From Pseudarthrobacter defluvii (lineage in GTDB: Bacteria; Actinomycetota; Actinomycetes; Actinomycetales; Micrococcaceae): a DNA stretch of 64,000 nucleotides. Made by a program: the position numbers and the translations under genes. This document shows positions 1-64,000 of this stretch, piece after piece. Position 1 is the stretch's first letter; each line of letters opens with the position of its first letter. The notes under the pieces were generated by a model. That model did no database searches and had not been told where the DNA came from. It was given only the letters and a program-made list of their open reading frames with translations. The stretch covers positions 372,001 through 436,000 of the forward strand of contig NZ_CP066362.1 in assembly GCF_030323865.1 (NCBI RefSeq), in the 5' to 3' direction.

Positions 1-7
1 ATTTTTG

Positions 8-14
8 CTCCTTT
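8..14 (-). promoter_or_regulatory. Ribosome binding site for a gene starting at the left edge
   Basis: Read on the minus strand, bases 14 to 8 give AAAGGAG, followed by a 5-base spacer and then A (base 2) and T (base 1). If the next base outside the window is G, an ATG begins exactly at the edge. This is the next gene downstream of fruA in the same direction. HPr (ptsH) often lies here in related genomes, but no coding sequence is visible to prove it. Confidence 0.5.
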
Positions 15-68
15 GTCTTTCGGCGTGCTGAGGGTTCAGCGGCCGGTGAGGTGTGTGGCTAAGCCGGC

Positions 69-2162
69 TCAGACGGTTGCGGGAACCGGTTCAACCGTAT
101 CAACGGTCTTCTTGACTGCCCAGCGCTTGAGGCCAACGACGGCCAGCGCGCTGACCACGGTGCCGGCGATGATCGAGACGACGAACATCAGCAGGTTGCC
201 GATCGCGAAGAAGACGAAGATGCCGCCGTGGGGGGCCTGGGAGGTCACGTTGAAGGCCATGGTGAGTGCGCCGGTGAGTGCGCCGCCCAGCATGGAGGCG
301 GGGATGACGCGCAGGGGATCGGCCGCGGCGAACGGGATGGCGCCTTCGGAGATGAAGGACGCACCCAGCAGCCAGGCTGCCTTGCCGTTCTCGCGTTCGG
401 CCAGGCTGAACACCTTCTTGTCCAGGACCGTTGCCAGTGCCATGGCCAGCGGCGGAACCATGCCGGCCGCCATCACGGTGGCCATGATCTGCCACGGAGC
501 CTGGTTGGTGGCGCTGCCGGCGCTCAGGCCGGCCACGGCGAACGCGTAGGCAACCTTGTTGACGGGGCCGCCCAGGTCGAAGCACATCATGAGGCCAAGG
601 ATGATTCCAAGGACGACGGCGGAAGCACCGGTCATGCCGGACAGCCAGTTGTTGAGCGCCGTGGTGAGTCCGGCGATGGGTCCGCCCAGGACCAGGAACA
701 TCAGGCCGGAGGCAACGATCGAGGCGAGCAGGGGGATGATCACCACGGGCATCAGGCCGCGCAGCCAGCGGGGGACCTGCCAGGTTCCGATCAGGTGGGC
801 GATGTAACCGGCCAGCAGGCCGCCCACGATGCCGCCCAGGAAGCCGGCGCCCATGAATCCGGACACCGCACCCGCAACGAAGCCCGGGGCGATGCCGGGC
901 CGGTCAGCGATGGCGTACGCGATGTAGCCGGCCAGTGCGGGGACCAGGAAGCCCATGGAGAGCGCGCCGATCTTGAATGCTACGGCGCCCAGGTAGATGG
1001 CCAGGCCGCCCTCGGGCAGGTTGCCGAAGTTGTTCTGCACCACCACCTTGTCAGCGACGCCGGTGATGTCATAGCCGCCCAGGAGGAAGCCCAGCGCAAT
1101 CAGCAGGCCGCCGCCGGCAACGAACGGAATCATGTAGCTGACGCCGGTGAGCAGGGCCTTCTTGAGCTTCTGGCCGATGTGCTCGCCCTTCTCCTCAGCC
1201 TCGTGCTCAGCCTGTTCCTCGGCACCGAAGTGCGGAACGCGGTGGGCGTTGGGGTTCTCTGCCGCGGCGAGCGCTTCGCGGACCATCTTGTCCGGCTCGT
1301 CGATGCCGCGCTTGACCGGAGCGTTGATGACCGGCTTGCCGGCGAAGCGCTCCTTGCCGCGGACATCCACGTCAACGGCGAAGATCACGGCGTCGGCCGC
1401 TGCGATGACCGCGGGGTCCAGTGGCTTGGCCCCGGAGGAGCCCTGGGTTTCCACCTGCAGGTCGACGCCCATTTCCTTGGCAGCTGCCACCAGCGAGTCG
1501 GCAGCCATGTACGTGTGGGCGATGCCGGTGGGGCAGGCGGTCACGGCCACGAGGCGCCTGGACCGTGCAGGGGTTGAGCCGGCGGCAGATCCGTCGGCGC
1601 TTGCGCCTGCAGCGGCTGAAGAACCTGCTTCACCGGCGCCTGCTGCCGCGCCAACAGTGGCGCCGACCGGAACGGCGTCAACCGGGGCGGCAGCGGCGTG
1701 TGCGGCGGGCTTGTCGGCCAGGGCGCCGTCCACGAGCTCCACGATTTCGGCCTGTGAGGAGGCGTTGCGCAGGGCCGCGGTGAAGTCCTTTTTGATGAGG
1801 GACCGGGCCAGCTTGGAGAGCAGCTTCAGGTGCTCCTGGTCCGCCCCGTCGGGAGCGGCGATGAAGAACACCAGGTCGGCCGGGCCGTCCTTGGCGCCGA
1901 AGTCAACCTTCGGGTCCAGCCGTGCCATGGCCAGGGTGGGAACCGTGACGGCGGCGGAACGGCAGTGCGGAATGGCGATGCCGCCAGGGATGCCGGTTGC
2001 GGTCTTCTGCTCGCGGGCGAAGGCATCGGCGAAGAGTCCTTCGACTTCCGACGCGCGTCCGGTGGCAGCTACCTTGCTTGCCAGATGCCGGATCACCGTC
2101 TCGGGGGCGTTGCCCAGGTTCTGGTCGAGCTCGACCAGGTCCGTGGTGATGAGCTGGGTCAC
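69..2162 (-). CDS. fruA: Fructose-specific PTS enzyme IIABC
   Basis: Imports fructose across the membrane and phosphorylates it to fructose 1-phosphate, taking phosphate from HPr. Three domains are visible in 697 residues. IIA covers about 1-150, with the phosphorylated histidine in IPHCRS (H66). An Ala/Gly-rich linker runs about 155-200. IIB starts near 203, with the active cysteine in ACPTG (C210). The hydrophobic IIC channel runs from about 335 to 680. I chose the GTG at 2162 because it has AAAGGA seven bases upstream and lies 2 bases after the fruK stop. An in-frame upstream extension would run into fruK and has no domain content. Confidence 0.93.
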   Translation of the reverse strand: MTQLITTDLVELDQNLGNAPETVIRHLASKVAATGRASEVEGLFADAFAREQKTATGIPGGIAIPHCRSAAVTVPTLAMARLDPKVDFGAKDGPADLVFFIAAPDGADQEHLKLLSKLARSLIKKDFTAALRNASSQAEIVELVDGALADKPAAHAAAAPVDAVPVGATVGAAAGAGEAGSSAAAGASADGSAAGSTPARSRRLVAVTACPTGIAHTYMAADSLVAAAKEMGVDLQVETQGSSGAKPLDPAVIAAADAVIFAVDVDVRGKERFAGKPVINAPVKRGIDEPDKMVREALAAAENPNAHRVPHFGAEEQAEHEAEEKGEHIGQKLKKALLTGVSYMIPFVAGGGLLIALGFLLGGYDITGVADKVVVQNNFGNLPEGGLAIYLGAVAFKIGALSMGFLVPALAGYIAYAIADRPGIAPGFVAGAVSGFMGAGFLGGIVGGLLAGYIAHLIGTWQVPRWLRGLMPVVIIPLLASIVASGLMFLVLGGPIAGLTTALNNWLSGMTGASAVVLGIILGLMMCFDLGGPVNKVAYAFAVAGLSAGSATNQAPWQIMATVMAAGMVPPLAMALATVLDKKVFSLAERENGKAAWLLGASFISEGAIPFAAADPLRVIPASMLGGALTGALTMAFNVTSQAPHGGIFVFFAIGNLLMFVVSIIAGTVVSALAVVGLKRWAVKKTVDTVEPVPATV

Positions 2163-2164
2163 TG

Positions 2165-3187
2165 TCAATCCTTTCGAAGGGCCGTGATGGTTACGGCATC
2201 CGGGGTGGTTTGGTCTGCTGCCGGAACAGTGGATCCGGGCAGCGAGGCAGCGGCGGCACCGTGGGCCACCGCCTGACGAAGGCAGTCGGCGGGGGCGGCG
2301 CCCCGGCCGTGGGCAAGCAGGTAGCCGGCAAGTGCGGAGTCGCCCGCACCCACCGTGCTGACCGCGGCGACCGGCGGGTGCGTGGCAAGCCACGCGCCGT
2401 CGGCCGTTACGAGGACAGCTCCCTTGGAACCGAGAGTTGCCAGCACAGCACCCACACCGGAACGTACGACGGCGGCTGCGGCGGCAGCGGCAGCCGCCGG
2501 GTCCGCTTCCAGCTCGTCACCGGAGGCCGGGGCAAAACCGGCGGCTGCGGCCAGCTCCGCCAGTTCTTCGGCATTGGGCTTGAGGAGGTCCGGTTTCCCG
2601 GAACCCGTGGTTGTTCCGCTGGTGCCTGTGCCGTCGTCGGGGGTTCCGGCGTCGGTCAGGGCAGCGGCGAGGGGTGTCCCGGAGGAGTCGACGGCGATCA
2701 GCGGCGAATTGCCGTTGCCCGCCTCCCGAATCCGGCGGGCCACCGTGGCGTAGAAGTTGTCCGGGAATCCGGGCGGCAGCGAACCGGCCAGGACCACCCA
2801 GCTGGCGCCGCGGGAGCTTTCCAGCAGGAGCTTGATGAGCGCTTCCTGCTGGTCCGCGGCAAGGACGGGCCCGGGCTCGTTGATCTTTGTGGTCACGCCG
2901 CCGGGCTCGGTGAGCGCCACGTTCGTGCGCAGCGGCTCGTCGATGGGGAGGGATATGAAGGGGACTGCACTTTCGCGCAGGCCGGCCAGGACGGGATCGC
3001 TGTCCGCCCCTGGCAGGACGGCAAGGGATTCGAGTCCGGAGGCCACCAGGGCGCGGGAGACGTTGACGCCTTTGCCGCCGGATTCCTGGCGGACGGAGAC
3101 GGCGCGCTGTACTTCGCCGCGCGCCAGGGGCCCGGGGAGGGCCACTGTGCGGTCGAGGCTTGGGTTGGCCGTGAAGGTGACGATCAT
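2165..3187 (-). CDS. fruK: 1-phosphofructokinase (PfkB family)
   Basis: Phosphorylates fructose 1-phosphate, the product of the neighbouring PTS enzyme, to fructose 1,6-bisphosphate in the cytoplasm. The protein has 340 residues, near the usual length for the family. It begins with the typical MIVTFTANPSLD strand and carries the PfkB signature GAGDS at 280-284, whose Asp283 is the expected catalytic base. It overlaps the upstream regulator by 4 bases (ATGA), and fruA follows after 2 bases, so the three genes are one translationally coupled operon. A run of alanines around residues 225-240 is low-complexity. Confidence 0.93.
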   Translation of the reverse strand: MIVTFTANPSLDRTVALPGPLARGEVQRAVSVRQESGGKGVNVSRALVASGLESLAVLPGADSDPVLAGLRESAVPFISLPIDEPLRTNVALTEPGGVTTKINEPGPVLAADQQEALIKLLLESSRGASWVVLAGSLPPGFPDNFYATVARRIREAGNGNSPLIAVDSSGTPLAAALTDAGTPDDGTGTSGTTTGSGKPDLLKPNAEELAELAAAAGFAPASGDELEADPAAAAAAAAAVVRSGVGAVLATLGSKGAVLVTADGAWLATHPPVAAVSTVGAGDSALAGYLLAHGRGAAPADCLRQAVAHGAAAASLPGSTVPAADQTTPDAVTITALRKD

Positions 3188-3990
3188 GCGATCACCACAT
3201 CAACGCCGGCCTCTTCCAGGGCGGAGGCGAGTTCAGGTCCGGGTTCACTGTCTGTGATCAAGGTGTCCAGGTCTTTCAGGGAGGCGAACTGGACCAGCGT
3301 TTCCGTGTCCAGTTTGGAGGAGTCGGCCAGCACCACAATGCGGCGGGCCGACTGGACGAAGGCTGCCTTGACGGCGGCTTCTTCAGGATCGGGAGTGCTG
3401 ACGCCAAAGGTGGCGTGGATGCCGTTGGTTCCGATGAACGCGATGTCCGGGCGGATGCGGCTGGCGGCATCCACCGTTGCCTGGCCCACGGCCACCTGGG
3501 TGAGTCCGCGGACCCGGCCGCCCAGGATCTGCAGGGCGACGCCGGGGACGTTGGAGAGCTTGCTGGCGATGGGTACAGCGTGGGTGATAACCACCAGTTC
3601 GTGCTGCGGCCCGGTTCCGTCGGAAGGTTCGACGGCGGTGCGTCGCGCCAGCAGGTCCGCCAGCACTTCGGTGGTGGTGCCGCCGTCCATGAGGACGCTG
3701 GCCGGCGAGTTCCGGGGGATCAGTGTGAGGGCGGCCTGGGCGATCCGGACCTTTTGGTCCGGCCGCTGGATGGCCCGCTCGGTGACGCTTTCCTCGGTGG
3801 TGCTGAAGCGGTCTGCCGCCACCGCTCCACCGTGGACGCGCCGTACGGTGCCGGCGTTCTCCAGAGCGGCAAGGTCACGGCGGATGGTTTCCGTGGTGAT
3901 GCTGAAGCGCTCAGCGAGCAGGGTCACGCTGACCCGGCCGTTGCCGGCCACAAGCTCGGCAATCTTCTGCTGGCGCTCCTCGGCGAACAC
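3184..3990 (-). CDS. DeoR-family regulator of the fructose operon
   Basis: Probable repressor of the fru operon, sensing a sugar phosphate (fructose 1-phosphate is the usual effector for such neighbours; inferred). Of 268 residues, about 1-57 form the DeoR winged helix-turn-helix, with TTETIRRDL as the recognition helix. The rest matches the sugar-phosphate-sensing DeoRC domain (GGTTTEVLADLL, GTNGI). The GTG start at 3990 has a strong GGAGG six bases upstream. It is the first gene of the operon, so it probably controls itself through the inverted repeat at 4067-4090. Confidence 0.88.
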   Translation of the reverse strand: MFAEERQQKIAELVAGNGRVSVTLLAERFSITTETIRRDLAALENAGTVRRVHGGAVAADRFSTTEESVTERAIQRPDQKVRIAQAALTLIPRNSPASVLMDGGTTTEVLADLLARRTAVEPSDGTGPQHELVVITHAVPIASKLSNVPGVALQILGGRVRGLTQVAVGQATVDAASRIRPDIAFIGTNGIHATFGVSTPDPEEAAVKAAFVQSARRIVVLADSSKLDTETLVQFASLKDLDTLITDSEPGPELASALEEAGVDVVIA

Positions 3991-4016
3991 GTACCCTCCG
4001 TTGCGTAGTGGCTGTC

Positions 4017-4030
4017 GTGACTTGGATCAC
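4017..4030. promoter_or_regulatory. CRP/GlxR-like palindrome in the fru leader
   Basis: GTGA-N6-TCAC is a perfect match to the core of actinobacterial CRP (GlxR) sites. It lies between the predicted fru promoter and the regulator's start codon, just downstream of the expected transcription start, where a bound protein would more likely block than activate. Similar sites occur at 27061 and 52983. Confidence 0.45.
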
Positions 4031-4051
4031 TCTGGTGTTGAGTTACTTGAC

Positions 4052-4090
4052 TTTATCTTTGCTTCTGTTGGTTTGTCAATGGAAACCAAC
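4052..4090 (-). promoter_or_regulatory. Promoter of the fru operon with overlapping operator
   Basis: On the minus strand a perfect -35 TTGACA (4079-4074) is followed after 16 bases by GATAAA (4057-4052, 4 of 6 to TATAAT). An inverted repeat GTTGGTTT-N8-AAACCAAC (4067-4074 and 4083-4090) overlaps the -35 box, the right place for a DeoR-type repressor. The leader to the GTG at 3990 is about 60 bases. Confidence 0.6.
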
Positions 4091-4200
4091 ATGAAACAAG
4101 ATTTAGATCTGCGAAGGGTTGGAATTCCTGCTCCGAACGACGGATTGGGAGTGTTGTGGCCTCCAGCTCTGGACAAGAAAGCCGGGCCGGGACGCGAAAA

Positions 4201-4232
4201 AGCCGGGCTGAACGCTTTGGTCCAGCCCGGCT
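4201..4232 (-). terminator. Rho-independent terminator
   Basis: A perfect 10-bp stem (AGCCGGGCTG with CAGCCCGGCT, arms 4201-4210 and 4223-4232) is followed on the minus strand by TTTTTC. It ends transcription of the small membrane-protein gene at 4281-4538 before the fru promoter. Confidence 0.75.
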
Positions 4233-4280
4233 CTTCGGGTTCTTTTGTTTCGAGGCGCCTTGTCCCCGGTCCGCCGGTGG

Positions 4281-4538
4281 TTAGATTCCGCCGTCGCGGC
4301 TTTCATGGCGGGTGATGCGCTCGCCGGTGTTGGGATCGATGACGGAGCGGGACTCGCTGACGCGCCGGCTGCGGCCGGGGGAAGCTAGGATGAGGGACGC
4401 GATCAGTCCGATCACGCCCACGGCCATCAGGATGTAGCCCACCAACTGCTGGTCCACGAATGGAATGAGTCCGGGAGCCACTGCCCAGGCAAGGATGGCG
4501 CCGAGGGCGATGAGGAAGATTGACGAGCCGATTCTCAT
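4281..4538 (-). CDS. DUF6458-like two-helix membrane protein
   Basis: A short protein of 85 residues and unknown function. It starts MRIGSSIFLIALGAIL and has two membrane helices (about 4-25 and 35-56), then a basic, Arg/Ser-rich cytoplasmic tail. This pattern is common in actinobacteria and resembles the DUF6458 family (recalled, not searched). The ATG at 4538 has AAGGAG seven bases upstream. A longer reading frame to 4610 lacks an RBS at its first codon. Confidence 0.75.
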   Translation of the reverse strand: MRIGSSIFLIALGAILAWAVAPGLIPFVDQQLVGYILMAVGVIGLIASLILASPGRSRRVSESRSVIDPNTGERITRHESRDGGI

Positions 4539-4710
4539 GACTTGCTCCTTATAACCGCGTCCTGCGCGGCGCTGGTAGGGCGTTACGGAAAGGTGGTGCG
4601 TCACTGCCAAAAGCTAAGCCTGCTGTCTGTCAAGCGTCACGCTACCTCCCAGTGATTCGGGATTCAATGACCCGGCCGTGAGGACAGGCACGTCTCGCTA
4701 GGCTGTTCCG

Positions 4711-5328
4711 GTGGAAACAGTTGTGTGGTCCAAGCCCGAAGGCCAGCGTGCCGGCACTCCGTTGCTGGTGATGATGCATGGTTACGGCACGGACGAGTCG
4801 CGGATGGTGCGCCTTTTCGAATACCTGCCACAGGAGTTCACCTGTGCCGCCGTGCGCGCCCCGATGCCGATTGGCGACCACTGGGGTTGGTTCCTGCTGG
4901 ACTACTTCCTGGCGAACGACTTCGCCGACGTCATTTCCGCAGCCAACTCCGTCCGCGCGTGGATCAGTTCCGTCAGGGACCAGCACAGCAGCGTCACCCT
5001 CATGGGCTATTCCCAGGGCATGGCCATGGCCACCACGCTCCTGCGGCTGCACCCCGAGGACTACAAGGCCGTTGTGGGGTTGTCCGGCTTCGTCCTCAAG
5101 AACGAGCTCCTCACGGTCATGGATTCCTTCGAGGCCAAGCCGCCCTTCTTCTGGGGGCGGGACAAGGCCGATCTGGTCATCAACGAGGACGCCATCGCCT
5201 ACACCGCCGAATGGCTGGACCAGAACACGTTGTTGACGCCCCGGACCTACCCGGGGATGGGGCACGCGATGTCCAAAACGGAGATGGTGGACGTCAGCGC
5301 CTTCCTCCGCCATTACGTCCTGCGGTGA
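4711..5328 (+). CDS. Alpha/beta hydrolase, phospholipase/carboxylesterase type
   Basis: Probable cytoplasmic esterase acting on small acyl esters; the substrate is unknown. All 205 residues match the single-domain carboxylesterase family in length. The catalytic triad is visible: Ser101 in GYSQG, His185 in GMGHAM, and an Asp around 151-154 (GRDKAD). HGYG near residue 23 forms the oxyanion hole. The start is the GTG at 4711. It stands alone, followed by a 200-base regulatory region for the next operon. Confidence 0.82.
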   Translation: METVVWSKPEGQRAGTPLLVMMHGYGTDESRMVRLFEYLPQEFTCAAVRAPMPIGDHWGWFLLDYFLANDFADVISAANSVRAWISSVRDQHSSVTLMGYSQGMAMATTLLRLHPEDYKAVVGLSGFVLKNELLTVMDSFEAKPPFFWGRDKADLVINEDAIAYTAEWLDQNTLLTPRTYPGMGHAMSKTEMVDVSAFLRHYVLR

Positions 5329-5365
5329 CTGATTATCCGCTGCAGCGGAGGGTAAGAAAAAACAG

Positions 5366-5395
5366 TTGCCAGCGAAATTTGCAAGCGCTTACACT
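5366..5395 (+). promoter_or_regulatory. Promoter with LacI-family operator
   Basis: TGCAAGCGCTTACA at 5380-5393 fits the LacI/GalR operator consensus TGNAANCGNTTNCA at every fixed position. It overlaps the -10 of a plausible promoter, TTGCCA (5366-5371), 18 bases, TACACT (5390-5395). Binding there would repress the phosphoglucomutase/phosphorylase pair. No LacI-family gene lies in the window. Confidence 0.65.
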
Positions 5396-5528
5396 CGTCT
5401 ACGGCCATGATCGGTCCTGCAGTGGGCGGACAAGGGAGTGATGCTGCGCGCATGCCGCGCAGCTGAACCTCCTTTCGGCTGCCCGGCGGGGCCGGCTGTC
5501 CACCAACAGAGAGGACACCGCACCGCCG

Positions 5529-6266
5529 ATGACACAAGAAACTGCAGCTGATACCGCCGCCTGGACCGGCGCCGCAGCAATCCTGTTCGACCTGGACGGG
5601 GTGCTGACGCCCACAGCCAGCGTGCATGAGCGGGCCTGGCAGGAGCTGTTCGATGGCTACCTTGCCTCACAGCCAGGTGTTTCCGGCTACAGGGAAAGCG
5701 ACTACTTCGACCATATCGACGGCAAGCCGCGCTTTGACGGGGTACGCGACTTCCTGGCCTCACGTGGGATTACCCTGCCGGAGGGCCCGCTGGATGACGA
5801 TCCCTCCCACGACACCGTCCATGGTCTGGGCAACCGGAAGAACGCGGTCTTCAACGACATCGTGAGCGCCGGCGTCGAACCGTTCCACGGCTCTGTCCGC
5901 TTCCTCCAAGCCGCGCTTGACCGCGGACTCAAGGTCGCCGTCGTCTCCTCCTCCCGCAATGCCCCCGCAGTCCTGAAGGCCGCCGGCCTCAGCCGGCACT
6001 TCGCCGTCGTGGTGGACGGGGTGGTGGCCGCGGAGCAGGGCCTGCCAGGCAAGCCAAACCCGGCCACGTACGAATACGCCGCCAAGCTGCTGGACCTGTC
6101 CAGCTCCGAGTGCGTGGTGGTCGAAGATGCGGTGTCCGGTGTACAGGCCGGGCAGGCGGGATCATTCCACTCCGTCATCGGCGTGGACCGCGGAGCCGGG
6201 CGGCAGACGCTCCTGGACGCCGGCGCCACCCTGGTGGTCAACGACCTTCAGGAACTCATCCCCTAA
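5529..6266 (+). CDS. pgmB: Beta-phosphoglucomutase-like HAD hydrolase
   Basis: Likely converts beta-glucose 1-phosphate, released by the next gene's phosphorylase, to glucose 6-phosphate. The 245-residue protein is a HAD subfamily IA enzyme. Motif I is DLDG, with nucleophile Asp21 and acid/base Asp23. A helical cap follows (about 35-110), then SSSRN (motif II), a GKP lysine and VVEDA (motif IV). The ATG at 5529 is preceded by GAGGA about 14 bases upstream, a weak placement. The GH65 gene starts 139 bases downstream. A plain sugar phosphatase cannot be excluded, but this pairing is the classic phosphorylase/mutase arrangement. Confidence 0.85.
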   Translation: MTQETAADTAAWTGAAAILFDLDGVLTPTASVHERAWQELFDGYLASQPGVSGYRESDYFDHIDGKPRFDGVRDFLASRGITLPEGPLDDDPSHDTVHGLGNRKNAVFNDIVSAGVEPFHGSVRFLQAALDRGLKVAVVSSSRNAPAVLKAAGLSRHFAVVVDGVVAAEQGLPGKPNPATYEYAAKLLDLSSSECVVVEDAVSGVQAGQAGSFHSVIGVDRGAGRQTLLDAGATLVVNDLQELIP

Positions 6267-6405
6267 ACCCATCCGGGAGCCGTTGCCTTCCCCCGGGCAA
6301 CCCCGCTATCCCACCCACCGCAGCACCAATCCAGTTACCGCATTTCCCCCGAATACTCCGTGCCGGCCAGCCCGGCAGCACAGCAAGGCCAAAAGGACCC
6401 CGACC

Positions 6406-8751
6406 ATGGCATTGATCACCGCGGACCGCGAACGGTTCCCCGACACCCCCTGGCAGCTCGTCGAAACCCGCTACGAGACCCATGGAGCCGCAACGCTTGA
6501 GACCCTGTTTGCCCTCGGTAACGGACACCTGGGCATCCGGGGCGCCCACTGGGCGGCGGCCGATGCCGAACTGCCGGGAAGCTTCATCAACGGGCTGCAC
6601 GAGATCTGGGACATCAAGCACGCCGAGAACGCGTTTGGCTTCGCCCGGACCGGGCAGCGCATCCTCTACATTCCGGACGCCAACAACTTCACGGTAGTGG
6701 TGGACGGGGAAAGCCTCAGCCTGGCCGAGTCCGAGGTGCTGGACTACCGGCGGACCGTGGACTTCTGTACCGGAATCTATGAATGCCGCATCACCTGGCA
6801 ATGCCGGTCCGGCGCAACCGTGACCACCACGGAGCGGCGTGCCGTGGGCTTCGCGTCGCGGGGCGGCCTCGGCATTTCGCTGGAGGTGGCAACGAACCAG
6901 CAGGTTTCCCTGGATGTCACCTCGTCCGTGATCAACCGCCAGGACCAGCCGGTGGAAGACCACTCCGTGCACGATCCCCGCCGCGCCGGCCGCCACGCAG
7001 GGCGCGTGCTGCTGCCGTTGCGGCTCGACGGCGGCGACGGCTCCCTGCGCCTGTCGTGGGAGGCGGCGGAGTCCAAGCAGCGGGTGGGCATCGCCGTGGA
7101 CCACTGGACGTCGCCCGGGCACCAGCCGTTCGAGACGCTGGTTGACCAGGACGACAGCAGTGTCCGGTACGTCCTGGCGGTCGACGCTGATGAGCCGTTC
7201 CGGCTGGAGAAGAGCGTCAGCTACGCCGCCGGCCGCACCATCCAGGACCCGGAAATCGACGCAGCCGCCGTGGCGGAAGAGGCGCTGCGGCCGGTGAGTG
7301 ACATCTTTGCCGAGAGCGAGGCGCACTTCCGCAGCTACTGGGCCACGTCCGACATCGTGGTGGAGGGCGGCCGGCCCGGGCTGCAGCAGGCCATCCGGTG
7401 GAACCTGTTCCAATTGGCCCAGGCCACCGCGCGTGCGGATGTTGCCGGCATTCCCGCCAAGGGCGTGACCGGGTCCGGCTACGAGGGGCACTACTTCTGG
7501 GACCAGGAGGTGTACCTCCTGCCGTACCTTACCTACACCAATCCCGACGGCGCCCGGCAGGTCCTGGAATTCCGGCACAGCATGCTTCCCGAAGCCAGGA
7601 TCCGGGCCAAGGAGCTGAGCGTGGACGGTGCCCTGTTCCCGTGGCGCACCATCAACGGGCTCGAAGCCAGCGCCTATTACGCTGCCGGCACCGCCCAGTT
7701 CCATATCGCGGCAGCCATCGCCTTCGCCACCAACAGGTACCTCTGGTCCACCGGTGACACCGCGTTCCGGGACGGAATGGGTGCCGAGTTGCTGATCGAG
7801 ACCGCCCGGATGTGGATCTCACTTGGCTTCTTCGGTAAGGACGGGCTCTTCCATATCCACGGCGTCACCGGCCCGGACGAGTACACGGCCGTGGTGAACG
7901 ACAATCTCTATACGAACGTCATGGCCCGCTTCAACCTTCGCGCGGCCGCTGCCCTTGAGCACGCCGGCATCACGCTGGAGGAGCGCCAGCTGTGGGAGGC
8001 TGCGGCCAGCCGGATGAACCTGCCGTTCGACGAGCGCATGCAGGTGCACTCCCAGGACAACGACTTCATGACCCTGGAGGCTTGGGACTGGACCACTCCG
8101 CGGTCCAAGTACCCGTTGCTGCTGCACTTCCACCCCTTGGTGATTTACCGCCACCAGGTGCTGAAGCAGGCGGATACGGTCCTGGCCATGTTCCTGCAGT
8201 GGCAGGACTTCACTGCGCAGGAAAAGCAGCGCGCCTTCGACTTCTACGATCCCCTCACCACCGGCGATTCCACGCTGTCCGCCTGCGTGCAGGGCATCAT
8301 GGCGGCGGAGGTGGGCTACTCGAAGGAAGCGCTGGAGCACTTCACCAACGCCGCCTTCATCGACCTGGACGACACCCACGGCAACACCATCGACGGCGTC
8401 CACATCGCCTCCACCGGGGGAGTTTGGAGTTCGCTGGTGTGCGGGTTCGCTGGCATGCGCGACCAGGGCCCGGTGCCGTACTTCGATCCCCGCCTGCCCG
8501 CCGAATGGGACGGACTGGCCTTCCACCTGAAGATCCGGGGGCGCCTGCTGCTGGTCCAGCTCGCCGCCGGTTCCATCACTCTCACGGTGCAGGAGGGTGA
8601 GTCGCTGGAGGTGGACGTCCGCGGCCAGCTCCTCACGGTGGGGGCAGGGCCCGTGCAGGTACCGCTTGAACCGGTCGTGGAGCCGGAGCCCACGGTTTTC
8701 CCCAGCGGACTGCCGACGGCGAGCATCCCGGTGGTGCGCGGGAACAGCTGA
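6406..8751 (+). CDS. Glycoside hydrolase family 65 disaccharide phosphorylase
   Basis: Splits an alpha-glucosyl disaccharide with phosphate to beta-glucose 1-phosphate and glucose. Maltose, trehalose or kojibiose are possible and the sequence alone does not decide. It has 781 residues, the usual GH65 length. It has an N-terminal beta-sandwich (about 1-270), a linker, then the (alpha/alpha)6 barrel with YFWDQE and the general acid Glu492 in GPDEY. The phosphate-binding segment STGGVWSS lies near 670, followed by a C-terminal beta-sheet domain. The ATG at 6406 has AAAAGGA upstream. The gene ends 10 bases before the convergent lipA stop. Confidence 0.88.
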   Translation: MALITADRERFPDTPWQLVETRYETHGAATLETLFALGNGHLGIRGAHWAAADAELPGSFINGLHEIWDIKHAENAFGFARTGQRILYIPDANNFTVVVDGESLSLAESEVLDYRRTVDFCTGIYECRITWQCRSGATVTTTERRAVGFASRGGLGISLEVATNQQVSLDVTSSVINRQDQPVEDHSVHDPRRAGRHAGRVLLPLRLDGGDGSLRLSWEAAESKQRVGIAVDHWTSPGHQPFETLVDQDDSSVRYVLAVDADEPFRLEKSVSYAAGRTIQDPEIDAAAVAEEALRPVSDIFAESEAHFRSYWATSDIVVEGGRPGLQQAIRWNLFQLAQATARADVAGIPAKGVTGSGYEGHYFWDQEVYLLPYLTYTNPDGARQVLEFRHSMLPEARIRAKELSVDGALFPWRTINGLEASAYYAAGTAQFHIAAAIAFATNRYLWSTGDTAFRDGMGAELLIETARMWISLGFFGKDGLFHIHGVTGPDEYTAVVNDNLYTNVMARFNLRAAAALEHAGITLEERQLWEAAASRMNLPFDERMQVHSQDNDFMTLEAWDWTTPRSKYPLLLHFHPLVIYRHQVLKQADTVLAMFLQWQDFTAQEKQRAFDFYDPLTTGDSTLSACVQGIMAAEVGYSKEALEHFTNAAFIDLDDTHGNTIDGVHIASTGGVWSSLVCGFAGMRDQGPVPYFDPRLPAEWDGLAFHLKIRGRLLLVQLAAGSITLTVQEGESLEVDVRGQLLTVGAGPVQVPLEPVVEPEPTVFPSGLPTASIPVVRGNS

Positions 8752-8761
8752 CGTTGCGCTG

Positions 8762-9775
8762 CTAGCCCGCCAGGAGGGTGGCGGCTTCCTGGCGGGTGGT
8801 GCCGGAGTCCTGGATGCCGTCGGCGATGTGGGCGAGTTCAGCGGGGATGTCGCGGCCTTTTTTGCGCATGGCGGTGGCCCAGAGGCGCCCGGCGCGGTAG
8901 GAGGATCGGACCAGGGGGCCGGACATGACGCCGAGGAACCCGATTTCTTCGGCTTCGTGCTGGAGGTCGACGAATTCCTGGGGCTTGACCCAGCGGTCCA
9001 CGGGCAGGTGCCGCTCACTGGGGCGCAGGTATTGGGTGATGGTGATCAGGTCGCACCCTGCCTGGTGGAGGTCTCGGAGGGCTTCGGAGATTTCCCCGCG
9101 AGTTTCGCCCATGCCCAGGATGAGGTTGGATTTGGTGACCATCCCGTGGTTGCGGCCCTGGGTGATGACGTCCAGGGAGCGGTCGTAGCGGAACGCGGGG
9201 CGGATGCGCTTGAAGATCCGGGGGACGGTTTCGACGTTGTGGGCGAAGACTTCGGGTTTGGAGTCGCAGATCGCTTTGATGTGGTCGGGGTTGCCGGAGA
9301 AGTCGGGGATGAGCAGTTCGACGCCGGTGCCGGGGTTCAGTTCGTGGATCTTGCGGACGGTTTCGGCGTAGAGCCAGACGCCTTCGTCCTCGAGGTCATC
9401 GCGGGCCACGCCGGTGACGGTGGCGTAGCGCAGCTGCATGGACTGGACGGAGCGGGCCACCTTGGTGGGTTCGAACCGGTCCAGGGGTGAGGGTTTGCCG
9501 GTGTCGATCTGGCAGAAGTCGCAGCGGCGGGTGCATTCGGACCCGCCGATCAGGAACGTGGCTTCCTTGTCTTCCCAGCATTCGAAGATGTTGGGGCAGC
9601 CGGCTTCCTCGCAGACGGTGTGCAGGCCTTCCTTTTTCACCAGGTTCTTCAGCCCGACGAACTCCGGGCCCATCTGGACCTTGGCCTTGATCCACTCCGG
9701 CTTGCGCTCCACCGGAACCGCAGCATTGCGCTGCTCGATCCGCAGCATCTTCCGGCCTTCAGGTGCCAATGTCAT
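8762..9775 (-). CDS. lipA: Lipoyl synthase (radical SAM)
   Basis: Inserts two sulfurs into the octanoyl group on carrier proteins such as GcvH, completing the lipoyl cofactor. Both [4Fe-4S] sites are visible in 337 residues: the auxiliary cluster ligands C55, C60 and C66 ([12 protein letters not shown]) and the radical-SAM motif C81-x3-C85-x2-C88 (CTRRCDFC). The C-terminal RSSYRAG motif carries the auxiliary-cluster serine. It is the last gene of the glycine/serine block, 58 bases after sdaA. That position makes sense because GcvH needs lipoylation. Confidence 0.96.
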
Positions 9776-9833
9776 GGTCTTGTTTCCTTTGTTCGGTGGT
9801 TTTGCCGTTGGCTGAGCGTGTCGGGAACCGGTG

Positions 9834-11309
9834 TCAGCATTCGACGACGTTGACGGCGAGGCCGCCCATGGCGGTTTCCTTGTATTTGTCGCTCATGTCT
9901 TTGCCGGTTTCGCGCATGGTGATGATGACTTCGTCGAGGGAAACCCGGTGGGTGCCGTCGCCCCAGAGGGCCATTTTCGCGGCGTTGATCGCTTTCGCGG
10001 CGGCGATCGCGTTCCGTTCGATGCACGGGACCTGGACCAGCCCGCCGATCGGGTCACAGGTCAGGCCCAGGTTGTGTTCCATCGCGATTTCGGCCGCGTT
10101 TTCCACCTGCGCCGGGGTGCCGCCCATGACCTCCGCCAGGCCGGCGGCGGCCATCGAGGACGCGGACCCGACCTCGCCCTGGCAGCCGACCTCTGCCCCG
10201 GAGATCGAGGCCTGTTCCTTGTACAGCACCCCGACCGCGCCGGCGGCGAGCAGGAACCGCACCACCACACCGTCCCGGTCAGCCTGGGTGGCCTGGTCCA
10301 TGCCGGGGGCGAAGTGCAGCGCGTAGTACAGCACCGCGGGGATGATCCCGGCCGCCCCGTTCGTCGGCGCGGTGACCACCCGCCCGCCGGAAGCGTTCTC
10401 CTCGTTCACCGCCAACGCCACCAAGTTAACCCACTCCTGCCAATACCGTGGATCGTGCCGGCCCGCGTCCCAGGCCGCGTCCTGGTCCTCGCTGTTGTCC
10501 TGGTCCTCCAGGCCGTCGGCGCATTCCTTCTTCAGCCGGTCGTACCAGTCCGGGGCCCGGCGGCGGACCTTCAACCCGCCCGGCAGCACCCCGTCCCGCT
10601 TCAGGGACGTGGCCACGCAGTTTTCCATCACCGACCAGATCTGCAGCAGCCCGGCCCGGATCTCCCCCTCATCCCGGGAGGCCAGCTCGTTCCTGAACAT
10701 CACATCGGCGATGCCCAGCCCGGTCACCGCGCAGTGCTCCAACAGCTCAGCAGCGGTCCGGAACGGCAACGGCAACTCCTCCTTGGACGCATCCAGTTCC
10801 TGCTGCGCGGCATCCTCCCCACCCTCCCGGACGATGAACCCGCCACCGACCGAGAAGAACGTCGCCGCATGCAGCACCTCCCCGCCCGCATCAGAGACGG
10901 TGAACGTCATCCCGTTCGTATGCCGCGGCAACACCGTCAACGGCCGCAGCACCATATCCTCCACCCCGTACGGCAACGGCACACCGCCACCGGAAGCCTC
11001 CACCGCCCCGGCCAGGTTCAGGACCCCGGTCTCCGCGATCGAAGCCAGCCGCTCCTCCACCTCCGCCGGCAGGATCAACTCCGGATGAAACCCCTCCAAC
11101 CCCAACAGGACCGCCGTCATCGTCCCATGCCCATGCCCCGTCGCCGCCAGGGACCCATACAAATCCACCCGCAACGACCCCACGGAACCCAGCACCCCGG
11201 ACCCCACCAACTCCTCGGCAAAAACAGCAGCAGCCCGCATCGGCCCCACAGTATGCGAAGACGACGGACCAATACCGATCGAAAAAAGGTCAAAGACACC
11301 AACAGCCAT
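9834..11309 (-). CDS. sdaA: L-serine ammonia-lyase, iron-sulfur type
   Basis: Deaminates L-serine to pyruvate and ammonia with a [4Fe-4S] cluster. The 491-residue protein is the single-chain form, with the beta domain at about 1-165 ([18 protein letters not shown]) and the alpha catalytic domain after about 190 ([43 protein letters not shown]). Cluster cysteines are present in the last two segments. With glyA and the glycine cleavage genes upstream it completes a route from glycine to pyruvate. A palindromic repeat separates it from glyA. Confidence 0.94.
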
Positions 11310-11344
11310 GCGGGGATTCCTAACTAAAAATTACGATCGGAGCG

Positions 11345-11388
11345 GGTTTCGACGGGCTCAACCACCTCTGGCTGAGCCCGTCGAAACC
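11345..11388. repeat. REP-like perfect inverted repeat
   Basis: A perfect 16-bp stem, GGTTTCGACGGGCTCA (11345-11360) against TGAGCCCGTCGAAACC (11373-11388), with a 12-base loop. There is no T-run on either side, so it is not a normal terminator. The GTTTCGACNNGCTCA type is, as I recall, a common dispersed palindrome in Micrococcaceae. It sits between glyA and sdaA and could adjust mRNA decay. Confidence 0.7.
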
Positions 11389-11392
11389 AAGT

Positions 11393-12727
11393 TCAGGACA
11401 GCGGTGCGATGCCCGGGTAGAGCGGGTGGGCTGCGGCGAGTGCTTCGACGCGGTGACGCAGACCGGAAAGGTCGGCATCGGCGTCGGCGATTAATGCCTC
11501 GGCGATGATGTCCGCAACCTCGCGGAAGGCGTCCTCGCCGAAGCCACGGGTGGCCAGGGCGGGGGTGCCGATGCGCAGGCCCGACGTCACCATCGGAGGA
11601 CGTGGGTCGAAGGGGACTGCATTGCGGTTGACGGTGATATCGATTGCCGCGAGTCGGTCTTCGGCCTGCTGTCCGTTGAGCGCGCAGTTCCGCAGGTCCA
11701 CGAGGACCAGGTGCACATCCGTGCCTCCGGACACCACGCTGATGCCCTTGGCCGTGACGTCGGGCTGGACCAGGCGCTGGGCCAGGATGCGGGCACCTGC
11801 GAGGACCCGCTCCTGCCGCTCACGGAACTCCTCGGAGGCGGCGATCTTGAACGCCACAGCCTTGCCGGCGATCACGTGCTCCAGCGGCCCGCCCTGCTGC
11901 CCCGGGAACACGGCGGAGTTGATCTTCTTGGCAACGTCGGGGTCGTTGGACAGGATGATGCCGCCGCGCGGACCGGCAAGGGTCTTGTGCGTGGTGGAGG
12001 TGGTGACATGGGCATGCGGGACCGGCGACGGGTGCAGGCCCGCGGCCACCAGCCCGGCGAAGTGCGCCATGTCCACCATCAGATAGGCACCAACGGAGTC
12101 CGCGATCCGCCGGAACTCAGCGAAGTCCAGCTGCCTTGCGTAGGCCGACCAGCCAGCCACGATCAGCTGCGGCTTGTGCTCCTGCGCCAGCCGCTCCACT
12201 TCCGCCATGTCGATGGTGTGGGTGTCCTCACGGACCTGGTACGGCACCACGTTGTACAGCTTCCCGGAGAAGTTGATCTTCATGCCGTGGGTTAGGTGGC
12301 CGCCGTGGGCAAGGTTCAGGCCCATGATGGTGTCACCGGGCTTGATCAGTGCGTGCATCACCGAGGCGTTTGCCTGCGCGCCGGAGTGCGGCTGGACGTT
12401 GGCGAACTCCGCGCCGAACAGGGCTTTCACCCGGTCGATGGCGAGCTGCTCGATAACGTCCACGTGCTCGCAGCCGCCATAGTAGCGCTTGCCGGGGTAG
12501 CCCTCGGCGTACTTGTTGGTCAGTACCGAGCCCTGCGCCTGCATTACGGCTGCGGCAGTGTGGTTCTCGGAAGCGATCATTTCCAGGCCGTCGCGCTGGC
12601 GGCCCAGTTCGTCGTCGATCTTTGCCGCGATCTCGGGGTCCAGGACGGACAGGTCGGCGTTCAGGCTGGGGGAGACCACCTGCTCGAAGGCCATGGTTGT
12701 ACCGGTGCCTGCGGCCGCGGCGCTCAC
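11393..12727 (-). CDS. glyA: Serine hydroxymethyltransferase
   Basis: PLP enzyme interconverting glycine plus 5,10-methylene-tetrahydrofolate and serine. Beside the glycine cleavage genes it uses the methylene-THF they release. It has 444 residues; the PLP lysine is K248 in [12 protein letters not shown], and the conserved segments [21 protein letters not shown] and HSGAQAN are present. The GTG start at 12727 overlaps the gcvH stop by 4 bases (GTGA). A second possible start, Met12, lies just before the conserved region. Confidence 0.95.
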
Positions 12728-13107
12728 AGTTCGCCGCCGTTTGCCGCAGCGTATTCCTCAGCGGACAGCAGCGGGCCTTCCTCGGTGACGGCCACCTTGA
12801 AGAGCCAGCCGGCGCCGTAAGGGTCGCTGTTGATGAGTGCGGGGTCGGACACCACGGCGTCGTTGATCTCGGTGACCTCACCGGTGACGGGCGCGTAGAG
12901 GTCGGACACGGACTTGGTGGATTCCACCTCGCCGCAGGTCTCGCCGGCGGTCACGGTAGAACCCACCTCGGGCAGATCCACGTACACAATGTCGCCCAGG
13001 GCATCGGCGGCCACGGCGGAAATACCAATCCCCGCAGGCCCGGACCCGTCAACAGCAACCCATTCATGCTCGGCGGAGTACTTCAGTTCAGCTACAACGT
13101 TGCTCAT
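12724..13107 (-). CDS. gcvH: Glycine cleavage system H protein
   Basis: Lipoyl carrier shuttling the aminomethyl group between GcvP, GcvT and lipoamide dehydrogenase. It has 127 residues, the normal length. The lipoylated lysine is K65 in [15 protein letters not shown], and the first strand carries the typical YSAEHEW. Its stop overlaps the glyA start. It lies 228 bases after gcvT, and the gap holds direct repeats, so it may have its own promoter or processing site. Confidence 0.96.
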
Positions 13108-13130
13108 AATTTTTCCTATTGTTCGTGTGT

Positions 13131-13212
13131 GAAAAGTGAGAGAGCGTCCGCACTAAACCCGCCAAAAGTGAGCGGGCGTCGGTCTAAAACCCACCAAAAG
13201 TGAGCGGGCGTC
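13131..13212. repeat. Short direct repeats between gcvT and gcvH
   Basis: Two near-identical units, TAAACCCGCCAAAAGTGAGC plus GGGCGTC (13154-13180) and a close copy at 13185-13212, are preceded by a degenerate third copy (AAAAGTGAGAGAGCGTC, from about 13132). The period is about 31 bases with short, unequal spacers. There are too few copies and too little spacer for a CRISPR array. The rest of the 13108-13335 gap is GC-rich with no gene. Confidence 0.6.
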
Positions 13213-13335
13213 AGGCCCCTGCGGGCCGGCCTCCGGCAGCATGCGTCTAAGGGAGCGTCACGTCCGCCCAGCGGGCGTCTACGCGACCGAGCATGCAGAG
13301 GAGGGCGGCCCGTTGGGCCAACCAGCCGCGCCGGC

Positions 13336-14469
13336 CTACTTTTGGCGACGGTAGAACGGCAGGGCTACTACTTCGAAGCGTTCGGGCTTGCCGCGGAGGT
13401 CTACGTCCAGGACGGTGCCGGGCTCGGCGAATTCGACGTCGACGTAGGCCATTGCGATGGGGTAGCCGAGGGTGGGCGACGGCTGGCCGGAGGTCACTTC
13501 GCCAACGAGGGTGCCGTCCTTGAGGACAGGGTAGTGGCCGCGGGCGGCGCGGCGTCCGGCGCCCTTGAGGCCCACGAGCTTCTGACCGATGGTGGAGCCG
13601 ACGCCGGCAGCCTTGATGGCGGCCAGGGCTTCCTTTCCCACGAAGTCGCTTTCCTTGGCCAGCGACACCACCGGGCCCAGCCCAGCCGCGTAGGCGTTCA
13701 CGTGGCGGGAGAGCTCGTTGCCGTAGAGCGGCATGCCTGCTTCAAGGCGGAGGGAATCACGGGCTGCGAGGCCGGCGGGGACCAGGCCATGTCCTTCCCC
13801 GGCTTCCAGCAGTGCTTCCCACAGCGCGGGCGCGTCCAGATTGGGAACGTAGATTTCGAACCCGTCCTCGCCGGTGTAACCGGTCCGGGCCACGAGCAGG
13901 TCGCGGACGGCACCCCCGAAGCTGACGCCCACTTCAACTGCGGCGTAGTACTTCAGATCCGTGACCAGGGCGTGCTGTTCTGCGGGAACCAGCTGCAGCA
14001 GGATGGCCTCGGCGGCGGGACCCTGGACGGCGATGAGGGAAGTTTCCACGGAGGCATCTTCAACGGTCACGTCGAAGTTGGCGGCGCGTTCCTGCAAGGC
14101 ATCGGCCACCACCTTCGCGTTGCCCGCATTCGGCACCACGAGGAACTTGTCATCAGCCCTGCGGTAGGTGATGAGGTCGTCGATGATGCCGCCGTCGGCG
14201 TCACAGATCAAGGAGTACTTGGCCTTCCCGACGGCGACCGCGGACAACTTGCCGGCAAGGGCGTAGTCCAGGATCGCGGCAGCGTCCGGCCCGGTCACCC
14301 AGACCTCGCCCATGTGGGAGAGGTCGAACAGGCCGGCAGCCTTGCGCACGGCGTGGTGTTCGGCGAGCTCGGAGTTGTACTTGAGCGGCATCTGCCAGCC
14401 ACCGAAGTCCGTGAAGGAGGCCCCGGCCTTCTTGTGCTGCTCGTAGAGAGCGGTGTAGTTCTCAGTCAT
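13336..14469 (-). CDS. gcvT: Aminomethyltransferase (glycine cleavage T protein)
   Basis: Transfers the methylene group from aminomethyl-lipoyl GcvH to tetrahydrofolate and releases ammonia. The 377-residue protein has the GcvT folate-binding domain (GGWQMPLKY, FDLSHMGE near the N-terminus, TGYTGEDGFEIY in the middle) and the C-terminal barrel ending in DVDLRGKPERFEV. It starts 11 bases after the gcvP stop, so the two are co-transcribed and under the glycine riboswitch. Confidence 0.96.
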   Translation of the reverse strand: MTENYTALYEQHKKAGASFTDFGGWQMPLKYNSELAEHHAVRKAAGLFDLSHMGEVWVTGPDAAAILDYALAGKLSAVAVGKAKYSLICDADGGIIDDLITYRRADDKFLVVPNAGNAKVVADALQERAANFDVTVEDASVETSLIAVQGPAAEAILLQLVPAEQHALVTDLKYYAAVEVGVSFGGAVRDLLVARTGYTGEDGFEIYVPNLDAPALWEALLEAGEGHGLVPAGLAARDSLRLEAGMPLYGNELSRHVNAYAAGLGPVVSLAKESDFVGKEALAAIKAAGVGSTIGQKLVGLKGAGRRAARGHYPVLKDGTLVGEVTSGQPSPTLGYPIAMAYVDVEFAEPGTVLDVDLRGKPERFEVVALPFYRRQK

Positions 14470-14480
14470 TGGGTGAGTCC

Positions 14481-17342
<2,862 letters not shown>

Positions 17343-17600
17343 GAGGAACTCCAGTTCTGGCCGGCCGAAGGTGGCACGGCGTGGGATGGGTTCCTCCCCG
17401 CTCTGTATTGGACCTGAGAGATTCCGCGTTGCCTGCTCTTGGCAGGGGGCCGCTTGCACCGTCGGTGAACCAGGCAAAAGCCCGGTTGCTTTCCAGAGTC
17501 GCCTCGCCATGACGGTACGTGGGCCTGAGAGATTCCTGGGGAGGATTTGCTCCTACGGCGCCTGCCCGGTGTTTCGCCGGGAGGACTCTCCCGTCACAGC
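17343..17600 (-). ncRNA. Tandem glycine riboswitch in the gcvP leader
   Basis: Read on the minus strand, aptamer 1 (about 17597-17512) has GGGAGAG, GCCGTAGGAGCAA and the hallmark TCTCTCAGG. Aptamer 2 (about 17502-17398) has CTCTGGAAAGC, CACCGACGGTGCAA, TCTCTCAGGTCC and the closing ACAGAG. This is the classic two-aptamer glycine architecture. The platform is short: GAGGAAC directly after aptamer 2 (17396-17390) can pair perfectly with GTTCCTC (17349-17343), which touches the gcvP ATG and overlaps its GGAG. That suggests control of translation. Confidence 0.92.
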
Positions 17601-17737
17601 TCGAAAGGCTTATTCAAATGTGGGTGATTCGGCTCACAAGGTATCGGGATATGCGGCCGGTGGCAAATCGCGGGCTCCTGAAGCGGGTCAGATACAGGAA
17701 GATGACAGGGCCTTGCTCCGCTTGTGTCGGGAAGGGT

Positions 17738-17767
17738 TTGACATTGCATCGTGACGGACACCACACT
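17738..17767 (+). promoter_or_regulatory. Candidate promoter for the permease riboswitch transcript
   Basis: TTGACA (17738-17743), 18 bases, CACACT (17762-17767) points toward the plus-strand riboswitch. The -35 is perfect and the -10 weak. The roughly 300 bases between the two riboswitches (17601-17900) hold no gene and no clear minus-strand promoter, only this site and a small GC hairpin around 17850-17873. Confidence 0.35.
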
Positions 17768-17900
17768 GATCCCCGGGATTGGCGCCGTCTGCGGCTGGCT
17801 CAGCGTATCCGGAGCAGTCCGACTGCCGGCGCCCGTCCCGACGCATGACCGCTGCGGCCCTTACGGGCTGCGGTTTCCAACTGAACATGCCTTCGACCTG

Positions 17901-18138
17901 CGGCGGGAGAGCCTTGCCGGGTACATTTAGCAGGCGCCGTAGGAGCAAACCCTCCCCAGGAAACTCTCAGGCCCACGTACCGCCGCGGACAGGCAACTCT
18001 GGAAAGCAGCCAGGCATGCCCTGGCTCACCGACGGTGCAAGCGGCTTGGGCTGCGGAAACTCTCAGGTTCCCTACAGAGCGGGGAGGAACCAAATCTTTT
18101 GCGGTACCCAAAATGCCGCTTTACCGATGGAGTTCCTC
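17901..18138 (+). ncRNA. Tandem glycine riboswitch upstream of the CycA-type permease
   Basis: Aptamer 1 (about 17903-17990) carries GGGAGAG, GCCGTAGGAGCAA and ACTCTCAGG. Aptamer 2 (about 17996-18080) carries CTCTGGAAAGC, CACCGACGGTGCAA, ACTCTCAGGTTC and ACAGAG. As in the gcvP leader, GAGGAAC follows aptamer 2 (18084-18090) and is complementary to GTTCCTC at 18132-18138, directly before the ATG. Bases 17931-17982 are an inverted near-copy (2 differences in 52) of 17513-17564 in the gcvP riboswitch, so one probably arose from the other. Confidence 0.92.
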
Positions 18139-19671
18139 ATGGCGATTCATCCCCCCACGTCCAACGGCGAACCAGCGCGCAACGGCGCGCGCACGGCGGT
18201 CCGCAGCGAGCCTCCCCACCTGGAACGGCAGCTGACCAACCGCCATATCCAGCTCATTGCCATCGGCGGCGCGATCGGCACCGGCCTCTTCATGGGCTCC
18301 GGCAAAACCATTTCCGCGGCCGGCCCGTCCGTGATCTTCGTGTACATGATCATCGGGTTCATGCTCTTCTTCGTCATGCGCGCCATGGGCGAACTGCTGC
18401 TGAGCAACCTGAACTACAAGTCCTTCAGCGACTTCGCTGCGGACCTCCTGGGGCCGTGGGCCGGCTTCTTCACCGGCTGGACGTACTGGTTCTGCTGGGT
18501 AATCACCGGCATCGCGGACGTTATCGCCATCGCCGGCTACTCCAAGGAACTGTGGCCGGCGCTGCCGCTCTGGATCCCTGGCCTGGCCACCATCGGCATC
18601 CTGCTCCTGCTGAACCTCGCCACGGTCAAGGCCTTCGGCGAGACCGAGTTCTGGTTCGCCCTCATCAAGATTGTCGCCATCGCTGCGCTCATCATCGTGG
18701 GCCTTTTCATGATTTTCACCGGCTTCCAGTCCGACACGGGCACGGCCAGCTTCACCAACCTGTGGAGCCACGGCGGGTTCTTCCCCAACGAATTCATGGG
18801 CTTCGTAGCCGGATTCCAGATCGCCGTGTTCGCCTTCGTCGGCATTGAACTGGTGGGCACCACCGCCGCCGAGGCCAAGAACCCGGAGAAGACCCTGCCC
18901 AAGGCCATCAACGCCATCCCGGTCCGCGTACTCCTGTTCTACGTGGGCGCGCTGGTCATCCTGATGGCCGTCACCCCGTGGACCCAGTTCGCCGCTGGCC
19001 ACAGCCCCTTCATCGGCATGTTCTCCCTGGCCGGCCTCGGCGCCGCGGCCACCGTGGTCAACCTGGTGGTCCTCACCTCGGCCATGTCCTCCGCCAACTC
19101 CGGCATCTACTCCACGTCCCGCATGGTCTTCGGCCTTGCCCAGGAGGGCGACGCGCCGGGCATCTTCAGCCGCCTGTCCACGAGGAAGGTGCCCAGCAAC
19201 GCCCTGCGCCTGTCCTGCGTGCTGCTGCTCTCCGGCGTCGTCCTCATGTACGCCGGCCAGGACGTTGGCAAGGCGTTCGAAATGGTGACCACAGTGTCCG
19301 CCGTCTGCTTCATCTTCGTCTGGTCGATCATCCTGGCCAGCTACATCTCGTTCCGTCGCCGCCGCCCCCATCTGCACGCGGCGTCGAACTTTAAGATGCC
19401 AGGCGGCACCCCCGCGGTCTGGGTGGTCTACGCGTTCTTCGCGTTCGTCCTCTGGGCGCTGACCACCCAACCGGACACCCTCATCGCCTTGTTGGTGACG
19501 CCCACCTGGTTCGTCGTCCTTGGCGTGGCCTGGGCCGTCCTGCGGCGCCGACCCGCACACCTTGCCCGCTTCGAGGTCTTCCGCGCCGAGCTTCGCAATG
19601 ACGCCGCGGTGGCAGCCGGACGGAGCGCCGCCGGGGTGTCCGCCGAAGAGGTAGAGCAGGCCAGGAAGTAA
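18139..19671 (+). CDS. cycA: CycA-type amino acid permease (glycine/alanine/serine)
   Basis: APC-superfamily transporter in the amino acid transporter (AAT) family, 510 residues, 12 predicted helices. It has the hallmark first helix AIGGAIGTGLFMGSG (about residues 35-50) and a well-conserved FVGIELVG segment. It is closest in pattern to D-serine/D-alanine/glycine transporters. The glycine riboswitch directly ahead strongly suggests glycine is a substrate or signal (inference). The ATG at 18139 has GGAG six bases upstream, a context identical to gcvP. An in-frame ATG at 18127 would lie before that GGAG and is less likely. The C-terminal tail from about 465 is charged and cytoplasmic. Confidence 0.92.
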   Translation: MAIHPPTSNGEPARNGARTAVRSEPPHLERQLTNRHIQLIAIGGAIGTGLFMGSGKTISAAGPSVIFVYMIIGFMLFFVMRAMGELLLSNLNYKSFSDFAADLLGPWAGFFTGWTYWFCWVITGIADVIAIAGYSKELWPALPLWIPGLATIGILLLLNLATVKAFGETEFWFALIKIVAIAALIIVGLFMIFTGFQSDTGTASFTNLWSHGGFFPNEFMGFVAGFQIAVFAFVGIELVGTTAAEAKNPEKTLPKAINAIPVRVLLFYVGALVILMAVTPWTQFAAGHSPFIGMFSLAGLGAAATVVNLVVLTSAMSSANSGIYSTSRMVFGLAQEGDAPGIFSRLSTRKVPSNALRLSCVLLLSGVVLMYAGQDVGKAFEMVTTVSAVCFIFVWSIILASYISFRRRRPHLHAASNFKMPGGTPAVWVVYAFFAFVLWALTTQPDTLIALLVTPTWFVVLGVAWAVLRRRPAHLARFEVFRAELRNDAAVAAGRSAAGVSAEEVEQARK

Positions 19672-19764
19672 CGGCCGACGGCGGGCTGCCGGGCAGGTGC
19701 GTTGGATCCAATGATGGGTCCGGCCTGCCAAGGTAGCCCGCCCGCCGGTGCCGGGCGCGGAAGT

Positions 19765-19789
19765 TAAGCATACTTAGTGTTTATCCACA
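19765..19789. promoter_or_regulatory. TAAG-N4-CTTA palindrome and a DnaA-box-like 9-mer
   Basis: TAAGCATACTTA (19765-19776) is a palindrome of the form TAAG-N4-CTTA, also seen near 37753 and at 39702. TTATCCACA (19781-19789) is identical to the consensus DnaA box. Both lie in the promoter region of the gene at 19847. A single DnaA box does not make an origin. Confidence 0.4.
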
Positions 19790-19846
19790 TAGGATGGAAA
19801 GAGCACGGCAGCCTCCCGCTGCAGGTCGATTTGAATGAAGGTGACC

Positions 19847-20656
19847 ATGGCCCGGCGCAGCAATCCCGCACTTCGTATCGCACAGGAAACCGCCCACAGA
19901 ACCATGTTCGACTCCGACGGCAAGCCCAAGCCCGGCGTCCACAACATGCTTCTGAAGGCGGTGCAGATCCAGCGGCCGCTGGTGGTTGGCTACATCCGGC
20001 GGCTCCAAAAGAAGCACCCCCGCGCAACGGCTGCCCAGTTGGCGGACATCGCCGAGCGCGACTACCTGCGTGCTGTCGCCGGTGGCGGCGCCGTGGTGGG
20101 CGCTACCGCCGTCGTACCCGGTGTTGGCACTGTGGCGTCGCTGGGACTGTCCGCCGCCGCCACCGTGGGCTTCCTGGAAGCAACGGCACTGTACGCAACC
20201 TCGCTGGCCGAACTTCACGGCATCCGCCTCACCAACCCGGAGAAGGCCGGCACCATGGTCATGGCCATCATGCTCGGCGAGGAGGGTACCGCCCTGCTGG
20301 GAACGCTGAGTGGCCAGGCCTCCGGCAGCGGCAACAGCGCCGCCAATAACTGGGGCAATGTGCTTTCCAAGTCGATGGTGGGGCCGGGCTTCGGCAGTGT
20401 ACGCAAGCGTATCCAGCACGCCTTCCTCAAGAACCTGCTCAAGCGGCAGGGTACTGCCCTGTTCGGCAGGGCGCTCCCGTTCGGCATAGGGGCCGTTGTG
20501 GGAGGAGCCGGTAACCTCGTGATGGGCCGTGCGGTGGCCAAGAATGCCCGTGAGGCGTTCGGGCCGATGCCGGACACCATTCCCGGGGAGCTGACCGCAG
20601 CTGCCGGGCCGGACCACCTGACGCTGGAAGGCAACATACTTGGATCTCAACGCTGA
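19847..20656 (+). CDS. Conserved hypothetical protein with glycine-rich hydrophobic segments
   Basis: I do not recognise this 269-residue protein with certainty. It has a basic N-terminus (MARRSNPALRIA), an amphipathic helical region to about 75, then Gly/Ala-rich hydrophobic stretches at about 80-120 and again near 215-240. These could associate with or insert into the membrane, somewhat like EcsC-type proteins. The ATG at 19847 has GAAGG six bases upstream; an ATG at 19835 lies before that RBS. Its last 17 bases overlap the start of the PxpA gene, so the two are probably co-translated. Confidence 0.7.
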   Translation: MARRSNPALRIAQETAHRTMFDSDGKPKPGVHNMLLKAVQIQRPLVVGYIRRLQKKHPRATAAQLADIAERDYLRAVAGGGAVVGATAVVPGVGTVASLGLSAAATVGFLEATALYATSLAELHGIRLTNPEKAGTMVMAIMLGEEGTALLGTLSGQASGSGNSAANNWGNVLSKSMVGPGFGSVRKRIQHAFLKNLLKRQGTALFGRALPFGIGAVVGGAGNLVMGRAVAKNAREAFGPMPDTIPGELTAAAGPDHLTLEGNILGSQR

Positions 20657-21389
20657 CGTAGGCCAATCATTCGGCTCCTGGACGGCAGGAGGCGACCCGG
20701 CCATGTTCCAGCTGATCACCAGCGCCAACGTGGCCTGCGGCCTGCACGCGGGCGACCCCGTCACCATGCTGGACAGCTGCCGCGCAGCGTACGAACTCGA
20801 TGTCACCGTGGGGGCGCACCTCGGCTACCGCGACCTGGCGGGCTATGGGCAGCGCGCGCTGGGGATGGGTTTCGACGAGCTGTTCGGCGATGTGCTGTAC
20901 CAGTTAGGGGCGCTCGACGGCGTCGCGCATGCCGTGGGTGCCTCGGTGGACTACGTGAAAGCACATGGAGCGCTGTACGACGCACTGATTTCCGACGCCG
21001 AGCAGGCGTCGGCCGTGGTTGCGGCAGTGAATGCCTATGACCCGGGCCTTCCCATTTTGGGTTTCCCGGGCTCCGAGCTGGTGAAGCAGGCCAAGGAAGC
21101 CGGGAACCCGGTCTTCGTCGAGGCCTTCGCCGACCGGGCGTACCTCGCCGACGGCAGCCTGGTGCCGCTTTCCGAGGAGGACGCAGTCCTGCACGACATT
21201 GACGTGGTGGTTGAGCGCGCCGTCCGGCTGGCAACGCAAGGGGAAGTGATCGCCGTGGACGGGACGGTGGTCAAGGTCCGGCCGGACTCCCTGCGCTTGC
21301 AGGGCGGCAGCCCTGGAGCGCTGGAAATGGCGGCCCGCATCCGTGCTGGGCTTGAGGCCGCAGGCGTGGAGCTGGAGGCCTTCGCCTAG
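20640..21389 (+). CDS. pxpA: LamB/YcsF-family protein, 5-oxoprolinase subunit A homologue
   Basis: Subunit A of prokaryotic 5-oxoprolinase, which with PxpB and PxpC opens 5-oxoproline to glutamate using ATP. The 249-residue protein has the family's DLNADVG start, ANVACGLHAGDP, GAHLGYRD and KAHGALYD. The TTG start at 20640 is forced by homology: the conserved DLNADVG follows at once, and no ATG or GTG is nearby in frame. No pxpB or pxpC gene is beside it, which is unusual because the three are normally clustered. Confidence 0.88.
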   Translation: MDLNADVGQSFGSWTAGGDPAMFQLITSANVACGLHAGDPVTMLDSCRAAYELDVTVGAHLGYRDLAGYGQRALGMGFDELFGDVLYQLGALDGVAHAVGASVDYVKAHGALYDALISDAEQASAVVAAVNAYDPGLPILGFPGSELVKQAKEAGNPVFVEAFADRAYLADGSLVPLSEEDAVLHDIDVVVERAVRLATQGEVIAVDGTVVKVRPDSLRLQGGSPGALEMAARIRAGLEAAGVELEAFA

Positions 21390-21439
21390 GGGCGTGGTGC
21401 CGGACTGACCGGGCCGCCCGCCGTCGTCGTAAGCCTTCT

Positions 21440-21499
21440 CGCTGCGCACGTTCCTTTATGCACCTCAAATGCGGGGGTCGAAAAGGAATGTGCGCAGCG
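21440..21499. terminator. Long hairpin between convergent genes, probable terminator
   Basis: An 18-bp stem with a single G-T pair (21440-21457 against 21482-21499) and a 24-base loop lies between pxpA and the convergent DUF445 gene. The outer part is GC-rich (CGCTGCGCAC) and the inner part is TTCCTTT/AAAGGAA. No long T-run follows. It may end both transcripts or be a dispersed palindrome. Confidence 0.45.
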
Positions 21500-21521
21500 C
21501 CGGAATTTATCCGCGGCGAAA

Positions 21522-22883
21522 TCACCCAAAAATCAGCTGTGCCACCGTGAAAATCGCCAGGCCCGCCAGGGACCCCACCACTGTGCCGTTGATGCGGATG
21601 AACTGCAGGTCCTTGCCCACCTGGAGCTCGATCTTCTGCGAGGTCTCTTCGGCGTCCCAGCGCGCAACCGTGTCCGTGATGACCCCGGCGATGTCTGAAC
21701 GGTAGGTCCGGACCAGGTAGCCTGCGGCGTCACCGATCCAGGCGTTGACCTTCCCGGCCAGCTCGGGATCGTCCACCAGCCGCGACCCGAAATCACGCAC
21801 CGCTGCCTTGAACTTGACGGTGAGCTCGCTGTCCGGATCGTCCACGGCACCCAGCAAAGCGTTCTTCACGGTGCCCCACGTCCGGGACGCCAGCTCGCGC
21901 ACCTCGGGGTCGCCCAGCACCTGGGCCTTGATGTCCTCGGCGCGCGCAATCATCGCGGGATCATGCTGAAGGTCCTGGGCGAGATCGTTGAGGTACTTGT
22001 CGATCGACTGCCGCACCTGGTGCCTGGGGTCCGCCTGGACGGCGCGCACGAACTTGAGGATCTCGAGGTAGACCTTGTCGCCCACCAGCCCGTCCACGAA
22101 CTGCGGAACCCAGGTGGGGGAGCGGTCGGACACCAGGCGGGTCACTGTCTGGTGATTGTCGTCCACCCAGTCAGCGGCACGGTCCACCAACAGGTCCACC
22201 AGCGTGTGGTGGTGCCCGTCATGGAAAATCCGCTCCGCCAGTCTGCCCACCGGAGGTCCCCATGGCGGAGTGAGCAGGTGCTTGCGCACCATTCCCTCGA
22301 TGACGGCCTGGACGTCGTCGTCATTCAACACCTTGAACGCGCCGCGGATCAGCGCTGCACCCTCCTTGGCCACTCGGTCCGCGCCGGCGGGTGCAGAAAG
22401 CCATTGACCTGCCCGGCGTGCAATGTTGACGCTCGCCAGCTTGTCCTGGACCACCTGTTCGGACAGGAAGTTGGTTTCCACGAATTCGCCCAGGGAAGCG
22501 CCGATCTGGTCCTTCCGCCGCGGAATGATGGCTGTGTGCGGAATCTTGATGCCCATGGGGTACTTGAACAGGGCCGTTACCGCGAACCAGTCGGCCAGCG
22601 CACCCACCATGCCGCCTTCCGCGGCCGCGCGCACGTACTGCAGCCACGGATAGTCCTTTTGCAGGGCAAACGCGAAGACAAAAATCACCGCCATGGCAAT
22701 AAGCAGGCTCAGTGCCAGCAGCTTCATCTTCCGCAGCGCTGCCGCCTTTTCGGCGTCACCGGCACCAAGCTGGCCGCGTACGACGGCGCCTGCCGCCCTG
22801 GTGCCGGACCTCGCCTGCTGCGCTGGTTCGGCGGGTGCTTCCTGCGTGGTTGGCCCGGTAGTTGCCTCAGAGTTCACCTGCAT
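21522..22883 (-). CDS. DUF445 membrane-associated protein
   Basis: A 453-residue DUF445 (YjiN-like) protein of unknown function. After a disordered Ala/Pro-rich N-terminus (1-45) comes one membrane helix (about 52-72). The family core begins with GGMVGALADWFAVTALFKYP and IPHTAIIPRRKDQIG. The long middle is helical, and a second hydrophobic segment ends the protein (GSLAGLAIFTVAQLIFG). The start is the ATG at 22883, 43 bases from the divergent glycerophosphodiesterase gene. Confidence 0.85.
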   Translation of the reverse strand: MQVNSEATTGPTTQEAPAEPAQQARSGTRAAGAVVRGQLGAGDAEKAAALRKMKLLALSLLIAMAVIFVFAFALQKDYPWLQYVRAAAEGGMVGALADWFAVTALFKYPMGIKIPHTAIIPRRKDQIGASLGEFVETNFLSEQVVQDKLASVNIARRAGQWLSAPAGADRVAKEGAALIRGAFKVLNDDDVQAVIEGMVRKHLLTPPWGPPVGRLAERIFHDGHHHTLVDLLVDRAADWVDDNHQTVTRLVSDRSPTWVPQFVDGLVGDKVYLEILKFVRAVQADPRHQVRQSIDKYLNDLAQDLQHDPAMIARAEDIKAQVLGDPEVRELASRTWGTVKNALLGAVDDPDSELTVKFKAAVRDFGSRLVDDPELAGKVNAWIGDAAGYLVRTYRSDIAGVITDTVARWDAEETSQKIELQVGKDLQFIRINGTVVGSLAGLAIFTVAQLIFG

Positions 22884-22932
22884 GTGCCAAGCCTAGCCCC
22901 GAAGGCGGGGGCCGGTCGGCTACCGTGTGAGC

Positions 22933-23832
22933 ATGACAACTGACGAGTCAGTGCCGCCGCGGCCGCTGGTCTTTGCCCACCGCGGTTCAAGCGGCGCCTA
23001 TGCCGAACACACCCGCGCCGCCTATTTGCAGGCCCTGGCCGACGGCGCCGACGGGGTGGAGTGCGATGTCCACCTGACCCGGGACCAGCACGTCGTCCTG
23101 TTGCACGACGCCAACCTGGACCGCACCTCGGACGGAACCGGTCCGGTGGCGGAACGGACGCTGCGGGAGCTGCAGCAGCTGGACTTCTCCTCCTGGAAGG
23201 GAGCCCGCATCCCGGAAGCATATGGGGCACGCTCGGAACAGCTCCTCACGCTTCCGGAGCTTCTGGACATTCTCCGGGGAGCGGGCCGGCCCATGAAGCT
23301 GGCCATCGAGCTAAAGCACCCCAGCCCGTACCAGCTCAAACTTGAGGACCGGGTGTTGGAGGTGCTCCGCAGCGAGGGCTGGGACCCGCAAAGCTCCACG
23401 GTGGACAACGTGGCTGTAACCTTCATGAGTTTCAACCCCGATTCCGTCCGGCACCTGCTCCTTTCCGTCCCGCCGCAATACATCTGCCAGCTCGTGGACG
23501 ACCTCACCATCCATGAGATCCGTGGCGGGCTGGGCGTGGGACCACTTACCGGGGGCGCCATCGCCAACCTGATGAAGGCCACGCAGCTGGAGGGGGAACG
23601 CATCCTGGACGACCGGGAAGTTGGCATGGCCGGCCCCGGCATCGACTACGTCCGGGAGCGCCCGGCCACCGTCCGCCGCTGGCTCGAATCGGGCCGGCGC
23701 TTCCGCGTGTGGACGGTGGATTCGCCAGAGGATGTGGCGCTCTGCCAGGACCTGGGCATCCAGGAGATCACCACCAACGTTCCGGGCCGTGTCCTTGACC
23801 AGCTCCGGATGGCCTCACCGCAGGGGAAGTAG
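22933..23832 (+). CDS. glpQ: Glycerophosphodiester phosphodiesterase
   Basis: Hydrolyses glycerophosphodiesters to glycerol 3-phosphate and an alcohol. The 299-residue GDPD TIM-barrel has the catalytic His16 in AHRG, metal ligands Glu43 and Asp45 in GVECDVH, and the second catalytic histidine H58 in LLHD. No signal peptide is visible, so it is cytoplasmic. I prefer the ATG at 22933 to an in-frame GTG six bases earlier; neither has a clear RBS. Confidence 0.9.
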   Translation: MTTDESVPPRPLVFAHRGSSGAYAEHTRAAYLQALADGADGVECDVHLTRDQHVVLLHDANLDRTSDGTGPVAERTLRELQQLDFSSWKGARIPEAYGARSEQLLTLPELLDILRGAGRPMKLAIELKHPSPYQLKLEDRVLEVLRSEGWDPQSSTVDNVAVTFMSFNPDSVRHLLLSVPPQYICQLVDDLTIHEIRGGLGVGPLTGGAIANLMKATQLEGERILDDREVGMAGPGIDYVRERPATVRRWLESGRRFRVWTVDSPEDVALCQDLGIQEITTNVPGRVLDQLRMASPQGK

Positions 23833-23840
23833 GGCCTGCC

Positions 23841-25190
23841 GTGGATGCGGCGGTGACGTACTCCCCGCGCCGCTGGTGGGCCGGTCCGCTCGACGTCGAA
23901 GGCCTGGCACTGGGTTCGGTGGAGGCCGCGGCGGCTGCCGTCAACCTATATGCCGGTAAGCCCGGCCTGTTCAGGACTACGTCTGCGCTCACCGCAGCAG
24001 CTTTCGACTCCTTTGGCCACCTGCGCATTGCCGGGCGCAAACCGCAGGGCTTCGCGCCCCTTTCCGGCTTCCACCGTACCGGCGACGGGTGGATCCGCCT
24101 CCACGCCAACTACCCCCACCACGAGCAGCGGTTGCTGCGGGCACTGGGCGCCACCTCGCCCGAGGAGGCGGAGCGGCGGCTCCGCTCCATGGCCGCACTG
24201 GAAGCCGAGGCGGCCATCCAAAGCAATGCCGGAATCGCGGCCGCAGTCAGGACGCGCAGCGAATGGCTTGCCTCGGACATGGGCCGTGCGGCCAGCCTGG
24301 GAGCTTGGGTTGCCTTCGAGTTCGCGGACGGGACGGCGGACGGGCTGGGGCTGCGGGATTTTGGCGAGCAAAGTTCGGGCGGAAACAGCGCCGGACGGGG
24401 CAGCGGCCAGGCGGAGGCTCTGCCCCTGCGAGGCTTGCGGGTCCTGGACCTGACCCGCGTGATCGCGGGACCAGTTGCCACCCGCCTGCTCGCGGCCCTC
24501 GGAGCAGATGTCCTGCGGATCGACCCGCCTGCCTTCCCCGAGATTGAAGACCAGTTCGTGGACACGGCATTCGGCAAGCGCAGCGCCGAAGCCGATCTCA
24601 GTTTGCCGGGTAACCAGCACCGGCTCCGGCAACTCCTGCCGGCCGCGGACGTGGTGGTTGCCGGCTACCGGCACGGCGCCCTGGACCGCTTCGGGCTCAA
24701 TCCCCGGGAACTGCTGGCCTCGCACCCCGGGCTTGTGGTGGTCACCCTGGACAGCTGGGGGAGTGCCGGTCCCTGGGGCGGGCTGCGCGGCTTCGACAGT
24801 ATCGTCCAGGCAGCGTGCGGAATCGCGCACGTCTACGGCAAGGACAACCACGACGGCGAATGGCGCCCGGGTGCCTTGCCCGTCCAGGCACTGGACCACG
24901 CCACAGGCTACGGCGTCGCTGCGGCTGCCATCCACCTGCTGGCCCGACGCCGGGAGGCCGGGACAGGGGGCGCCGCGCACCTGTCCCTCGCCCGGACTGC
25001 CGAGGAACTCTTCTCGCTGGGCAGGAACACGGAACGGCCTTCAGAAGTGTCCGCCCCCGACTACCGGTCCACGGACAGCACCTATGGCGAACTCCGCTAC
25101 ATTGGGCCTCCGCTGACGGATGGGGGCCAGCCCCTGGACTACCCATTTCCGCCACCGCCGTATGGAGGTTCGCCGCTCGCCTGGGTGTGA
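23841..25190 (+). CDS. CaiB/BaiF-family CoA-transferase with permuted domain order
   Basis: Belongs to the family III CoA-transferases. In the 449-residue protein the usual N-terminal family start (LRGLRVLDLTRVIAGP) is at about residue 195, not residue 5. The first 190 residues (FHRTGDGWIRLHAN..., RTRSEWLAS) resemble the C-terminal part of a normal CaiB protein. The catalytic Asp is probably in ALDHATGY near 350. The chain then ends soon after HLSLARTAEE. It therefore looks like a permuted or degenerate tandem form. The start is the GTG 9 bases after the upstream stop. Substrate unknown. Confidence 0.78.
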   Translation: MDAAVTYSPRRWWAGPLDVEGLALGSVEAAAAAVNLYAGKPGLFRTTSALTAAAFDSFGHLRIAGRKPQGFAPLSGFHRTGDGWIRLHANYPHHEQRLLRALGATSPEEAERRLRSMAALEAEAAIQSNAGIAAAVRTRSEWLASDMGRAASLGAWVAFEFADGTADGLGLRDFGEQSSGGNSAGRGSGQAEALPLRGLRVLDLTRVIAGPVATRLLAALGADVLRIDPPAFPEIEDQFVDTAFGKRSAEADLSLPGNQHRLRQLLPAADVVVAGYRHGALDRFGLNPRELLASHPGLVVVTLDSWGSAGPWGGLRGFDSIVQAACGIAHVYGKDNHDGEWRPGALPVQALDHATGYGVAAAAIHLLARRREAGTGGAAHLSLARTAEELFSLGRNTERPSEVSAPDYRSTDSTYGELRYIGPPLTDGGQPLDYPFPPPPYGGSPLAWV

Positions 25191-25308
25191 CAGGTGCGCA
25201 GTGCGACAGATGCCCGGCGTGACAGCTGCATAATGCCTTTTCTGACGTCACCGTCTTGCGGCAGCCGCCGGTTTCTGGCCGTCGCAGTTGCTGTGATTGA
25301 GTGGTTCC

Positions 25309-25944
25309 ATGTCTTTTCTTTGGCCCGGCCCCGCGTTTCGGAGCCTGTCCATACGCGGCCTGTCCACACAGGGCCGGCCTTTTTCGCGCCGGTCGTTTTC
25401 CCGCCCGTCCTTTCAGGGCCCAGTCGCCCAGAACCTCTCCGCGGCTGCCATGGGCGCCCTCCTGCTGGCCAGCGCAAGCAAGCATTTCCGGGATCCGGGC
25501 TTCTACCGGGAGGTGGTTCCGGACTACCTGTGCCGCCAGGATCCGGCGCCCGACACCAACCAAGGAAGCGGCGACCAGAGCACAGGAGACCAGGGCAACG
25601 CCGACCAGGGCACAGGGGACCAGGGCACCACAGCGCAGCATCCTCTGGCCCTCCTGTCCCGGGACGAGTGGATCGCAGTGAGCGGCCTGCTGGAGCTGGC
25701 CGCCGCCGTCGGAATCCTGCTGCCGCCCACGCGAAAACTGACGGCCACCGCCCTCACTGCCATGTTCACCGCATTCCTGGCCGGGCATGTGGACGCCCTC
25801 GTGCGGGCGTACGGGCCGGCCGGTACTCCCCGCCGTCGGAAGATCCACACCGTGCGCCTGCCGCTTCAGGCGCCCCTGATCCTGTGGGCCTGGAGTCTCC
25901 GGAAACCGGCCCTGCCCACAGAGCAGCACGGAGGGCGGGTGTGA
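25309..25944 (+). CDS. DoxX-like membrane protein with low-complexity insertion
   Basis: Its conserved parts match small DoxX-type membrane proteins: a first helix (LSAAAMGALLLASASKHF), the motif FYREVVPDYL, then ISGxxEL-like VSGLLELAAAVGILLP and a final helix after RLPLQAP. Between VPDYL and the second helix it has an insertion of about 40 residues built on GDQGT-type repeats. The first 45 residues are also Arg/Pro/Phe-rich low complexity, so the true start could be a later codon; the ATG at 25309 has no good RBS. It overlaps azlC by 3 bases. Confidence 0.65.
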   Translation: MSFLWPGPAFRSLSIRGLSTQGRPFSRRSFSRPSFQGPVAQNLSAAAMGALLLASASKHFRDPGFYREVVPDYLCRQDPAPDTNQGSGDQSTGDQGNADQGTGDQGTTAQHPLALLSRDEWIAVSGLLELAAAVGILLPPTRKLTATALTAMFTAFLAGHVDALVRAYGPAGTPRRRKIHTVRLPLQAPLILWAWSLRKPALPTEQHGGRV

Positions 25945-26729
25945 AGCTCCTGGCCTCGCCGGCGGTGAGGGTAGGCCTCTCCATCAGCATCGCCACCGGC
26001 TTGTATGGAATCTCCTTCGGCGCGCTCGCGGTGACGTCAGGGCTCAACTTCTGGCAGGCGATGGCCTTGAGCCTGCTCCTCTTCAGCGGCGGATCGCAGT
26101 TCGCCTTTATTGGCGTCGTGGCCGGCGGCGGATCGGGCATCGCAGCCATGAGCGCCGCCACCCTCCTGGGCATGCGCAACGGAATTTACGGCATGCAGCT
26201 GAACGCTTTACTGCGGCCAACCGGATGGCGCAAGTACGTCGGGGCCCAGCTGACCATCGATGAATCCACGGCGACCAGTACCGGCCAGACAGACCCCGCG
26301 GAGCAGCGCCGCGGTTTTTGGACAGCCGGAGTTGGGGTGTACGTGCTGTGGAACCTCTTCACGGCTGTGGGCGCGATCGCCGGCAGCGGGTTGGGCGATC
26401 CCAAACAGTGGGGGCTGGACGGTGCTGCCGTCGCAGCCTTCCTTGCCTTGCTATGGCCCCGGCTCAAGGGGCGGGAACCCATCGCCATCGCGGCCGTTTG
26501 CGCCGTGGCCACCGTCGTGGCGGTTCCCTTCGTGCCTCCGGGCGTGCCCATCCTTGTTGCCGCCGTGGTGGCTGCACTCGTGGGGTGGTTCAGCCATGGC
26601 CGCCGTGACGAAGGCCTGGAGCCCGACATCGAGCCTTACACACACCATCCCGGACATCACCAGGACGCCGCCGGCACCCGTCCGGGAGCGGAGCGCCCCG
26701 AAGGCGCGGATCCGGAGGCGGGTACATGA
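25941..26729 (+). CDS. azlC: AzlC-family branched-chain amino acid exporter, large subunit
   Basis: Large subunit of the two-component AzlCD/BrnFE exporters, which export branched-chain amino acids and methionine. The 262-residue protein has the AzlC core GLYGISFGALAV, FSGGSQFAFIGV and RNGIYGMQLN, then hydrophobic helices to about 215. A histidine/acidic tail ends it (HHPGHHQD). The GTG at 25941 overlaps the previous stop (GTGA) and has GGAGGGCGGG just upstream. A longer open frame upstream has no AzlC homology. Confidence 0.87.
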   Translation: MKLLASPAVRVGLSISIATGLYGISFGALAVTSGLNFWQAMALSLLLFSGGSQFAFIGVVAGGGSGIAAMSAATLLGMRNGIYGMQLNALLRPTGWRKYVGAQLTIDESTATSTGQTDPAEQRRGFWTAGVGVYVLWNLFTAVGAIAGSGLGDPKQWGLDGAAVAAFLALLWPRLKGREPIAIAAVCAVATVVAVPFVPPGVPILVAAVVAALVGWFSHGRRDEGLEPDIEPYTHHPGHHQDAAGTRPGAERPEGADPEAGT

Positions 26730-27037
26730 GCCTGTGGATCTGGCTGCTGATTGCCTGCGCCCTGGCCTACGCCTGGAAAATCGTGGGGTATTTTATGCCC
26801 GCCAAATTCCTCGAGGACCCGCGCACATCACGCGTCGCAGGGACCATGACCATCGGCCTTCTCGCTTCGCTGACCGTGGTGAACGCGGTGGTGTCAGGGC
26901 AGGGCCTTGCCGCCGACGCGAGGCTTGGCGCGCTTGGCGCGGCTGCAATCGCCTTGACGCTCCGGGCTCCTTTCCTGGTGGTGGTCATCGCCGGAGCAGG
27001 CACGGCGGCACTGTTGAGGTTCCTGGGCTGGAGTTAG
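26726..27037 (+). CDS. azlD: AzlD-family branched-chain amino acid exporter, small subunit
   Basis: The small partner of AzlC, 103 residues, with four hydrophobic segments that fill most of the chain and the usual conserved VVNAVV stretch. It starts with an ATGA overlap on azlC, so the two subunits are translationally coupled and made together. Confidence 0.87.
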   Translation: MSLWIWLLIACALAYAWKIVGYFMPAKFLEDPRTSRVAGTMTIGLLASLTVVNAVVSGQGLAADARLGALGAAAIALTLRAPFLVVVIAGAGTAALLRFLGWS

Positions 27038-27060
27038 CGGTCGCACCGCTTGCGCCGGAT

Positions 27061-27076
27061 AGTGATCCAGGTCACT
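27061..27076. promoter_or_regulatory. CRP/GlxR-like palindrome
   Basis: AGTGA-N6-TCACT, a perfect dyad with the GTGA/TCAC core, lies 75 bases before the small gene at 27151. It resembles the site in the fru leader closely: the first 9 bases (GTGATCCA...) are the same once one site is reversed. Confidence 0.45.
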
Positions 27077-27150
27077 TCAACTGCCAGGTGCCGGTTGTAC
27101 TATGAGATCGGCTTATGCAGTTGGCCATGGCATTCCTATGAACGGCGACC

Positions 27151-27408
27151 ATGGAAAATCAGCTGCATCCTGCAGGGGGCTTAGCGGGCAAGCCCCGTCA
27201 CAAAAACGCCCGACGACGGGCAGGGCTGCCTGCCAAACGCTTCTTTAGGCGTTTTTCCAGGCTTTCGGACGTGCCGGAAGAGGACTTGGAGATGCTTTCC
27301 CAAAGGCTGCGCGAGGCGCTCGACGTCGATCCGGCGTCGCCCGTACCGGCGCTGCAGGCCCTGGTGCATCAGGAAATGCGCAGGCGGGAAGAAGCCGGCA
27401 GCGCCTAG
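27151..27408 (+). CDS. Small hypothetical protein
   Basis: 85 residues of unknown function. The N-terminal half is strongly basic (KPRHKNARRRAGLPAKRFFR). The C-terminal half is a predicted amphipathic helix pair rich in Glu and Arg (EEDLEMLSQRLREAL, LVHQEMRRREE), so it could bind nucleic acid or a partner protein. There is no clear RBS before the ATG at 27151. It lies between azlD and the His-rich gene, in the same direction. Confidence 0.45.
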   Translation: MENQLHPAGGLAGKPRHKNARRRAGLPAKRFFRRFSRLSDVPEEDLEMLSQRLREALDVDPASPVPALQALVHQEMRRREEAGSA

Positions 27409-27491
27409 CGCCGGCACCTTCCGGGTGCCATGTGTGGTGCACTGGAAGAGAGGCAGCCCACACCCAGGCGGCCACCAAAGGAGGAATCGAG

Positions 27492-27896
27492 ATGGACGAA
27501 CAGTCACGGCCGGTTGAGCCGCAGGACGGCCAGGGCACCGAGGACACCGGCAGGAACGCCAGGGAAGAACAGGGCACCGGGGTGCCGGCGGCAGAGCAGA
27601 CAGGAAAGCAGCGGGCCGCCTACCTGGATCCCAGGGGTTCGGAGTCGACCCGGGAGTTGCGGGACACGGCAAGGAGGCGCCGTGATGCCGAAGAAAAACT
27701 CCAGCAGCACCTGATGGAAGCGAAGGATCACGTTCCCAACGAGTTCCACGAGCACCACCACGGGCATGAAGGACATGGGTACCCGGGCCATGAACAGCAG
27801 GGTCATGAACAGCGTGGTGATGAGCAGGCTGCAGCGCAAACGCATCATCAAGCCCCAGGCCAGTCCCAACACGGCGAAACTGAAAGCAACGGGTAG
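27492..27896 (+). CDS. Acidic, histidine-rich hypothetical protein
   Basis: A 134-residue protein I do not recognise. It is hydrophilic throughout and probably disordered. Residues 1-60 are rich in Glu, Gln and Gly. A short charged helix (RDTARRRRDAEEKLQQHLMEAKDH is its core region, about 60-83) follows. The C-terminal third is dense in histidine (HEHHHGHEGHGYPGHE). Such tails often bind nickel, zinc or copper. The ATG at 27492 has a strong AAAGGAGGAA upstream, so the gene is almost certainly translated. Confidence 0.65.
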   Translation: MDEQSRPVEPQDGQGTEDTGRNAREEQGTGVPAAEQTGKQRAAYLDPRGSESTRELRDTARRRRDAEEKLQQHLMEAKDHVPNEFHEHHHGHEGHGYPGHEQQGHEQRGDEQAAAQTHHQAPGQSQHGETESNG

Positions 27897-28008
27897 GGGG
27901 CAACTCCCACTGCAGGTCTGAAGCCTGGCCTTTCGCTCTGCTGTCGGGTATTGCAGGACGCTTTGTAATGCGGGACGGCGGCGAGGCGCTGCCGGATGCG
28001 GCAGTCAG

Positions 28009-28236
28009 CTAAGCCACTCCGTGGGCGGCGCCGCCCGGCGACACTGCCCGGCGGCGGCACGTTTCTTCCACGCCCATCTCATACCAAACCTGTGCGCCGA
28101 ACTCTGGCTCAGGGGTGTCAAGGTTCTGGTACAGCGCGTCAAGCAGTTCGACGAGTTCCCCGGCGGTCAGCGCAGGGAGGACCTCCTCGGGCCCGCGGGG
28201 ATCGGTGAGGTAGTGGAGAAGCTTTGAGTGATTCAT
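28009..28236 (-). CDS. Small hypothetical protein
   Basis: A 75-residue reading frame beginning MNHSKLLHYL, with a compact helical pattern (LTAGELVELLDALYQNL) and a mixed C-terminus ending in Arg and Gly/Ala. It has no recognised domain and no clear RBS. I keep it because its codon use and amphipathic pattern look like coding sequence and nothing else explains this stretch. An extension upstream to 28356 is possible but looks unlike protein. Confidence 0.45.
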   Translation of the reverse strand: MNHSKLLHYLTDPRGPEEVLPALTAGELVELLDALYQNLDTPEPEFGAQVWYEMGVEETCRRRAVSPGGAAHGVA

Positions 28237-28383
28237 TGCAGCGCAGCCGTCGAACGGCGGATAGGCACAAAGTGCATGGGTCGCTCCCGCTGGAAGTACC
28301 GAGGCTGGCTGCCTAACCCCAAGTGGCAGTCTATTGCACCTTCCCGGCGCTAACAACGAACCCGGCCAAAGAGGAACCCGGTA

Positions 28384-28418
28384 AACAGCGGGCCGGGCCT
28401 GCCAGGGCCCGGCCTGTT
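28384..28418 (-). terminator. GC-rich hairpin at the end of the TetR gene
   Basis: AACAG plus GGCCGGGCC (left arm, with a 2-base bulge) pairs with GGCCCGGCCTGTT (right arm). The hairpin includes the stop codon of the regulator gene. There is no strong T-run after it on the minus strand, so termination is likely but not certain. Confidence 0.45.
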
Positions 28419-29040
28419 ACAGGCTGGGCGCGGCAGCCGGAACCGGCACCAGCACGGGCAGCGCACGCGACGGACGGACGGTGCGGATGGCGTCCTCGAC
28501 AAGCGCCAGCGGCCGGCGCCAGGCGTCGGAGCCGGGTTCCATGGTGTCTACCACCCCAATCAGCATGGCCAGCAGCCGGAACATGTCCGTCATGGAAATG
28601 TCAGTGCGCAGGCTTCCCTGGCCTTGTCCCCGAACCAGCAGCACACCCATGGAGTCCATGAGCGATCCCGTGATTCCGGGGAGGAGTTCACGGCGCCCTG
28701 CCACAGCGCACAACAGGTTGGCGTCGTCGCTTGCGGCCGCCATCAGGGCTTCGAGGACGCGCAGCAGCCCGGCTGCGGCGTCGATATCGGCCAGCGCTCC
28801 GTCCATGACCGGGTCCACCGTGAGCCGGAGCTGCCGGTTGAGCGCCGCAAGCACCAGCTCCTCCTTGTCCGCGAAGTTGCGGAACAGGGTGGCCGGCCCC
28901 ACGCCGGCGGTGGTGGCGATGGTCTGGAGCGGCACGTCCGGTCCGAACTCACGGAAGCACTGGCGCGCCGCCGTGATGATCTTGTCCACGTTCCGCGCTG
29001 CGTCTGCGCGGAGGGGCTTGCGGGCGACTGCGAGGCTCAT
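28417..29040 (-). CDS. TetR-family transcriptional regulator
   Basis: A 207-residue regulator. Residues about 12-60 form the TetR DNA-binding domain (IITAARQCFREFG, LQTIATTAGVGPATLFRNFADKEEL). The remainder is a helical ligand-binding domain of the kind seen in TetR proteins with the SBP56/Tet_C_33-like pattern. The ATG at 29040 has no RBS; TACCCT about 9 bases upstream could be a -10 of a leaderless transcript. It is divergent from the thiamine-binding gene at 29163; the target is not evident. Confidence 0.83.
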   Translation of the reverse strand: MSLAVARKPLRADAARNVDKIITAARQCFREFGPDVPLQTIATTAGVGPATLFRNFADKEELVLAALNRQLRLTVDPVMDGALADIDAAAGLLRVLEALMAAASDDANLLCAVAGRRELLPGITGSLMDSMGVLLVRGQGQGSLRTDISMTDMFRLLAMLIGVVDTMEPGSDAWRRPLALVEDAIRTVRPSRALPVLVPVPAAAPSL

Positions 29041-29162
29041 GCCCAAAAGGGTAGCAACGGAGCCTGCGGCCAACACGGTTACTCCGGGGTAGGCCCTTAT
29101 GTGACGGAGGGCAGCCTGTTTTCCCGGGTAACTCGCCGGCGGCCGCGTGGGAGACTGGGGGC

Positions 29163-29486
29163 ATGTTGCTTGCATTTTCTGTTGCTCCGTCAGGCGTTCC
29201 CAGCGAAGGTTCCCGGCCCAACGATGCGTCAGTGCACGACGCCGTCGCCGCCGCGGTGAAGATCGTCCGGGAGTCTGGGCTTCCCAACCAGACAGATTCC
29301 ATGTTCACCACCATCGAGGGCGAGTGGGATGAAGTGTTCGACGTCGTAAAACGCGCAACCGAGGCCGTGGGCCGCTACGGAAGCCGCGTCTCACTGGTGA
29401 TTAAGGCGGACATCAGGCCCGGATACAGCGGCGAGTTGACGGCGAAAGTGGACCGCCTGGAGAACGCCCTGACGCAGGAGCCCTAA
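29163..29486 (+). CDS. MTH1187/YkoF-like thiamine-binding protein
   Basis: A 107-residue protein of the DUF77/thiamine-binding family, a ferredoxin-like fold that forms a tetramer. Visible pattern: MLLAFSVAPSG first strand, central SGLPNQTDSMFTTIEGEWDEVF, and the final strand RVSLVIKADIRPG. The role is not settled in the family; binding of thiamine or its pyrimidine is known for some members. It starts 122 bases from the divergent TetR gene. Confidence 0.8.
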   Translation: MLLAFSVAPSGVPSEGSRPNDASVHDAVAAAVKIVRESGLPNQTDSMFTTIEGEWDEVFDVVKRATEAVGRYGSRVSLVIKADIRPGYSGELTAKVDRLENALTQEP

Positions 29487-29546
29487 GCCTGTCCGGAGGG
29501 GCCAAAGCATCTGGACCGCCGTAACGCCGCGTGCCAAACTGTGGCC

Positions 29547-30236
29547 ATGTTCGAGCACAAGCCCCGGCCGGAGTGGATTGCCACTGAGGAGTTCCTGTCC
29601 AGCGCCGTGGTGCATCCGGATGCGGCTGTCCAGCAAGCCATCCGCGCGGCTGCGGAAGCGGGAATGCCGCCCATCGAGGTGGCGCCGAATGCCGGGAAGT
29701 TCCTGAAGCTCTTGGTCCAGCTGTCCGGCGCCCACCGGATCCTGGAGATCGGGACGCTGGCCGGCTACAGCACCATCTGGATGGGGCGGGGACTTCCGCG
29801 CAGCGGCACATTGGTCACCTGCGAATACCTGCCCCAGCACGCGGAGGTGGCGTGGGCGAACATTGATGCCGCCGGACTGGGCGAAAGGGTGGAGATCCGG
29901 CTGGGCCCCGCACTGGATACGCTCGCTGCCCTCGAGGAAGAGGAACGGGAGCCGTTCGACTTCATTTTCATTGACGCCGACAAACAGAACAACAGCCGCT
30001 ACCTTGACTGGGCGGTGAAGCTCGGCAGGCCCGGTGCTGTGGTGGTCCTGGACAACACCATCTGGGAAGGGGCGGTCCTGGACCCCGACATCGATCCCGT
30101 CAACGCGCCGGGAATCATCGACGCGCTCAAGGTGCTCGGGAACCATCCACGGCTGGATGCCACTGTCATCCAGACCGTCGGCTCCAAGGGCTGGGACGGC
30201 TTCGCGCTGGCACGCATTCTTCCGCAACAACAGTAA
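29547..30236 (+). CDS. O-methyltransferase (class I, catechol/caffeoyl-CoA type)
   Basis: SAM- and metal-dependent O-methyltransferase, 229 residues. The SAM site is LEIGTLAGYSTIWMGRGL (about residues 67-84). The metal ligands are in FIDADKQNN and VLDNTIW, as in the catechol O-methyltransferase-like group. I prefer the ATG at 29547 to an in-frame GTG six bases earlier. The acyl-CoA-dehydrogenase-like gene starts 56 bases later, so it may share a transcript with the next operon. Substrate unknown. Confidence 0.86.
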   Translation: MFEHKPRPEWIATEEFLSSAVVHPDAAVQQAIRAAAEAGMPPIEVAPNAGKFLKLLVQLSGAHRILEIGTLAGYSTIWMGRGLPRSGTLVTCEYLPQHAEVAWANIDAAGLGERVEIRLGPALDTLAALEEEEREPFDFIFIDADKQNNSRYLDWAVKLGRPGAVVVLDNTIWEGAVLDPDIDPVNAPGIIDALKVLGNHPRLDATVIQTVGSKGWDGFALARILPQQQ

Positions 30237-30292
30237 GTAAGCTGTGGAGATGCGACCGGTGCCCTGCCGGCCATCGTCGATGGAGGACCTTC

Positions 30293-31381
30293 TTGCAAGC
30301 GGCACCTGCCCCCGTGCTCCTCAGCTCCACCCCCGCCGACCTGTCTCCGTGGCTTTCGCACCTTGATGCGGTCAGCGCTGCCGTCGGTGACGTCCCTGCC
30401 CTGCTGTCGCTGGCGGTTGAGGCCGGAAGGACCTGGCCGCGACCCGGGGAAGGCCGGACCGCGGTGCTGTGGGAGCTCCTGGCCTCCGTGGCCGCCATCG
30501 ACGTGGCGGCGGCCCGTGTGCTTGAGCCGCACCTCGATGCCGTCGCCATTCTTTCCCAGTTCGCCCTAGCTTTTCCGGACGCCGAGCCTGTGCCGGAGGC
30601 ATCCCTGGCACAAACATGGGGGGTATTCGCCGCAGAAGCGCCAGGGGTCCGGCTTGAAGCACGCTCTGTTGGAACCGGCGTAGTCCTGAGCGGGACGAAG
30701 CCGTGGTGCTCCCTTGCCGGCAGCCTGGACTCCGCCGTCATCACAGCCCACACTGACGACGGCGGCCGCGCGGCTTTCGCGGTGAGCCTACGCCACCCAG
30801 GGGTGGCATGTGAGCAGCCGGAGTGGATTGCGCGGGGGCTGCGGGAAATACCCAGCGGAAGCGTCCGGTTCGAGGGGGTCCCGGCTTTGCCCCTTGGCGG
30901 AACCGGCTGGTACCACAGCCGGCCGGGCTTCGCCTGGGGCGGCATGGGTGTGGCTGCCTGCTGGCTCGGTGGAGCAGTGGGCGTGGCCAGGGATTTCCGC
31001 GCTGGCCTGCTTGCGGGAGCGGAGGGAGGACGGGAGCCTGACCAGGTGGCGCTCGCCGCACTTGGCGAGGTGGACCGCACGCTAACGGCCGCCCTGCAGT
31101 ATCTTGCCCGGACTGCTGCACGGCTGGATGATGGCCTTCTGGGCGGCGCGGGCGGCCCCAGTACCTGGAGCGAAGCCCAGCGCCTGCGCGGAACCGTCGC
31201 CGCCGCCGTCGAACGTGTCCTTACCCTGGTGGGCTCCAACCGGGGTCCAGGGCCGCTTGCCTTCGACGAACAATACGCCAAGAGAATGGCGGACCTGGCA
31301 CTCTACGTGCGCCAGCATCATGGCGCACGCGATGACGCCCAGCTGGGCCGGCTCGCGCTCAAAGGAGATTGCCCGTGGTGA
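30293..31381 (+). CDS. Acyl-CoA dehydrogenase-like flavoprotein
   Basis: A 362-residue protein with the acyl-CoA dehydrogenase fold pattern: a helical N-terminal domain, a middle beta domain (LSGTKPWCSLAG, about 128-140, matching the usual L-x-G-x-K-x-W flavin segment), and a C-terminal four-helix domain. I cannot find a convincing catalytic glutamate, so it may have another oxidative role. The TTG start at 30293 is supported by GGAGGA five bases upstream. It overlaps the next gene by 7 bases and leads a three-gene operon. Confidence 0.78.
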   Translation: MQAAPAPVLLSSTPADLSPWLSHLDAVSAAVGDVPALLSLAVEAGRTWPRPGEGRTAVLWELLASVAAIDVAAARVLEPHLDAVAILSQFALAFPDAEPVPEASLAQTWGVFAAEAPGVRLEARSVGTGVVLSGTKPWCSLAGSLDSAVITAHTDDGGRAAFAVSLRHPGVACEQPEWIARGLREIPSGSVRFEGVPALPLGGTGWYHSRPGFAWGGMGVAACWLGGAVGVARDFRAGLLAGAEGGREPDQVALAALGEVDRTLTAALQYLARTAARLDDGLLGGAGGPSTWSEAQRLRGTVAAAVERVLTLVGSNRGPGPLAFDEQYAKRMADLALYVRQHHGARDDAQLGRLALKGDCPW

Positions 31382-32754
31382 CCTTTTCGCACACGGACGA
31401 AGGAACCAGCGAGGCCGCCTGGGCAGCCAGCGGACTGCCCACAGCGCCGGAGCTGCCGCTTCATGCCACCGAACTGGCCGCCATGCGCTTTGTGGTGCTC
31501 GCAGCACATCCCGACGACGAAACACTGGGCGCCGGCGGGCTCATGGCGTCATTGGTGGGGCTTGGAGCCAAGGTGGAAGTCCTGCTCTGCACCGCGGGGG
31601 AGGGGTCGCACCCGGATTCACCCACCATCACTCCGGAGCAGTTGGCCCAGGTCCGGCTGGCCGAGTTTTCCGAAGCCCTCACAGCCCTCGGGTTGAAGGA
31701 CCACTGGACGTTCCTCGGCCTGCCGGACGGCGGGCTTGCCGGGCACGCGGAGGCGATCGCCCGCGCCGTCCGCGGCGCTGCCCATCGAATGCCCGCTGAT
31801 GCCGGCATGCTGGCCGTCGTGGCGCCATACCGCGCAGACGGGCACGGCGACCATGACGCGCTGGGCGCGGTGGCAGCAGAGGTTGCCCGGGAGGACGGCC
31901 ACGCACTGCTGGAATACCCCATCTGGTTCTGGCATTGGGCCACCACGCAGCACCGGGAGTGGCGCGACTGGGTCCGCTTCCACCTGGCTGAACCCGCCCG
32001 CCAGGCCAAACAGACGGCCATGGCCGAGCACGCAACACAGGTGCAGCCGCTGTCACCGCTGCCCGGGGACGAAACACTGCTCAGCGGCGAATTCCTGGAG
32101 CACTTCTCACGTAGCTTCGAGGTGTTTGCCTGGACACCCGCGCTACCCCCCTCCGACGAGGTGTACTCCAGCAGTGATGCCGAGGCGGTCTTCGACAGAG
32201 TCCACGACGGCTCGGCAGATCCGTGGAACTACACCGGGAGCTGGTATGAACGCCGCAAACGAGCGCTGACCCTTGCCGCGCTTCCAGATCCTTCCTACGA
32301 AAACGGGCTGGAAGTGGGCTGCTCCATCGGAACCCTGACGGCCGAGTTGGCAGGGCGGTGCAGCAGCCTGTTGGCCGTCGACGCCAGTGGGTCCGCGGTG
32401 CGCCAAGCCGGGCAGGTGCTGGAGGGCTTGCCCGGCGTCCACGTGGAGCAGCGCGTCCTTCCCCGCGACTGGCCGGAGGGGAACTATGACCTGGTGGTGG
32501 TTTCCGAAGTGGGCTACTACCTGGCGGCTGAAGAGCTAACCACGCTGTGGGACCGGGTGGAGGCCTCCCTGGAACCTGGGGGAACCCTCCTCCTGTGCCA
32601 CTGGCGGCACCCCATCAGGGGCTGGGAACTCGATGGCGACGCAGTCCACGCGCTGGCCCGGCAGCGGTTGGGCTGGCGCAGCGCAGGGCTCTACCAGGAA
32701 CGCGACTTCGTGCTGGAAGTCCTTATTGCCCCCGGTAATAAGGCAACGGCATGA
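31375..32754 (+). CDS. PIG-L deacetylase fused to NodS-like methyltransferase
   Basis: A two-domain enzyme of 459 residues. The N-terminal PIG-L/LmbE domain (about 35-250) has the zinc motif AHPDDE (H45, D47, D48) and a second histidine patch (GHGDHD). Such domains remove acetyl groups from N-acetylglucosamine. The C-terminal domain (about 285-455) is a SAM methyltransferase resembling NodS: WYERRKRALTLAALP, then LEVGCSIG (from 312) and VVVSEVGYYL. I chose the GTG at 31375 for its 7-base spacing to GGAG; the next GTG at 31378 is possible. It likely deacetylates and then N-methylates an amino sugar (inference). Confidence 0.88.
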   Translation: MVTFSHTDEGTSEAAWAASGLPTAPELPLHATELAAMRFVVLAAHPDDETLGAGGLMASLVGLGAKVEVLLCTAGEGSHPDSPTITPEQLAQVRLAEFSEALTALGLKDHWTFLGLPDGGLAGHAEAIARAVRGAAHRMPADAGMLAVVAPYRADGHGDHDALGAVAAEVAREDGHALLEYPIWFWHWATTQHREWRDWVRFHLAEPARQAKQTAMAEHATQVQPLSPLPGDETLLSGEFLEHFSRSFEVFAWTPALPPSDEVYSSSDAEAVFDRVHDGSADPWNYTGSWYERRKRALTLAALPDPSYENGLEVGCSIGTLTAELAGRCSSLLAVDASGSAVRQAGQVLEGLPGVHVEQRVLPRDWPEGNYDLVVVSEVGYYLAAEELTTLWDRVEASLEPGGTLLLCHWRHPIRGWELDGDAVHALARQRLGWRSAGLYQERDFVLEVLIAPGNKATA

Positions 32755-33551
32755 GGCTGTGGGCGTCAGAGGGGGATGAAGCGGGCCCTGAGCGCCTCGA
32801 TCCACGCATCATCCAGCACGTGGCAGTGGTAATTCCAGTGCACAACGAGGAGCAACACCTCAAGCAGGCACTTGCCGCCGTGGGCAGCGCCGCAGACCTG
32901 CTTGAGTCGGAACGTCCAGGCGTGGAGGTGCAGGTGGTAGTTGTCCTGGACAGCTGCACTGACGCGTCACCGTCAATAGCCGCGGCAACAGCTGAAGCGG
33001 ACCCACGGTTCCACATCCTGCCTGTCAGCTTCGGAAGTGTCGGAAAGAGCCGGCGGGCCGGCGTCAATGCAGCGCTGGAAAACGTGAGTACGCGTCCCCA
33101 CGATGGGAATACCGCTGCAGGCGATCCGATGCAGTGGGTCTGGGTGGCGAACACCGACGCCGATTCGTCAGTCCCCGGGCGCTGGCTGGTCCGGCAGCTG
33201 GAACTCGCCGCGTCCGGAAGCGACGTTGTCCTTGGCACCGTGCACCCGGATCCCCACGGTATGCACCATGAACTCGTGGCCCGATGGCACGCCCGCCATG
33301 CCTCCACCGAGGACCATCCGCACGTGTATGGCGCCAATCTGGGCGTCCGTGCCTCGTCCTACCTTGCCGCGGGCGGTTTCCCCGGAGTTGACTTTGATGA
33401 GGACCGCGCGCTGGTGGACCGGCTTCGTGCCGGCGGTGCCGACATTATTGCCACAGACACAACACGCATCCTCACATCGGGGAGAACCGCAGGACGCGCG
33501 CCGAAGGGTTTCGCGGCCTACCTCCTGGCGCTGGCACAGCCTTGCCCGTGA
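32751..33551 (+). CDS. Glycosyltransferase family 2
   Basis: A 266-residue GT-A-fold transferase. The nucleotide-binding strand is VAVVIPVHNEEQHL (about 24-37), the metal-binding DxD-like motif is NTDADSSVP, and the acceptor part has GGFPGVDFDEDRALVDRL (the ED base motif). It has no membrane helix, so it is cytoplasmic and soluble. The ATGA overlap with the deacetylase/methyltransferase gene shows coupled translation. The operon closes with the terminator at 33579. Confidence 0.85.
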   Translation: MRLWASEGDEAGPERLDPRIIQHVAVVIPVHNEEQHLKQALAAVGSAADLLESERPGVEVQVVVVLDSCTDASPSIAAATAEADPRFHILPVSFGSVGKSRRAGVNAALENVSTRPHDGNTAAGDPMQWVWVANTDADSSVPGRWLVRQLELAASGSDVVLGTVHPDPHGMHHELVARWHARHASTEDHPHVYGANLGVRASSYLAAGGFPGVDFDEDRALVDRLRAGGADIIATDTTRILTSGRTAGRAPKGFAAYLLALAQPCP

Positions 33552-33578
33552 CAGCAGGAAGCAGGCTTGATGGCATGC

Positions 33579-33612
33579 AAAAGGGCTGTTGCCTTTTGGC
33601 AACAGCCCTTTT
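33579..33612. terminator. Strong bidirectional terminator
   Basis: A perfect 15-bp stem, AAAAGGGCTGTTGCC (33579-33593) against GGCAACAGCCCTTTT (33598-33612), with a TTTT loop. The T-run closing the stem works on both strands. It ends the glycosyltransferase operon on the plus strand and the small gene at 33656 on the minus strand. Confidence 0.88.
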
Positions 33613-33655
33613 GTGGTCAAGGAGTCAATCTTTTGGAAGACCCATCATCTCCGCA

Positions 33656-33913
33656 TTACACCAAATCTGGAGCGCTGGAAACGATGTAGTCAGCCGCAGC
33701 TGGTCCCGTCATGGAAAGGTTATTGCTGTCCGGATTGATTCCGGCTTCCTGCATGGCCTGCCAAAGGGCGGCTGGCTGCTGGAGTTCAGCCTTCTGCAAA
33801 AGGCACCAACTCGTATAGAGGCCGTATAGCTCGTCGCGTCCCAAGCCCAGGCCAGGCTCCTTGTCAGGGACAACTGCTTCGGCAAGAAACTGTTCAAAAT
33901 GGGTAGCAGGCAT
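33656..33913 (-). CDS. Small conserved-looking hypothetical protein
   Basis: 85 residues, start MPATHFEQFLAEAV. The segment DELYGLYTSWCLLQ followed by ALWQAMQEAGINPD and ending in GPAAADYIVSSAPDLV has the helix pattern of small winged-helix domains found at the ends of phage primases and of stand-alone actinobacterial proteins. This is a pattern resemblance only. The RBS is weak. The terminator at 33579 lies just beyond its stop, which supports a real transcript. Confidence 0.6.
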   Translation of the reverse strand: MPATHFEQFLAEAVVPDKEPGLGLGRDELYGLYTSWCLLQKAELQQPAALWQAMQEAGINPDSNNLSMTGPAAADYIVSSAPDLV

Positions 33914-34266
33914 GTCCGCTCGTTAAAAGGTTGACCTTGATGCCGCCGGCTGCTTCAGCGGACCTGCCAGTCTCCAAAGGATCCCGGCGAGGTATTCAAG
34001 AAAGTATTGCAGTTCAGTGCAATTTGTCCAGTCGGTTCTGTCCAGCTGCTTCCCCTGTACCAAGGGAGTCTGAGGGGGCCGACGGCGACTGGGGGGACTG
34101 GCCTCGGTCTCAGAAGAGGCCATCTCACCGCCGACCCCGCTATACCCCGGGTTCGGTGCAAACCCGGAAAACTCGACAGGACCTTCAAGATGAATTTTCC
34201 TCCATCCTGAAGGTCCTGCCTAGTCCTTCTGCCGGCCCCTTTCCCTGGGGCCCTGCACCCGATCTT
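33914..34266. other. 353-base intergenic stretch without a gene
   Basis: No convincing gene. It holds several hairpins: ATTGCA-N6-TGCAAT near 34002-34019, CCGGGTT-N7-AACCCGG near 34147-34167, and an 11-bp perfect arm pair CAGGACCTTCA/TGAAGGTCCTG at 34177-34187 and 34208-34218. The last may terminate transcripts, but it lacks a T-run. No tRNA cloverleaf can be drawn here. Confidence 0.4.
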
Positions 34267-35484
34267 TTAGGCGCTCCCGCCCCGCGGACCGCCGTCGGAC
34301 TCTGCGCTGCCGGCACGGTGCTGTACCTTCTCGCGGATCCTGTCGCGGTGGCTTTCACCGGCGCGTGTGTCATTCTGGCCGTCCTGGTCCCCATCGGAAC
34401 CGTGCCGGCCATCCTCGCCGTTTTCCGAGCTGTGCTTCTCCCGGAGTTCGCGGCCGTACTTCACGTCGTCCTCGAACTGTTTCTGCAGCTTCTCGCTCTT
34501 CTTGGTGTCCCGAGGCGGCAACTGGATGGTTTCCTCTGCCTTGATGCCGGCCTGGAGCTCACGGGCGCGCTCCACCTCGGCATCGAACTCGGCGCCGAAA
34601 AGAAGCGACATGTTCAGGATCCAGAGCCACAGCAGCATGATGATCACACTGCCAAGGGCGCCGTAGGTCTTGTTGTAGTTGCCGAAGTTGCCCACATAGA
34701 AGCCGAAGCCCAGCGAAGCGATCAGGAACACCACCAGCGCGATCGCGGAACCCATGCTCATCCAGCGGAACTTGGGCTGCTTGACGTTGGGGGTGGCGTA
34801 GTAGAGCACGGCGATGATGGCGATGATCAGGATGATCATGACCGGCCATTTGGCGATGTTCCAGACCATGAGGAAGGCACCGCTCAGGCCGATCAGTCCG
34901 CCCACTGCCTCGGAAACCGGGCCGCTGAGGACCAGCATGCCGGCCAGAAGCGCCACGATGACCACGGCAAGGAGAGTGATGGCGAGCAGGGTGCTCCGCA
35001 GCTTCACGAAGCCACGGCCCTCGTCCACCTCGTAGATCCGGTTCATGGCCCGGCCAAAGCCGCCCACATAGCCGGACGCGGACCACAGTGCGGTAACGAG
35101 GCCGATGACCAGGGTGAACCCTGCCGCGGGCGCACTGGTCAGTTCCGACACCGGGCCGCTGATGGTGTTTACGGTCTCCGCCGGAGCAAAGCCGCGCACG
35201 ATTTCGAGCAACGCATTGGTGGTTTTTTGCGGGTCGCCAAACAGTCCAAGCACCGAAACCAAAGCCAGCAGGGCCGGGAACAGTGAGAGGACTGCGTAAT
35301 ACGTCAGGCCTGCCGCGAGGTCGGGGCACTGGTCCTTGGTGAACTCGCGGAGGGTTTTCTTGGCGATGTATTTCCAGGACGTGCCGTCCAAGTCCCGTAC
35401 GCTGTTGGGCTTTCTTGGATCGTCTGGGGCCGGGGCCTGTCCCGCCTTGGCGGTACTGGTTTCGGAATCGTCGTGAGTGGCCAT
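34267..35484 (-). CDS. YihY/BrkB-family inner membrane protein
   Basis: A 405-residue membrane protein of the YihY/virulence factor BrkB family, function unknown in most members. After a charged N-terminus (about 1-35) comes the family core, with LAAGLTYYAVLSLFPALLALVSVLG and six hydrophobic helices to about 280, including GSVIIMLLWLWILNMSLLFGAE. The C-terminal 110 residues are hydrophilic, rich in Asp, Glu, Arg and Gly. The ATG at 35484 has GAGGACG upstream. It is the last gene of a minus-strand run of envelope genes but is set off by a hairpin. Confidence 0.85.
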   Translation of the reverse strand: MATHDDSETSTAKAGQAPAPDDPRKPNSVRDLDGTSWKYIAKKTLREFTKDQCPDLAAGLTYYAVLSLFPALLALVSVLGLFGDPQKTTNALLEIVRGFAPAETVNTISGPVSELTSAPAAGFTLVIGLVTALWSASGYVGGFGRAMNRIYEVDEGRGFVKLRSTLLAITLLAVVIVALLAGMLVLSGPVSEAVGGLIGLSGAFLMVWNIAKWPVMIILIIAIIAVLYYATPNVKQPKFRWMSMGSAIALVVFLIASLGFGFYVGNFGNYNKTYGALGSVIIMLLWLWILNMSLLFGAEFDAEVERARELQAGIKAEETIQLPPRDTKKSEKLQKQFEDDVKYGRELREKHSSENGEDGRHGSDGDQDGQNDTRAGESHRDRIREKVQHRAGSAESDGGPRGGSA

Positions 35485-35516
35485 GGGGCGTCCTCTCAAT
35501 CAGGGGGCGAAGCCAA

Positions 35517-35548
35517 CAGGCCGGCCCGCGGGAAGCGGTGCCGGCCTG
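35517..35548 (-). terminator. Hairpin between the DUF3618 and YihY genes
   Basis: A 9-bp GC-rich stem (CAGGCCGGC at 35517-35525 with GCCGGCCTG at 35540-35548). No strong T-run follows on the minus strand. It could partly end the DUF3618 transcript upstream of the YihY/BrkB gene. Confidence 0.4.
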
Positions 35549-35589
35549 CTGGACAGTGCTGTTGCCTTTGCGTGCCGTGACCGGCCGGG

Positions 35590-36252
35590 TTAGGTGTTTT
35601 GGACGTTGTCTTTGGCGTCGGTGGCGCGGTCTTTGACGTCGGTGGCGGCTTGTTGGCCTTCGGTTTTGACGTTTTGGGCGGCGTCGGTGGCGGTGGCCTT
35701 GACGTTTTCCATGGCTTCCTGGGCGGGTTCCTTGAGGTCTTGGGCGACGGTTTTGGCGGCGTCGGTGACCTGGGTTGCCAGGGGCTGGGCTGCGGTTTTG
35801 AGTTGGTCCGCGGCTTCGCGTTCTTTCTGGCTTGCCGGGATCAGGGAGGAGACCAGCAGCCCGGCGCCGAAGGCGATGAGTCCTGCGGCCAGGGGGTTGC
35901 CGGCGGTTTTGGCTTTGACCTGGTCCGGGGCGGCGCTGACGGTGTGGCCGGCGTCGGAGAGTTTGGCCGAGACCGTGTCTCCTGCCTGGTGGAGGCTGTC
36001 GCCGGCTGAGTGCATGGCGTTGGTGGTGTGCTCGGCGCCGGTGGAGGTTGTGTCGTGGACTTTGGTGGTGGCGGTGTCTGCGGCTCCCATGATTTTCTCC
36101 TTCACCCCGGTCACGGCATCGCGGACTTTGTCGGTTTGGCGGTGGACGATGTTGGACGGGGTGACTTTGTCGGCCACGGCGTCCACGTTGGTGCCCAGGC
36201 GTGCCCGGGTGGCTTCGATGTCTGCTCGGATGACGTCGGGGTTTTCGCTCAT
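35590..36252 (-). CDS. DUF3618 protein with LEA-like helical repeats
   Basis: A 220-residue protein. The N-terminal DUF3618 motif (DVIRADIEATRARLG, TPSNIVHRQTDKVRDAV) is followed by one membrane segment near 120-140 (LAAGLIAFGAGLLVSSLIP). Long Ala/Lys/Thr/Asp-rich amphipathic repeats lie on both sides (TATDAAQNVKTEGQQAATDV), like late-embryogenesis-abundant proteins. The ATG overlaps the Holin-X stop by 4 bases. It is probably an envelope or desiccation/stress protein (inference). Confidence 0.85.
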   Translation of the reverse strand: MSENPDVIRADIEATRARLGTNVDAVADKVTPSNIVHRQTDKVRDAVTGVKEKIMGAADTATTKVHDTTSTGAEHTTNAMHSAGDSLHQAGDTVSAKLSDAGHTVSAAPDQVKAKTAGNPLAAGLIAFGAGLLVSSLIPASQKEREAADQLKTAAQPLATQVTDAAKTVAQDLKEPAQEAMENVKATATDAAQNVKTEGQQAATDVKDRATDAKDNVQNT

Positions 36253-36680
36253 CGGTTTACCTCACCTGGTTTTAGGGTTGGGGGAATTTCTGAGAGGGTT
36301 TCCCCTGTCTGGGGCAGTCCCTTGATCTGCTTGAGTTCCTTGCGGCCTACCGAGGCCAGGACCGCGGCGATGATCGCCCAGATCACGGCGACGATCAGCG
36401 CGGCCCAGCCCAGGGCCATGACGGCGCCCAGGGCCCACATCAGGGCCAGGGAGAGGAAGAGCAGGACGAAGTGTCCGCCCACGCCGGCGCCGGCGAGCAT
36501 GCCTGCGCCCTTCCCGGCCCGGGAGGTGGATTGTTTGAGTTCGGCCTTGGCCAGCTCCACTTCCTGGCGCATCAGGGTGGACAGGTCCCGGGTCACATCA
36601 CCAAACAGTTCACCCAGGGACGCGTTGTCCGCTTTCACATGCGCCGCACTGGGCGGCGGCTCAGGAATCTGGCTACTCAT
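36249..36680 (-). CDS. Actinobacterial Holin-X family protein
   Basis: 143 residues with the pattern of the actinobacterial Holin-X (phage holin superfamily III) family. A cytoplasmic N-terminus contains LFGDVTRDLSTLMRQEVELAKAELKQS. Two adjacent membrane helices run about 65-115. Despite the name these are chromosomal, non-phage membrane proteins that commonly neighbour DUF3618 genes. The ATG at 36680 shares its A with the upstream TGA stop (TGATG). Confidence 0.82.
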   Translation of the reverse strand: MSSQIPEPPPSAAHVKADNASLGELFGDVTRDLSTLMRQEVELAKAELKQSTSRAGKGAGMLAGAGVGGHFVLLFLSLALMWALGAVMALGWAALIVAVIWAIIAAVLASVGRKELKQIKGLPQTGETLSEIPPTLKPGEVNR

Positions 36681-37687
36681 CACAGACCACCCGTCTGGCC
36701 ACCCCGGGTGCGGTCCTGGGTGAGGGGATCGTTCGCCATGGGATCGTCAGCAAGCGCGCGGTCACGCAGCGGGTCGTCGGACAGCTGGTTGCCGGACCAG
36801 GGTTCCTCCACCAGCTGCGGGCTGTCGAGTCCACTCGCCGGACCTGCGGCCTCGGGATAGCTGCTCCCTGCTGCGCCGCCGTCGTAACCTGCCGTGGTGC
36901 TGGCCGGAGCGGGGAGCTGGACCGGCGGTGGCGGAACGGTTCCACCGGCAACCGGGTAGGACTGGTTGTACTGGTCGCCGTATGTGGTGCCGGAATACTG
37001 GCCGGACAGGCCTGCGGCACCGGTGCCGGCAGAAGTGGTGGAGGAAGACTCCGGGGCTCCTGCGGTGAGGCCGCGGGTGAGGCGCCCGGCCAGTACGCCT
37101 GCGCCTGCGGCGAGGAGCAGGAAGGTGCCGGGGCGGTTGCGGGCAAAGCGCGTGACCTCGTTCAGGAGGTCACCGGGCTCGCGGTTCTCCAGCCAGGACG
37201 CCACCGTGGAGGTGCGCTCGGCCGCCTGCCGGACAAGGTCGCTGGCCACGCCCTGCTGGTCCGGGGCGCTGGCCATGCTGTGCAGCTGGCTGGAAATGTT
37301 GCGCATGCCTTCGGCAGCCTTCTGCTGCTGCGTGCCGGCCTGGCTGGTCAACCCGGACTTTGCCTGGTGCAGCAGGTCCTGCGCGTTGGCCTTCGCCTCC
37401 TGTGCCACGTTCGCGGCCTCACCCTTGGCCGTCTCCGCCACGCCCTGGGCCGATCCTTTGGCAGTCCGGGCTACATCGGCTGCTTCTTCCTTGGCTGCAT
37501 CCTTGCGGGATGAACCAGAGGCGTCACCGGCGTGGGCGTCAGGGCTTTGGGCGTAGCCGGCCTGGCTCTCACCGGCGAGGGGAGCAGCGGTGGATGGGAA
37601 GGTGGCGGGCTCCCGCTCGCCAGGAATTCCTGTGCTGGCCGGAGGGGCCGTGTAAGCGGGATCCTCGGACCATTGGTTCTCTGTCAT
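36680..37687 (-). CDS. Hypothetical low-complexity protein with one membrane helix
   Basis: A 335-residue protein, first of the three-gene operon with Holin-X and DUF3618. Residues 1-70 are disordered. About 70-130 is a long Ala/Lys/Glu helix with repeats of the type VAETAKGEAANVAQEAKANA. A helical domain follows (SSQLHSMASAPDQQGVASDLVRQAAERTSTVASWLENREPGDLL is its span, about 140-185), with a single membrane helix near 198-215. The last 120 residues are rich in Pro, Gly, Tyr and Ser and probably extracellular or disordered. The ATG at 37687 has GAAAGAGAG upstream. Confidence 0.75.
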   Translation of the reverse strand: MTENQWSEDPAYTAPPASTGIPGEREPATFPSTAAPLAGESQAGYAQSPDAHAGDASGSSRKDAAKEEAADVARTAKGSAQGVAETAKGEAANVAQEAKANAQDLLHQAKSGLTSQAGTQQQKAAEGMRNISSQLHSMASAPDQQGVASDLVRQAAERTSTVASWLENREPGDLLNEVTRFARNRPGTFLLLAAGAGVLAGRLTRGLTAGAPESSSTTSAGTGAAGLSGQYSGTTYGDQYNQSYPVAGGTVPPPPVQLPAPASTTAGYDGGAAGSSYPEAAGPASGLDSPQLVEEPWSGNQLSDDPLRDRALADDPMANDPLTQDRTRGGQTGGL

Positions 37688-37752
37688 CGTCGCTCTCTTT
37701 CCAAGAAGGCCGGTTGTTGAATCAAGAACCAGCAATACTGGCGGTAAAATGA

Positions 37753-37787
37753 TAAGCATGATTACTAATAAAAGATAAGTACCCTTG
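37753..37787. promoter_or_regulatory. Paired TAAG-N4-CTTA-like palindromes between divergent genes
   Basis: TAAGCATGATTA (37753-37764) and TAAGTACCCTTG (37776-37787) are each one base off TAAG-N4-CTTA, 23 bases apart. They lie in an AT-rich divergent promoter region between the 335-residue protein gene and the gene at 37874. Similar sites are at 19765 and 39702. Confidence 0.4.
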
Positions 37788-37873
37788 CTAAGCGAGTTAT
37801 AACCGTTCCAAAAATGTCAGCCGGAATGGCGAGGGCCTGCCCGGTCACAACGAAGTGGAAAGTGGTGGGAAAA

Positions 37874-38533
37874 ATGGATACAGCTCCATGGGTATGGGTG
37901 GTAGTTGCCGTAGTTGTGGTGGTTTTGATCGTGCTGCTGCTTCTGGCCGGAGGAAGGCGCCGGAAAGCCATGCAGCAGAAGCGGGACCAGGAGCACCGGG
38001 AAAAGGCTGCCGAGATCAGGCGTGAAGCCGAGAACATGGAAATCGACGCCCGCGAACGGGAGGCCAAGGCCATCCGGGCGCGTGCCGACGCCGAACAGGC
38101 CAAGGTTGACGCGGCGCGGCTGCAAAAAGAAGCTGAACAGCGCAGCCACGAAGCCCAGTCCCTGCGTGGTGACGTTGCCAGCCATACCCGCAAGGCGGAC
38201 GAGATCGACCCCGATGCCGGGGCGGACCGCAGCCCGCGCCATGACACTCCTGCCGGCCGCGACGCGGGGTACGTGGACGGTGGGCATGGGGACGCCGGAT
38301 ATCAGGATGCCGGCCACGTGAATGCCGACGAAAGGAACGCGGACCAAACGCACGCCGGGTATTCGAACATCGGACATTCCGACGAACATGGCCACGGCGC
38401 GCACCAGGAAGCCGCGGCTCCGGGTGCCAATGCGGAATTTCCTGAGGATGGATCCGGGCGCAGGCGCCACCCCGGACCCGGGGACACCTCCATGGGGCGG
38501 GATGCGCGGGGCGACGGAAATCCGCGCATCTAG
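37874..38533 (+). CDS. Membrane-anchored coiled-coil protein, unknown function
   Basis: A 219-residue protein. One N-terminal membrane helix (VWVVVAVVVVVLIVLLLLAG, residues 6-25) leads into a basic stretch and a long charged coiled coil (about 35-105, QKRDQEHREKAAEIRREAEN type). The C-terminal half is rich in His, Asp, Gly and Ala, with loose repeats such as DAGYxDAGH and NADxxHAGY. The ATG at 37874 is preceded by a purine-rich GGTGGGAAAA. It is divergent from the stress-type operon and shares its promoter region. Confidence 0.72.
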   Translation: MDTAPWVWVVVAVVVVVLIVLLLLAGGRRRKAMQQKRDQEHREKAAEIRREAENMEIDAREREAKAIRARADAEQAKVDAARLQKEAEQRSHEAQSLRGDVASHTRKADEIDPDAGADRSPRHDTPAGRDAGYVDGGHGDAGYQDAGHVNADERNADQTHAGYSNIGHSDEHGHGAHQEAAAPGANAEFPEDGSGRRRHPGPGDTSMGRDARGDGNPRI

Positions 38534-38587
38534 GATCCCCGCTGTCCCGGCGGCGGGAATCAACCGCGGGATAGCTGCCGCAGAAGG

Positions 38588-39628
38588 TTAGGGTTTGCGC
38601 GGCTTGAGGGCGGGGGAAGGGGCTGCCCCTTCCCCCGTCCCCATGCCCTGGAGGAGTTCCTTGACGGCGTCAATGGAGGATACCTTTGGTTCCCACCCAA
38701 GGATCCGCCGGGCCCGGCTGGTGTCCATGATGGGCGCACCGGCGGCCATCTCCACCCAGCCGGAATCGGTGGGCTGGATCCTTGCCCGCCACGTCAGGTC
38801 GACTACGGCGTGGAGCAGCCGCATGGGGACGGGCAGTATTCTCTTGGCGCCGAGGATGCGGGCCAGTTCCCGGGGGTTCAGGACGGGCTCTGCGGCAATG
38901 TTGAAGGCGCCGCTGGCCCGCTGGTCCACCGCGCGCCAGTAGGCCTCCGCGACGTCGTCCGCATGGACTGCCTGGAAAACCAGGTTGTCCGGAGCCGGCA
39001 GCAGTGGAAGCCATGGTTTCCGCGGGACGAGCCGCGGAAAGACGTGTCCCAGGAAGTACCTGCCGATCTCACTTCCCGCCCGGCCCTGGAAGATGAGCCC
39101 CGGCCGGAGCCTGGCCACCGAAATGTCCGGGTGGGCGGCAGCGAACTCATCCAGCAGTCTTTCCTGCTCGGCTTTGTGCCGGCTGTAATGGGACCCGGCC
39201 ATTCCGGTTGCCGGCCAGGTCTCGTCCCTGCGCGGATCCTTGCCGGCCTTGCTGTAGGCGCCCACGGAGGACGCGCAGACAACCTGTTTCACGCCCGCCC
39301 TGGCAGCAGCTTCCAGCAGGTTCTTCGTGCCGGTGACATTGGTCCTGTGCAGGAGGTCCAAATTGTGGTTTGGCTGAATTTGCCACGCCAGATGGACCAC
39401 CGCATCGACGCCCAGGAGGGCATTCTCCAACTTCGGCCTGTCCTGCTCCAGGCCCACGTCCAGCGTGTGCCACTGCACGCCCACGTAGGGCTCTTGGGAA
39501 GTGTCGGGCAGCCTGCGGCTGATGCCCACAAGCTGCAGGCTGCCGGGCTTCCGGGCAAGCTGGCCCTGCAGGTTGCGCAGCAGGGCTGTTCCGGCATTTC
39601 CGCTGGCTCCGGTGATGGCGATGCGCAT
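38588..39628 (-). CDS. NAD-dependent epimerase/dehydratase (extended SDR)
   Basis: A 346-residue extended SDR protein. The Rossmann motif is TGASGNAG (residues 6-13). The catalytic tyrosine and lysine are in HYSRHKAE (about 147-154), preceded by ASSVGAYS. It resembles the sugar nucleotide epimerase and hydroxysteroid dehydrogenase groups. The substrate cannot be read from the sequence. It is divergent from the sigma factor gene, with 148 bases between. Confidence 0.83.
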   Translation of the reverse strand: MRIAITGASGNAGTALLRNLQGQLARKPGSLQLVGISRRLPDTSQEPYVGVQWHTLDVGLEQDRPKLENALLGVDAVVHLAWQIQPNHNLDLLHRTNVTGTKNLLEAAARAGVKQVVCASSVGAYSKAGKDPRRDETWPATGMAGSHYSRHKAEQERLLDEFAAAHPDISVARLRPGLIFQGRAGSEIGRYFLGHVFPRLVPRKPWLPLLPAPDNLVFQAVHADDVAEAYWRAVDQRASGAFNIAAEPVLNPRELARILGAKRILPVPMRLLHAVVDLTWRARIQPTDSGWVEMAAGAPIMDTSRARRILGWEPKVSSIDAVKELLQGMGTGEGAAPSPALKPRKP

Positions 39629-39701
39629 GGCAAAAACTCCTTGGCGGGTTGGTCCGGTCGCCGCTTACATCCCGAGCCTACAGCGGAGAAGGATTGTTTT
39701 A

Positions 39702-39713
39702 TAAGCAACCTTA
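39702..39713. promoter_or_regulatory. TAAG-N4-CTTA palindrome upstream of the sigma factor gene
   Basis: TAAGCAACCTTA, extended to ATAAG-N4-CTTAT, is a perfect dyad 64 bases before the sigma factor start, in an AT-rich patch. TATGAT at 39712-39717 could be a -10, which the palindrome would overlap. Same motif as at 19765 and 37753. Confidence 0.45.
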
Positions 39714-39776
39714 TGATTTGCTGCTTCTAAGTCTTGCCGCAGGCTTTCGGAACCAGACCGAGGGAAACCAACACTC

Positions 39777-40736
39777 ATGCCCGAATCCTTTGCCGCATTT
39801 GCCGTGGACGCTGCGCCTGTCCACCATCAACAGCCGGAACCGGCTCCACAACAAAGTCCCCCCGCCACCTCAGGACGGCTGCGGGAGACGTTCGAAAACG
39901 ACCTGGTCCTGCGCTACCTGGACCTCGCCGAAGCCCTTGCCGCGAGGTTTGAGGCCCGAGGGAGGGAACGCGCTGACCTGAACCAAGTGGCCTACCTGGG
40001 CCTGGTGAAAGCGGCACGCGGATTCGACCAGGCGAAGGGTGAAAGCTTTCCCGCCTATGCCGCCCCCACCATCACCGGGGAACTCAAGAGGTACCTCCGC
40101 GACCGCACGTGGGTTGTCCGCCCTCCGCGTCACATCCAGGACCTGAGGACCCGGCTGTTCCGGGCAGAGCCTGAGCTGACCCAGTCATTGGGCCGGAGCC
40201 CAAGCGTTGCTGAGCTGGCCGGTGAACTGGGAGCTGACCCGGCTGATGTGCAGGAGGCCATTTCGGCATCGAGCAGCATGCACCCGGATTCCCTCGACGC
40301 AGTAAACCCCAACTCGGACGCACCCTCCATCGGCGAAGTGCTGGCATGCCCGGAAACCCCGCTCGAGCGGCTTGAGGAACTCGCCTGCCTCCGGGACGCC
40401 ATGCAGGACCTGGACGACTCGGACCGCGAGCTTTTGTACCGCCGCTACTTCTGCGAGGAAACACAGGTGCAGCTGGGAAAGCGGTTGGGCATGTCCCAAA
40501 TGCAGGTGTCGCGCCGCCTGGCCAAGGTGCTGGTGGAACTGCAGCGGCGCCTGGAGGCAAGCGCCCAGTTCTCCCGGCCTGAGGATGCGGTTGGCACCGG
40601 AACCTCAACGCACGCCGGGCACGCTGACCGTATGGGCAGCCCGGTTGCGCAGTTCCGCCAGACCAGGAGCGCCGGGCACCAGGGCATGGCCCGCACCGGA
40701 GCCGGCCGCCGAATTGGCGGCACCCGGACCAGGTAG
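39777..40736 (+). CDS. RNA polymerase sigma factor, SigB/SigF family
   Basis: A 319-residue alternative sigma factor. Region 2 covers about 35-110 (LNQVAYLGLVKAARGFDQAKGESFPAYA is its core at about 67-95). Region 3 has TWVVRPPRHIQDLRTRL. Region 4 near 235-270 has the helix-turn-helix TQVQLGKRLGMSQMQVSRRLAKVL. This pattern fits the stress/sporulation group (SigB, SigF). After about 275 there is a disordered Arg/Gly/Ser tail not usual in the family. No anti-sigma factor gene is adjacent. The RBS GAGGGAAA precedes the ATG. Confidence 0.9.
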   Translation: MPESFAAFAVDAAPVHHQQPEPAPQQSPPATSGRLRETFENDLVLRYLDLAEALAARFEARGRERADLNQVAYLGLVKAARGFDQAKGESFPAYAAPTITGELKRYLRDRTWVVRPPRHIQDLRTRLFRAEPELTQSLGRSPSVAELAGELGADPADVQEAISASSSMHPDSLDAVNPNSDAPSIGEVLACPETPLERLEELACLRDAMQDLDDSDRELLYRRYFCEETQVQLGKRLGMSQMQVSRRLAKVLVELQRRLEASAQFSRPEDAVGTGTSTHAGHADRMGSPVAQFRQTRSAGHQGMARTGAGRRIGGTRTR

Positions 40737-41044
40737 CAGCAGTCCAGGTAGCAGTAGTCCCTTCAGGACGCCCCCGGCAGTTTCCGCGACGGCGCAGCCG
40801 CTGATGACGGCGCAGTCCCTGACCACGCTGCCATCTCTTGCCACGGTGCAGCTAATTTCCGACGGCGGCACACGGCTTCAAAGGCGCCGGCACGGGCGTG
40901 CGTGGAGAGGCTGGAAAGAGCCCTGGAAGGAGCAGCCGCGGCAACCCGCTCCCTATCTTGCCTGTTCAAACCGATGTCAGAACCAGCTTCCACAGCCGAA
41001 AAAGCCTAGGGCGCTGTTTAGGAGCAGCAGCAGGAGGGAACAGG
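40737..41044. other. 308-base intergenic stretch with short tandem repeats
   Basis: No convincing gene. It begins with a 15-base tandem duplication, AGGTAGCAGCAGTCC then AGGTAGCAGTAGTCC (40731-40760), the first copy covering the sigma factor's stop codon. GACGGCGCAGYC repeats follow. It ends with GGAGGG (41033-41038), the RBS of the heptose operon. No clear promoter could be assigned. Confidence 0.4.
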
Positions 41045-41587
41045 TTGGTTATGGGAAGCTCTGAAACCTCCAAGCTCCGGGCTGTCCTGTTCGACCGGGA
41101 CGGGACCCTGGTGGTCGATGTGCCTTACAACGGGGACCCCGGCAAAGTACGGCCCGTGGCCGGCGCCAAAGCCGTGCTGGACAGCCTGCGGGCAGACGGC
41201 ATCGCCACCGGCGTGATCAGCAACCAGTCGGGCATTGCCCGCGGACTGATCACGGCCGAAGACGTGGCAAAAGTCAATGCCCGCGTGGAAGAACTGCTGG
41301 GACCGTTCGACGTGTGGGAAGTTTGCCCCCATGCCGAGCAGGATGGCTGCGACTGCCGCAAACCTGCTCCCGGGATGGTGCACAGCGCCTGCCGCAAACT
41401 CGGGATCCTGGAATCCGAAGCCGCCCTGATCGGGGACATCGGTGCCGACGTGGGCGCTGCCGAAGCGGCCGGAGCCACCGGAGTCCTGGTTCCCACCCCC
41501 GTGACGCGCGCCGAAGAGGTAGTCGCTGCGCGGCTTGTAGCCCCGGATCTTGCGTCCGCCGTCGGACTGCTGCAGGGGACCGCCTGA
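41045..41587 (+). CDS. gmhB: D-glycero-D-manno-heptose 1,7-bisphosphate 7-phosphatase (GmhB-like)
   Basis: Removes the 7-phosphate of heptose 1,7-bisphosphate in the ADP-heptose pathway. The 180-residue HAD-IIIA enzyme has nucleophile Asp17 and acid Asp19 in FDRDGT, ISNQSGIARG as motif II, and the family's zinc loop Cys94-x-His96 with Cys102-x-Cys104, followed by RKP. Histidinol phosphatases share this fold, but gmhA and two hldE genes in the operon decide the call. I chose the TTG at 41045 because GGAGGG lies six bases upstream; the ATG at 41051 is the alternative. Confidence 0.88.
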   Translation: MVMGSSETSKLRAVLFDRDGTLVVDVPYNGDPGKVRPVAGAKAVLDSLRADGIATGVISNQSGIARGLITAEDVAKVNARVEELLGPFDVWEVCPHAEQDGCDCRKPAPGMVHSACRKLGILESEAALIGDIGADVGAAEAAGATGVLVPTPVTRAEEVVAARLVAPDLASAVGLLQGTA

Positions 41588-42675
41588 TGGGGCGCGTCCT
41601 GGTGGCCCGGCTGGACAGCATGGGCGATGTCTTGCTGGCCGGCCCCGCCGTCCGGGCAGTGGCCAACGGGCGGGCACAGTACGGCGGCAGCACCAACCAC
41701 GTGGTGATGCTGTGCGGCCGGCAGGGTGAAGCTGCTGCCGCGATGCTGCCGGGGGTGGCAGAGGTTTACAGCTGGGACAGCCCCTGGATCATGAACCCGG
41801 CGCCCAGGATGACAGGCCCGCATGCCGACCGGCTGATCGAATTCGTCCGCAATTCCCGGATCACCGAAGCCGTCATCCTTACCTCCTTCCACCAGTCACC
41901 GCTGCCGCTGGCGCTGCTGCTGCGGCTGGCCGGCGTGGAGCGCATCACGGGGGCCTCAACCGACTACGCAGGCTCACTCCTGGACATTCGCCTCAAGCCC
42001 GGCGAGGACTTCCCCGAAGACCAGCCGGAGGCGGAACGCGCGCTGGGCATTGCCGAGGCCGCAGGTTTCCGGCTTCCGGCCGGCGACGACGGGAAACTCC
42101 ATGTCGGCTCCATCCCCGACGTAACCGGCCTGGTAGGCGACGAACCCTATGTCGTGGTCCACCCCGGAGCGGCCGTCCCCGCAAGGGCCTGGCCCCCGCT
42201 GCACCATGCCGCCGCCGTCGAACTCCTCCAGGGCGCCGGGTACCGCGTGGTGGTAACCGGCGGTCCGGCGGAAAAGTCGCTGACCGCCACGGTGGCTGGC
42301 CCTTCTGCCCTGGACCTGGGCGGACGCACTGATCTTTCCACCATGGCGGGCGTCATGGCCGGCGCCGATGCCGTGGTCAGCGGCAATACCGGCCCGGCCC
42401 ATTTGGCGGCCGCGGTGGGTACACCCGTCGCGTGCCTGTTTTCCCCCGTGGTCCCGGCCATCCGCTGGGCGCCGTATGGCGTGCCCTTGGAACTCCTCGG
42501 GGACCAGAATGCCCCCTGCCGCATGTCCCGCGCCCGGGTTTGCCCGGTCCCCGGCCACCCCTGCCTCGACTCGGTTTCGCCCGAAGAAGTGGTGGCGGCG
42601 GTGGAACGCCTGATCAGCGGGGTGAGTTCCTTCAGCACCCACGTGAGTACCCGTAGAAAGGCCCGCAACAGATGA
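41587..42675 (+). CDS. Glycosyltransferase family 9, heptosyltransferase-like
   Basis: Probably transfers heptose from an ADP-heptose donor to a cell-surface acceptor. The 362-residue GT-B protein has the family 9 start (RVLVARLDSMGDVLLAGPAVRA) and the donor-site segment VVSGNTGPAHLAAAVGTPVACLFSP (about 263-287). The acceptor in a Gram-positive cell cannot be LPS core. The ATG overlaps the gmhB stop by one base (TGATG). Confidence 0.87.
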   Translation: MGRVLVARLDSMGDVLLAGPAVRAVANGRAQYGGSTNHVVMLCGRQGEAAAAMLPGVAEVYSWDSPWIMNPAPRMTGPHADRLIEFVRNSRITEAVILTSFHQSPLPLALLLRLAGVERITGASTDYAGSLLDIRLKPGEDFPEDQPEAERALGIAEAAGFRLPAGDDGKLHVGSIPDVTGLVGDEPYVVVHPGAAVPARAWPPLHHAAAVELLQGAGYRVVVTGGPAEKSLTATVAGPSALDLGGRTDLSTMAGVMAGADAVVSGNTGPAHLAAAVGTPVACLFSPVVPAIRWAPYGVPLELLGDQNAPCRMSRARVCPVPGHPCLDSVSPEEVVAAVERLISGVSSFSTHVSTRRKARNR

Positions 42676-43706
42676 GAATCCTGCTCTGGCATGTCCACGG
42701 TTCCTGGACGGACGCGTTTGTCCGCGGCCGTCATGAGTACCTGCTTCCCGTCCTACCCGGAGGTGGGGCCTGGGGACTGGGCCGCGCCGGCAGGGACTGG
42801 CCGGAATTCGTGCGGGAGGTGGACCTGGCGACGCTCGACGCCGACTCCGTGGACGCCGTCGTCCTCCAACGGCCCGAAGAGATCGACGAAGTGGTCCGCG
42901 CTTTGGGACGCATGCCCGGCGTCGACCTTCCGGCGGTATTCGTGGAACACAACACGCCCAAGGGCAACTTCCCGAACATCAGCCACCCGCTCGCTGACCA
43001 AAAGAGCATCCCCCTTGTGCACGTCACCCACTTCAACCGGCTGGCCTGGGACAACGGCTCCGCTCCCACCACCGTGATCGAGCACGGCATCCCCGACCCC
43101 GGGCAGCTCTACACCGGCGAACTGCCCGAACTGGGCGTCGTGATCAACGAGCCCGTCCGCCGCGGCCGCGTCACCGGAACTGACCTGCTGCCGGGCTTCG
43201 CTTCTGTGGCACCGCTGCAGGTGTTCGGCATGAAGACGGACGGCCTCGCGGAAGCCACCGGAATCGAAGCATCACGGCTGACGGCCCGGGGAGACCTGAA
43301 AACCCTTGACCTGCACCGGGAACTGGCCCGCTGCCGGGTCTACGTCCACCCGATGCGCTGGACCTCGCTGGGCCTGTCTCTCCTGGAAGCCATGCATCTG
43401 GGCATGCCGGTGGTGGTGCTCGCAGCCACGGAGGCGCCGCGGGCAGTGCCGCAGGAAGCCGGCATCGTTTCCGCGGACGTCGACGAACTGCTCCGTTGCG
43501 CGGCGCGGCTGGTTGCCAATCCGGATGAGGCCCGACGGCGGGGACTTGCCGCCCGTGAGGCGGCGCTGGAGCGTTACGGCCTGGGCAAGTTCCAGGACCG
43601 CTGGGATGAGCTCCTGGCGGACCTGCGGAGCCGGCCCCGGCACTCCGACAACGAACGTCCGGACGAGCGGATCCTCGTTCCGGCGCGGGAGAGGAAGACC
43701 CCATGA
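42672..43706 (+). CDS. GT-B glycosyltransferase
   Basis: A 344-residue glycosyltransferase with family 1/4-like features. The N-terminus MRILLWHVHGSWTDAFVRG leads a Rossmann-like domain. The C-terminal half has VYVHPMRWTSLGLSLLEAMHLGMPVVV (about 236-262), the conserved nucleotide-sugar site with its glutamate. The donor is unknown; in this operon ADP-heptose is possible. ATGA overlap with the preceding gene. Confidence 0.84.
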   Translation: MRILLWHVHGSWTDAFVRGRHEYLLPVLPGGGAWGLGRAGRDWPEFVREVDLATLDADSVDAVVLQRPEEIDEVVRALGRMPGVDLPAVFVEHNTPKGNFPNISHPLADQKSIPLVHVTHFNRLAWDNGSAPTTVIEHGIPDPGQLYTGELPELGVVINEPVRRGRVTGTDLLPGFASVAPLQVFGMKTDGLAEATGIEASRLTARGDLKTLDLHRELARCRVYVHPMRWTSLGLSLLEAMHLGMPVVVLAATEAPRAVPQEAGIVSADVDELLRCAARLVANPDEARRRGLAAREAALERYGLGKFQDRWDELLADLRSRPRHSDNERPDERILVPARERKTP

Positions 43707-44980
43707 AAATCGCAATGATTTCCGAGCACGCCAGTCCGCTGGCGGCACTGGGCGGGGTGGATGCCGGCGGGCAGAACGTGCACGTTGCCGCGCTGTCAGA
43801 AGCCCTTGCCAACCGGGGCCACCACGTCACCGTCTATACCCGCAGGGATGCAAAGGAGCTCCCCGGGAGGGTACGGGTGGGACGCCGCCTCGAGGTGGTC
43901 CACGTAGACGCCGGGCCTGCCCGGCACGTGCCCAAGGACGAACTGCTGCCCTACATGGGTGAGCTCGCCGACGGCGTGGCCAGCGACTGGGGCCAGCAGC
44001 CGCCGGACGTGGTCCACGGACACTTCTGGATGTCCGGCCTGGCCGCCCTGGACGCAGCCCGGCGGCCGGACACCGGCTACCGGGTGCCGATGCTGCAGAC
44101 GTTCCACGCGCTGGGAACCGTCAAGCGCAGGCACCAGGGTGCGGAGGACACCAGCCCGGAGGCACGCCGCTGGCTGGAACCGGGCGTGGGACGCTCCGCG
44201 GACCGGATCATCGCCACCTGTTCGGACGAGGTCTTCGAGCTCAAGGCCATGGGCATCGCCACCAACAAGATCTCGATCGCACCCTGCGGTGTGGACCTTG
44301 GCTTCTTCTCCCCGGACGGTCCTGCCGCTGCCCGGAAGCGCCGCTACCGGATCCTGTCCGTGGGACGGCTGGTGCCGCGCAAGGGCGTGGACCTGGTGAT
44401 CCGGGCCCTCCCGTACCTCAAGGCCGCGGGGTTCGAAGACGTTGAACTCCTGATTGTGGGCGGCGGCGGGGACTCGAACGTGATGCACGCCGACCCGGAA
44501 ATCCGCCGCCTCCTGGACCTTGCCGCCGAACTCGGCGTGTCCGAACAGGTAACGCTGCAGGGCCAGGTCTCCCGGGCTGAGATGCCCGGCATCTTCCGCA
44601 GCGCCGACGCCGTGGTGTGCGCACCCTGGTACGAGCCCTTCGGCATCGTGCCGCTCGAGGCCATGGCCTGCGGCGTGCCCGTGGTGGCAGCCGCCGTGGG
44701 CGGGCTCCGCGACACGGTGGTGGACCACGCCACCGGCCTGCACGTGCCGCCCAAGGACCCTGAGGCCATCGCGTCGGCCCTGTCGCTGCTGCTGGAAAAC
44801 CCAACCCTCAGGACCAAGCTCGGCCAGGCCGGCGAGCGGCGTGCCCGCACCCGTTACTCGTGGGACCGGGTGGCAGCGGAAACCGAAAAGGCCTACCAGC
44901 TGGCCGTGGCCGGCGTCCAGAAAAGCGCCCAGCCGGGCGCTCCGGCCGGCATCGTACCGATGGAAGGAGCCGCACTGTGA
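43703..44980 (+). CDS. Glycosyltransferase family 4
   Basis: A 425-residue GT4 protein. The start MKIAMISEHASPLAALGGVDAGGQNVHV is the acceptor-side loop found in sucrose-synthase-like and MshA-like GT4 enzymes (here spanning residues 1-28). The donor site is EPFGIVPLEAMACGVPVVA (about 312-330), with the E-x7-E motif. It overlaps neighbours on both sides by 4 bases (ATGA, GTGA), so it belongs to the heptose operon. It might add the first or a later sugar; the acceptor is unknown. Confidence 0.88.
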   Translation: MKIAMISEHASPLAALGGVDAGGQNVHVAALSEALANRGHHVTVYTRRDAKELPGRVRVGRRLEVVHVDAGPARHVPKDELLPYMGELADGVASDWGQQPPDVVHGHFWMSGLAALDAARRPDTGYRVPMLQTFHALGTVKRRHQGAEDTSPEARRWLEPGVGRSADRIIATCSDEVFELKAMGIATNKISIAPCGVDLGFFSPDGPAAARKRRYRILSVGRLVPRKGVDLVIRALPYLKAAGFEDVELLIVGGGGDSNVMHADPEIRRLLDLAAELGVSEQVTLQGQVSRAEMPGIFRSADAVVCAPWYEPFGIVPLEAMACGVPVVAAAVGGLRDTVVDHATGLHVPPKDPEAIASALSLLLENPTLRTKLGQAGERRARTRYSWDRVAAETEKAYQLAVAGVQKSAQPGAPAGIVPMEGAAL

Positions 44981-45702
44981 CTGCCGAATCATCCCTGCGT
45001 GAATCAAGCCTGCGCGAAGCAGACCTCCGCACACTGATGGTGCCGCCGGCGCTGCCTGCGGTGCTCCCGGGAGCCACGTTCGTGGACCCCGCCAGTGCGG
45101 ACGCCGTCCGCACGCACCTGGACAACGTGCTTCCGGCGCTGGACTCGCTGCGCAGCCAGTCCGGCCGGCTTGCAGCCTGGGGTGTGGAGCTGGCCCAGCG
45201 CCTCCTTCGCGGCCAACGGCTCCTGGCGGCCGGAAACGGCGGATCGGCCGCGGAGGCGCAGCACCTGACCGCCGAATTGGTGGGCCGGTTCGACTCCGAG
45301 CGGGTGCCCTTCTCCGCCATCTCCCTGCATGCCGAGTCGTCCGCCGTCACCGCGATCGCCAACGACTACGGGTACGACGACGTCTTTGCCCGGCAGGTGC
45401 GGGCGCACGGCCGCTCGGGCGACGTGCTGATGCTGCTGTCCACCAGCGGCAAGAGTCCCAACCTGCTGCGGGCCGCGGAAGCTGCCTCCCGCCTCAACGT
45501 GACCACCTGGGCACTCACCGGCTCCGGGCCCAATCCCTTGTCGGAAGCCTGCGACGAAGCCGTCATGGTGGACGCCCTGAACGCCAACGCCCAGGAAGGA
45601 CACCTGATCGCCCTGCATGCAGTGTGCCGCGCCTTCGACCTTGAGGTGGCCCGGCACACCCCCTCCCTGGGCACCGCGGCGGCAAACGGAGGCCGGCGAT
45701 GA
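44977..45702 (+). CDS. gmhA: Sedoheptulose 7-phosphate isomerase (GmhA-like)
   Basis: First enzyme of the pathway: turns sedoheptulose 7-phosphate into D-glycero-D-manno-heptose 7-phosphate. The 241-residue SIS-domain protein has the phosphate-binding GNGGSAAEAQH (from residue 86), ELVGRF, STSGKSPNLL and the C-terminal active-site segment EGHLIALHAVCRAF. About 45 N-terminal residues exceed the usual length (roughly 195). GTG start, GTGA overlap with the GT4 gene. Confidence 0.9.
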   Translation: MTAESSLRESSLREADLRTLMVPPALPAVLPGATFVDPASADAVRTHLDNVLPALDSLRSQSGRLAAWGVELAQRLLRGQRLLAAGNGGSAAEAQHLTAELVGRFDSERVPFSAISLHAESSAVTAIANDYGYDDVFARQVRAHGRSGDVLMLLSTSGKSPNLLRAAEAASRLNVTTWALTGSGPNPLSEACDEAVMVDALNANAQEGHLIALHAVCRAFDLEVARHTPSLGTAAANGGRR

Positions 45703-47105
45703 GGATCGTCGTCGTGGGCGACGTCATGCTCGACGTCGACCTTTCCGGTGAGGCCACCCGGCTCAGCCCTGATGCCCCGGTACCCGTGGTGGACGTCTCC
45801 GGTGTCCGCCGCCGCGCCGGCGGTGCGGGCCTGGTGGCGCGCATGCTGGCCCAGGACGGCTGGCCGGTCACCCTGGTGACGGTCCTGGGGGATGACGACG
45901 CCGGCAGCCAGTTGCGTGCGCACCTCGGCGGGGTGCGGCTCGTGGCGGGCAGCAGCGGCTACCCCTCCCCGGTTAAGACCAGGGTGCGTGCTGGTTCCCA
46001 TCCGGTGGTCCGTTTCGACCAGGGCTGCGAGAAAACCCCTGTTCCCGACGTCAGCCCCGCCATGCTCCGTGCCGTGGAGAAAGCCGGCGTGGTCATTGTT
46101 GCCGATTACGGCAGGGGACTGGCGGCCAACCAGCAGCTGCGGGATACGCTCGCACGGCTTGCCGGTACTGTGCCCATCATCTGGGATCCGCACCCCTCGG
46201 GGCCGGAACCCGTGCCGGGCGTCGCCGTCGTGACTCCGAACATTTCCGAAGCCACCAAGGCCGTGCAGTCCGGAGCCGGCGGCCTTCCCGACTCCGATGA
46301 CCCCGCGGCAGCCGTAGCGGAGGTCCTGTTGCAGCGTTGGCGCAGCCAGGCCGTCCTGGTGACGAAGGGCGAGGAAGGGGCCCTCCTGCTGCAGCAGGGA
46401 GAGGCCGCTTCCCGCGCCGTTCCCGCGCCACGGGTGGAAGCCGGCGACCCCTGCGGTGCCGGCGACCGGTTGGCGGCCAGCCTTGCAGTGCACCTCCTGG
46501 CCGGACGCGACCTGCCGGAAGCGGCCGCGCTGGCAGTCCACGACGCCGCGGATTTCCTGGCGGCAGGGGGCGTCTCGGCATTGCCGGAGACCGATCAAGC
46601 CGATGCTGCCGCCGGCAAGCCCAGGCCCACGCCGGTCCCGGCCCGGCGAACCACCGAGCCGCTGCTGCTGGCCCGTTCGGTGCGCGAAAGCGGCGGAAAG
46701 GTGGTGGCCACGGGTGGTTGCTTCGACCTGATCCACGCCGGCCACATCCGGTCCCTTGCGGCAGCCCGCGAACTGGGGGACTGCCTCATCGTGTGCCTGA
46801 ACTCCGACGACTCGGTGCGGCGGCTGAAGGGCCCGCAACGTCCCATCATCGGCCAGCACGACAGGGCGGAACTGCTCCTGGCCATGGAATGCGTGGACGC
46901 CGTGATGGTCTTCGACGAGGACACCCCCGAAGCAGCGCTGGACCGGCTCCGCCCCGATATCTGGGTCAAAGGCGGCGACTACAAAGGCGCCCGCCTCCCC
47001 GAGGCGGACCTGGTGGAAAGCTGGGGCGGACGCTGCCTCACCGTCCCTTTCCACCCCGCCCGCTCCACGACAGGCCTGGCCGACGCACTCGCCAAGGTCA
47101 GCTGA
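45699..47105 (+). CDS. hldE: Bifunctional heptose 7-phosphate kinase/heptose 1-phosphate adenylyltransferase, copy 1
   Basis: Does two pathway steps: phosphorylation at C1 and, after GmhB, adenylylation to ADP-heptose. Of 468 residues, about 1-300 are the PfkB-type kinase (GDVMLDVDL start, CGAGD with Asp256 as base). About 320-468 are the nucleotidyltransferase, with GCFDLIHAGH (H346 and H349), KGGDY and ARSTT. A proline-rich linker joins them. Catalytic motifs are intact in both halves, although the kinase half is shorter and more divergent than in copy 2 (49408-50943). ATGA overlap with gmhA. Confidence 0.9.
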   Translation: MRIVVVGDVMLDVDLSGEATRLSPDAPVPVVDVSGVRRRAGGAGLVARMLAQDGWPVTLVTVLGDDDAGSQLRAHLGGVRLVAGSSGYPSPVKTRVRAGSHPVVRFDQGCEKTPVPDVSPAMLRAVEKAGVVIVADYGRGLAANQQLRDTLARLAGTVPIIWDPHPSGPEPVPGVAVVTPNISEATKAVQSGAGGLPDSDDPAAAVAEVLLQRWRSQAVLVTKGEEGALLLQQGEAASRAVPAPRVEAGDPCGAGDRLAASLAVHLLAGRDLPEAAALAVHDAADFLAAGGVSALPETDQADAAAGKPRPTPVPARRTTEPLLLARSVRESGGKVVATGGCFDLIHAGHIRSLAAARELGDCLIVCLNSDDSVRRLKGPQRPIIGQHDRAELLLAMECVDAVMVFDEDTPEAALDRLRPDIWVKGGDYKGARLPEADLVESWGGRCLTVPFHPARSTTGLADALAKVS

Positions 47106-47150
47106 TCCTGACTACTTCGCAAACTTGTTTTCCCCATTGAAAGGAACACC

Positions 47151-47867
47151 ATGACTGCAGAACCAACTGCAACTGCCTCCACCACGCCTGGCCGCGTCCT
47201 GGTAACGGGAGGTGCCTCCGGACTGGGGGCCGCCGTCGTCGAAGCCGTCCTCCGGTCTGGCGGCACCCCGGTGGTCCTGGACCGCGACATCAGCAGCGTC
47301 TCCGGCGTGAAGGCGTTCGAAGTGGATGTGGCGGACCGCGCCGCCGTGGAGCAGGCCGTGCGTGAAGCCGCGGAGACCCTGGGCGGCCTGGACGCGGTGG
47401 TGACGGCGGCCGGGATCGACCGCTGCGGCAAGCTCGCCGACGTCGAAGCCACCGAATGGGAAAAGGTCATCGGGGTCAACCTGATGGGCACCGTTTCCAC
47501 CGTGCGCGCGGCGTTGCCCTACCTCAAGGAAACCCACGGCCGGGTAGTCACCGTCGCCTCCACCCTTGGCAAGCGCGCCGTGGCCGATGCCACCGCCTAC
47601 TGCGCCTCCAAGTTCGGCGTTGTGGGCTTCAGCCACGCGCTCGCTGCGGAAACCGGTGGCGAAATCGGCGTGACCACCATGATCCCCGGCGGCATGAAGA
47701 CGCGCTTCTTCGATGACCGGACGGAGCAGTACAAGCCGCAGGATGATTCCCGGCTCAACGACCCCGCCAACACTGCGCAGGCCATCCTGTTCGCCCTCAA
47801 CCAGCCCACCGGCTGCGAGGTCCGCGAAATGCTGATCTGCCACGAGGAAGAAGGCTCCTGGCCCTAA
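47151..47867 (+). CDS. Short-chain dehydrogenase/reductase
   Basis: A 238-residue classical SDR. NAD(P) motif TGGASGLG (about 19-26), catalytic YCASK (about 147-151), preceded by VASTLG. It is not an HldD-type epimerase, which is an extended SDR of about 310 residues. It starts 45 bases after hldE copy 1, with GAAAGGAA upstream. Its place between the two hldE genes suggests a redox step on a sugar or on a precursor, unproven. Confidence 0.84.
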   Translation: MTAEPTATASTTPGRVLVTGGASGLGAAVVEAVLRSGGTPVVLDRDISSVSGVKAFEVDVADRAAVEQAVREAAETLGGLDAVVTAAGIDRCGKLADVEATEWEKVIGVNLMGTVSTVRAALPYLKETHGRVVTVASTLGKRAVADATAYCASKFGVVGFSHALAAETGGEIGVTTMIPGGMKTRFFDDRTEQYKPQDDSRLNDPANTAQAILFALNQPTGCEVREMLICHEEEGSWP

Positions 47868-47886
47868 GCCGGAACCGGCCGCACCA

Positions 47887-47925
47887 CCTGCTGTGGCCGC
47901 ACCCAACTGGTGCGGCCACAGCAGG
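47887..47925. repeat. Perfect 17-bp hairpin within the heptose operon
   Basis: Arms 47887-47903 and 47909-47925 (CCTGCTGTGGCCGCACC and its complement) with a 5-base loop CAACT. Very stable, but no T-run follows, and the next gene has its own strong RBS (GGGAGGAA). It could slow the polymerase, set mRNA ends or reduce downstream expression. Confidence 0.65.
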
Positions 47926-47971
47926 ACCACCAGCAGCAACTCATCCAGCACCGAAAGGCGGGAGGAACACC

Positions 47972-49411
47972 ATGCCCACCACAGCCATCGAAACAACCGC
48001 AGGCAACGAAACAGCCCAGGGCGCCGGCGTCACCATCCAGGACCCGCGCACCGGAGAGGTGCTTTGGACAGTTCCCGAAGCGGGACCGGACGCAGTAAAC
48101 CATGCCGTGGGCGTGGCCCGCAGGGCTGCACCCGGCTGGGCAGCAACAGCTCCCGCCGAACGTGGCGCAGCCCTCCGCGCCGCGGCGAAGGCGCTCGAAG
48201 CAGCAGCCCAGGAGCTCGCGGGCCTGAACGCCAGCGAAACCGGACGGCCGGAAGCCGAGGCACTGGCAGGCATCGCCGCCGGCGTCTCCACCCTGGAGCA
48301 GTACGCCGAGCTGGGCCCGGTCCAGCGCGGTCACAGCCTCCGCGGCAGCCGCTCAGCCACCGACTACACCATCGCTGAACCGCGCGGAGTGGCAGTCCTG
48401 CTGACCCCGTGGAACGACCCCGTAGCCGTGGCCTGCGGACTGATCGGCGCCGCGCTGGTCACAGGCAACGCGGTGATCCACAAACCCAGTGAGCGCTGTC
48501 CGCGCCTGGGCGAGGCGCTTGGCGAGGTCTTGGCCCCGGCCTTCCCCTCCGGCGTCTTCCTGACCATTTCCGGCGGGGCCGGAGTGGGTGCCGCCCTGTC
48601 CCAGGCAGAAGTGGACGTCATTGCCCATGTTGGCTCCAGCGCATCCGGTGCCCGGATAGCCCAGGCGGGAGCCCGCACGGGTGCCCACGTCATCAGGGAA
48701 AACGGCGGCAACGACCCCCTGCTGGTGGACCGCGACGTGGACCCGGCGTGGGCTGCCGGGCAGGCGGCGATCGGCGCGTTCGCCAACAGTGGGCAGATCT
48801 GCACCTCGGTGGAACGGATCTATGTCCACCGCGATATTGCCGAGGAATTCTGCAGCGCCCTGGAGGCAGAGGCAGCGCTCCGGAACAGCAACGGCACCGT
48901 GGCGCCGCTGGTGGACCTGCGGATGCGGGACGCTGTCCATGCCCACGTTGCCGATGCCCTGGCGGAGGGCGCGCGTGCGCTTGAGGGCGGTGCCCTGCCG
49001 GAGGGGCCGGGCTCGTTCTACCCCGCCACCGTCTTGCTCGACTGCACCGACGACATGGCGGTCATGACGGAAGAAACCTTCGGCCCGGTTGCCCCGGTGC
49101 AGGTGGTGGACACGTTCGACGACGGCCTGCGCCTGGCCTGCAGCGGCAAGTACGGCCTGGCCGCCACTGTCCTGAGCGGCAACATCGCACACATCCAGCA
49201 GGCAGTGGCCGCGCTGCCCGTGGGAACCGTGAAGGTCAACGCAGTGTTCGGCGGCGCACCCGGAGGCGCTGCCCAGCCCCGCGGAGAGAGCGGTGCCGGG
49301 TTCGGCTACGGGCCCGAACTGCTGGACGAGTTCACCCAGGTCAAGGTGGTGCACATCGAAGCTCCGCCGGCACCTGCAGGCTCCGTCCCCGAGGAACAGG
49401 ACCTGCCATGA
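47972..49411 (+). CDS. Aldehyde dehydrogenase family protein
   Basis: NAD(P)-dependent aldehyde oxidation. The 479-residue protein has all core features: cofactor site TPWNDP (in place of the common TPWNFP), general base Glu243 in RENGGNDP, and nucleophile Cys277 in NSGQICTS, 34 residues later as in the family. EETFGPVAPV follows near 370. The substrate is unknown; a sugar-derived aldehyde is plausible from the context. RBS GGGAGGAA. It ends in an ATGA overlap with hldE copy 2. Confidence 0.88.
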   Translation: MPTTAIETTAGNETAQGAGVTIQDPRTGEVLWTVPEAGPDAVNHAVGVARRAAPGWAATAPAERGAALRAAAKALEAAAQELAGLNASETGRPEAEALAGIAAGVSTLEQYAELGPVQRGHSLRGSRSATDYTIAEPRGVAVLLTPWNDPVAVACGLIGAALVTGNAVIHKPSERCPRLGEALGEVLAPAFPSGVFLTISGGAGVGAALSQAEVDVIAHVGSSASGARIAQAGARTGAHVIRENGGNDPLLVDRDVDPAWAAGQAAIGAFANSGQICTSVERIYVHRDIAEEFCSALEAEAALRNSNGTVAPLVDLRMRDAVHAHVADALAEGARALEGGALPEGPGSFYPATVLLDCTDDMAVMTEETFGPVAPVQVVDTFDDGLRLACSGKYGLAATVLSGNIAHIQQAVAALPVGTVKVNAVFGGAPGGAAQPRGESGAGFGYGPELLDEFTQVKVVHIEAPPAPAGSVPEEQDLP

Positions 49412-50943
49412 GCACCTCCCCGGAACACGCCGATCTCTCCACCCAGCGGGCGCTGTCCGACTGGCTGCCCGGCCGGCTGGCCGCGGAGCAGCCTTCGATC
49501 CTGGTGATCGGTGACGTCATGTTGGACGGCTGGTGGAGCGGCAGCATTGACCGGCTGTGCCGGGAAGCCCCGGCGCCGGTGGTGGACATTCAGACCCGCG
49601 AATCGGTTCCGGGCGGGGCGGCCAACACCGCCATGAATCTGGCCGCCCTCGGAGCGAAGGTGTCGGTGGCAGGCATCGTCGGCGCCGACGACGCCGGTGA
49701 GGACCTGCGCGGGCAGCTTGCGGCCGCAGGCATCGATGTCCAGCACCTGCTCACACACCCGGACATGGTTACCACCACCAAGATCCGGATCAGCAGCGGG
49801 GGCCAGGTGATGCTGCGCCTCGACGACTCAGCCAAAGCTGTCCCTGCCGAAGCACTCGCCGCGCTCACCGCGTCGGTGCGTGCCGCCGTCGATCGCCAGG
49901 ATGCTGTGCTGGTGTGCGACTACGGAACCGGCGTGGTGGCGGACCCTGTCCGCTCGGCTCTTGCCGATGTCCTGGGCAGCGGGAATGCCGGAACCGACCG
50001 TCCGCTCGTGGTGGTTGACGCGCACGACCCCCGCCCGTGGGCTGCCCTGGAGCCTGACCTAGTGACCCCGAATGCGCAGGAGACCGCGCAGCTGCTGGAC
50101 CGGAAACTGCCGGAAGGCCAGGAACGGGTGGACGCGGTGGGCGCCGAAGCCGCCGCGTTGCTGCGGGGAACCGGTGCGCGCGCCGTGGTGGTCACCCTGG
50201 ACCGGGACGGCACCGTGCTGTTGACTTCCGACGGCGTGCGGCACCGCACGTGGGCGCGGCCGGCAGCCGAGAAACAGGCCTCCGGGGCGGGCGATACCTT
50301 TGTGGCGGCCCTGACGTTGGCCCGGGCAGCCGGGCTTCCGCTGACCGCCAGCCTGGACCTGGCCCAGTCGGCCGCCGATGTGGTGGTGCACCAGCCCGGC
50401 ACCTCCGTGTGCAGCACCGCCCAGCTCAGCCGGTACCTGGAGGCCTTCGCGGACACGGCGCTGAGCGCGGATGAGCTGGAGCGGCAAATGGAGCTGCACC
50501 GGGCCCAGGGCCAGCGGATCGTGCTGACCAACGGCTGCTTCGACGTGCTGCACAGCGGCCATACCCGCTACCTGAACCAGGCCAAACAACTGGGTGATGT
50601 CCTGGTGGTGGCCCTGAACAGCGACGACTCCGTGCGCCGGCTCAAGGGTGCCGGCCGGCCCATCAACAACGGGGTGGACCGGGCAGCAGTGGTGGCGGCC
50701 CTCAGCTGCGTGGACTACGTGACGGTATTCGACACCCCCACGGCCACGCCGCTGATCCGCAGGCTCCGGCCCGAGGTGTACGCCAAGGGCGGGGACTACA
50801 CCCCCGAAATGTTGGAGGAGACCCCGGCCGTGGAGGAGTACGGCGGCCGCGTGGCCATCCTGGACTACGTGGCAGAGCGGTCCACCACGGCTGTGGTGAA
50901 CCGGATCCGGGACGGCAAGGGGGCAGCCAGCCCGGTCAACTAG
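49408..50943 (+). CDS. hldE: Bifunctional heptose kinase/adenylyltransferase, copy 2
   Basis: A second complete HldE-type protein, 511 residues, longer than copy 1 by an N-terminal extension of about 30. The kinase part has GDVMLDGWWSGSIDRL, GGAANTAMNLAALG (substrate site) and SGAGDTF, with Asp296. The transferase part has GCFDVLHSGHTRYL (H382, H385), LNSDDSVRRLKG, KGGDYTPE and ERSTT. This copy looks closer to the canonical enzyme than copy 1 and may be the main ADP-heptose maker. ATGA overlap with the aldehyde dehydrogenase gene. Confidence 0.91.
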   Translation: MSTSPEHADLSTQRALSDWLPGRLAAEQPSILVIGDVMLDGWWSGSIDRLCREAPAPVVDIQTRESVPGGAANTAMNLAALGAKVSVAGIVGADDAGEDLRGQLAAAGIDVQHLLTHPDMVTTTKIRISSGGQVMLRLDDSAKAVPAEALAALTASVRAAVDRQDAVLVCDYGTGVVADPVRSALADVLGSGNAGTDRPLVVVDAHDPRPWAALEPDLVTPNAQETAQLLDRKLPEGQERVDAVGAEAAALLRGTGARAVVVTLDRDGTVLLTSDGVRHRTWARPAAEKQASGAGDTFVAALTLARAAGLPLTASLDLAQSAADVVVHQPGTSVCSTAQLSRYLEAFADTALSADELERQMELHRAQGQRIVLTNGCFDVLHSGHTRYLNQAKQLGDVLVVALNSDDSVRRLKGAGRPINNGVDRAAVVAALSCVDYVTVFDTPTATPLIRRLRPEVYAKGGDYTPEMLEETPAVEEYGGRVAILDYVAERSTTAVVNRIRDGKGAASPVN

Positions 50944-50975
50944 GGTTGAGGGATGACTGAAGCGGGGCACGGGTA

Positions 50976-51938
50976 ATGGGCAAACGCGGAAAGTCAGGCG
51001 GCCGGGCCCGGTCCGCGCCGGGTGTGGTGGAGGTGCCCAAGGGCGTTGCCCCCGCCGGCCCGGTGGAGGGTGTGTACTACATCGACACCGGTGACTGCGA
51101 GCTGGTCGCGGACCAGGACAACTCCACCGGCTGGCTCCTGAAGATCAACGGCGTCATGAGCTCCCACATCGACCTGGCCGATCCGCTGTTCCTGGACTTC
51201 GAGTACATGCGGTGGATGGCGGCGCTCATCGAGTCCCGCTGGCCGCCGTCGTCGTCTGCTGGTTCCCCGGCCGGGGGTGGCCACAAACTCCGTGGGCTGC
51301 ACCTGGGCGGCGGGGCCTGCTCCATGGCGCGCTACTTCGCGGCCGTCTACCCGGACGCCCGGCAGGTGGTGGTGGAACTGGACGGGAAGCTGGCCGAGTA
51401 CGTGCGCGGCTGGTTCGACCTTCCCAAGGCGCCCGTGCTGCGGATCCGCGTGGGGGAGGCCCGCGCCGTAACGGAAACCCTCACTGCCCAGACCAGGGAC
51501 TTCATCATCCGGGACGTCTTCGCCGGCGCCCACACCCCGCGCCCGCTGACCACGGCGGAGTTCACTGCCCACGCCAAGCGGGTCCTGGCGCCGGGCGGCC
51601 TGTACGTGGCCAATTCCGGCGATGCCCCGGACCTCAAGAACGCGCGGGAAGACGCCGCCACTATCGCGGCAGCCTTCAAGCACACCGTGATCATCGCCGA
51701 CCCCGCCATGCTCAAGGGCAGGCGCTACGGAAACATGGTGATGGCCGGCAGCGATGTGCCCTTCGGCCACGACCCCCAGTTGCGCCGCCGGCTCCTGGGC
51801 GGCGCCGTCCCCGCGCACCTCTGGGACGATGCGCAGGTCCGGGCGTTCGCCGCCGGAGCACCGGTCCGTCACGACCCCGCTCCCACCCCATCGATTGATC
51901 CCCACCGGCCCCCTGACCTCACAAGTTCGGCCAGGTAA
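50976..51938 (+). CDS. Spermidine synthase-like methyltransferase-fold protein
   Basis: A 320-residue protein of the spermidine-synthase-like Rossmann group. It shows LHLGGGACSMARYFAAVYP (SAM/dcSAM site, about 107-125), VVELDGKLAEYVR, then IIRDVFAGAHTPRPLTTAEF, typical of this group. Stand-alone members in actinobacteria have no proven polyamine activity. The N-terminus is basic. It lies 32 bases after hldE copy 2, so it may ride on the operon without taking part. Confidence 0.82.
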   Translation: MGKRGKSGGRARSAPGVVEVPKGVAPAGPVEGVYYIDTGDCELVADQDNSTGWLLKINGVMSSHIDLADPLFLDFEYMRWMAALIESRWPPSSSAGSPAGGGHKLRGLHLGGGACSMARYFAAVYPDARQVVVELDGKLAEYVRGWFDLPKAPVLRIRVGEARAVTETLTAQTRDFIIRDVFAGAHTPRPLTTAEFTAHAKRVLAPGGLYVANSGDAPDLKNAREDAATIAAAFKHTVIIADPAMLKGRRYGNMVMAGSDVPFGHDPQLRRRLLGGAVPAHLWDDAQVRAFAAGAPVRHDPAPTPSIDPHRPPDLTSSAR

Positions 51939-51984
51939 CCCTGCCGGCGTGGGCCCTTTTTAATTTCAGCGTCCAAAACGGCAG

Positions 51985-52902
51985 TTACTCAGCAGTCGAT
52001 GAGGATTCCTGCTTCCCCAGGAGCGCTTCGCGGTACTCAGCCATCCGGTCCTGGAGTGCCTGCACGACGGCGGCAACCGCCGGGCGGCGCAGCGAGTCAG
52101 GGCGCAGGACCATCCAGTAGGGGAGCAGTTCGCCGATCTTGTCGGGCAGGAGCCGGACCAGGTCATCGTGGAGGTCTGCCATGAAGCACGGCAGGAACCC
52201 AACGCCGGCGCCGGCCCGGGTGGCCTCCACATGGACGAACACGTTGGTGGAGGTAAGGCCGTCCCGCATGGCGGGGACCAGTCGGCGCGGCGCGTCGAGG
52301 TCGTCCACCTGCAGCATTGAGTCCACGAAGTAGACCAGTGGGTGCTGGTTGAGTTCTCCCACTGTGGCCGGCGTTCCGTGCTCCTCGAGGTAGGTGCGCG
52401 AGGCGTACATGCCGAGCCGGTATTCGCCCAGCCGGATGGCCTCGGCACGGTGCACCTGGGGCACGCCCACCACCACCTCGATGTCCAGCCCGGACCGCTG
52501 CTGCAGGGCCCGGCGGGTCATGGTCACCACTTCCACGCTGAGGCCGGGGTGGTCCCGGCGCAGCCGCGCCACGGCCGGGGCGGCAATATAGGCGCTGAAG
52601 CCATCCGTTGCGGTCATGCGTACGACGCCGGCAATCGCGTCGTGTGCCTGGCCCGTCGGTCCCAGCGTGCCCAGCACCGCCTCCACCTGCTCCGCCGCCC
52701 GCACCGCCTGTTCGCCAAGCTCCGTCAATTCCCAGCCACCGGCTGCGCGGGACAGGACCCTGCCGCCGAGTGCCTTTTCCAGCGAGGCGATCCTGCGCGA
52801 GACCGTGGTGTGGTTCAAGCCCAGGGCCTGGGCCGCCGTCGTGAATTTTGCCGAGCGGGACACCGCAAGCAGGACCAGCAGGTCGTCGGGGTTCGCCTTC
52901 AT
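51985..52902 (-). CDS. LysR-family transcriptional regulator
   Basis: A 305-residue LysR-type regulator. Winged helix-turn-helix at about 5-65 (FTTAAQALGLNHTTVSRRIASLEKALG). The effector-binding domain follows from about 90. I start it at the ATG at 52902, the family's usual distance from the helix-turn-helix. An ATG at 52941 with GAGGGC upstream would add 13 residues and is a real alternative. It is divergent from the MHS transporter gene, its likely target. Confidence 0.87.
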   Translation of the reverse strand: MKANPDDLLVLLAVSRSAKFTTAAQALGLNHTTVSRRIASLEKALGGRVLSRAAGGWELTELGEQAVRAAEQVEAVLGTLGPTGQAHDAIAGVVRMTATDGFSAYIAAPAVARLRRDHPGLSVEVVTMTRRALQQRSGLDIEVVVGVPQVHRAEAIRLGEYRLGMYASRTYLEEHGTPATVGELNQHPLVYFVDSMLQVDDLDAPRRLVPAMRDGLTSTNVFVHVEATRAGAGVGFLPCFMADLHDDLVRLLPDKIGELLPYWMVLRPDSLRRPAVAAVVQALQDRMAEYREALLGKQESSSTAE

Positions 52903-52982
52903 ATCTGCAATTGTGCACACACATAGTGCTGTTTTGGCCATTGAAGTGCCCTCTTTGTGCAGCAATACTCATCTGAGTCACT

Positions 52983-52998
52983 TGTGCTGGAGATCACA
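52983..52998. promoter_or_regulatory. CRP/GlxR-like site before the transporter gene
   Basis: TGTGC-N6-TCACA, one base from the CRP consensus TGTGA-N6-TCACA, lies 32 bases before the transporter's ATG. Carbon catabolite control of a carboxylate transporter would fit. Confidence 0.42.
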
Positions 52999-53029
52999 GC
53001 GCGTGTCAATGTGGACACTGAGGAGAACC

Positions 53030-54409
53030 ATGAGCATTGAGCAAGGCCGGGCAACGGATGCCGGGCGTGCACCCAAGGAATCGGGACTGAAGAGGGTTGT
53101 TGCCGCATCGATGGTGGGCACGGTGGTGGAATGGTACGAGTTCTTCCTGTACGCCACTGCCGCCACTTTGGTGTTCGGCAAGTACTTCTTTCCCGCCACA
53201 GGGAATGACCTGGACGGAATCATCCAGGCCTTCCTGACCTATGCCGTGGGCTTCATCGCCCGCCCGCTGGGCGGCATCGTCTTCGGCCAGATTGGAGACA
53301 GGCTGGGCCGCAAGCCCACGCTGCAGCTCACCATCGTCATCATCGGCGTGTCCACGTTCCTGATGGGCTGCCTCCCCGGTTTCGCCGACATCGGATACCT
53401 GGCCCCGGCGCTGCTGGTGGCCCTGCGCTTTATCCAGGGCTTCGCGCTGGGCGGCGAATGGGGCGGAGCAGTCCTCCTCGTGGCCGAACAGAGCCCGAAC
53501 AAGACCCGCGCCTTCTGGTCCAGCTGGCCGCAGGCCGCCGTCCCGGTGGGCAACCTGCTGGCCACCCTGGTGCTGTACATCATGTCCACCACCCTCAGCA
53601 GTGAGGCGTTCCTCGGCTGGGGTTGGCGCGTGGCCTTCTGGCTCTCCGCCGTAATCGTCTTCGTGGGCTACTACATCCGCACCAACGTCAGCGAGTCGCG
53701 CATCTTCCTCGAGGCGAAGGAGTTGGTCGAAAAGGAACAGGCCGTCAGCTATGGCGTCTTCGAAGTGCTCCGCAAGTACCCCAAGGGCATCTTCCAGGCC
53801 ATGGGCCTGCGGTTCGCGGAAAACATCATGTACTACCTGGTAGTCAGCTTCTCGATTGTCTACCTCAAGAGCGTGCACAAGTACGACACTTCATCGCTGC
53901 TGCTGGCACTGCTGATCGCGCACATTATCCACTTCGCCATCATCCCGCAGTACGGACGCCTGGCGGACCGGATCGGCCGCAAGCCCGTCTACCTGGCCGG
54001 CGCCATCCTCGGAGCCACCTGGCCGTTCTTCGCTTTCCCCATGTTCGATACCCGCAACGCCGTGGTCATCGTTCTGGCCGTGACCATCGGCCTCATCCTG
54101 CATGGCCTCATGTACGCCGGGCAACCGGCCATCATGGCCGAAATGTTCCCCACCCGCATGCGGTATTCCGGTGCATCCCTGGGCTCGCAGGTAACGTCCA
54201 TCTTCGCCGGTTCACTGGCGCCGTTGCTGGCCACCCAGTGGCTCAAGGACACCGGGTCCTGGCTGCCAACCGCCATCTACCTGGTGGTCGCCTGTGTCAT
54301 CACCGCCGTGGCCGTGTTGAGCCTGAAGGAGACCAAGGGCGTTGCGCTGGAGGACGTCGACAAGGAAGATGCTGCCCGCGAGGGGCTGCTGACCGCCGGA
54401 CGCCGCTGA
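53030..54409 (+). CDS. MHS-family MFS transporter (metabolite:H+ symporter)
   Basis: A 459-residue MFS protein of the metabolite:H+ symporter group, whose members carry shikimate, alpha-ketoglutarate, proline/betaine and short carboxylates. Helix 1 carries VGTVVEWYEFFLYATAA (the group's hallmark), and the loop 2-3 motif is GQIGDRLGRKPTL. Twelve helices are predicted. The ATG at 53030 has AGGAG upstream. With the 3-hydroxybutyrate dehydrogenase gene downstream, a 3-hydroxybutyrate-like substrate is a reasonable guess. Confidence 0.88.
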   Translation: MSIEQGRATDAGRAPKESGLKRVVAASMVGTVVEWYEFFLYATAATLVFGKYFFPATGNDLDGIIQAFLTYAVGFIARPLGGIVFGQIGDRLGRKPTLQLTIVIIGVSTFLMGCLPGFADIGYLAPALLVALRFIQGFALGGEWGGAVLLVAEQSPNKTRAFWSSWPQAAVPVGNLLATLVLYIMSTTLSSEAFLGWGWRVAFWLSAVIVFVGYYIRTNVSESRIFLEAKELVEKEQAVSYGVFEVLRKYPKGIFQAMGLRFAENIMYYLVVSFSIVYLKSVHKYDTSSLLLALLIAHIIHFAIIPQYGRLADRIGRKPVYLAGAILGATWPFFAFPMFDTRNAVVIVLAVTIGLILHGLMYAGQPAIMAEMFPTRMRYSGASLGSQVTSIFAGSLAPLLATQWLKDTGSWLPTAIYLVVACVITAVAVLSLKETKGVALEDVDKEDAAREGLLTAGRR

Positions 54410-54421
54410 GCCGGCTGCCGG

Positions 54422-54470
54422 GCTTCAGTTATCCGGGCTGGGCCTCCCACCCCGGATAACTGAAGCGTTT
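54422..54470 (+). terminator. Rho-independent terminator after the transporter gene
   Basis: A perfect 16-bp stem (GCTTCAGTTATCCGGG at 54422-54437 with its complement at 54451-54466) is followed directly by GTTTTAA. The downstream dehydrogenase gene starts 30 bases later, so read-through would be needed for co-transcription. Confidence 0.8.
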
Positions 54471-54499
54471 TAATCGTGGGTGTACAAAGGAGAACTGGA

Positions 54500-55249
54500 A
54501 TGGACAACACGTTGAATGGACGCAAGGCGCTGGTCACCGGCGGTGCCAGTGGAATCGGCGCGGCCTGCGTGCGCGCACTCTCCGCGCGCGGCGCGAAAGT
54601 GGTGGTGGCCGACGTCGATGCCGCTGCTGCCGAGGCCCTCGCCGATGAGGTGGGCGGCAGCGCATGGGGCATTGACCTGCTGAACGTAGACGCCCTGGCC
54701 AGCCTGAGCCTGGATTGCGACATCCTGGTCAACAACGCAGGAATCCAGCGCATTAGCCCCATCGAGGATTTCGACCCCGCGGACTTCCGCCGGATCATCA
54801 CTTTGATGCTGGAGGCGCCGTTCCTGCTGATCCGCGCCGCATTGCCGCACATGTACGCCAACAAGTTCGGCCGCATCATCAACGTCTCCTCGGTGCACGG
54901 TCTTCGGGCCTCCCCGTTCAAGAGCGCCTATGTCTCTGCCAAGCACGGCCTGGAGGGGCTGAGCAAGGTGACGGCGCTGGAGGGCGGACCGCACGGTGTC
55001 ACCTCCAACTGCATCAACCCCGGCTACGTGCGCACGCCGCTGGTAGAGAAGCAGCTCGCGGACCAGGCCCAGGTGCACGGCATCCCCGAATCCGAGGTGC
55101 TGTCCAAGGTGATGCTCACCGAAGCCGCCATCAAGCGCCTGGTGGAACCGGAAGAGGTGGCCTCCCTGGTGGCGTGGCTGGCATCGAACGACGCCGGCAT
55201 GGTCACCGGCGCCAGCTACACCATGGACGGCGGCTGGTCCGCACGCTAG
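54500..55249 (+). CDS. 3-hydroxybutyrate dehydrogenase (SDR)
   Basis: Oxidises D-3-hydroxybutyrate to acetoacetate with NAD. The 249-residue classical SDR has TGGASGIG (about 14-21), NNAGIQ, VSSVHG, catalytic YVSAK (about 143-147), and the group-specific GYVRTPLVEKQLADQA segment (about 174-189) that marks 3-hydroxybutyrate dehydrogenases. The ATG at 54500 has AAAGGAG upstream. It follows the MHS transporter, so uptake and oxidation of a hydroxy acid may be linked. Confidence 0.85.
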   Translation: MDNTLNGRKALVTGGASGIGAACVRALSARGAKVVVADVDAAAAEALADEVGGSAWGIDLLNVDALASLSLDCDILVNNAGIQRISPIEDFDPADFRRIITLMLEAPFLLIRAALPHMYANKFGRIINVSSVHGLRASPFKSAYVSAKHGLEGLSKVTALEGGPHGVTSNCINPGYVRTPLVEKQLADQAQVHGIPESEVLSKVMLTEAAIKRLVEPEEVASLVAWLASNDAGMVTGASYTMDGGWSAR

Positions 55250-55253
55250 CACG

Positions 55254-55517
55254 CTAGTCCAGAGGCTTGACCAGCCGGTGGTCGAAAAAGAAGACACCGT
55301 ACGGCGTCTTGACTCCCACCGACCGGCGGTCTTTCCAGACGACGACCCCTTCGCGCCTGCCGCTGAAGGGGTCGTCCCCTATCACCGTGTCCCCAATGCG
55401 GTAGGGGCACCGCGGTTCGAAGGCCGCCCAAGTCCGGCCCCAAGCGCCTGCGAGGGCAGTGCCAAGGCTGACGGGCTGGCCCATATCCGAAAGATCCTGT
55501 GCATAGTCCTTGGCCAC
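55254..55517 (-). CDS. Small hypothetical protein with SH3-like barrel pattern
   Basis: 87 residues of unknown function. The second half has alternating strands (YRIGDTVIG, EGVVVWKDRRSVGVKTPYGVFFFD) like a small beta barrel that might bind nucleic acid or protein. The GTG at 55517 has GGAGGAG eight bases upstream, far better than any upstream codon. Its stop lies 5 bases from the convergent dehydrogenase stop. Confidence 0.6.
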   Translation of the reverse strand: MAKDYAQDLSDMGQPVSLGTALAGAWGRTWAAFEPRCPYRIGDTVIGDDPFSGRREGVVVWKDRRSVGVKTPYGVFFFDHRLVKPLD

Positions 55518-55683
55518 GTGACCAACTCCTCCAAGCGGCAGCCTGCCGCCTGCTAACGGTGCTGGTTGGCGGAACGCTCCCAGCAGAGGATGGTCCTCCC
55601 ATTCCGGCCGCCACCGTACTCCTACGCTAAGCATTATTCACATCAGTCACACCAGTAACAGGTACTCGAGTTGCGGAGGCCGG

Positions 55684-56058
55684 CTACTTGCCTGTTCCGG
55701 TCCCGTTGACGATCTCCTCTGCGTTCTCGAATGCCCACGCCACCAGCGGTACCAGGAGCGCGCTCAATTCGTAGCCCCGCTCGGTGAGGCTGTAGTCCAC
55801 CCGCGGTGGAATGACCGGCTGCGCGTTCCTGCTCACCAGGCCGTCACGCTCCAATGTCTTCAACGTTTGTGCCAACATTTTTTCGCTGATGCCCTCGGCC
55901 CGACGCCGCAGGTCGCTCCACCGCTGTTCACCCTCGGACAGCGCGAGCAGGATCAGGACGCCCCATTTGCTGGTGATGTGGTCCAGTACGACGCGGCTGG
56001 GGCACCCTGCCGGGAACACGCCGTCGCTAAAGGCCAAGGGTAGGGGAGCTGCTTCCAT
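55684..56058 (-). CDS. HxlR-family transcriptional regulator
   Basis: A 124-residue winged helix-turn-helix protein of the HxlR type, which often responds to quinones, aldehydes or disulfide stress. Visible: CPSRVVLDHITSKWGVLILLAL (residues 19-40, with a lone Cys19 at the usual redox position), RWSDLRRRAEGISEKMLAQTLKTLERDGLVSR and YSLTERG. It is divergent from the QorB-like reductase gene, its likely target. Confidence 0.9.
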   Translation of the reverse strand: MEAAPLPLAFSDGVFPAGCPSRVVLDHITSKWGVLILLALSEGEQRWSDLRRRAEGISEKMLAQTLKTLERDGLVSRNAQPVIPPRVDYSLTERGYELSALLVPLVAWAFENAEEIVNGTGTGK

Positions 56059-56074
56059 GCAGCCAGCTTACCTA

Positions 56075-56098
56075 AAGGTCAGTACCTTACTTTAAAGT
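56075..56098. promoter_or_regulatory. Candidate HxlR operator between divergent genes
   Basis: AAGGT-N4-ACCTT (56075-56088) is directly followed by the palindrome ACTTTAAAGT (56089-56098), in the short AT-rich gap before the HxlR start codon at 56058. HxlR-type sites often have a TAC/GTA-spaced dyad, and GTAC is present at the centre of this region. Confidence 0.5.
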
Positions 56099-56176
56099 GC
56101 GTACTCCCTTTGGGGAAGTTCTTTCTGCGGGCGGTGGTTGTGCCCTTCGGCAGAGCAAATACCGAAAGGAATCATC

Positions 56177-57040
56177 GTGAGCATTGTTGTTACCGGCGCC
56201 ACTGGACAGTTGGGCCGCCACGTTCTGGAAGCCCTCCTGGAGCGGGGCGTACCCGCGGAGGAGATCGTCGCGGCCGGCCGTTCGGTGGGCAAGCTCTCGG
56301 ACTTCGCCGAGCGCGGGGTGCAGGTGAAGCCTATGGACTACGCTGACGCCGACTCAGTGGCAGCCACCCTCAAGGGCGCCGAACGGGTACTGCTCATCTC
56401 CGGCAGCGAAGTGGGACAGCGGGTCCAGCAGCACCGGACCGTCATTGAAGCCGCCAAGGCGGAGGGCGTGGAGCTGCTGGCCTACACCAGCATCGCCAAC
56501 GCGGACACCACGGCCATGAAGCTGGCCGATGAGCACAAGGCAACCGAGGCGCTGCTGCGTGAATCCGGGGTGCCCTTCGTGCTGCTGCGCAACGGCTGGT
56601 ACCTGGAGAACTACACGGAGCAGCTGCCCGGAACCCTTGCCCAGGGAGCGCTCGCGGGCAGTGCCGGCGAGGGCAAGGTCAGCGGGGCTGCCAGGGTGGA
56701 CTATGCCCACGCAGCCGCCGCAGTCCTGGTGGCCGACGCCCAGGCCGGCAAGGTTTACGAACTGGGCGGCGATGACGCTTTCAGCATGGCGGACCTGGCT
56801 GCGGAGATCAGCGCCGCAACCGGAAAGGCCATTAAGTACAACGACCTGCCCGCGGAGGAATACGTTGGCGTGCTCACTGGTGTTGGCGTGCCGGAGGCTT
56901 TCGCTGAAATCCTTGCGGATTCCGACCTTGGCATTGCGCGCGGCGATCTCCTGGTCAGCACCGGCGACCTGCGCCGGCTGATCGGGCGCCCGACGACGTC
57001 GCTGGGCCAGGCGGTCAGCTCCGCCGCTGCTTCCGCCTAG
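56177..57040 (+). CDS. qorB: NAD(P)H:quinone oxidoreductase, QorB-like
   Basis: Reduces quinones with NADPH. The 287-residue atypical SDR (NmrA-like) matches the QorB pattern closely: VVTGATGQLGRHVLEALL start, LLISGSEVGQRVQQHR, YTSIANADT, LADEHKATEALLRESG, LLRNGWYLENY and C-terminal IGRPTTSL. The GTG at 56177 has AAAGGA upstream. It is divergent from the HxlR regulator; together they are a typical quinone or aldehyde stress pair. Confidence 0.88.
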   Translation: MSIVVTGATGQLGRHVLEALLERGVPAEEIVAAGRSVGKLSDFAERGVQVKPMDYADADSVAATLKGAERVLLISGSEVGQRVQQHRTVIEAAKAEGVELLAYTSIANADTTAMKLADEHKATEALLRESGVPFVLLRNGWYLENYTEQLPGTLAQGALAGSAGEGKVSGAARVDYAHAAAAVLVADAQAGKVYELGGDDAFSMADLAAEISAATGKAIKYNDLPAEEYVGVLTGVGVPEAFAEILADSDLGIARGDLLVSTGDLRRLIGRPTTSLGQAVSSAAASA

Positions 57041-57052
57041 GACAGAAACGGC

Positions 57053-57095
57053 GAGGTGCCCGGCCCCTTTGGGGGACCGGGCACCTTTCGTTTTT
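57053..57095 (+). terminator. Rho-independent terminator after qorB
   Basis: AGGTGCCC (57053-57060) pairs with GGGCACCT (57079-57086), with an inner CCCC/GGGG pairing, and TTTCGTTTTT follows. A good terminator on the plus strand. It also sits beyond the stop of the convergent ABC operon. Confidence 0.82.
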
Positions 57096-57135
57096 AAGCT
57101 GCTCGCCGGGCGTGGTTCGCTGCCGTCGGCAGCAG

Positions 57136-58218
57136 CTACTTCACGAGGTCGTTGGTGTACGTGTCGGAAAGCTTGATTTCCTTATTCCCCACGTCCGGGT
57201 TGGCTACCTGCTGGGTCTTCAGGACCGCCTGGACGCCGTCCTCAGTGAAAGTGCCGTCCTTGCTCAGGGTCTTCTTGAGGTCATCGATGACCTTGGCGTA
57301 GAGCTCCTTGTCTCCGCCGGCAAAGCTTTCCGGCATCTTGGCCGCGATCTCGGCCCCGGAGTGACCGTTGATGTACTCAAGGGTGCGCTTGATGGCCTTG
57401 GCCAGCTTGGCCGCCGTGTCCTTGTTCTGGTTCAGCCAGTCCGTCTTGGCATAGAGGCAGGCGGAAGGCCAGGAATCAGTGGAGAACACTTCCTTCAGCC
57501 CCTCGGAGGTGCGCACGTCCTCCAGCACTACAGGATTGTGGCCAATGCGCTTGGTGAGGACCGATACGTCCGGTTCGAGCATCACGGCTGCGTCGACCTG
57601 GCCCTGCTCAACAGCGGCAACGGCGGAAGATCCCGCGCCGATGGCGGACACCGCTGCATCGGACTGCTGCATGTTGTTCTTGGCCAGCAGGAACTTCACG
57701 AACATGTCCGTGGAGGAGCCCGGGGCCGTCACTCCGACGTTCTTGCCCTTGAGGTCGGCAATGGTCTTGATCTGGCCTTCGTTCTTCGGCGCCACCAGCA
57801 GGGCAAGGCCGGACGACTGGCCCATGTCCACGAAGGCCTTGATCTGCTGGTTCTTGGCCTGCATCTGGATGGTGTGCTCGTAGTAGCCGCTTGTCACGTT
57901 GGTGCTGCCGCCGACCATGGCCGTCAGGGCCTTCGAGCCGCCCTGGAGGTCCTGGAGCTCGACGTCCACGCCTTCATCCTTGTAGTACCCAAGCTGCTGG
58001 GCCAGAGTCGTCGGAAGGTAGGTCAGGAGGGTCTGGCCGCCCACGCCGATAACCACCTTGCCGCCCCCGCCTCCGCCGCCGGCCGCGGCTGATCCGCTCT
58101 GGCCGGGAGGGGCTGCGGCGGGGGCGCCGCAGGCCGAGAGTGCCACGGCAACGGCAGCAATCAGGGTCAGCGGCCGGAGGAAGACCCGGCCACGGCGCCG
58201 GGTTGCTTTGTCTGTCAT
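57136..58218 (-). CDS. ABC transporter substrate-binding lipoprotein (NitT/TauT type)
   Basis: Extracellular binding protein of a sulfonate/nitrate/taurine-class importer. The 360-residue protein has a lipoprotein signal with lipobox LSAC (Cys30), a Gly/Ala-rich linker, then the SsuA/THI5-like fold (LGYYKDEGVDVELQDLQGG, VGVTAPGSSTDMFVKFLL). The ligand cannot be told from sequence; the operon context suggests a carboxylate. It is the last gene of the ABC operon, with permease and ATPase upstream. Confidence 0.87.
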   Translation of the reverse strand: MTDKATRRRGRVFLRPLTLIAAVAVALSACGAPAAAPPGQSGSAAAGGGGGGGKVVIGVGGQTLLTYLPTTLAQQLGYYKDEGVDVELQDLQGGSKALTAMVGGSTNVTSGYYEHTIQMQAKNQQIKAFVDMGQSSGLALLVAPKNEGQIKTIADLKGKNVGVTAPGSSTDMFVKFLLAKNNMQQSDAAVSAIGAGSSAVAAVEQGQVDAAVMLEPDVSVLTKRIGHNPVVLEDVRTSEGLKEVFSTDSWPSACLYAKTDWLNQNKDTAAKLAKAIKRTLEYINGHSGAEIAAKMPESFAGGDKELYAKVIDDLKKTLSKDGTFTEDGVQAVLKTQQVANPDVGNKEIKLSDTYTNDLVK

Positions 58219-58284
58219 GGGTATCCCTTTCAGGCGGTTTTGGAAAGTTTGCGCTGTGAGGCGGCTTTTGGCTGTGAGGACTGG

Positions 58285-59151
58285 TCAGGAGGACCGGACC
58301 GGGCGCCATCTGAGGAGGTGCCGCTCCAGGCGGTTGACGAGGAGATCGATGATCAGGACCACGATCATGAGGATGAACATCCCGGCGAAGACGCCCTTGG
58401 TGTCGAAGACGCCCTGGGCCTGGGCAATGGCGTAGCCCATGCCGCCCGAGGCTCCCAGGTATTCACCGACCACTGCGCCGGTGATGGCGAAGCCCACGCT
58501 GATGTGCAGGCTGGAGAAGATCCACGTGAGGGCGCTGGGAATGAAGACGTGGCGCAGGAGTTGCTTTTCGCTGGCCCCCAGCATCTTGGCGTTGTCCACC
58601 AGGACCCGGTCGACGCTCTTGACGCCTTCCAATGTGTTGAAGAAGACGATGAAGAACACCAGGGTGAAGCCGAAAGCGACCTTGGACCAGATGCCCAGCC
58701 CGAACCAGAGCAGGAAGATTGGAGCGAGGACTACGCGCGGGAGCGCGTTGAACATCTGGAGGAAGGGGTCCAGCAGCCGTTCCAGGAAACGGACCCGGGC
58801 AAGGATGAAACCCAGGAGGAGTCCGACGGCGGCCCCCACCAGGAACGCGAGGATGGCTTCCTGCATGGTCACCCAAAGATGGGGGAACACGAACCCTGAC
58901 GACACCCAGAGCCACACGGTCTGGAAGATGTCCGAGGGAAGGGGGAAGAAGAATTCATCAATCACCCCGGCCCGGCCCAGGACCTCCCACGCTCCCAGCA
59001 CGAGGACCGTGAGGAGGAGTTGGATGCTCCGCATGGCCAGGGGTGACATTTCTCCCCGGCGGGTGGACCGGCTGGCGGGGCTGCGGTCCTGGGTGCTGCC
59101 GGGAGAGCCGTTCCCGCGCGGACCCGGCTTCCGAGAACCGAGGATGGTCAT
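58285..59151 (-). CDS. ABC transporter permease (SsuC/TauC type)
   Basis: A 288-residue permease. After a disordered N-terminus (about 1-38) come six membrane helices, with the EAA loop around 185-205 (NAKMLGASEKQLLRHVFIPSAL), where the ATPase docks. It overlaps the ATPase gene by 4 bases (ATGA). The substrate-binding gene follows after 66 bases. Confidence 0.88.
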   Translation of the reverse strand: MTILGSRKPGPRGNGSPGSTQDRSPASRSTRRGEMSPLAMRSIQLLLTVLVLGAWEVLGRAGVIDEFFFPLPSDIFQTVWLWVSSGFVFPHLWVTMQEAILAFLVGAAVGLLLGFILARVRFLERLLDPFLQMFNALPRVVLAPIFLLWFGLGIWSKVAFGFTLVFFIVFFNTLEGVKSVDRVLVDNAKMLGASEKQLLRHVFIPSALTWIFSSLHISVGFAITGAVVGEYLGASGGMGYAIAQAQGVFDTKGVFAGMFILMIVVLIIDLLVNRLERHLLRWRPVRSS

Positions 59152-59987
59152 GCGGCTTCACCTTCCTCTGCCATGGCGCTTTCGTAGGTCTTTGAGACTT
59201 CGATTTTCAGGCGGCCCCAGATCTCCCGGTGCAGGGCAACGAAGCGCGGGTCATCCCGGATGTCCAGCAGGTCGCGGGGGCGCGGAATGTCGATTTCGTA
59301 GCTTCCCACCACGGTGCTCCCGGGGCCCGCGCCCAGGATGACCACTTCGTCGGACAAGGCAATCGCTTCGTCGAGGTCGTGGGTAATGAAGACCACCGCC
59401 TTGCCCGATTCCTGCCAAAGTTGCAGGAGTTCGTTTTCCATAATCTGGCGAGTCTGGACGTCGAGCGCGGAAAACGGCTCGTCCATGAGGAGGATGTCCG
59501 GATTGACGATCCAGGCCTGGGCGATGGCCGTGCGCTTGCGCATGCCGCCGCTGAGCTGGTGCGGGTAGCGGTCGGCGAAGTTCTTGAGGCCCACCTTTTC
59601 GAGCCAGCGCCGCGATTCTGCGTGGGCCTCGGCCTTGGAGACGCCAGCCATGGTGAGGCCCAGGCTGACGTTGTCGATGACGGTTTTCCATGGCAGCAGC
59701 GCGTCTTGCTGGAACATGTAGGATGCACGGCGGTTCACGCCGGTCACGGGTTCACCGAAGCTCTTGACCTCGCCGAAGCTGGGAGTCAGGAGGCCTGCCG
59801 CCATGTTCAGGATGGTGGACTTTCCTGATCCAGTCGGGCCAACGATTGAGACGAAGCGGCCGGGTTCAACCTTCAGGTCGATGTCGCGGACTGCGAAGTA
59901 GGTCTCGCCTCCGGATGTTGGAAATTGTTTGGTGCACCCGGTGAGCTCCACGGCATATCCGGACGTGGCTGGCTGTGCAGCTGGCAT
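59148..59987 (-). CDS. ABC transporter ATP-binding protein (SsuB/TauB type)
   Basis: A 279-residue ATPase. Walker A GPTGSGKST (50-58), Q-loop QQD, signature LSGGM, Walker B ILLMDEPF and the H-loop histidine in ITHDLDEA are all present. First gene of the importer operon, divergent from the IclR regulator. The 232 bases between them hold a CCACATCGTG/CATGATGTGG inverted pair. Confidence 0.92.
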   Translation of the reverse strand: MPAAQPATSGYAVELTGCTKQFPTSGGETYFAVRDIDLKVEPGRFVSIVGPTGSGKSTILNMAAGLLTPSFGEVKSFGEPVTGVNRRASYMFQQDALLPWKTVIDNVSLGLTMAGVSKAEAHAESRRWLEKVGLKNFADRYPHQLSGGMRKRTAIAQAWIVNPDILLMDEPFSALDVQTRQIMENELLQLWQESGKAVVFITHDLDEAIALSDEVVILGAGPGSTVVGSYEIDIPRPRDLLDIRDDPRFVALHREIWGRLKIEVSKTYESAMAEEGEAA

Positions 59988-60128
59988 CTTTGCCTCTTCC
60001 CGGCCAACTCCGGCCGCTTGTTTCCCCCTGCTGGTTCACGCTGTCGGAACGATGGTGGTGCATCGGTCCGCGTCCAGAGTCCCGTGTACGGACTCCGTTG
60101 GTACTGCTCATCAGCAGGTGTATACCTG

Positions 60129-60158
60129 CCACATCGTGGGTTCTCCATCATGATGTGG
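60129..60158. promoter_or_regulatory. Inverted CCACATNGTG motif between the importer and iclR genes
   Basis: CCACATCGTG (60129-60138) and its near-complement CATGATGTGG (60149-60158, one mismatch) face each other across 10 bases. The same decamer with one change, CCACATTGTG, occurs at 61017 ahead of the CoA-transferase gene. A likely operator for the IclR protein. Confidence 0.52.
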
Positions 60159-60219
60159 ACCTGATGCTAACAGTTACTTCGGTCACACTCAACGCCTCCG
60201 TGGCTCATACACTTTCCCC

Positions 60220-60993
60220 ATGAGCTCCAGCGAAACGTCGGCCACGCCCCTGTTGGTCCTTCGAAAGATCACTGCCATCCTTGATGCTTTCTCCCTCGCC
60301 CGGCCCGAGTTGTCGCTGGCCGAGATCCGTTCCAGCACCGGCGTGCCGCACTCCACGGTGCAGCGGCTGGTGGCGAACATGGTGCAGGAAGGGATCCTGG
60401 ACCGGCACGGCGACCGTTACCGGGTGGGGGTGCGGATGGCCCACTGGGCAGCGCCGGCAACCCAGGGCCTGGACTTCCTGGAACTGCTGACCCCCGTGCT
60501 GCGGAGGCTTCGTGACGAACTGGGTGAGACAGCCTGCATCTTCCGCGAATCCCAGGGAAAGCGCGTCTGCATCGCCCTGGCCGAGACCCGCCGCATGCTC
60601 CGGAGGGTGGTGAGCGTCGGTGAAATCATGCCGTTGCACGTCGGTGCGGCGGGGCGGGTGCTGCTGGCTTGGAACCCGGAAGTCGCGGAGCACGTGTACC
60701 GGTCCGGCCTGGCGTCCCTGACGGACCAGACCATCACCGATGCCGCGAGCCTGGAGGAGTCGGTCGCCAAAGTCCGGGCCGATGGTTTCGCCATCACCAC
60801 CGGTGAGCGCGTGTCAGGCGCCAGCGGAATCTCGGCTCCGATTTTCGGGCCGCAGGGTGAACTCTTCGGGGCCCTGACGGTGATGGGTCCCGCGCTGAGG
60901 ATGCCCTTCGACGTCTGCGCGTCCTGGGTGGAGCAGGTGCTGGCGGCCGCCGAGGAGGGCACCCGGGTGATCGGCGGCACTATCCCCCAGTAG
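60220..60993 (+). CDS. IclR-family transcriptional regulator
   Basis: A 257-residue IclR regulator. The winged helix-turn-helix lies in about 10-72 (LSLAEIRSSTGVPHSTVQRLVANMVQEGIL). The effector domain from about 85 has the usual ending G-x-G-I-S-A-P (ASGISAPIFGPQGEL). Such proteins sense small aromatic or aliphatic acids. It sits between the importer and the CoA-transferase/lyase genes and probably controls both. Confidence 0.9.
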   Translation: MSSSETSATPLLVLRKITAILDAFSLARPELSLAEIRSSTGVPHSTVQRLVANMVQEGILDRHGDRYRVGVRMAHWAAPATQGLDFLELLTPVLRRLRDELGETACIFRESQGKRVCIALAETRRMLRRVVSVGEIMPLHVGAAGRVLLAWNPEVAEHVYRSGLASLTDQTITDAASLEESVAKVRADGFAITTGERVSGASGISAPIFGPQGELFGALTVMGPALRMPFDVCASWVEQVLAAAEEGTRVIGGTIPQ

Positions 60994-61016
60994 GGCCGGT
61001 TCCCGGATCCCTCTAT

Positions 61017-61042
61017 CCACATTGTGATTTTGGGTCCACAAT
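61017..61042. promoter_or_regulatory. Candidate IclR operator before the CoA-transferase gene
   Basis: CCACATTGTG (61017-61026) overlaps a dyad ATTGTG-N10-CACAAT (61021-61026 and 61037-61042). It lies about 95 bases before the CoA-transferase ATG, 24 bases after the iclR stop. Compare 60129-60158. Confidence 0.5.
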
Positions 61043-61134
61043 ATGAGTTATCGTGCCAACGATGTTTCGCGATCCACGGCAGGCCGGGCAACGCGGCCCG
61101 GACACCGGCTGCCGGCAGAACAGGAGTCCCAAAG

Positions 61135-62478
61135 ATGGTGGAAACTTCACAATCCGCACCCGCCGGGGAGATGCGCGGTGCTCAGAACCCGGATTCCGGA
61201 CCTGCGCCCCAGACCGGTACCCGGCGCGTTGCTGCTAAGTCCGGCGGTACTCCTGATCCCGGTGACGCCACGGGCGCAGTCGGCGGACCGCTCGCCGGCG
61301 TGCGTGTACTGGAGCTCGGATCACTCATCGCGGGCCCTTTTGCGGGACGGCAACTGGCGGATTTCGGTGCGGAGGTCATCAAGATTGAGTCTCCTGACCG
61401 TCCCGATCCCATGCGCGAATGGGGCCGGGCCCGAATCGAGGGCCACACCCTCTGGTGGTCGGTCCAGTCACGGGGGAAGAAGTGCGTGACGTTGGACCTC
61501 AAGTCACCCCGCGGTCGTGAGCTGTTCCTGGAACTTTGCAGGGAAGCCGACGTCATCCTGGAGAATTTCCGACCCGGAACACTCGAGAAACTAGGTCTTT
61601 CCCCCGAAGTGCTCTGGCAGACCAATCCGGGCTTGGTGATCGCCAGGGTCTCCGGTTACGGCCAGACCGGACCGGACGCGAACAAACCGGGCTACGCTTC
61701 CGTGGCCGAGGCCCGCGGCGGCCTGCGCCACCTCAATGGATATCCGGACCAGGCGCCGCCACGGACAGGCATCTCGCTGGGGGACAGCCTCGCTTCGCTC
61801 TACGCGCTGCAGGGAATCCTGTTGGCTCTGTACTGGCGGGATGCCAAGGGAGGGACGGGGCAGGTTGTGGACGTGTCCCTCGTAGAGGCTTGCTTCTCCC
61901 TTTTGGAAAGTGCCGTGCCCGATTACGCGGCTGCGGGCGTTGTGCCGGGCCCCAGCGGTTCCGGACTGAAGGGGATAGCGCCGTCCAATATTTTCCGCTC
62001 CAGCGACGGAAAGTGGGTGGTGATCGCTGCCAACCAGGACTCGGTGTTCGTGCGGCTGGCTGCCGCGATGGGCGCCCCGGAGCTGGCGTCCGACCCCCTC
62101 TACAGCAACCACGCTTCGCGCGGCGTCAACCAGGAGGCGTTGGAACAACTGATCGCCCAATGGGCCGCAGGCTTCAACCACTCGGAACTGGTGGCGTGCC
62201 TTGACCGGCACGCTGTTCCCAACAGCACCGTGAGTACCATCGAGGACATCTTCGAGGACCCACAGCTCCGGGCGCGCGGGATGCTGGTGGACGTTGCCGA
62301 TGAACAGTTGGGGACGGTGGTCCAGCCGGGCATCATCCCCAAGCTGTCCCGGACCCGTGGCGGCATCGCATGGAACGGGCCTCTGGCGCCCGGTTCGCAC
62401 AACAGCGACGTCTACGCGGGCCTACTCAAGCTCAGCGCCGAAGAACTGCAGGATGCCAAGGATGAAGGTGCGATCTGA
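61135..62478 (+). CDS. CaiB/BaiF-family CoA-transferase
   Basis: Family III CoA-transferase, moving CoA from a donor thioester to a carboxylic acid. The 447-residue protein starts with about 55 extra disordered residues before the family core (LAGVRVLELGSLIAGPFAGRQLADFGAEVIKIE). The catalytic aspartate is Asp217 in GISLGDSLASL. The ATG at 61135 has AGGAG upstream. One-base overlap (TGATG) with the lyase gene. It likely activates a hydroxy-dicarboxylate for the lyase to cleave (inference). Confidence 0.88.
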   Translation: MVETSQSAPAGEMRGAQNPDSGPAPQTGTRRVAAKSGGTPDPGDATGAVGGPLAGVRVLELGSLIAGPFAGRQLADFGAEVIKIESPDRPDPMREWGRARIEGHTLWWSVQSRGKKCVTLDLKSPRGRELFLELCREADVILENFRPGTLEKLGLSPEVLWQTNPGLVIARVSGYGQTGPDANKPGYASVAEARGGLRHLNGYPDQAPPRTGISLGDSLASLYALQGILLALYWRDAKGGTGQVVDVSLVEACFSLLESAVPDYAAAGVVPGPSGSGLKGIAPSNIFRSSDGKWVVIAANQDSVFVRLAAAMGAPELASDPLYSNHASRGVNQEALEQLIAQWAAGFNHSELVACLDRHAVPNSTVSTIEDIFEDPQLRARGMLVDVADEQLGTVVQPGIIPKLSRTRGGIAWNGPLAPGSHNSDVYAGLLKLSAEELQDAKDEGAI

Positions 62479-63407
62479 TGAACGGAATTGCGGGAAGCGA
62501 TAAGTCCAGGGGCGCAGTCTCCATCGTGGATGTCAGTCCCCGGGACGGGCTGCAGAATGAAAAGGTTCCAGTCAGTACCCACGACAAGCTGCGCCTCATC
62601 AACGACCTGATCGCCTTGGGGGCCAGACGGATCGAGGCAGTGAGCTTCGTGAATCCCAAAAAGGTTCCGCAGATGGCTGACGCCGACGCCGTCATGGCCG
62701 GGGTGCCGCGGGATGCGGGAGCCAGCTACATCGGCCTCGTATTGAACACCCGGGGCGCGTACAGGGCGGTGGATGCAGGGGTGGACGAGATCAACTACGT
62801 CCTTCCCGTAACGGATGCCTTCGCGGCGGCCAACCAGAACACCACGGTGGCCGCCGCCCTCGATGCCCTTGAGGAAGTGTCCGGAATTGCTGCCGCTTCG
62901 GCCATCCCGCTCACCGTCACGGCCGCCGTCGCCTTTGGCTGCCCGTACCAGGGCGACGTGCCCGCGGAACAGGCTCTTTCCGTCGTCCGAAGCGCGCTTC
63001 AAAGGGCCCACTTGGCCGAAGTTGCCCTGGCCGACACCATCGGTTGCGCCGTCCCTTGGCAGGTGGGCGAGGTCTTTACCGCCCTGGCATCGGAAACGGA
63101 CGTGTCACTCCGCGCCCACCTGCACGAGACGCGCCACACTGCTTTGGCGAATACCTATGCGGCCGTGGCTGCTGGGGTCAGGGTCTTTGACAGTGCCGTG
63201 GGAGGCCTGGGCGGCTGCCCGTTTGCCCCCGGCGCGGCCGGCAATATCTCCACGGAAGACCTGGCGTGGATGTTGGAACGAGCAGGGTTTGCCACCTCGA
63301 TAGACCCGCGGGCGGCCACCGAACTGGGGCGCTGGATCTGCGCCAAAGTGGAGACGGCTCCCCGCTCGGGGCTGGCCGGCGCGGGAGTGTTCCCCAAGGC
63401 CGCCTAG
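62478..63407 (+). CDS. mvaB: Hydroxymethylglutaryl-CoA lyase
   Basis: Cleaves a 3-hydroxyacyl-CoA, typically HMG-CoA to acetoacetate and acetyl-CoA. The 309-residue DRE-TIM-family protein has [10 protein letters not shown] (metal and catalytic Asp/Arg), [16 protein letters not shown], the metal-binding H-x-H ([10 protein letters not shown]), and the lyase cysteine in [11 protein letters not shown]. Coupled to the CoA-transferase by TGATG. Related lyases for citramalyl-CoA or other 3-hydroxy-3-methyl acids have the same fold, so the exact substrate is open. Confidence 0.87.
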
Positions 63408-64000
63408 GAGGAGACCACCGGCAGCGGCGAGGTTTCGTCCTCAAGGTGGGCCCGCCGTCGTCCGTCACCTCTGATCCACAAACGGTAGGCGAGGACCAGC
63501 AGCCCCAGCCACACCGCGCCGACGTACAGGGCGATCCGGGTGTCCTCGAAGGCACCCAGGACGCCGATCACCAGCGCCATGAAGGCGATGGTGAGCACGG
63601 AAGCGGCAGGCCACCACGGCGAGGGGAATTCCGACGCCGGGAGGCCCTTCCGCGCGATTTCCCGCTTCATGGCCACGTGGGACGCCAGGATCATCACCCA
63701 GACCCAGACCGTGGCGAAGGTGGCGATAGAGGCAATCACCAGGAACACGTCTTCCGGAATGACGGCGTTGAGGACTACGCCCACCAGCAGGATGCCTGCC
63801 ATCATGACCACGGTCATCCAGGGGACGCCGTGTCGGGAGACCTTACCGAAGGCGGCGGGCGCATGGCCCTGGTTGGAGAGTCCGAAGAGGATGCGTCCGG
63901 CGCCGAAAATGTCGCTGTTGATGGCCGAGAGGGCTGCCGTGATGACCACCGCGTTGAGGATGTGCGGCGCGGCCGGGATGCCCAGGCTGCTGAAGATCTG
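63404..64000 (-). CDS. Amino acid permease, C-terminal part (runs off the window)
   Basis: Partial APC-superfamily transporter, 198 residues visible; the start lies beyond base 64000. The segment [27 protein letters not shown] is the conserved helix 8 region of the AAT group (GabP/ProY/AnsP-like; here a span of 27). Four further helices and a charged C-terminal tail follow. The reading frame stays open through base 64000 with no stop. Its stop codon shares the CTAG palindrome with the convergent lyase stop. Confidence 0.85.

Follow-up and report, generated by a model that had tools for sequence, protein, structure and literature searches.

A putative stress-regulated heptose-glycan operon beside a sigma factor gene in Pseudarthrobacter defluvii

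A compact run of heptose and glycosyltransferase genes in Pseudarthrobacter defluvii is probably a stress-regulated heptose-glycan operon. We analyzed a 64,000-nucleotide window (GCF_030323865.1, NZ_CP066362.1, 372,001–436,000), and all coordinates are positions within it. Actinobacteria were already known to have ADP-heptose capacity. The link to a sigma factor is the new result, and this regulatory setting, absent from a previous sequence-only reading of the same DNA, is the more informative part. A search of literature titles and abstract openings found no sigma-controlled heptose operon in actinobacteria; like the earlier reading, our literature search found no described product for this gene set.

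Re-reading of the open reading frames placed six genes in one compact run on the forward strand (41051–47105). It opens with gmhB (41051–41587), encoding a GmhB-type HAD-IIIA phosphatase (heptose 1,7-bisphosphate 7-phosphatase; TIGR01662, PRK08942), which overlaps by one base with gt9 (41587–42675), encoding a GT9 heptosyltransferase-like glycosyltransferase (PF01075). Overlaps of four bases then connect gtA (42672–43706; short GT-B, GT4-type glycosyltransferase, PF13692), gt4 (43703–44980; GT4 enzyme of the MshA/sucrose-phosphate-synthase type, TIGR03449), gmhA (44977–45702; GmhA-type sedoheptulose 7-phosphate isomerase (SIS), GTG start), and hldE1 (45699–47105; heptose 7-phosphate kinase and heptose 1-phosphate nucleotidyltransferase). 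The run continues on the same strand (47151–50943) with a classical short-chain dehydrogenase (SDR; 47151–47867, PF00106, E 3e-41) after a 45-base gap, an aldehyde dehydrogenase (ALDH; 47972–49411, PF00171, E 5e-103) after a 104-base gap, and hldE2 (49408–50943), a second bifunctional HldE overlapping the ALDH gene by four bases. Pfam backed every assignment (PF01075, PF13580, PF00294 with PF01467 twice, PF00106, PF00171, and HAD families). The sequence-only reading had described a tight run of GmhA-, GmhB-, and HldE-type genes, a GT9 gene, and two more glycosyltransferases, mostly with 1- to 4-base overlaps, and both observations recur here; its interval also took in the SDR, the ALDH, and the second HldE, but its text mentioned none of them, nor the sigma gene. 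No Rfam family reached its gathering score at the operon, and the only matches were glycine riboswitches, far off.

By homology, the isomerase, kinase, phosphatase, and nucleotidyltransferase genes of ADP-heptose biosynthesis are all present, and the nearest NCBIfam matches for these enzymes are GmhA, GmhB, and HldE. GmhA scored 146 bits against an equivalog cut-off of 209 (TIGR00441), GmhB 103 against 178, and the two full-length HldE copies 303 and 361 against 521, all below. The only equivalog reached was the adenylyltransferase domain (rfaE_dom_II, TIGR02199; cut-off 181.5), with 190 bits for hldE2 and about 180.7–183.9 bits for hldE1, which straddled the cut-off in two profile searches. 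Since most scores fell short of their equivalog cut-offs, we infer heptose as the substrate rather than read it from the profiles. GmhA has relatives of solved structure (GmhA, PDB 1tk9 and 5i01), and GmhB contains DRDGT, CPH..CDCRKP, and GDIGAD, which we take to be its phosphatase motifs. The kinase motif of HldE2 is the same as in E. coli (GGAAN), whereas HldE1 has diverged to GGAGL and retains GAGD. Coverage of every step from sedoheptulose 7-phosphate to ADP-heptose, as originally claimed, thus holds by homology and conserved motifs but not at most equivalog cut-offs. No gene in the genome exceeded the cut-off for HldD (best 130 of 274.6 bits), and an upstream epimerase gene (38588–39628) was rejected as HldD at 21 of 274.6 bits.

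The gene set can plausibly make ADP-heptose, and perhaps also CDP- or UDP-heptose. In the accessible text of PMC11461863, the NTP-promiscuous HENase (STTR5) motif is an Arg at position 5 of (F/L)XXGXSTT. The corresponding stretches, FHPARSTT in HldE1 and YVAERSTT in HldE2, both carry this Arg, but both miss the Gly at position 4, and Tyr replaces F/L in HldE2. Could the enzymes instead act on another sugar, as a repurposed isomerase, kinase, phosphatase, and nucleotidyltransferase, with the SDR and ALDH in a different or degradative route? The sub-threshold GmhA, GmhB, and full-length HldE scores and the altered HldE1 motif would suit such a scheme, as would two loci (L064, L112) with gtA and no heptose genes in the stretches read. 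We consider it improbable, given that all four steps of one pathway are conserved together with GT9 across the phylum, that GAGD and the nucleotidyltransferase motifs are retained, and that the adenylyltransferase domain passes its cut-off.

GT9 matched PF01075 with 80 bits (gathering score 22, E 2e-22) and reached no heptosyltransferase equivalog cut-off; its relatives of solved structure are PDB 3tov, 1psw, and 2gt1. The predicted gtA model (pLDDT 81) is nearest to PimB' (PDB 3oka), and also resembles sucrose-phosphate synthase (SPS, 6kih) and BshA. For gt4, the best PDB match was sucrose-phosphate synthase (6kih, 212 bits), followed by 3c4q (185 bits); assignment as MshA was rejected, since it scored 254 of 462.5 bits for TIGR03449 while another gene of the genome scored 514. 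The earlier conclusion that the heptose must enter a surface glycan, a glycolipid, or a secreted product was not supported: no multi-membrane-spanning protein was apparent among the operon proteins, and the operon lacks genes for a flippase, a polymerase, an exporter, and a lipid-carrier transferase. The gene content thus does not imply a surface glycan, and a soluble glycoside would also be compatible with it. A heptose-containing surface glycan as in that reading (wall polysaccharide, capsule, or lipoglycan), made constitutively or by growth phase, could draw on the use of GT9 enzymes in LPS core synthesis, on the similarity of gtA to PimB' of phosphatidylinositol mannoside synthesis, and on an MFS sugar-type transporter gene 1.7 kb downstream of the operon (52616–54409). 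These export-related absences, the confinement of the MFS gene near the cassette to close relatives in the tblastn locus comparison, and a promoter class indicative of stress control make this alternative rather unlikely. A stress-induced heptose oligosaccharide or glycolipid would fit the data as well as a surface glycan.

Conservation of the cassette extends well beyond the window. The order sigma-gmhB-gt9-gtA-gt4-gmhA-hldE1 was found by tblastn in 28/28 loci (L003–L030) named Arthrobacter or Pseudarthrobacter, with some genes detected in pieces in L020 and L030, indicating that the arrangement is not due to chance. A 29th locus (L032) has gmhB to hldE1 on a contig that starts 2.2 kb before gmhB, with no sigma gene seen there. 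Elsewhere in the phylum, gt9-gtA-gt4 recurred in 23 of 28 loci (L074–L101). With gtA as the marker gene in genome surveys, the cassette was detected in 43/149 genomes of the family Micrococcaceae. An SDR adjoins it in distant loci (including L035, L068, and L117), an ALDH cluster occurs in 10/32 larger loci (the ALDH beside gtA in L099 is 62% identical), and a carbamoyltransferase occurs in 19/32. Carbamoylation in the P. defluvii strain itself was rejected because its genome has no PF16861 match. Among 10 beta-proteobacterial plasmid matches, the two examined (L065, L066) keep a GT4, a HAD, two GT9 genes, and gtA, whereas the annotation of the 25 kb inspected lists neither gmhA nor hldE. Beta-proteobacterial hosts supply their own ADP-heptose, and the lack of gmhA and hldE is as expected if this serves the plasmid-borne enzymes.

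The gene upstream of the operon (39777–40736, forward strand) encodes an RNA polymerase sigma factor of the SigB/SigF/SigG family. Its TIGR02980 score (215–216 bits, E 9e-64) is below the cut-off of 234.35, yet this is its best NCBIfam match, and it is the only match to that model at E ≤ 1e-40 in the genome. Among the 149 family genomes, with relatedness ignored, 35 had both sigma gene and cassette, 8 the cassette alone, 6 the sigma gene alone, and 100 neither; in 29 of the 35 the sigma gene lay ≤5 kb from gtA. Outside the family, it lay within 10 kb of the cassette in at least 3/37 genomes and within 20 kb in at least 6/37. The 8 sigma-negative cassette genomes belong to just two genera and all carry the carbamoyltransferase type of the cassette; among the sigma-positive genomes, some have nearly the same spacer. 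P-values computed on genomes therefore overstate independence.

A promoter-like element of the SigB/F class, GTTTAG-N14-GGGAAC (41016–41041, forward strand), ends 9 bases before gmhB, its -10 part overlapping a Shine-Dalgarno-like AGGAGG. It matches 10 of 12 positions of the SigB-type consensus GTTTAA-N12-14-GGG(A/T)A(A/T) given in the accessible part of PMC8346170. Motif scans of upstream regions detected the site class before gmhB in 26/34 sigma-positive and 0/8 sigma-negative genomes (relatedness ignored), and the 8 sigma-positive misses show near forms. Across 39 loci, sites preceded 22/95 lead starts (one, in L112, a coordinate artefact) versus 1/292 internal starts; shuffles gave expectations of 0.15 and 0.17. 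A related form, GTTT-N15/16-GGGTA, precedes gtA in L110, L111, L125, and L141. Together, the neighborhood of the sigma gene and the element suggest the stress sigma factor as the operon's switch, and the operon looks like its target. Pattern scans reported no site upstream of the sigma gene. The idea that the sigma factor governs a broad regulon here found no support: in the whole genome GTTTAN{13,16}GGGWA gave 25 sites versus 22 for the reversed pattern, and scans of the stretches before its four csbD genes (L108, L168–L170) detected no site.

We propose that the sigma factor directs RNA polymerase to the element and that transcription would proceed from gmhB through the operon, the mRNA of this strain having almost no 5' leader or none at all. 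GT9 would transfer heptose onto a cytosolic acceptor, to which gtA and the GT4 enzyme may add, or on which they may start, other sugars. Under stress, the cell would use the end product, a heptose oligosaccharide or glycolipid. More tentatively, and with slightly less than even confidence, many actinobacteria and some beta-proteobacteria may have in common a cassette, plasmid-borne in some cases, for a glycoconjugate that contains heptose, is sometimes carbamoylated, and is made under SigB/SigF-type command; this would be an undescribed class of stress glycan, with a pool of NDP-heptose (ALPK1 ligand) in Gram-positives. An orphan sugar pathway thereby becomes a testable stress-response question, namely what the heptose of Gram-positive soil bacteria is attached to and what the resulting molecule protects. 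The proposal also singles out a set of actinobacteria as possible holders of NDP-heptose, which acts as an immune agonist in vertebrates, and makes a prediction of when they would synthesize it.

The operon shares features with several known systems. With the LPS-linked ADP-heptose pathway it has four activities (by homology) and a bifunctional HldE in common, but differs in its two HldE genes, the SDR and ALDH in the run, and the sigma-type promoter; in contrast to an L,D-type operon for LPS core heptose, there is no HldD over cut-off and no LPS. The general stress regulons of SigB (Bacillus, Streptomyces) and SigF (mycobacteria) share its sigma family and promoter class, whereas no wider regulon was seen in P. 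defluvii; no heptose target of these regulons appeared in the literature searched, and the accessible part of PMC8346170 contains none of the terms "heptos", "glycosyltransferase", and "carbamoyl". Tridomain NDP-heptose synthetases, which occur in actinobacteria according to the available portion of PMC11573728, have the same enzyme domains and similar hosts, but here GmhA and the didomain HldE are separate open reading frames; a Streptomyces locus (L034) carries the fused form. Heptose clusters for septacidin and spicamycin (PMC10948575, as far as accessible) resemble our proposal in deriving a heptose from sedoheptulose 7-phosphate in an actinobacterium. A heptose-using secondary-metabolite cluster like those for septacidin or hygromycin would agree with the aminotransferase, epimerase, and dehydrogenase genes beside the HldE1 relatives in L034, but is very improbable for the window: no aminotransferase or similar antibiotic tailoring gene was seen in its operon, and the operon is spread through the family more widely than expected of an antibiotic cluster.

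Nine plus-strand genes occupy 41051-50943 of the window (gmhB, gt9, gtA, gt4, gmhA, hldE1, SDR, ALDH, and hldE2), and a SigB/F-family sigma factor gene (39777-40736) lies 314 bases upstream of gmhB in the same direction. The sequence-only reading had proposed a heptose enzyme set in a run with overlaps of 1 to 4 bases throughout most of its length. Both points hold: sedoheptulose 7-phosphate is linked to NDP-heptose by four known steps, each with a candidate enzyme among the relatives of GmhA, HldE, and GmhB, and such overlaps join the first six genes (gmhB to hldE1), with a 4-base overlap between ALDH and hldE2; SDR is bounded by gaps of 45 and 104 bases. As GmhA, GmhB, and full-length HldE scored under curated cut-offs, we can only infer that their substrates are heptose phosphates. 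Alignment with E. coli HldE located motifs for catalysis in both HldE proteins. The operon holds two full HldE genes (45699-47105 and 49408-50943) with unlike kinase motifs, GGAGL in HldE1 versus GGAAN in HldE2 and E. coli; their kinase domains may therefore accept different substrates. An Arg precedes STT in both proteins, the remainder of that motif fitting only partly; excerpts of commentaries on Tang et al. 2024 (PMC11461863; PMC11573728) tie this Arg to CDP/UDP use. No HldD scored above cut-off in the genome, which suggests the D,D form of the heptose unless SDR or another epimerase substitutes.

The gene order is conserved among relatives. Scanning genome contigs with HldE1 yielded 60 loci, of which 37 (L003-L039) matched most of the protein and 23 only its nucleotidyltransferase domain. 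The 28 loci L003-L030, named Arthrobacter or Pseudarthrobacter, all contained sigma-gmhB-gt9-gtA-gt4-gmhA-hldE1 (a few of these genes are fragmented in L020 and L030), followed in 26 by SDR, ALDH, and hldE2 (L005 stops at a contig edge; L028 lacks ALDH). A spermidine-synthase-like gene after the operon (50976-51938) was present in 26/28 of these loci (exceptions: L028, and L005, which ends early), whereas the distant loci compared by the same search all lacked it. Elsewhere in the window, three glycine riboswitch aptamers lie on both strands around 17.5-18.1 kb (17503-17603, minus; 17894-18087, plus). The glycosyltransferase gene gtA, taken as the marker of this cassette, exceeded 300 bits in 43/149 genomes of the host family and was detected at E ≤ 1e-20 in 40/396 genomes of the phylum. 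Among loci of the best 30 of these 40, excluding the genome itself and one congener (28 loci, L074-L101), 23 retained the order gt9-gtA-gt4 (absent in L085, L091, L099, L100, and L101). Grouping 32 larger loci by similarity, including the genome's own second GT9 locus (L108), gave carbamoyltransferases in 19, NDP-sugar epimerases/dehydratases in 13, ALDH in 10, and sigma genes in 8 (one, in L115, nearer the RpoD/SigA type), although gene picking was crude and some clusters resemble antisense reading frames.

The sigma gene (TIGR02980, E ≤ 1e-40) occurred in 41 of the same 149 family genomes: 35 encoded sigma and gtA, 8 gtA only, 6 sigma only, and 100 neither (Fisher p = 3e-20, a figure that ignores relatedness). 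Where both were present, sigma lay within 5 kb of gtA in 29/35 genomes, and otherwise at 11 and 12 kb (two), at 45 kb (one), or on another contig (three). Outside the family, it was found within 10 kb in at least 3/37 and within 20 kb in at least 6/37 genomes; the neighbourhood is therefore mainly a feature of the host family. In the stretches read of a Clavibacter plasmid (L064) and of L112, a SigB/F-type sigma gene lies near gtA, with no heptose genes beside it.

A promoter-like element, GTTT-N15/16-GGGAA, directly precedes gmhB in 29/29 regions (L003-L030 and the window; shuffled expectation at equal or better score, 2.6/29). Because most of these are close relatives, the test was repeated on 39 diverged loci, leaving out 27 close relatives, L034, L036, L038, L039, L064-L066, and L108. 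GTTT-N15/16-GGG(A/T)A preceded 22/95 lead starts versus 1/292 internal starts (21/94 without L112, a coordinate artefact). Among 42 family genomes tested singly (G105, whose cassette begins at a contig end, was left out), the pattern preceded gmhB in 26/34 sigma-positive and 0/8 sigma-negative genomes, a contrast between few lineages since the negatives span two genera and all carry the carbamoyltransferase-type cassette. A post hoc look at the eight sigma-positive misses revealed similar but imperfect sites: GTTTAG paired with GGGCA in four, longer spacing in one, and, by eye, GATTA with GGGTA in three. The gmhB element fits the SigB consensus GTTTAA-N12-14-GGG(A/T)A(A/T), as given in an excerpt of a published study (PMC8346170). 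Only 9 bases separate its end from the ATG in the window, and the predicted promoter would give a near leaderless mRNA; this distance varies across other genomes, where gene starts are inferred.

CsbD is regarded as a general-stress protein. At least 5/80 gtA genomes (G185, G221, G243, G539, and G383), four of them from one genus, encode csbD within 7 kb of gtA. A Streptomyces plasmid (L063) combines the cassette with a carbamoyltransferase and a second GT9, flanked by STAS, ANTAR, PP2C, and CsbD genes. Two of ten beta-proteobacterial plasmid matches were examined (L065 and L066; Caballeronia and Paraburkholderia): both retain GT4, HAD, two GT9, carbamoyltransferase, GT2, and gtA, with neither gmhA nor hldE annotated in these stretches, and L066 lies near catalase, hemerythrin, and CsbD genes. 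In the genome itself, two further GT9 genes (C1:2060482-2062145), 3.4 kb from a csbD gene, have homologues that adjoin or lie inside the cassette in other genera; their locus (L108, C1:2051200-2071000) also holds PLD-domain and GST-domain genes. No SigB-type element was seen in the csbD upstream stretches of this genome; instead, GCATGCTTA-type palindromes were noted by eye in L108 and L169, with similar ones in L168, hinting at a regulator other than sigma there. Other arrangements occur as well. In Streptomyces L034, a GmhA-kinase-nucleotidyltransferase fusion is accompanied by GT9, aminotransferase, epimerase, and dehydrogenase genes, likely forming a heptose secondary-metabolite cluster, and its HldE relative recurs in L036 (Streptomyces). 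GmhB is fused behind a GT2 domain in Blastococcus (L033) and, by similarity, in Acidimicrobiales (L035) and relatives.

Either a glycolipid or a soluble oligosaccharide could be the product. The structures closest to gt4 are sucrose-phosphate synthase and MshA-like enzymes (PDB 3c4q is MshA), which use soluble acceptors, and the gtA model is GT-B with PimB', SPS, and BshA as neighbours. None of the cassette proteins tested has more than two hydrophobic stretches, and such stretches would be compatible with helices buried inside Rossmann-like folds. The operon lacks the export genes that a surface polymer would require; an MFS gene 1.7 kb after it was found in close relatives only (locus comparison), and branched-chain-amino-acid-type ABC genes lie near the Blastococcus locus. 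The words heptose and glycosyltransferase are absent from the main text of the Arthrobacter sp. Helios drought transcriptome (PMC9608346). As a related hint, possibly linked to the cassette, a study of Frankia (PMC5563000) describes upregulation under salt of a gene that only the salt-tolerant Frankia have and that is annotated as ADP-heptose:LPS heptosyltransferase. The NDP-heptose capacity of such an enzyme set is already known in kind; the new part is the association of sigma factor, promoter, and cassette.
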